Below are positions 1 through 13,948 of a stretch of DNA of 13,948 bases, in pieces (positions within the stretch are counted from its first letter, which is position 1; every line of letters starts with the position of its first letter). The notes under the pieces are model-generated. The model searched no databases, was not told the DNA's origin, and worked only from the letters and a program-made list of their open reading frames with translations. Made by a program: the position numbers and the translations under genes. Source of the DNA: Clostridia bacterium (GTDB lineage: Bacteria; Bacillota_A; Clostridia; Christensenellales; Aristaeellaceae); NCBI GenBank assembly GCA_017938645.1, contig JAGBBE010000116.1:1-13948 (forward strand). Reading direction: 5' to 3'.

Positions 1-981
1 CAGAATACCACCATGCAGGTGGAGGCCATCTCTACCGGCAGTCTGTCGCTGGATCTGGCTCTGGGCGTGGGTGGCCTGCCCCGTGGCCGTGTGGTCGAGA
101 TTTACGGACCGGAATCCTCCGGTAAGACCACTGTTGCCCTGCACTGCGTGGCTGAGGCGCAGAAGGCCGGCGGCGTGGCTGCCTTCATCGACGCCGAGCA
201 CGCCCTCGACCCCGTGTACGCCAAGAAGCTGGGCGTGAACATCGACGAGCTCTACATCTCCCAGCCCGACACCGGCGAGCAGGCGCTGGAAATCTGCGAG
301 GCCCTCGTGCGCAGCGGCGCGGTGGACATCGTGGTGATCGACTCCGTGGCCGCGCTCGTTCCGCGCGCCGAAATCGAAGGCGAAATGGGCGACAGCTTTG
401 TGGGTCTGCAGGCCCGCCTGATGAGCCAGGCCCTGCGCAAGCTGACCGGCGTCATCAGCAAGACCAACGCCGTGGCCATCTTCATCAACCAGCTGCGCGA
501 AAAGGTGGGCGTGATGTACGGCAACCCCGAAACCACCACCGGCGGCCGCGCCCTCAAGTTCTACGCCTCCGTGCGCCTGGACGTGCGCCGCGGCGAGCAG
601 CTGAAGAACGGCACCGAGCCCATCGGCAACCGCACCAAGGTGAAGGTCGTCAAAAACAAGGTCGCCCCGCCCTTCAAGGTCGCCGAGTTCGACATCATCT
701 ACGGCGAAGGCATCTCCAAGTGGGGAAGCCTGCTCGACATGGCCGTGGAGCGCGACATCATCCACAAGTCCGGCGCATGGTTCTCCTACGAAGACCAGCG
801 CATCGGTCAGGGCCGCGAAAACGCCCGCCAGTTCCTGCGCGACAACCCCGACCTCGCCGACAAGATCGAAAAGCTCCTGCGCGACGAAGCCGCCGCCAAG
901 CTGGCCGGCGACACCACCCCCGTAAGCACGGACGATCCCTCCGACCTCGAAGACGAAGACCTCGCCCTCCTTGACGACTAA
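1..981 (+). CDS. recA: RecA recombinase, 5'-truncated by window edge
   Basis: ATP-dependent DNA strand-exchange protein. It forms filaments on single-stranded DNA for recombinational repair and stimulates LexA-type autocleavage in the SOS response. The reading frame is open from base 1. The first Met in view (base 13) is internal: the following ISTGSLSLD matches the region about 35-40 residues into known RecA proteins, so the true N-terminus is upstream. Counting from that Met, Walker [10 protein letters not shown] spans residues 32-40, Walker B is the [12 protein letters not shown] stretch, and the DNA-binding loop signature GNPETTTGG and [10 protein letters not shown] are intact. The C-terminus is acidic ([12 protein letters not shown]), as usual. 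The TAA stop is at 979-981 and repeat copy 1 starts at the next base. Identification is certain; only the 5' end is missing. Confidence 0.98.
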
Positions 982-1107
982 CCAGGGGCTGAGCCCCTGG
1001 ACCCCGGACTGCGCGCCGCGGGCGCGCAGGGCTTGGCGGACGGAGTTTGTTCTTGCCCTTTCAGACCGCCGGTCGGCGGAGGGCCTCCCGGCTCGCGTGC
1101 GCGATCG
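982..1107 (+). repeat. Structured intergenic repeat, copy 1 (short form, 126 bp)
   Basis: First copy of the five-copy family. Hairpin I has arms CCAGGGGC/GCCCCTGG around TGA (982-1000). Hairpin II has arms CTGCGCGCC/GGCGCGCAG around GCG (1009-1029). A GGCTTGGCGGACGG block follows, then a 19-nt variable linker, then CAGAC and hairpin III with CCGCC/GGCGG arms (1066-1079). It closes with GGAGGGCCTCCCGGCTCGC and GATCG. It starts directly after the recA stop and is followed at once by an intrinsic terminator. Its length equals that of copies 4 and 5. Confidence 0.9.
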
Positions 1108-1108
1108 A

Positions 1109-1154
1109 AAAAAACCAGCGTTTCTTCTAATTTATGAAGCAGCGCTGGTTTTTT
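1109..1154 (+). terminator. Intrinsic terminator after recA/repeat copy 1
   Basis: Six A's then CCAGCG (1109-1120) pair with CGCTGG and six T's (1143-1154), giving a 12-bp outer stem. An inner CTTC/GAAG stem caps an 8-nt AT-rich loop. The A-tract and T-tract on the two sides could let it work in both directions. A diverged copy with a compensatory pair change lies at 13877-13920. It probably ends the recA transcript. Confidence 0.85.
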
Positions 1155-1182
1155 GTATGGAAGAGAAGAAGAGGGCGCGTCA
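1155..1182 (+). repeat. 28-bp tail identical to the window's last 28 bases
   Basis: The purine-rich stretch directly after the terminator T-tract is identical to 13921-13948. With repeat copy 1 and the terminator it makes a unit of about 200 bp that occurs at both ends of the window. The match may continue past the window edge. Confidence 0.9.
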
Positions 1183-1347
1183 CAGGGTGCGCCCGGAACT
1201 ATGGCATAAATGTTGGATACGTTCCTCCTTCTTATATCCTTTTATCTTTGCCCTACGGGGGTCCGGGGTGTCCCCGGTCGTTTCAAGGGGGATACGGGAG
1301 TCCAGAGGGTCGAAGGGGGGAAATCGAAATCCCCCCTGACCCTCTGG
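1173..1347 (+). other. Three-hairpin intergenic segment between recA and the yesL-like gene
   Basis: Three separate inverted repeats are visible. GGGCGC pairs with GCGCCC (1173-1178 with 1189-1194). CCGGGG pairs with CCCCGG around TGT (1263-1277). A long GC-rich hairpin at 1302-1347 has a 10-bp outer stem (CCAGAGGGTC/GACCCTCTGG) and a 7-bp inner stem (GGGGGGA/TCCCCCC). None is followed by a clear T-tract, so I do not call them terminators. No coding frame here has a convincing ribosome site. From 1348 to about 1465 I see nothing I can name. Confidence 0.6.
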
Positions 1348-1468
1348 CCCTAGCGGAGCGGGCAGAGAACAAGACCTGTGCCTGCAAGGCGCACAACAAA
1401 CAGAGCACCCAACCAAAAAACGCCCGCGCTGCGTCTAAGCGCCCCATCATAATTTACGGTATGGTCAT

Positions 1469-1496
1469 TTGTTTTTCACCATATATGTGCTATAAT
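1469..1496 (+). promoter_or_regulatory. Sigma-A-like promoter with extended -10
   Basis: A perfect TATAAT is at 1491-1496, preceded by TGC (TGN extended -10) at 1488-1490, in an abruptly AT-rich patch of an otherwise GC-rich window. The best -35 is TTGTTT at 1469-1474 with a 16-bp spacer. It is weak, as is common when the -10 is extended. It lies about 36 bp before the yesL-like start and probably drives the four-gene run to hslO. Confidence 0.75.
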
Positions 1497-1532
1497 ATAT
1501 TCTGTATTCCTATGTGAATGGAGGAACCCCCT

Positions 1533-2531
1533 ATGTTTGGAAAGATGATGAACCGCTTCTATTACGGCAAGAGCGGCAAGGGCGACTATACCAAGGAAGA
1601 TCTGCCCACGACACGCTGGCAGCTTTTCTGGGAAATGCTGCGCGTGCGCTTTGCTTCCCTGTTCAAGCTGAACCTTCTGTACATGATCGCATGGATTCCT
1701 GCCATCATCGTTATCGGCCGCGGCGTCATGCTGGCCTATTCCGGCCTTGCCAACGTGGTGGAGCATCAGGCCATGATGATCGCCGGTGAGATCACCGAGG
1801 ACGCGTTCCGTCAGATCAATGGCGAATTTATGGAAGCCGTCAAGGCGCTGCTGATGCAGACGCTTGTACTTCTGGTGCCTGCGCTGGCCGTGACCGGCCC
1901 CTTTACCGCCGGCATCTCCTACGTCACCCGTAACTGGGCGCGCGACGAACACGCCTTCGTGCTGTCCGATTTCATGGACGCGGTGAAGGAGAACTGGAAG
2001 CACGCGCTGATCACCTCCACAATCACCGGTCTGGCTCCGCTGCTCATGTACGTGTGCATCACCTTCTACGGCCAGATGGCTGCCCAGAGCGTTCTGTACG
2101 CCATTCCTCAGGCGCTGATCATCATGGTGGGCGTCGTGTGGATGTCCGCGCTGATGTACATCTATCCGCAGATGGTAACTTACAAGATCAATTACAAGGG
2201 TCTTCTGCGCAACAGCATCATCATGGTCATCGGCCGCCTGCCCATGACCATCGGCATCAAGCTGATCACGCTGATTCCGCTGATGATCTGCCTTGCCGTC
2301 AGCTTCCTCACGCCCTACGCCCAGTACGCGCTGATGATTTACGCCGCCTACTACATTCTGGTGGGCTTTGCGCTCAGCCGCTTCATCCAGGCCAGCTATG
2401 CCAACGCCGTGTTTGACCGTTACCTCAACGTAAACATCGAAGGCGCTCAGGTGGGCCGCGGATTGTACAACGAAGAGGACGAAGAGGAAGAAGCCGCTTC
2501 CGAAGAAGAAAACCAGTCCGCTGATCTGTAA
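1533..2531 (+). CDS. YesL-like (DUF624) integral membrane protein
   Basis: Predicted polytopic membrane protein of 332 aa; function unknown. The signature resembling DUF624/YesL is the GPFTAG...YVTRNWARDEHAF...SDFMDAVKENWKHA stretch between the second and third membrane segments. About six hydrophobic segments are seen near residues 47-70, 105-131, 158-181, 188-214, 227-261 and 265-288. The cytosolic-looking tail is strongly acidic (NEEDEEEEAASEEEN). The start at 1533 is chosen because GGAGGAA at 1520-1526 sits 8 nt ahead of it; the in-frame ATG at 1518 overlaps that ribosome site and is rejected. It is the first gene of a run continuing to hslO. In other Firmicutes YesL-type genes often sit near carbohydrate-uptake genes, but none is present here. 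The family call rests on motif memory, not a search. Confidence 0.75.
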   Translation: MFGKMMNRFYYGKSGKGDYTKEDLPTTRWQLFWEMLRVRFASLFKLNLLYMIAWIPAIIVIGRGVMLAYSGLANVVEHQAMMIAGEITEDAFRQINGEFMEAVKALLMQTLVLLVPALAVTGPFTAGISYVTRNWARDEHAFVLSDFMDAVKENWKHALITSTITGLAPLLMYVCITFYGQMAAQSVLYAIPQALIIMVGVVWMSALMYIYPQMVTYKINYKGLLRNSIIMVIGRLPMTIGIKLITLIPLMICLAVSFLTPYAQYALMIYAAYYILVGFALSRFIQASYANAVFDRYLNVNIEGAQVGRGLYNEEDEEEEAASEEENQSADL

Positions 2532-2550
2532 GAAAACTGGGTATCCTAAG

Positions 2551-2567
2551 CCTCCGTAAGGAGGTGA
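2551..2567 (+). promoter_or_regulatory. Ribosome binding site of SASP gene inside a short hairpin
   Basis: AAGGAGGTGA at 2558-2567 is a near-perfect anti-16S match, 4 nt before the ATG at 2572. The GGAGG core (2560-2564) can pair with CCTCC at 2551-2555 across a GTAA loop, which could mask the site in the mRNA. Whether this controls translation is inference. Confidence 0.6.
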
Positions 2568-2571
2568 CGGA

Positions 2572-2763
2572 ATGCAGGATCTCACCGGCACAGCCCGGCG
2601 GAACGCGCTGATGAAGCTGACGCAGCAGGAGCGTCTGAAGTATGAAATCGCCAAAGAGCTCGGGCTGCTTGAGCGCGTGCGCGAGGTCGGCTGGGCGGGA
2701 CTGACCGCCAAGGAAACCGGCCGCATCGGCGGGCTGATCAAAAGCAGGAATCAACAGCACTAA
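2572..2763 (+). CDS. Small acid-soluble spore protein, alpha/beta type (divergent, SspF-like)
   Basis: A 63-aa protein expected to coat and protect spore DNA from UV and other damage and to be degraded at germination. LKYEIAKELGL (residues 22-32) matches the first conserved block, whose Glu-Ile bond (25-26) is the usual cut site of germination protease GPR. The second block, ETGRIGGLIKSR (48-59), matches the ANGSVGGEITKR-type motif of classical members. The middle (ERVREVGWAGLTAKE) is closer to SspF-type members, whose signature is GW..I.A.. . The start follows an excellent ribosome site. The next gene's site (TAAAGGAG) overlaps its stop codon, so the two are translated from one message. A forespore sigma-G promoter would be expected for a SASP, but none was seen upstream within the operon. 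Confidence 0.85.
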   Translation: MQDLTGTARRNALMKLTQQERLKYEIAKELGLLERVREVGWAGLTAKETGRIGGLIKSRNQQH

Positions 2764-2775
2764 AGGAGTTTTGTC

Positions 2776-3564
2776 ATGTACACCGCATTTGCATCCGTAT
2801 ACGACCGTCTGATGGCCGACGTGGACTATCAGGGCTGGGCAAGGTTTTATCACACCCTGATGGAGCGCTACGGCGTTCCCCGCGGCAAGGTATGCGAATG
2901 CGCCTGCGGTACCGGCTCGATCACCATTGCACTGAGCCGTCTGGGCTACCAGATGACCGGCGTGGATCTCTCGCCCGACATGCTCTTTGAAGCTTCGCAG
3001 AAGGCGCGCAGGTCGGGCGCGATGATCCCGTTTGTCAAGCAGGACATGCGCACGCTGCATCTGCACCGGCAGATGGATGCGGTTCTGTGCACCAACGACG
3101 GCCTCAACTACCTCAAGGATGCGGCGGAGCTTACGGATTTCTTCCGCGCCGCGTGGGTGGCGATTCGTCCCGGCGGCGGACTGTTCCTTGACCTGAGCAC
3201 CCCCTACAAGCTCGAAAATGTTTTGGGCGATCATTTCATCGGTGACGAGACTGAGGACATCGCCTATCTGTGGCAGAACCAGCTCAACCGTCAGCACGGC
3301 TATGTGGATCTCAACCTTGCCATTTTTGTCAGGCAGAAGGACGAGACCTACACCCGCATCGGCGAGAGTCAGCGCCAGTATCTGCATTCCGCCCAGCGCA
3401 TCACCGAGCTGCTCGAAGCGGTGGGCTTCACCAATGTATGCGTCTTTGGCGACCGCAAGCTGCACGCTCCCGCGCCGCACGAGCTGCGCTGGTTCGTAGC
3501 CGCGCACAAGCCCATGGAGGATGAAGCCATTTCCACCGTCGGCGAACGCCTGACGGAGATCTGA
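2776..3564 (+). CDS. Class I SAM-dependent methyltransferase, YqeM-like
   Basis: Probable S-adenosylmethionine-dependent methyltransferase of 262 aa; substrate unknown. The N-terminal MYTAFASVYDRLM is typical of the YqeM-like group. Motif I, ECACGTG, is at residues 41-47. The acidic residue ending strand 2 is D64 in GVDLSPDM, followed by KQDMRTL (88-94) and the LCTNDGLNYL stretch (104-113), which replaces the usual motif IV. Length fits a single Rossmann domain with a C-terminal extension. The start is fixed by AAAGGAG at 2762-2768, which overlaps the SASP stop. The gene for hslO follows after 24 nt. In Bacillus, yqeM lies in a ribosome-assembly and competence cluster; that context is absent here, so the target may differ. 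Confidence 0.9.
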   Translation: MYTAFASVYDRLMADVDYQGWARFYHTLMERYGVPRGKVCECACGTGSITIALSRLGYQMTGVDLSPDMLFEASQKARRSGAMIPFVKQDMRTLHLHRQMDAVLCTNDGLNYLKDAAELTDFFRAAWVAIRPGGGLFLDLSTPYKLENVLGDHFIGDETEDIAYLWQNQLNRQHGYVDLNLAIFVRQKDETYTRIGESQRQYLHSAQRITELLEAVGFTNVCVFGDRKLHAPAPHELRWFVAAHKPMEDEAISTVGERLTEI

Positions 3565-3588
3565 TATCCATACGGAGGACGAATTTCC

Positions 3589-4476
3589 ATGATGAACAAG
3601 GACCAGATGATTCACATCACTTTGATGGACGGCATGGTTCGCGGCCTGCTTTTGACCGCCACCAACACCGTGGCGCATGCCGCCGCCATCCACTGCACCA
3701 GTCCCGTAGCCACCGCCGCTCTGGGCCGCAGCCTCATGGGCACCGCCATGCTCGGCGCGATGCTCAAGGGCGACGAGTCCAGCGTCACCGTCACCATTGA
3801 CGGCGGCGGACCCATCGGCCGCATCGTCTGCGTTGCCGACAAGGAAAGCGTACGCGGCTGCGTAGATGTGCCCAATCTCGAAATGCCCCTGCGTCCCGAC
3901 GGCAAGCTGGCCGTTGGCATGGCGGTGGGCAATCAGGGCCGCATGAGCGTGGTCAAGGATCTGGGCATGAAAAACCCCTATGTCGGACAGGTGCCGCTCT
4001 TCTCCGGCGAGATTGCCGAGGACTTTGCCACCTACTATGTGCAAAGCGAGCAGACCCCGACCCTGCAGTCCCTCGGCGTGCTCGTCAGCGGCGAAACCGT
4101 ACTCACCGCAGGCGGCGTGCTTCTGCAGACCCTGCCCGGCTGCCCGGACAGCATCATCTCCGAGCTGGAGCTTCGCAGCCCGCTGATGGCCGACATCAGC
4201 CGCGAGCTGAGCTACGAGCCCATGGAGGCTCTGGCCGCGAAGTGGTTCGACGGTCTGAAGATGGTCGTTCTCGACCGCAAGCCCCTCGAGTACCGCTGCA
4301 ACTGCTCCCGCTCCCGCATGGAGAAGGCGCTGATCACCCTCGGCGCTGAAGAACTCACCCGCATGATTCAGGACGAGCAGGAAGGCGCGGAGCTCACCTG
4401 CCACTTCTGCAAAAAGACCGAAAAATTCACCCAGCACGACCTGATCCGTCTCCTCAACTCCGCAACCAGGGGCTGA
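3589..4476 (+). CDS. hslO: Hsp33 redox-regulated molecular chaperone
   Basis: Cytosolic holdase that is activated when oxidative stress removes zinc from its C-terminal cysteines and they form disulfides. The sequence shows the Hsp33 core (VRGLLLTATN, the ATAALGRSLMGTAMLGAMLK helix region, IDGGGPIGRI) and the zinc site CNC at 237-239 and CHFC at 271-274, separated by 31 residues as in the family. It is 295 aa, the usual length. The start at 3589 is chosen for GGAGG at 3574-3578; the next Met (3592) is possible. The last residues (TRG) and the TGA stop are read from a half copy of the intergenic repeat (4466-4476), so the native C-terminus was probably slightly different. It is the last gene of the operon. 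Confidence 0.97.
   Translation: MMNKDQMIHITLMDGMVRGLLLTATNTVAHAAAIHCTSPVATAALGRSLMGTAMLGAMLKGDESSVTVTIDGGGPIGRIVCVADKESVRGCVDVPNLEMPLRPDGKLAVGMAVGNQGRMSVVKDLGMKNPYVGQVPLFSGEIAEDFATYYVQSEQTPTLQSLGVLVSGETVLTAGGVLLQTLPGCPDSIISELELRSPLMADISRELSYEPMEALAAKWFDGLKMVVLDRKPLEYRCNCSRSRMEKALITLGAEELTRMIQDEQEGAELTCHFCKKTEKFTQHDLIRLLNSATRG
4466..4476 (+). repeat. Half repeat: left arm and loop of hairpin I
   Basis: The 11 bases CCAGGGGCTGA equal the first 11 bases of copy 1 and stop where copy 2 begins at 4477. This looks like the stub of an older copy interrupted by copy 2. It supplies the hslO stop codon. Confidence 0.7.
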
Positions 4477-4633
4477 CCAGGGGCGGTGCCCCTGGATCCC
4501 GGACTGCTTCGCAGGGATGGCCGACGGAGTTGGGCCTTGCCTCTTCAGACTGCCGGTACCTGCGGCGGGCGAATGTACCGACACATTCGCCGTGCGCAGC
4601 GCCGGAGGGCCTCCCGGCTCGCTTGTGTGATCG
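4477..4633 (+). repeat. Structured intergenic repeat, copy 2 (long form, 157 bp)
   Basis: Hairpin I has arms CCAGGGGC/GCCCCTGG around GGT (4477-4495). Hairpin II is the short CTGC-TTC-GCAG (4504-4514). After GGCCGACGG and the 19-nt linker comes CAGAC, then a two-tier hairpin: an outer CTGCG/CGCAG (4560-4564 with 4595-4599) and an inner GGCGAATGT/ACATTCGCC (4568-4576 with 4583-4591). The conserved GGAGGGCCTCCCGGCTCGC end and TGATCG close it. No terminator follows. It lies directly after the hslO stop. Confidence 0.88.
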
Positions 4634-4643
4634 GTTGTTTTCC

Positions 4644-4687
4644 TTGGGTTTCAGGGCTTTGGCGTTATCCTTTTATTTTTGCAAAAA
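4644..4687 (+). promoter_or_regulatory. Possible weak promoter and palindrome before the TPR gene
   Basis: TTGGGT (4644-4649), 16 bp, then TATCCT (4666-4671) is the only promoter-like pair between copy 2 and the next gene, and it is a poor match. It overlaps a 17-base stretch (4666-4682) that matches 1235-1251 at 16 positions. A perfect 12-base palindrome, TTTTTGCAAAAA, lies at 4676-4687. Confidence 0.25.
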
Positions 4688-4706
4688 CCTCCCATAAGGA
4701 GTTTGG

Positions 4707-6407
4707 ATGACCAATATCTTTCTTCAACATGATTCCTTCCAACGCCCCGCGAGTTACTGGCTCAAGCGCGCGGAACGCTGCCATCAGAGCGGCGATCTTC
4801 TGCGCGCGGCGGTGCTGGAGCGCCACGCCCTTCGGGCTGATCAAAGCAGCGAGGCGGCGTCGGTGAGCTATGTGCTCACCCTGCGCCAGCTCAGCTGTTA
4901 TGAAGCCAGCAGCCGCGAGGCGTTTGCCGCTCTTGCGAGAAATCCGGAAAACAAGACTCTGCTTGGGCTTGTGGGGCAGAACATGCTGTCTCTTGGGCTC
5001 AGGGATGCCGGGCTGGACGCGCTCAACATCTATCTTTCCCAGCCTTTGCCGGACTTCCCGCCGTCCTGGCACGAAGATGCGTGCGAGCTTTACGATCTCA
5101 CCTTTGAGGCCTCGGAGGATCCGCCGCGCCGTCGCAAGGCGAGGCACGACGGATTGCTTGAGTTGGCCGCGCGCCACATGGCCAAGGGCGACATGGAAGG
5201 TGCAAAGCGCGCGCTGGATCGGTGTTCACGCGCGCCGTATCAGGGCAAAAGTGCGAAGCGCGAATTGCTATGGACGCTTTATCATCTCAAATCCGGCTCG
5301 CCGGAGTGTTTTGATCACCTGATGAACGCGGTTTCGACCCGTCCGTACAGCGCGCAGGTTCGTGCATCCGCTGCGGGCGCGCTATGGAAGATGGGGCTGA
5401 AAAAGCCTGCTTACACGGAGCTGCTCACCGCTGCGCGTCTGGCTTCCTCGCCTGCGGATATGGTCAGCGTGCTGCTGAGCGCCGATGAGCTGGACGCTGT
5501 GCACCTTGCCTCGGGAATGCTTCGCCGCATGCACCGCCGCATGCCCAACCGCTGTCCGGTGCTGTACAACCTATGCGTCTGTCTTCTGCGGCTGGGCAGG
5601 CTGGAGGAAGCCTCGCGCCTGATCCATCAATGCCGGGAGATCGATCCCGACGACGTGGCGTCGGAGCTTTTGTTTGGCAGCGTTCGCGCCATGCAGGAGC
5701 AGGCGTTTTCTGCGGAAAGTGTGAAAGCGGCCGCGAAGGAGCTGTCGTGGTACGGCGTTTTCTCCTCAGCCGAGCTCAACCGCATGGTTGCGCCCATTAT
5801 GGAGGCCGTCGAGGCCGGGCCGGAGGCTTTTGCCGGACAATTATGCTCCGATCTTCGTCTGCGCCGCCGTTTCCTGCTGCTGCTGACCCTGCCCATGGAA
5901 TGGCCCGCGCGGCTTCTGTACGCCGTATCCGAAACGCTGCCCCGGGACGAGTGCGAAGTGCTTATGCGCGAGGTGCTTTTGCAGCACCCCTCTCCCTCCG
6001 CCGCGAAGCTGTGCGCCGTATCCGCGCTTCGTTCGCTGGGCGTTCCGCCCCCCTATGCCGCATGGCAGGCCGGACGCATCGCATGGATTGACCCCACGCG
6101 CGAACCTGCCGGGTCTGCGCCGTTCCGTACGCGGCTTATTACGCTGCGCATTCACCGCGCGCAGAAGCTCTGTGCGGGCGACCGCGGCATTGCGCTTTGG
6201 TGCATGGAGGCCGTGCACCGCATGACCAAAAACCAGCGCAGCCGCGTGATTGCCGATCCTCTGCACGTATGGCCCATGGCTTTTGCCATCCGTTACCGCA
6301 CCCTCAGAGGCATGGAGCCTCTTCATGTGGATATCAGCCGTCTGGGACGAGGACGTCTGCAGGCGCTCACACAGGCGCTTGCCGTCCTGCGCACCCTCAC
6401 CAAATAA
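4707..6407 (+). CDS. TPR-repeat protein of unknown function
   Basis: A 566-aa protein built almost wholly of alpha-helical hairpins. Clear tetratricopeptide-like units include AERCHQSGDLLRAAVLERHA near the N-terminus, LAARHMAKGDMEGAKRAL around residues 150-170, and the best one, YNLCVCLLRLGRLEEASRLI, around 286-305, followed by DPDD. There is no signal peptide, membrane segment or catalytic motif, so it is probably a cytosolic scaffold that binds other proteins. The C-terminal third (from about residue 370) is rich in Arg, Leu and Pro and less regular. AAGGAG at 4696-4701 lies 5 nt before the ATG. Its TAA stop overlaps the ribosome site of the next gene, so the two are in one operon. I do not recognise a named family. 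Confidence 0.9.
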   Translation: MTNIFLQHDSFQRPASYWLKRAERCHQSGDLLRAAVLERHALRADQSSEAASVSYVLTLRQLSCYEASSREAFAALARNPENKTLLGLVGQNMLSLGLRDAGLDALNIYLSQPLPDFPPSWHEDACELYDLTFEASEDPPRRRKARHDGLLELAARHMAKGDMEGAKRALDRCSRAPYQGKSAKRELLWTLYHLKSGSPECFDHLMNAVSTRPYSAQVRASAAGALWKMGLKKPAYTELLTAARLASSPADMVSVLLSADELDAVHLASGMLRRMHRRMPNRCPVLYNLCVCLLRLGRLEEASRLIHQCREIDPDDVASELLFGSVRAMQEQAFSAESVKAAAKELSWYGVFSSAELNRMVAPIMEAVEAGPEAFAGQLCSDLRLRRRFLLLLTLPMEWPARLLYAVSETLPRDECEVLMREVLLQHPSPSAAKLCAVSALRSLGVPPPYAAWQAGRIAWIDPTREPAGSAPFRTRLITLRIHRAQKLCAGDRGIALWCMEAVHRMTKNQRSRVIADPLHVWPMAFAIRYRTLRGMEPLHVDISRLGRGRLQALTQALAVLRTLTK

Positions 6408-6420
6408 GGAGGAAAACAAA

Positions 6421-7245
6421 ATGCAGATCATCGATTTTGACGCCAAATTCACCGAGGTTCTCACCGACTGGATCGAAAAGAACCGTTCCCGCTTCCGCCG
6501 TCCCGACGACATGGAAAACGAAGTGCCCGACGTCTACCTGCGCTGGCTCAACACCCCGGCCCAGTGGCTGGACGGCGCGACCCCCGGCACCTATTTTGAG
6601 CGCTATGATTCCAGCGCCGAACTGTGCGATCTGCTCAAGGCGTATCTGGCCGAGGGCATCCCGGTGCCGGATCCGCTTCTGGACCGTCTGGAGGAGCTGG
6701 CGGATGAGCAGGTGCTGCTTGACCTTGCCAAGGACAAAGCCGCGCCCTGCGAAGCACGCATGACCGCCATCGAGCTTCTTCGCCAGATCGAATCCACCCT
6801 GCCCATGGTGGAGTTTATCCGCTGGCAGGTGGACCGCGACGACGAGGACGACATCCTCGACAACGCTCTCGAAAGCCTGCGTCAGATGGGCGAAGCCGTG
6901 CGCAAGCCCGCCAAGATCGCCTTCACCGCCGCCGATAAGGAAGGCAAGGAAGCCCTCCTCGACGTTCTGGCCGACTATCCCGGCGACGACGACGTATTCC
7001 AGTTTGCCCTCGAGCAGTTCCGCACCCAGAAGGACAAGCTGGGTCTGTTTGCCGGCTATCTGGCCAAGCTCGACGACGACCGTGCCCTGGAGTATCTCCT
7101 CGACGTAGCCGAAGGCGACGACGTATCCTACTCCGACTTCATCGAAATCCGCTCCGCCATCGAGCGTCTGGGCAGCGAAGCACCCGTCAGGGACTGGTCC
7201 AACGATCCCACCTACAAGGCCTTCCGCCGTCTGCAGAGGCAGTAA
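6421..7245 (+). CDS. Acidic HEAT-like helical protein, unknown function
   Basis: A 274-aa soluble protein, strongly acidic and nearly all helix. Repeated units such as LLDRLEELADEQVLLDLAKD, CEARMTAIELLRQIEST, ILDNALESLRQMGEAV, GKEALLDVLADYPGDDDVFQFALEQF and ALEYLLDVAEGDD resemble HEAT/ARM-type hairpins that test or hold partner proteins. No catalytic motif is visible. The start at 6421 is set by GGAGG at 6408-6412, 8 nt upstream, which overlaps the TAA of the TPR gene. The frame is open further upstream, but that stretch lies inside the TPR gene and has no ribosome site. A conserved hypothetical with its operon partners is the likely status; the HEAT label is a judgement from the pattern. Confidence 0.85.
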   Translation: MQIIDFDAKFTEVLTDWIEKNRSRFRRPDDMENEVPDVYLRWLNTPAQWLDGATPGTYFERYDSSAELCDLLKAYLAEGIPVPDPLLDRLEELADEQVLLDLAKDKAAPCEARMTAIELLRQIESTLPMVEFIRWQVDRDDEDDILDNALESLRQMGEAVRKPAKIAFTAADKEGKEALLDVLADYPGDDDVFQFALEQFRTQKDKLGLFAGYLAKLDDDRALEYLLDVAEGDDVSYSDFIEIRSAIERLGSEAPVRDWSNDPTYKAFRRLQRQ

Positions 7246-7279
7246 CGGAAGCGCCCGCCTGGCATTTCAGGAGGTTCAA

Positions 7280-7945
7280 ATGATCACCCTTAAAGATGTA
7301 CAAAACAACGAGAACATTCAGGCGCTGATCGAGGCGGGCAACCGCTACCTCGAAGCGCTGGGATACACGGATCACGGTCCCCGCCATGTGGGGTTTGTGA
7401 GCCATACGGCGCGAAACATTCTGGAAACGCTCGGCTATCCGGAGCGCGAGGTGCATTTGGCTGCGATTGCAGGCTGGGTGCACGACGTGGGCAATTCCGT
7501 CAACCGTCATGAGCACGGCCAGAGCGGCGCTTTGCTTTTGTATCCGATTCTCAAGGAAATGGGCATGCCTGTACGCGACGTCATCGACGTGATCACCGCC
7601 GTGGGCAATCACGAGGAGCAGAGCGGATTTGTCTCCAGCCCTGTGAGCGCGGCGCTCGCCCTTGCCGACAAGGCGGACGCGCACAAGTCCCGCGTGCGCG
7701 CCGGCGGCTTTGATCCGTCCGACCCGCACGACCGCGTGAACAACGCCATCCAGCACAACCGCGTGGTCGTCGACCGCTTCAACGGCGTCATCCGTCAGGA
7801 GCTCACCATGGACGGCACCTCCAGCGTGCTGGAGTTTCTGTCCATCTACATGTCGCGCATCGTGATGTGCGAAAAGGCCGCGAAGTTCCTCGGCCAGCGG
7901 TTTGAGCTGTGCATCAACGGCCAGACCATCAACAATCCCGTGTAA
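7280..7945 (+). CDS. HD-domain metal-dependent phosphohydrolase
   Basis: A 221-aa soluble protein of the HD superfamily, which cleaves phosphate esters of nucleotides or second messengers with bound divalent metal. The metal-ligand pattern is complete: H36 (in DHGPRH), the H68-D69 doublet (WVHDVGN), H77/H79 (NRHEHGQSG), H111 (GNHEE) and an Asp near 130-133 (LADKAD). It lacks REL/SYNTH, GAF, EAL or HD-GYP extensions, so the substrate cannot be named. AGGAGGT at 7269-7275 fixes the start, 34 nt after the previous stop. The next gene starts 19 nt after its stop. The operon position between helical scaffold proteins and a membrane-anchored zinc-ribbon protein suggests a signalling or turnover role, which is inference. 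Confidence 0.9.
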   Translation: MITLKDVQNNENIQALIEAGNRYLEALGYTDHGPRHVGFVSHTARNILETLGYPEREVHLAAIAGWVHDVGNSVNRHEHGQSGALLLYPILKEMGMPVRDVIDVITAVGNHEEQSGFVSSPVSAALALADKADAHKSRVRAGGFDPSDPHDRVNNAIQHNRVVVDRFNGVIRQELTMDGTSSVLEFLSIYMSRIVMCEKAAKFLGQRFELCINGQTINNPV

Positions 7946-7964
7946 TCCCCGAAGGAGGCCTTCC

Positions 7965-9962
7965 ATGATCTGTCAGCACTGCGGCCATTCCATGCCGGAT
8001 GGCTCTCTCACCTGTGACAAATGCGGCACGTATCTGGGCAAGTATGCCACGCCCACGTCCTCGTCGGGCGTACGCGCCATGCGTCAGGGCCGGGTGAACG
8101 CGGCTTCGCCCACGCTGCCTTCGCAGCCGGGCAAGGTGCGCGAGTACGGCGACTATGAGCTTTCCTCTGTGCCCGTAGCGCCGCCGCATGAGAACCAGCG
8201 CCGCAGACCCCAGCCCATGTACGGCAAAAGCGGTTCCAGCCGTCCCGACACGCGGCGCGGCGTGCCGGTAAACGCCTACGGCCGTGCGCCGCACGTCAAG
8301 CACAAACCCACGCACTTAAACGGCATGCGCCGCCGCAATATCAACTGGATGCTCATCGCCCTGATCGCCGTCGTTCTGGTCGTGGCGGCAGGCGCGGCTC
8401 TGATGGTGTACACCAGCCGCAGCGAATCCGGACAGCTCTCCGCCGCGCGCAGGAACGCACTGGCTGCGAACGAAAACTTCTTCACCCTTGCCCGCAACAC
8501 CCGCGACGCGCTGGTACAGACCGAGCGCGAGGCGCTGCTCAAGGAATGGGGCAGCATAGAGCCGCAGTACTACTGGCAGGCCGGACAGGACTATCTGGAC
8601 GTCGGCGACGTGCAGACGGCCATCACCACCTTCCGCATCGGCGATGTGGTCGATCCTGAAAACTACGACGGACTGATGCTTCTGGCCAACGCCTACGAGC
8701 TCAACGCCGAGGATGACAAGGCCGAGGAGGTCTATCTGCACCTGACTGCTGAGGTCAGCCCCTTCCGCAGCGAGGCCTACACCGCGCTTATCCGCATGTA
8801 TCAGGCGCAGGAGCGCCGTCCCGAAGCAGCGGAGATGATGCGCACCGCCTACAACAACACCGACAAGGAAAACTTCCGTCTGGAGCGCGAGGACTACATT
8901 CCCAAGACGCCTCAGACCGACCTCAACGCAGGCCGCTACGAGATTACCAAGCTCACCGGCGACGTGCATCTCATCTCGCCTCAGGGCTATGACATCTACT
9001 ACACCACCGACGACAAGGCCATCCTGCCGGACGAAGGACTTCTGTCCACCGACGGCTCCTTTGAGCCGCGTGAAGGCACCGTGACCCTGCGCGCCGTATG
9101 CGTCAGCGGCGATCTGGTGAGCGATCCGCTGAGCGTAACCTATTCGTTCTACTACCCCTCGCCGCCCGCGCCCAAGTGCAACCTCGCGCCCAACACCTAC
9201 AAATCCCTGCGCGAGGTCACCCTGCGTCCCGGCGAGCTCGCCAACGCCAAGGAGCTCAAAAAGGCCGAAATCGCCGAAATCGAAAGCCACTACACCTACT
9301 ACTACACCATCGACGGCTCCACGCCCGACATGGACAGCCCCGTTTTCGACGGCACGCCCATCAAGCTGCCCTCCGGCCGCGTGACGCTCAAGGCCGTCTG
9401 CGTCAACCAGTACAACAAGATGAGCTCGATTCTCGAGGTCGGCTACAAGTTTGACGTCAAGCCCTATCCGCTGGAGGTCTATGGCGAAACGGACGTCTTC
9501 ACCGGCTTTATCCTCAATCAGACCAGCATTGAGGATTTCAAGTCCACCTTCGGCGATCCCGTGCGCGTTCTCGAGACCTCCTACCTCGGCCTTCCCAACA
9601 GCGCCCAGCATCTTGAATATCCGTGGGGCTACGCGGTTTTCATCCTCGACGGAAACCAGTGGGAGCTGGTGCGCATCGCCATGAACCGTTCCCTCGGCAA
9701 CGCGCCGCGCGGCGTGGGCTTCGGCTCCACCGAATCCGAAATCACCTCCGTTTACAAGGATTTCGGCCAGCTTCAGTCGCCCAACGGCGAGCGCGGCCTC
9801 TACTACGACTATCCGCGCGTCGGACAGATCAAAATCGACTCCGACGGCACCCGCGTCATCGAGTACAGCTGCTACACCGCCGCCAGCAACATGTGGATTC
9901 TCCAGTACCGTCTGGGCTCCAACGGCCGCGTATCCGAAATCATCCACTACTACCAGCCCTAG
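7965..9962 (+). CDS. Zinc-ribbon, single-TM, TPR, double chitobiase-C-domain protein
   Basis: A 665-aa protein with an unusual order of domains. The N-terminal zinc ribbon has C3, C6, C17 and C20 (ICQHCG, CDKCG). A Pro/Arg-rich linker follows (about 45-120), then one membrane segment (about 125-149), a TPR region (about 198-298), and two beta-sandwich units like the chitobiase/beta-hexosaminidase C-terminal family (about 320-395 and 400-497, each with IYYTTD- or YYTIDGSTP-type signatures and VTLKAVCV). A last domain of about 165 residues contains GFGSTESEI...Y, which may be BamE-like. The zinc ribbon should be cytosolic and the rest outside. The start at 7965 is chosen for GAAGGAGG (7951-7958) and because it gives the ribbon a proper N-terminus; upstream codons are out-of-frame HD-gene sequence. 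Its TAG stop overlaps repeat copy 3 by one base. Function unknown. Confidence 0.86.
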   Translation: MICQHCGHSMPDGSLTCDKCGTYLGKYATPTSSSGVRAMRQGRVNAASPTLPSQPGKVREYGDYELSSVPVAPPHENQRRRPQPMYGKSGSSRPDTRRGVPVNAYGRAPHVKHKPTHLNGMRRRNINWMLIALIAVVLVVAAGAALMVYTSRSESGQLSAARRNALAANENFFTLARNTRDALVQTEREALLKEWGSIEPQYYWQAGQDYLDVGDVQTAITTFRIGDVVDPENYDGLMLLANAYELNAEDDKAEEVYLHLTAEVSPFRSEAYTALIRMYQAQERRPEAAEMMRTAYNNTDKENFRLEREDYIPKTPQTDLNAGRYEITKLTGDVHLISPQGYDIYYTTDDKAILPDEGLLSTDGSFEPREGTVTLRAVCVSGDLVSDPLSVTYSFYYPSPPAPKCNLAPNTYKSLREVTLRPGELANAKELKKAEIAEIESHYTYYYTIDGSTPDMDSPVFDGTPIKLPSGRVTLKAVCVNQYNKMSSILEVGYKFDVKPYPLEVYGETDVFTGFILNQTSIEDFKSTFGDPVRVLETSYLGLPNSAQHLEYPWGYAVFILDGNQWELVRIAMNRSLGNAPRGVGFGSTESEITSVYKDFGQLQSPNGERGLYYDYPRVGQIKIDSDGTRVIEYSCYTAASNMWILQYRLGSNGRVSEIIHYYQP

Positions 9963-10143
9963 CAGGGGCAGTGCCCCTGCACCCCGGACAAGGGCTTCTC
10001 CCTTGACCCATGCACTGCTTCGCAGAGTTGGCCGACGTTGGTTCGCCTTGCATGCTCAGACCGCCACACCTGCGGTGAGCGAAGGTACCGGTACCTTCGC
10101 CGTGCGCAGCACCGGAGGGTGTCGGGGCTCGCCCGGGTGATCG
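9962..10143 (+). repeat. Structured intergenic repeat, copy 3 (long form, 182 bp)
   Basis: Hairpin I has arms GCAGGGGC/GCCCCTGC around AGT (9962-9980), sharing the last base of the upstream stop. An extra hairpin CAAGGG/CCCTTG (9989-10005) is unique to this copy. The short CTGC-TTC-GCAG (10015-10025) follows, then GGCCGACG and the 19-nt linker. An outer CTGCG/CGCAG (10070-10074 with 10105-10109) encloses a perfect palindrome of two 11-base arms (10079-10100). The end is diverged (GGAGGGTGTCGGGGCTCGC) but keeps TGATCG. No T-tract follows; uvrC starts 25 bp later. Confidence 0.88.
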
Positions 10144-10168
10144 TTCTGAAAAAAAAAGGGGGGATCCG

Positions 10169-12016
10169 GTGAATCCTGGACTGGAATATAAAATTAAGAT
10201 GCTGCCGGAGAGCCCCGGCTGCTATATCATGAAATCGCATGGGGAAATCATCTACGTCGGCAAAGCCGTCAACCTGAAAAACCGTGTGCGGCAGTATTTT
10301 CACGGAACGCACACGCCCAAGGTTGCGGCCATGGTCAGCCGCGTGGATGATTTCGATCTCATGCTGTGCGAGACCAATTTTGAGGCGCTCACGCTCGAAT
10401 GCAACCTCATCAAGAAGCACAAGCCGTTTTACAACATCCTTCTCAAGGACGACAAGCATTATCCCTATCTGCGCATTGACCTCAACGAGCGCTATCCGCG
10501 CCTGACCCTCGCGCGCAGGATGGATCAGCGTGACGGCGCCAGATACTTCGGCCCCTACATCGGCGCAACTGCCGTTCGTCAGGTCATGGACGAGGTGCGC
10601 CGCTTCTTTCCGCTGAGAACCTGTTCGCTGAATCTGCCGCTCAAGTCTCCGCGCCGACCCTGCATTCAGCACCAGATCGGACGCTGCAAAGCGCCGTGCG
10701 CCGGACTGATTTCCGAAGAGGAATACGGCAAAATGCTGCAAAGCGTGATCAGCTTCCTCAACGGCGACAGCCGCGAGCTGCTCAAATCCCTCACCGAGGA
10801 AATGATGCAGTGTTCCCTGCGCATGGAATACGAGCAGGCGGCGCTTCTGCGCGACAAAATCGCCGACATCAGGCAGCTCATGGAGGAGCAGCACGCCATC
10901 CAGACCCGCGACGTGGAGCAGGACATCCTCGCCGTGGCCAAAGACGATCAGGACGCGATGGTGCAGCTGACGCACATCCGCGCCGGACGCATGGAAGGCG
11001 GCCGCGCGTTCCTCATGGAGCACAGCGGCGACGAGGAGCCCGGCGTGATTCTCTCCAACTTCATCACCCAGTATTACGACGACGAGCATCTGATCCCGCG
11101 CAACATTCTGGTGGAAACCGTTTCCGATCCTGCGGAGCTGGAGGGCTGGCTGCGTCAGCGCAAAGGCGGCGCGGTGACGCTTGCGGTGCCTCAGCGCGGC
11201 GACAAGGCTGACCTCATCCGCCTCTCCCGCAAGAATGCCGAGGACGCGCTCCTCAAGCACCGGCAGAACGCCTCCATCCGCGACATGCGCACGCGTCAGG
11301 CGATGCTTGAGCTCAAGGAAGTGCTGCATCTGCCCACGCTGCCTCTGCGCATCGAGGGCTACGACATCTCCAACACCATGGGCCAGCAGAGCGTGGCCGC
11401 GATGGTCGTCTTCGAAAACGGTCTGCCTGCCAAAAAAGCCTACCGCATCTACCGCATCAAAACCGTCGAAGGCGCGAACGACTTTGCCTCCATGCACGAG
11501 GTCATCACCCGCAGGCTCACCCACGGGCTGGAGGAGCGAAAGCAGCGCATCGAGGAGGGACTGGACCCCGACGGCGGCAGCTTCTCCAAGTTCCCCGATG
11601 TAATCCTCATCGACGGCGGCCCGCAGCAGGTGGCCTTTGCGCAGGATGCGACGCACTCCGTGGGCATGGAGATTCCGATGTTTGGCCTTGCGGAGAAGTT
11701 TGAGGAGATCTATCTGCCCAACCGCCCGGACGATCCCATCCGGCTGGACAGGCGCTCCAACGCTCTGCACCTCATCCAGCACGTGCGCGACGAGGCGCAT
11801 CGCTTCGGCATCACGCATCACCGCGCGCTGCGCGGCAAGGCGAACCTCAAAAGCGCGCTTTCCGACATCGAAGGCATCGGCCCGCGCAAGCAGCAGGCGC
11901 TGATCCGTCATTTCAAGAGCGTGAAAGCCATCTTTGAAGCCACCAAGGACGAACTGATGCAGGTCGATGGCATCAGCGAGGTGCTTGCCAAGCGCATCAT
12001 CGACAGCACCAAATGA
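10169..12016 (+). CDS. uvrC: UvrC, excision nuclease subunit C
   Basis: Makes the two incisions on either side of a DNA lesion, with UvrB, in nucleotide excision repair. At 615 aa it is of normal length. The GIY-YIG nuclease domain (about residues 14-92, PGCYIM...IIYVGKA) makes the 3' cut. The UVR motif near 212-240 (EYEQAALLRDKIADIRQL) binds UvrB. The RNase H-like domain has D399 (GYDISN), D482 (ILIDGGP) and H544 (DEAHRFG), the expected Asp-Asp-His set for the 5' cut. Two helix-hairpin-helix motifs end the protein (IEGIGPRKQQALI, VDGISEVLAKRII). The start is GTG at 10169, chosen because it gives a full N-terminus; the G-run at 10158-10163 is a poor ribosome site. The first ATG (10199) would cut into the conserved region. 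No separate promoter lies between copy 3 and this gene. Confidence 0.98.
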   Translation: MNPGLEYKIKMLPESPGCYIMKSHGEIIYVGKAVNLKNRVRQYFHGTHTPKVAAMVSRVDDFDLMLCETNFEALTLECNLIKKHKPFYNILLKDDKHYPYLRIDLNERYPRLTLARRMDQRDGARYFGPYIGATAVRQVMDEVRRFFPLRTCSLNLPLKSPRRPCIQHQIGRCKAPCAGLISEEEYGKMLQSVISFLNGDSRELLKSLTEEMMQCSLRMEYEQAALLRDKIADIRQLMEEQHAIQTRDVEQDILAVAKDDQDAMVQLTHIRAGRMEGGRAFLMEHSGDEEPGVILSNFITQYYDDEHLIPRNILVETVSDPAELEGWLRQRKGGAVTLAVPQRGDKADLIRLSRKNAEDALLKHRQNASIRDMRTRQAMLELKEVLHLPTLPLRIEGYDISNTMGQQSVAAMVVFENGLPAKKAYRIYRIKTVEGANDFASMHEVITRRLTHGLEERKQRIEEGLDPDGGSFSKFPDVILIDGGPQQVAFAQDATHSVGMEIPMFGLAEKFEEIYLPNRPDDPIRLDRRSNALHLIQHVRDEAHRFGITHHRALRGKANLKSALSDIEGIGPRKQQALIRHFKSVKAIFEATKDELMQVDGISEVLAKRIIDSTK

Positions 12017-12022
12017 ATTTTT

Positions 12023-12055
12023 GCAGCCGGAGAAATCCCTCTGGCTGCTATTTTT
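12023..12055 (+). terminator. Intrinsic terminator of uvrC
   Basis: GCAGCCGGAG (12023-12032) pairs with CTCTGGCTGC (12039-12048) across a 6-nt loop, with one G-T pair, followed by TATTTTT. It lies 6 nt after the uvrC stop. This is the one gene end in the window that uses an ordinary terminator without the repeat. Confidence 0.92.
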
Positions 12056-12066
12056 GTGTCCGTGTG

Positions 12067-12074
12067 CATATTCT
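12067..12074 (+). promoter_or_regulatory. Possible sporulation-sigma -10 element
   Basis: CATATTCT fits the CATAnnnT -10 pattern of mother-cell factors sigma-E/sigma-K and lies about 34 bp before the start of the SipL-like gene. No convincing -35 is seen, because the upstream bases belong to the uvrC terminator. It is suggested mainly because SipL-type genes are mother-cell expressed. Confidence 0.3.
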
Positions 12075-12107
12075 TCCTAACAAAGCCATTTGCAGGAGGA
12101 ATGAAGC

Positions 12108-13643
12108 ATGACAACGGATACCAGAACACCGGAAATTCTCAGGGAGGAGCTGCCCCTGCAGCGGTTTATCGGCGCGGGGCTGAGTCAGGCGGTGGTGGAA
12201 GGCGAGGTGGCGCTGCCGGGCGGGCTGCGCGAAGAAACCACGGTGCTGTCCGCAGAAGCCATGGCAGTGCTCGACCGCAGCCTTGTGGAAAACAGCCGCG
12301 TCACTGCCGACGGGCGCGTAACCTTTCACGTGCTCTACACGCAGGGCGATCCCACCAAGGTAAGCGCACTGGAGGCCTCGGCTGAGTTCACCCATCCCAC
12401 CGAAATCGCCGGAGCTCTGCCCGGCATGACCGCGCCCGTGAGCCTGATGGTGGAGCATGTGGACGCGCAGGCGCAGGGCGGCAGGCTGCATCTGATGGCG
12501 ATCATCCGCGTACACTCGCGCGTCTTTTCGGACGAGCCGGTTTCCGTGGTCACAGGCATCCGCGGCATGGACGGATTGATGCTGCGCACTGAAACCCTGC
12601 GCATTCCGCGCATTGCCGCGCAAGGCTCGCAGGACAAACTCATCCGCGAGGAATGCGAACTCCCCTCGCCGCTTCAGATCACCGACACCCTCTACGCCAC
12701 CGCCATCGCCACCGTGCATGACGTGATGGGCGGCGAGGGGCGCGCCTCTGTATCCGGCCAGGTCGATCTGGAAGTCACACACACCAGTCTCATGCCCAAC
12801 CGTCCGGTTGTGCTCACGCGGCACTCGATCCCGTTTGAAGAAACCGTCACGCTCAGCGGCGAAATGGGCGAAGCGCTCAGCGTATCCGCCTCCGTGCGCG
12901 ACGTAGCCGTATTATCGCAGGAGGGCATGGACGGCGAGCGCACCCTTCGCGCAGAAGTCCTGCTCGGCCTCACCGCGCAGTCCACCCGGGAAAAGGAGGT
13001 CTGTCTCCTGCTGGACGCCTACACCACCGAAGGCGACCAGCTTTCCCTCTCCGTGCAGCAGATGCAGCGCGCCGCCGGATACCGTCAGATCCGTACCGCC
13101 GAAAGCGGAAAGCTCACGCTGATGCTCGACGGTCAGCCGCCCGTGCGCACACCTCTGCGCGCCGTACTCACCCCGGTGATCACCGACCTCACACCGCAGT
13201 CGGGCAAGCTTCTGGCCGAGGGCATGATGGACGTGACCCTTCTCTACATGACCGACGATGATCCCGCGCCTCACACCTATCGCACCGAGGAACCCTTCCG
13301 CATGGTTTTTGCCTGCGATCCCAGCCTTCCCGAGTCCCTCATCCTCACTCCGGGCAGCGTGGACGTATCCGGCGTCACCAGCGACCGCGTGGAGATCAAA
13401 TACATCCTCCACCTCGACGCAAGCGACGTCCGTCTCTCTCCCGAAGTCCTCGTCACCCAGGCCTCCACCCAACCCTCCTCCGCCATCCCCGGCGGCGTCA
13501 TCGTCTGCTTTGCCCGTCCGGGCGAAACCCTCTGGGACATCGCCAAAAAATACCGCGTCAGCTGCGACTCCCTACGCCGCATGAACCCCGACCTCACCGA
13601 CCGCCCCACCAAAGTCCTCATCTATCAGGGGCAGTGCCCCTGA
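12108..13643 (+). CDS. DUF3794 (SPOCS) and LysM spore-coat morphogenesis protein, SipL-like
   Basis: A 511-aa protein resembling SipL of Clostridioides difficile, which binds SpoIVA and anchors the coat to the forespore. It has a start region LPLQRFIGAGLSQAVVEGEV, about three beta-rich DUF3794-type segments (near residues 20-140, 175-290 and 330-440, with VTFHVLYT- and VTLLYMTDDD-type strands) and a C-terminal LysM (about 466-508, RPGETLWDIAKKY...MNPDL). No signal peptide is present, as expected for a mother-cell cytosolic protein. AGGAGGA at 12094-12100 gives the ATG at 12108. The final five residues, QGQCP, and the TGA are read from hairpin I of repeat copy 4, so the native end of the LysM has probably been replaced. 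It stands alone between the uvrC terminator and the tandem repeats. Assignment to SipL itself rather than another DUF3794-LysM paralogue is likely but not certain. Confidence 0.88.
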   Translation: MTTDTRTPEILREELPLQRFIGAGLSQAVVEGEVALPGGLREETTVLSAEAMAVLDRSLVENSRVTADGRVTFHVLYTQGDPTKVSALEASAEFTHPTEIAGALPGMTAPVSLMVEHVDAQAQGGRLHLMAIIRVHSRVFSDEPVSVVTGIRGMDGLMLRTETLRIPRIAAQGSQDKLIREECELPSPLQITDTLYATAIATVHDVMGGEGRASVSGQVDLEVTHTSLMPNRPVVLTRHSIPFEETVTLSGEMGEALSVSASVRDVAVLSQEGMDGERTLRAEVLLGLTAQSTREKEVCLLLDAYTTEGDQLSLSVQQMQRAAGYRQIRTAESGKLTLMLDGQPPVRTPLRAVLTPVITDLTPQSGKLLAEGMMDVTLLYMTDDDPAPHTYRTEEPFRMVFACDPSLPESLILTPGSVDVSGVTSDRVEIKYILHLDASDVRLSPEVLVTQASTQPSSAIPGGVIVCFARPGETLWDIAKKYRVSCDSLRRMNPDLTDRPTKVLIYQGQCP

Positions 13644-13750
13644 ACCCCGGACTGCGCGCCGTGGGCGCGCAGGGCTTGGCGGACGGTGGGTGGTATTAAC
13701 TTCTCAGACCGCCGGTCGGCGGAGGGCCTCCCGGCTCGCTTGCGTGATCG
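13625..13750 (+). repeat. Structured intergenic repeat, copy 4 (short form, 126 bp)
   Basis: Hairpin I has arms TCAGGGGC/GCCCCTGA around AGT (13625-13643) and lies inside the coding frame of the SipL-like gene; the right arm holds its stop. Hairpin II has arms CTGCGCGCC/GGCGCGCAG around GTG (13652-13672). The 19-nt linker differs from all other copies. Hairpin III is at 13709-13722, followed by GGAGGGCCTCCCGGCTCGC and TGATCG. It abuts copy 5 with no base between. Confidence 0.9.
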
Positions 13751-13876
13751 GCAGGGGTTGACCCCCTGCACCCCGGACTGCGCGCCGTGGGCGCGCAGGG
13801 CTTGGCGGACGGAGTTTCGTCTTGCCTTTTCAGACTGCCGGTCGGCGGAGGGCCTCCCGGCTCGCTTGAGTGATCG
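13751..13876 (+). repeat. Structured intergenic repeat, copy 5 (short form, 126 bp)
   Basis: Hairpin I has arms GCAGGGG/CCCCTGC (13751-13769), with one inner pair lost. Hairpin II (13778-13798) is identical to that of copy 4. The 19-nt linker resembles that of copy 1. Hairpin III has a T-G pair where copies 1 and 4 have C-G. It ends in TGATCG and runs straight into a terminator, exactly as copy 1 does. Confidence 0.9.
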
Positions 13877-13920
13877 AAAAACCCAGCGTTTCTTCATTAT
13901 TGAAGCAACGCTGGGTTTTT
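13877..13920 (+). terminator. Intrinsic terminator after tandem repeats
   Basis: A perfect 14-bp stem joins AAAAACCCAGCGTT (13877-13890) to AACGCTGGGTTTTT (13907-13920). An inner CTTC/GAAG stem caps a 6-nt loop. Compared with the terminator after recA, an A-T pair has become C-G and a T-G pair T-A, so the structure is kept while the sequence drifts. It should end the SipL-like transcript and may work in both directions. Confidence 0.88.
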
Positions 13921-13948
13921 GTATGGAAGAGAAGAAGAGGGCGCGTCA
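13921..13948 (+). repeat. Copy of the 28-bp tail found after recA
   Basis: Identical to 1155-1182. The window ends inside the match, so its full extent is unknown. Confidence 0.9.

Follow-up and report, generated by a model that had tools for sequence, protein, structure and literature searches.

As described in PMC3733652, REPs are extragenic, dispersed palindromes that occur in direct or inverted clusters, mostly behind genes and less than 20 bp from their 3' ends. According to the same source, GTAG REPs often provide a TAG stop codon through their end, and CGTC REPs, too, have no dedicated transposase. It lists ERIC, RUP and NEMIS as bacterial MITEs and does not mention Firmicutes. PMC12306157, citing another study, reports that REPs at most 15 nt from a stop codon stall ribosomes. 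PMC2864571 describes Gut-1 as a probable noncoding RNA that occurs only in samples from the human gut.

Herein, we analysed a repeat in a 13,948-nt stretch of DNA from a gut-type Clostridia bacterium (the window), whose UvrC marks it as Limiplasma-like. Like REPs, the element is palindromic, multi-copy, mostly extragenic and close to gene 3' ends. However, a REP is one 20-40 bp palindrome with a single stem-loop, whereas the window element is 126-182 nt long and carries three hairpins in a fixed order. REPs have an unpaired GTAG or CGTC end, whereas the window copies lack GTAG at the base of hairpin I; by loose matching, a GACG-type leader (CGTC on the other strand) was present in 13 of 72 copies with hairpin III and in 14 of 36 without it. 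Also unlike REPs, the element lies in sense orientation, starts at the stop codon and in some genomes has a T-run behind hairpin II, and it differs from the described REPs in being found in Clostridia. In a BIME, the units alternate in orientation within one cluster; here some neighbours are inverted, and many copies are single or in direct tandem. The element resembles MITEs such as ERIC, RUP and NEMIS in being non-coding, 70-300 bp long, folded and beside genes, but neither terminal inverted repeats nor a target duplication were recognised in it.

The search of the window against Rfam 15 gave no match at cut-off; the inverted repeat that follows copy 1 has one mir-4766 match (27.7 bits vs 72). 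Among 14 loci from relatives, just T-box and Gut-1 reached the cut-off, neither of them on the element. The Gut-1 match (RF01706; L187:2670-2742, minus strand, in genome G002; 51.5 bits, cut-off 50) lies about 90 nt behind an element. Gut-1 likewise consists of short hairpins in series, variable in their stems and joined by a constant spacer, but its spacer is GUGAAAU, whereas that of the element is ACCCC/AGACC, and the window has no Gut-1 match. The preliminary description of this DNA had named REP/BIME elements as the closest analogue, which our results support. Our literature search found no description of this repeat family, which looks new, yet resembles known palindromic repeats. REPs near stop codons are already described in the literature cited above, and the element is best read as a further REP-like form.

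Five copies in the window

The window holds five copies on the plus strand, of 126, 157, 182, 126 and 126 nt. Their coordinates, the order of parts, the exact 126-bp length of copies 1, 4 and 5, the GATCG end and the 19-nt linker in all five copies (checked by script in copies 2 and 3, visually in copies 1, 4 and 5) were reproduced as first described. The GGAGGG..GGCTCGC motif is also present, but the earlier view of it as a separate block was not upheld, since it makes up the loop of hairpin III together with the 3' arm. Two spaced patterns built from the copies, hairpin I plus (A)CCCGGAC and GGAGGG..GGCTCGC, each match exactly the same five places in the window, and none of 200 dinucleotide shuffles reached five matches. 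Compared with copy 1 over 130 nt, copy 4 shows 85% and copy 5 shows 92% identity.

Copy 1 (982..1107) lies directly behind the recA stop TAA (979-981). Sequence, patterns, alignment and folds place its hairpin I at 982-1000, hairpin II at 1009-1029, AGACC at 1063-1067, hairpin III at 1068-1092 and the GATCG end at 1103-1107. Copy 2 (4477..4633) lies directly behind the hslO TGA, and its hairpin III is about 40 nt larger. It is preceded on the same strand by half a hairpin I (CCAGGGGC, 4466-4473) plus TGA (together 4466..4476; sequence and ORF list). The hslO frame reads through this half hairpin and stops at its TGA (tail ..TRG), and hslO orthologues terminate within a few codons of the same end. 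Copy 3 (9962..10143) begins on the final base of a zinc-ribbon gene's TAG stop; this copy has an additional hairpin between I and II and an enlarged hairpin III. Copies 2 and 3 both sit between closely spaced co-directional genes, and the junction equivalent to copy 3 in a relative (L001) lacks the element. At copy 4 (13625..13750), the SipL/LysM reading frame enters hairpin I and ends with the TGA that forms the 3' foot of this hairpin, giving the protein tail QGQCP, which is common to a 91% homologue from a separate source. Copy 5 (13751..13876), placed by sequence and patterns, is in direct tandem with copy 4. The preliminary description had overlooked the stop-codon anchoring: each of copies 1-4 starts at the upstream gene's stop codon or overlaps it.

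Behind GATCG, copies 1 and 5 have about 75 nt more in common (92% identity, 1130-1182 vs 13896-13948), including a long inverted repeat that ends in a T-run. This repeat occupies 1108..1155 behind copy 1 (plus strand; sequence, repeat family D12) and 13877..13920 behind copy 5 (plus strand; I11; 20-nt arms, 95% complementary). The former is terminator-like, and it is not among the sites of our simple terminator scan of the window. The shared tail had no match in 277 loci. The minus strand carries a sixth element at about 1251-1347, more distantly related to the others. Like the half hairpin before copy 2 and the DNA shared behind copies 1 and 5, it is absent from the preliminary description. 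Its plan is CCAGAGGG(T)..hairpin..CCCTCTGG-ACTCCC-..-CCGGGGACACCCCGG-ACCCCC, and by eye this plan recurs behind hslO in G002 (L215).

Hairpin covariation and distribution among relatives

Of the modules, hairpin III, with its fixed flanks AGACC and TCGCTTG, shows the strongest conservation, and it can recur in steps of 70-71 nt. Across 87 units with 19 stems, 88.7% of 870 cells are paired, the search pattern fixing the three outer pairs. The covariation was 0.409, compared with 0.086 in shuffles (0 of 500 reached 0.409) and 0.076-0.135 in slid controls, and there were 156 two-sided changes and no one-sided change. None of the 870 cells holds a G-T pair, so upkeep at the DNA level and selection on RNA are equally likely. 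RNAalifold on 48 full copies recovered all three hairpins, with two-sided change at 17 of 24 pairs; the pairing figures for hairpin I are biased because this hairpin was located by demanding a perfect stem. The RNA folding of individual window copies was not unusual (z -0.9 to -1.8), and folding as DNA beat the shuffles for just two of four strands. Support for the structure comes from the covariation.

In eleven relatives (2.4-3.1 Mb), the number of hairpin-III modules is 66, 17 (one of them false), 9, 1 and 1, and zero in the other six. The covariance model matched 14 of 300 genomes of the family and 4 of 396 of the order; five of these 14 rest on one match, two of which are partial and weak. 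Since scoring covered just 13 or 17 candidates in each genome, the copy numbers are lower bounds. The hairpin-I pattern matched 4 of 391 genomes of the class, three with a single match each. The covariance search that the preliminary description had proposed found many copies with altered stems and retained structure, and the claim there of a structured, dispersed, unnamed family is borne out by the relatives' counts and by the Rfam result. The same counts, with few carrier genomes, show that the family is real and restricted to a lineage and that the density of five copies in 14 kb, from which a large genome-wide number had been projected, should not be extrapolated. An exact tail pattern had no match in viral contigs or genome contigs; this does not make the family absent, because a tail with GATC spaced in this way is a variant of the window. 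Copies 4-5 had no blastn match among phages and plasmids.

Orientation and position at stop codons

The gene context was determined for loci found by the exact hairpin-III pattern; copies 2 and 3 of the window deviate from this pattern and were not counted. We removed L148, a coding false positive, together with all units less than 125 nt from the end of their locus. A fixed offset was assigned to L192, which has no detectable hairpin I, and genes were called by a simple codon-usage script trained on the window. The 90 units minus 18 tandem followers left 72 first units, 44 of them from the single genome G002. The upstream gene was co-directional in 60 copies and divergent in 11, and one copy lay at a contig edge (60 of 71 classifiable copies; binomial p 2.6e-9 vs 0.5). 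In 54 of the 60 co-directional copies, the upstream stop falls within -24..+16 nt of hairpin I. When a right neighbour was called, 40 of 44 were anchored in this way, compared with 6.9 expected under uniform placement, and in 34 of the anchored 40 the free stretch behind the element exceeds 100 nt. Just one of the 72 copies is inside a called gene. Copies with the hairpin-I pattern and no hairpin III were co-directional in 28 cases, divergent in 6 and not classifiable in 3, with the stop within -45..+16 in 22 of the 28.

We hand-picked 13 stop-adjacent gene ends of G002 for comparison with element-free orthologues and used 11, leaving out L158 (no orthologue) and L184 (64% orthologues that diverge before the end). 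At 9 of these 11 sites, chosen for stop adjacency, the gene stops at the same residue as its orthologue; the comparison shows the stop to be the native one at most of these sites. Equivalent gene ends thus carry the element in one relative and lack it in another, and at two sites (L174/L307 and L178/L291) two species carry differing elements. In several G002 copies, the 3' foot of hairpin I is suggestive of a copy of the host stop (TAA..TTA, TGA..TCA); against this idea, orthologues of L159 and L187 have a different stop codon.

Terminator-like features, possible mobility and competing explanations

A T-run (at least 4 T within 12 nt) follows hairpin II in 23 of 43 copies of G002 and 8 of 13 of G001, but in none of 9 in G004, the 3 examined in the window and the one each in G006 and G007. 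Given this frequency, hairpin II probably ends or weakens transcription in G001 and G002; its absence from the examined window, G004, G006 and G007 copies means that termination is not general. Among 23 orthologues without an element-like start, 11, spanning 8 of the 11 sites, show a hairpin and T-run in the 120 nt behind the stop, and the other 12 have none by the same strict script. Hairpin II, where it has a T-run, thus takes the position at which these 11 orthologues have their terminator-like hairpin. Unlike intrinsic terminators, the element is a larger dispersed repeat, and it lacks the T-run in G004 and in the examined window copies. A scan of the window gave 25 terminator-like sites (11.0 in shuffles), two of them in the copy 5 linker and none at any hairpin II, and 3 promoter-like sites (2.9 in shuffles).

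We give a slightly better than even chance to the explanation that this lineage-restricted, modular repeat of the REP/BIME kind is a portable gene 3' end, placed in sense and starting at the stop. Hairpin I lies on or directly behind the stop codon and can supply the stop itself. Hairpin II would replace the intrinsic terminator that relatives frequently have at this position, often with a T-run in the two genomes above. Hairpin III is probably a recognition site for some protein, perhaps the one that spreads the element. A more specific version is unlikely: a mobile gene end, inserted precisely at native stops in sense, would have the stop folded into or against hairpin I, bring its own terminator and be moved by an enzyme that recognises AGACC-hairpin-TCGCTTG as single-stranded DNA.

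The gene-end position could instead be the target choice of a selfish MITE/REP-type element whose mover seeks stop codons and reads the hairpins as signals, which we regard as somewhat unlikely. Stop adjacency in spite of the free bases behind most anchored copies fits this explanation, as does the lack of G-T pairs, which is expected of single-stranded DNA hairpins. The tandem units and the opposite-orientation neighbours (C52, C91 and C148 in G002; inverted type A pairs by eye) fit it as well, and half-hairpin remnants followed by a new copy (copy 2, L160/L203, L166 and L181, by eye) look as if elements had landed in older ones. However, TAA and TGA triplets are ubiquitous, yet most examined copies are at gene stops, hairpin II is terminator-like in two genomes, and no transposase is linked to the copies. 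We found neither a target-site duplication nor an autonomous element when comparing empty sites by eye across much diverged flanks; hence we infer mobility only from the copy number, the presence or absence between relatives and the tandem and inverted arrangement. Mobilisation by a RAYT in the strict sense is very unlikely. The copies are palindromic, dispersed and near gene ends, as are REPs in PMC3733652. Y1 transposase (PF01797) matches occur in G002, G007 and G009, with fragments in G586, and a RAYT-like gene of G002 is present at L199. But that gene is adjoined by its own, different GTAG-type palindrome (by eye), the five window copies have no GTAG, and the eight loci with a PF01797 match (L195-L202) contain neither the hairpin-I nor the hairpin-III pattern. 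Of the four copy-rich drafts, three (G001, G004 and G374) gave no PF01797 match, G002 being the fourth, and no flanking repeats or link between any RAYT and the copies were found in the relatives' drafts.

It is highly improbable that the element is a much-duplicated structured RNA that acts in trans or regulates in cis, in the manner of an sRNA or a riboswitch. Unpaired motifs are conserved while the stems covary, the element is probably co-transcribed with its upstream gene, and RAGATH-25 gives a weak match (18.2 bits, cut-off 49) that overlaps a single relative copy at its hairpin III. The hosts are nevertheless unrelated: recA, hslO, the zinc-ribbon gene and sipL in the window and, in G002, genes that we take from their C-termini to be RNase Y-, glutamate dehydrogenase- and RpoC-like. 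In addition, the stems of the three hairpins combine freely among copies (by eye), and a weak scan found no promoter-like site within 200 nt before the window copies. Chance or an assembly artefact is hardly credible. Several relative contigs do end in or near the element, and drafts often break at repeats. However, the shuffles gave no match, several separate assemblies contain the element with different stems, and the QGQCP tail recurs in the independent homologue.

If the anchoring is functional, one repeat family marks the ends of dozens of unrelated genes in a single lineage, in part replacing ordinary terminators, and would constitute a natural experiment on the evolution of gene 3' ends. 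If it reflects targeting instead, some mechanism, a new one, must find stop codons. Either way, REP-like biology reaches Clostridia through an element of three hairpins that lacks a linked RAYT, and both ideas, function and targeting, can be tested at orthologous sites that are filled in one genome and empty in another.

Anatomy and distribution of the repeat

The five copies reported in the preliminary description were confirmed in the window by sequence and alignment at 982-1107, 4477-4633, 9962-10143, 13625-13750 and 13751-13876. Two spaced patterns, hairpin I plus (A)CCCGGAC and GGAGGG..GGCTCGC, each matched these five copies only, with no match in 200 shuffles. Copy 1 has the simplest anatomy: hairpin I (8 pairs, outer base included), ACCCCGGA, hairpin II, 33 nt, AGACC, hairpin III and TCGC..GATCG. 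The GGAGGG block described earlier is present, but it is formed by the loop of hairpin III together with its 3' arm and is not a separate block. The approximately 75 nt behind copies 1 and 5 (1108-1182 and 13877-13948) are alike on sequence and repeat comparison, comprising a long inverted repeat with a T-run plus GTATGGAAGAGAAGAAGAGGGCGCGTCA; the last 53 nt are 92% identical. Judged from this sequence, copies 1 and 5 with their shared tail are a larger duplicated unit; the tail was absent from all 277 loci searched. A sixth, more distant element with a hairpin-(A)CTCCC/ACCCCC plan lies at 1251-1347 on the minus strand, and the same type stands behind hslO in the relative G002 (L215).

Among 87 units, 88.7% of the hairpin III cells were paired, and the covariation score was 0.409, above the 0.086 of shuffles and the values of up to 0.135 obtained with slid partners. 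Two-sided changes numbered 156 and one-sided changes 0, counted as cells rather than independent events; the units contain 19 distinct stems. Two other measures gave no excess over shuffles: pairs with changes (6 vs 5.5) and pair types with changes (14 vs 15.2). Pairing was missing at two positions, in 46 of the 87 units at one and 47 at the other, mainly through a TC/TC mismatch. RNAalifold recovered hairpins I, II and III from 48 full copies, and 17 of the 24 pairs showed a two-sided change. The covariation and this recovery bear out the claim of a structured repeat family. No G-T pair occurred among 870 hairpin III cells, suggesting that the palindromes are maintained at the DNA level or exchanged as whole modules.

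By UvrC, the nearest relatives of the window are uncultured Clostridia near Candidatus Limiplasma, the eleven closest being 72-86% identical; an 83.9 kb contig encodes a protein identical to the window SipL. Eight of 10 relatives carry the hairpin-I module CAGGGGCNNNGCCCCTGNACCCC, at 2 to 19 copies each, and the reversed control pattern had no match in the same 10. The hairpin-III module occurred 66 times in G002, 17 times in G001 (including one coding false positive, L148), 9 times in G004 and once each in G006 and G007, and these five were the only carriers among 11 relatives. Its reversed control gave two matches in total across the 11. The covariance-model search proposed in the preliminary description was run across relatives and found further copies outside the window; hairpin III was matched in at least 14 of the 300 family genomes, with weak or partial matches in some of them, and in at least 4 of the 396 order genomes. 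We conclude that the repeat family is real and restricted to few lineages.

Whole elements are arrayed in tandem at steps of about 135 nt in one locus (L261, G574:C95). At one gene end, ..IIKVLNGD.MGT.LHP stop, three genomes (L257, L228 and L260) have hybrids of type A and hairpin III whose stems differ.

Position relative to stop codons

Gene calls in the loci came from a script that used codon usage learned from the window. Among the 72 first units (tandem followers left out), the upstream gene was co-directional in 60 and divergent in 11, and one unit lay at an edge; 60 of 71 exceeds one half (p = 2.6e-9). The stop codon of 54 of these 60 genes lay -24 to +16 nt from hairpin I: 25 at -24 to -5, 17 at -4 to +1, 11 at +6 to +8, within the hairpin I loop, and 1 at +16. 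A stop that close was observed in 40 of 44 cases, against 6.9 of 44 expected under uniform intergenic placement. Since 34 of these 40 copies are followed by over 100 nt of free sequence, shortage of space is not the cause of the anchoring. A similar bias was seen in copies with the hairpin-I pattern and no hairpin III: the upstream gene was co-directional for 28 and divergent for 6, with 3 left unclassified, and 22 of the 28 had the stop within -45 to +16.

For 13 hand-picked, stop-adjacent gene ends of G002, orthologues were sought in G374, G001, G004 and G003, and 11 sites were usable. At nine, the G002 stop falls at the same residue as in the element-free orthologue; therefore, these elements are located at native stops. 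At L157, the final residues CSRG are encoded by hairpin I, and at L174 the sole orthologue bears an element too. G374 carries elements with different stems at two of the compared sites. In L182 (G002) and L281 (G004), the native last codons (..SRG stop) form the 5' arm of hairpin I; they read AGG GGG/GGC, compared with CGC GGN in three element-free relatives, a synonymous difference that creates the arm. Among the 23 orthologues that lack an element-like start, 11 carry a perfect hairpin plus T-run no more than 120 nt behind the stop, representing 8 of the 11 sites; the strict script found none in the other 12.

In the window, hairpin I encodes the SipL C-terminus, QGQCP. Since its 91% homologue P0002 shares this tail, the insertion at the SipL stop probably predates their split. 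Among the 120 SipL homologues listed, 107 have a hydrophobic-W motif among their ten C-terminal residues, and K or R is the final residue of 71. A QG or RG C-terminus, codable by hairpin I, was seen in 17 of the 120 listed SipL/DUF3794 homologues (P0001-P0120); such ends suggest repeated insertion at that gene's stop. The hslO-to-TPR junction measures 230 bases in the window and three in G001, if the ATG of G001 is the start. By eye, none of 11 relatives had an element of the window type at this junction, and G002 had a related one further behind hslO. The zinc-ribbon-to-uvrC junction in L001, from a relative, is without the element. Of 10 recA ends compared by eye, that of G002 alone had an element, behind a half hairpin.

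Known systems and a proposed role at gene ends

REPs near gene ends, stop codons supplied by REPs and REP families lacking a transposase have already been described in passages of PMC3733652. The preliminary description named REP/BIME as the closest analogue. This holds for behavior, as the three-hairpin element works in REP fashion, but it lacks the defining size, tag and RAYT link of REPs and is therefore not classed as a member. Y1 transposases were matched in G002, G007 and G009, with fragments only in G586, and had no match in three of the four copy-rich drafts. In L199 (G002:C29), a RAYT-like gene is followed by a GTAG-type palindrome of its own, GTAGGGGCGCACCTG.., which is a separate REP family within G002.

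A literature search found no description of the three-hairpin repeat family. Gut-1 RNA (RF01706), in which hairpins stand in a row with a constant spacer, is a design analogue, and a copy lies about 90 nt behind one element (L187:2670-2742, minus strand); it resembles an array of hairpins spaced by a constant GTGAAAT and might itself be a repeat. A RAGATH-25 match on hairpin III of one element (L187:2539-2590, plus strand; E 0.059 for 501 bases) scored 18.2 bits, far under the cut-off of 49, and is probably chance. A T-box leader (RF00230; L117:1466-1711, 94.1 bits) is not related to the element.

We propose that the element acts as the 3' end of genes. Hairpin II carried a run of four or more Ts in 23 of 43 copies in G002 and 8 of 13 in G001, and in none of those examined in G004 (0 of 9), the window (0 of 3), G006 (0 of 1) or G007 (0 of 1); copies 1 and 5 have the long inverted repeat with a T-run downstream instead. 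These sequence features make transcription termination likely for part of the family, a claim that we do not extend to the window copies. Ribosomes may also be affected by hairpin I where it covers the stop codon, by analogy with E. coli REPs, for which a passage of PMC12306157 reports a ribosome effect within 15 nt of the stop. The repeat is a real, unnamed, REP-like family, and its anchoring at stop codons is unusual and testable.
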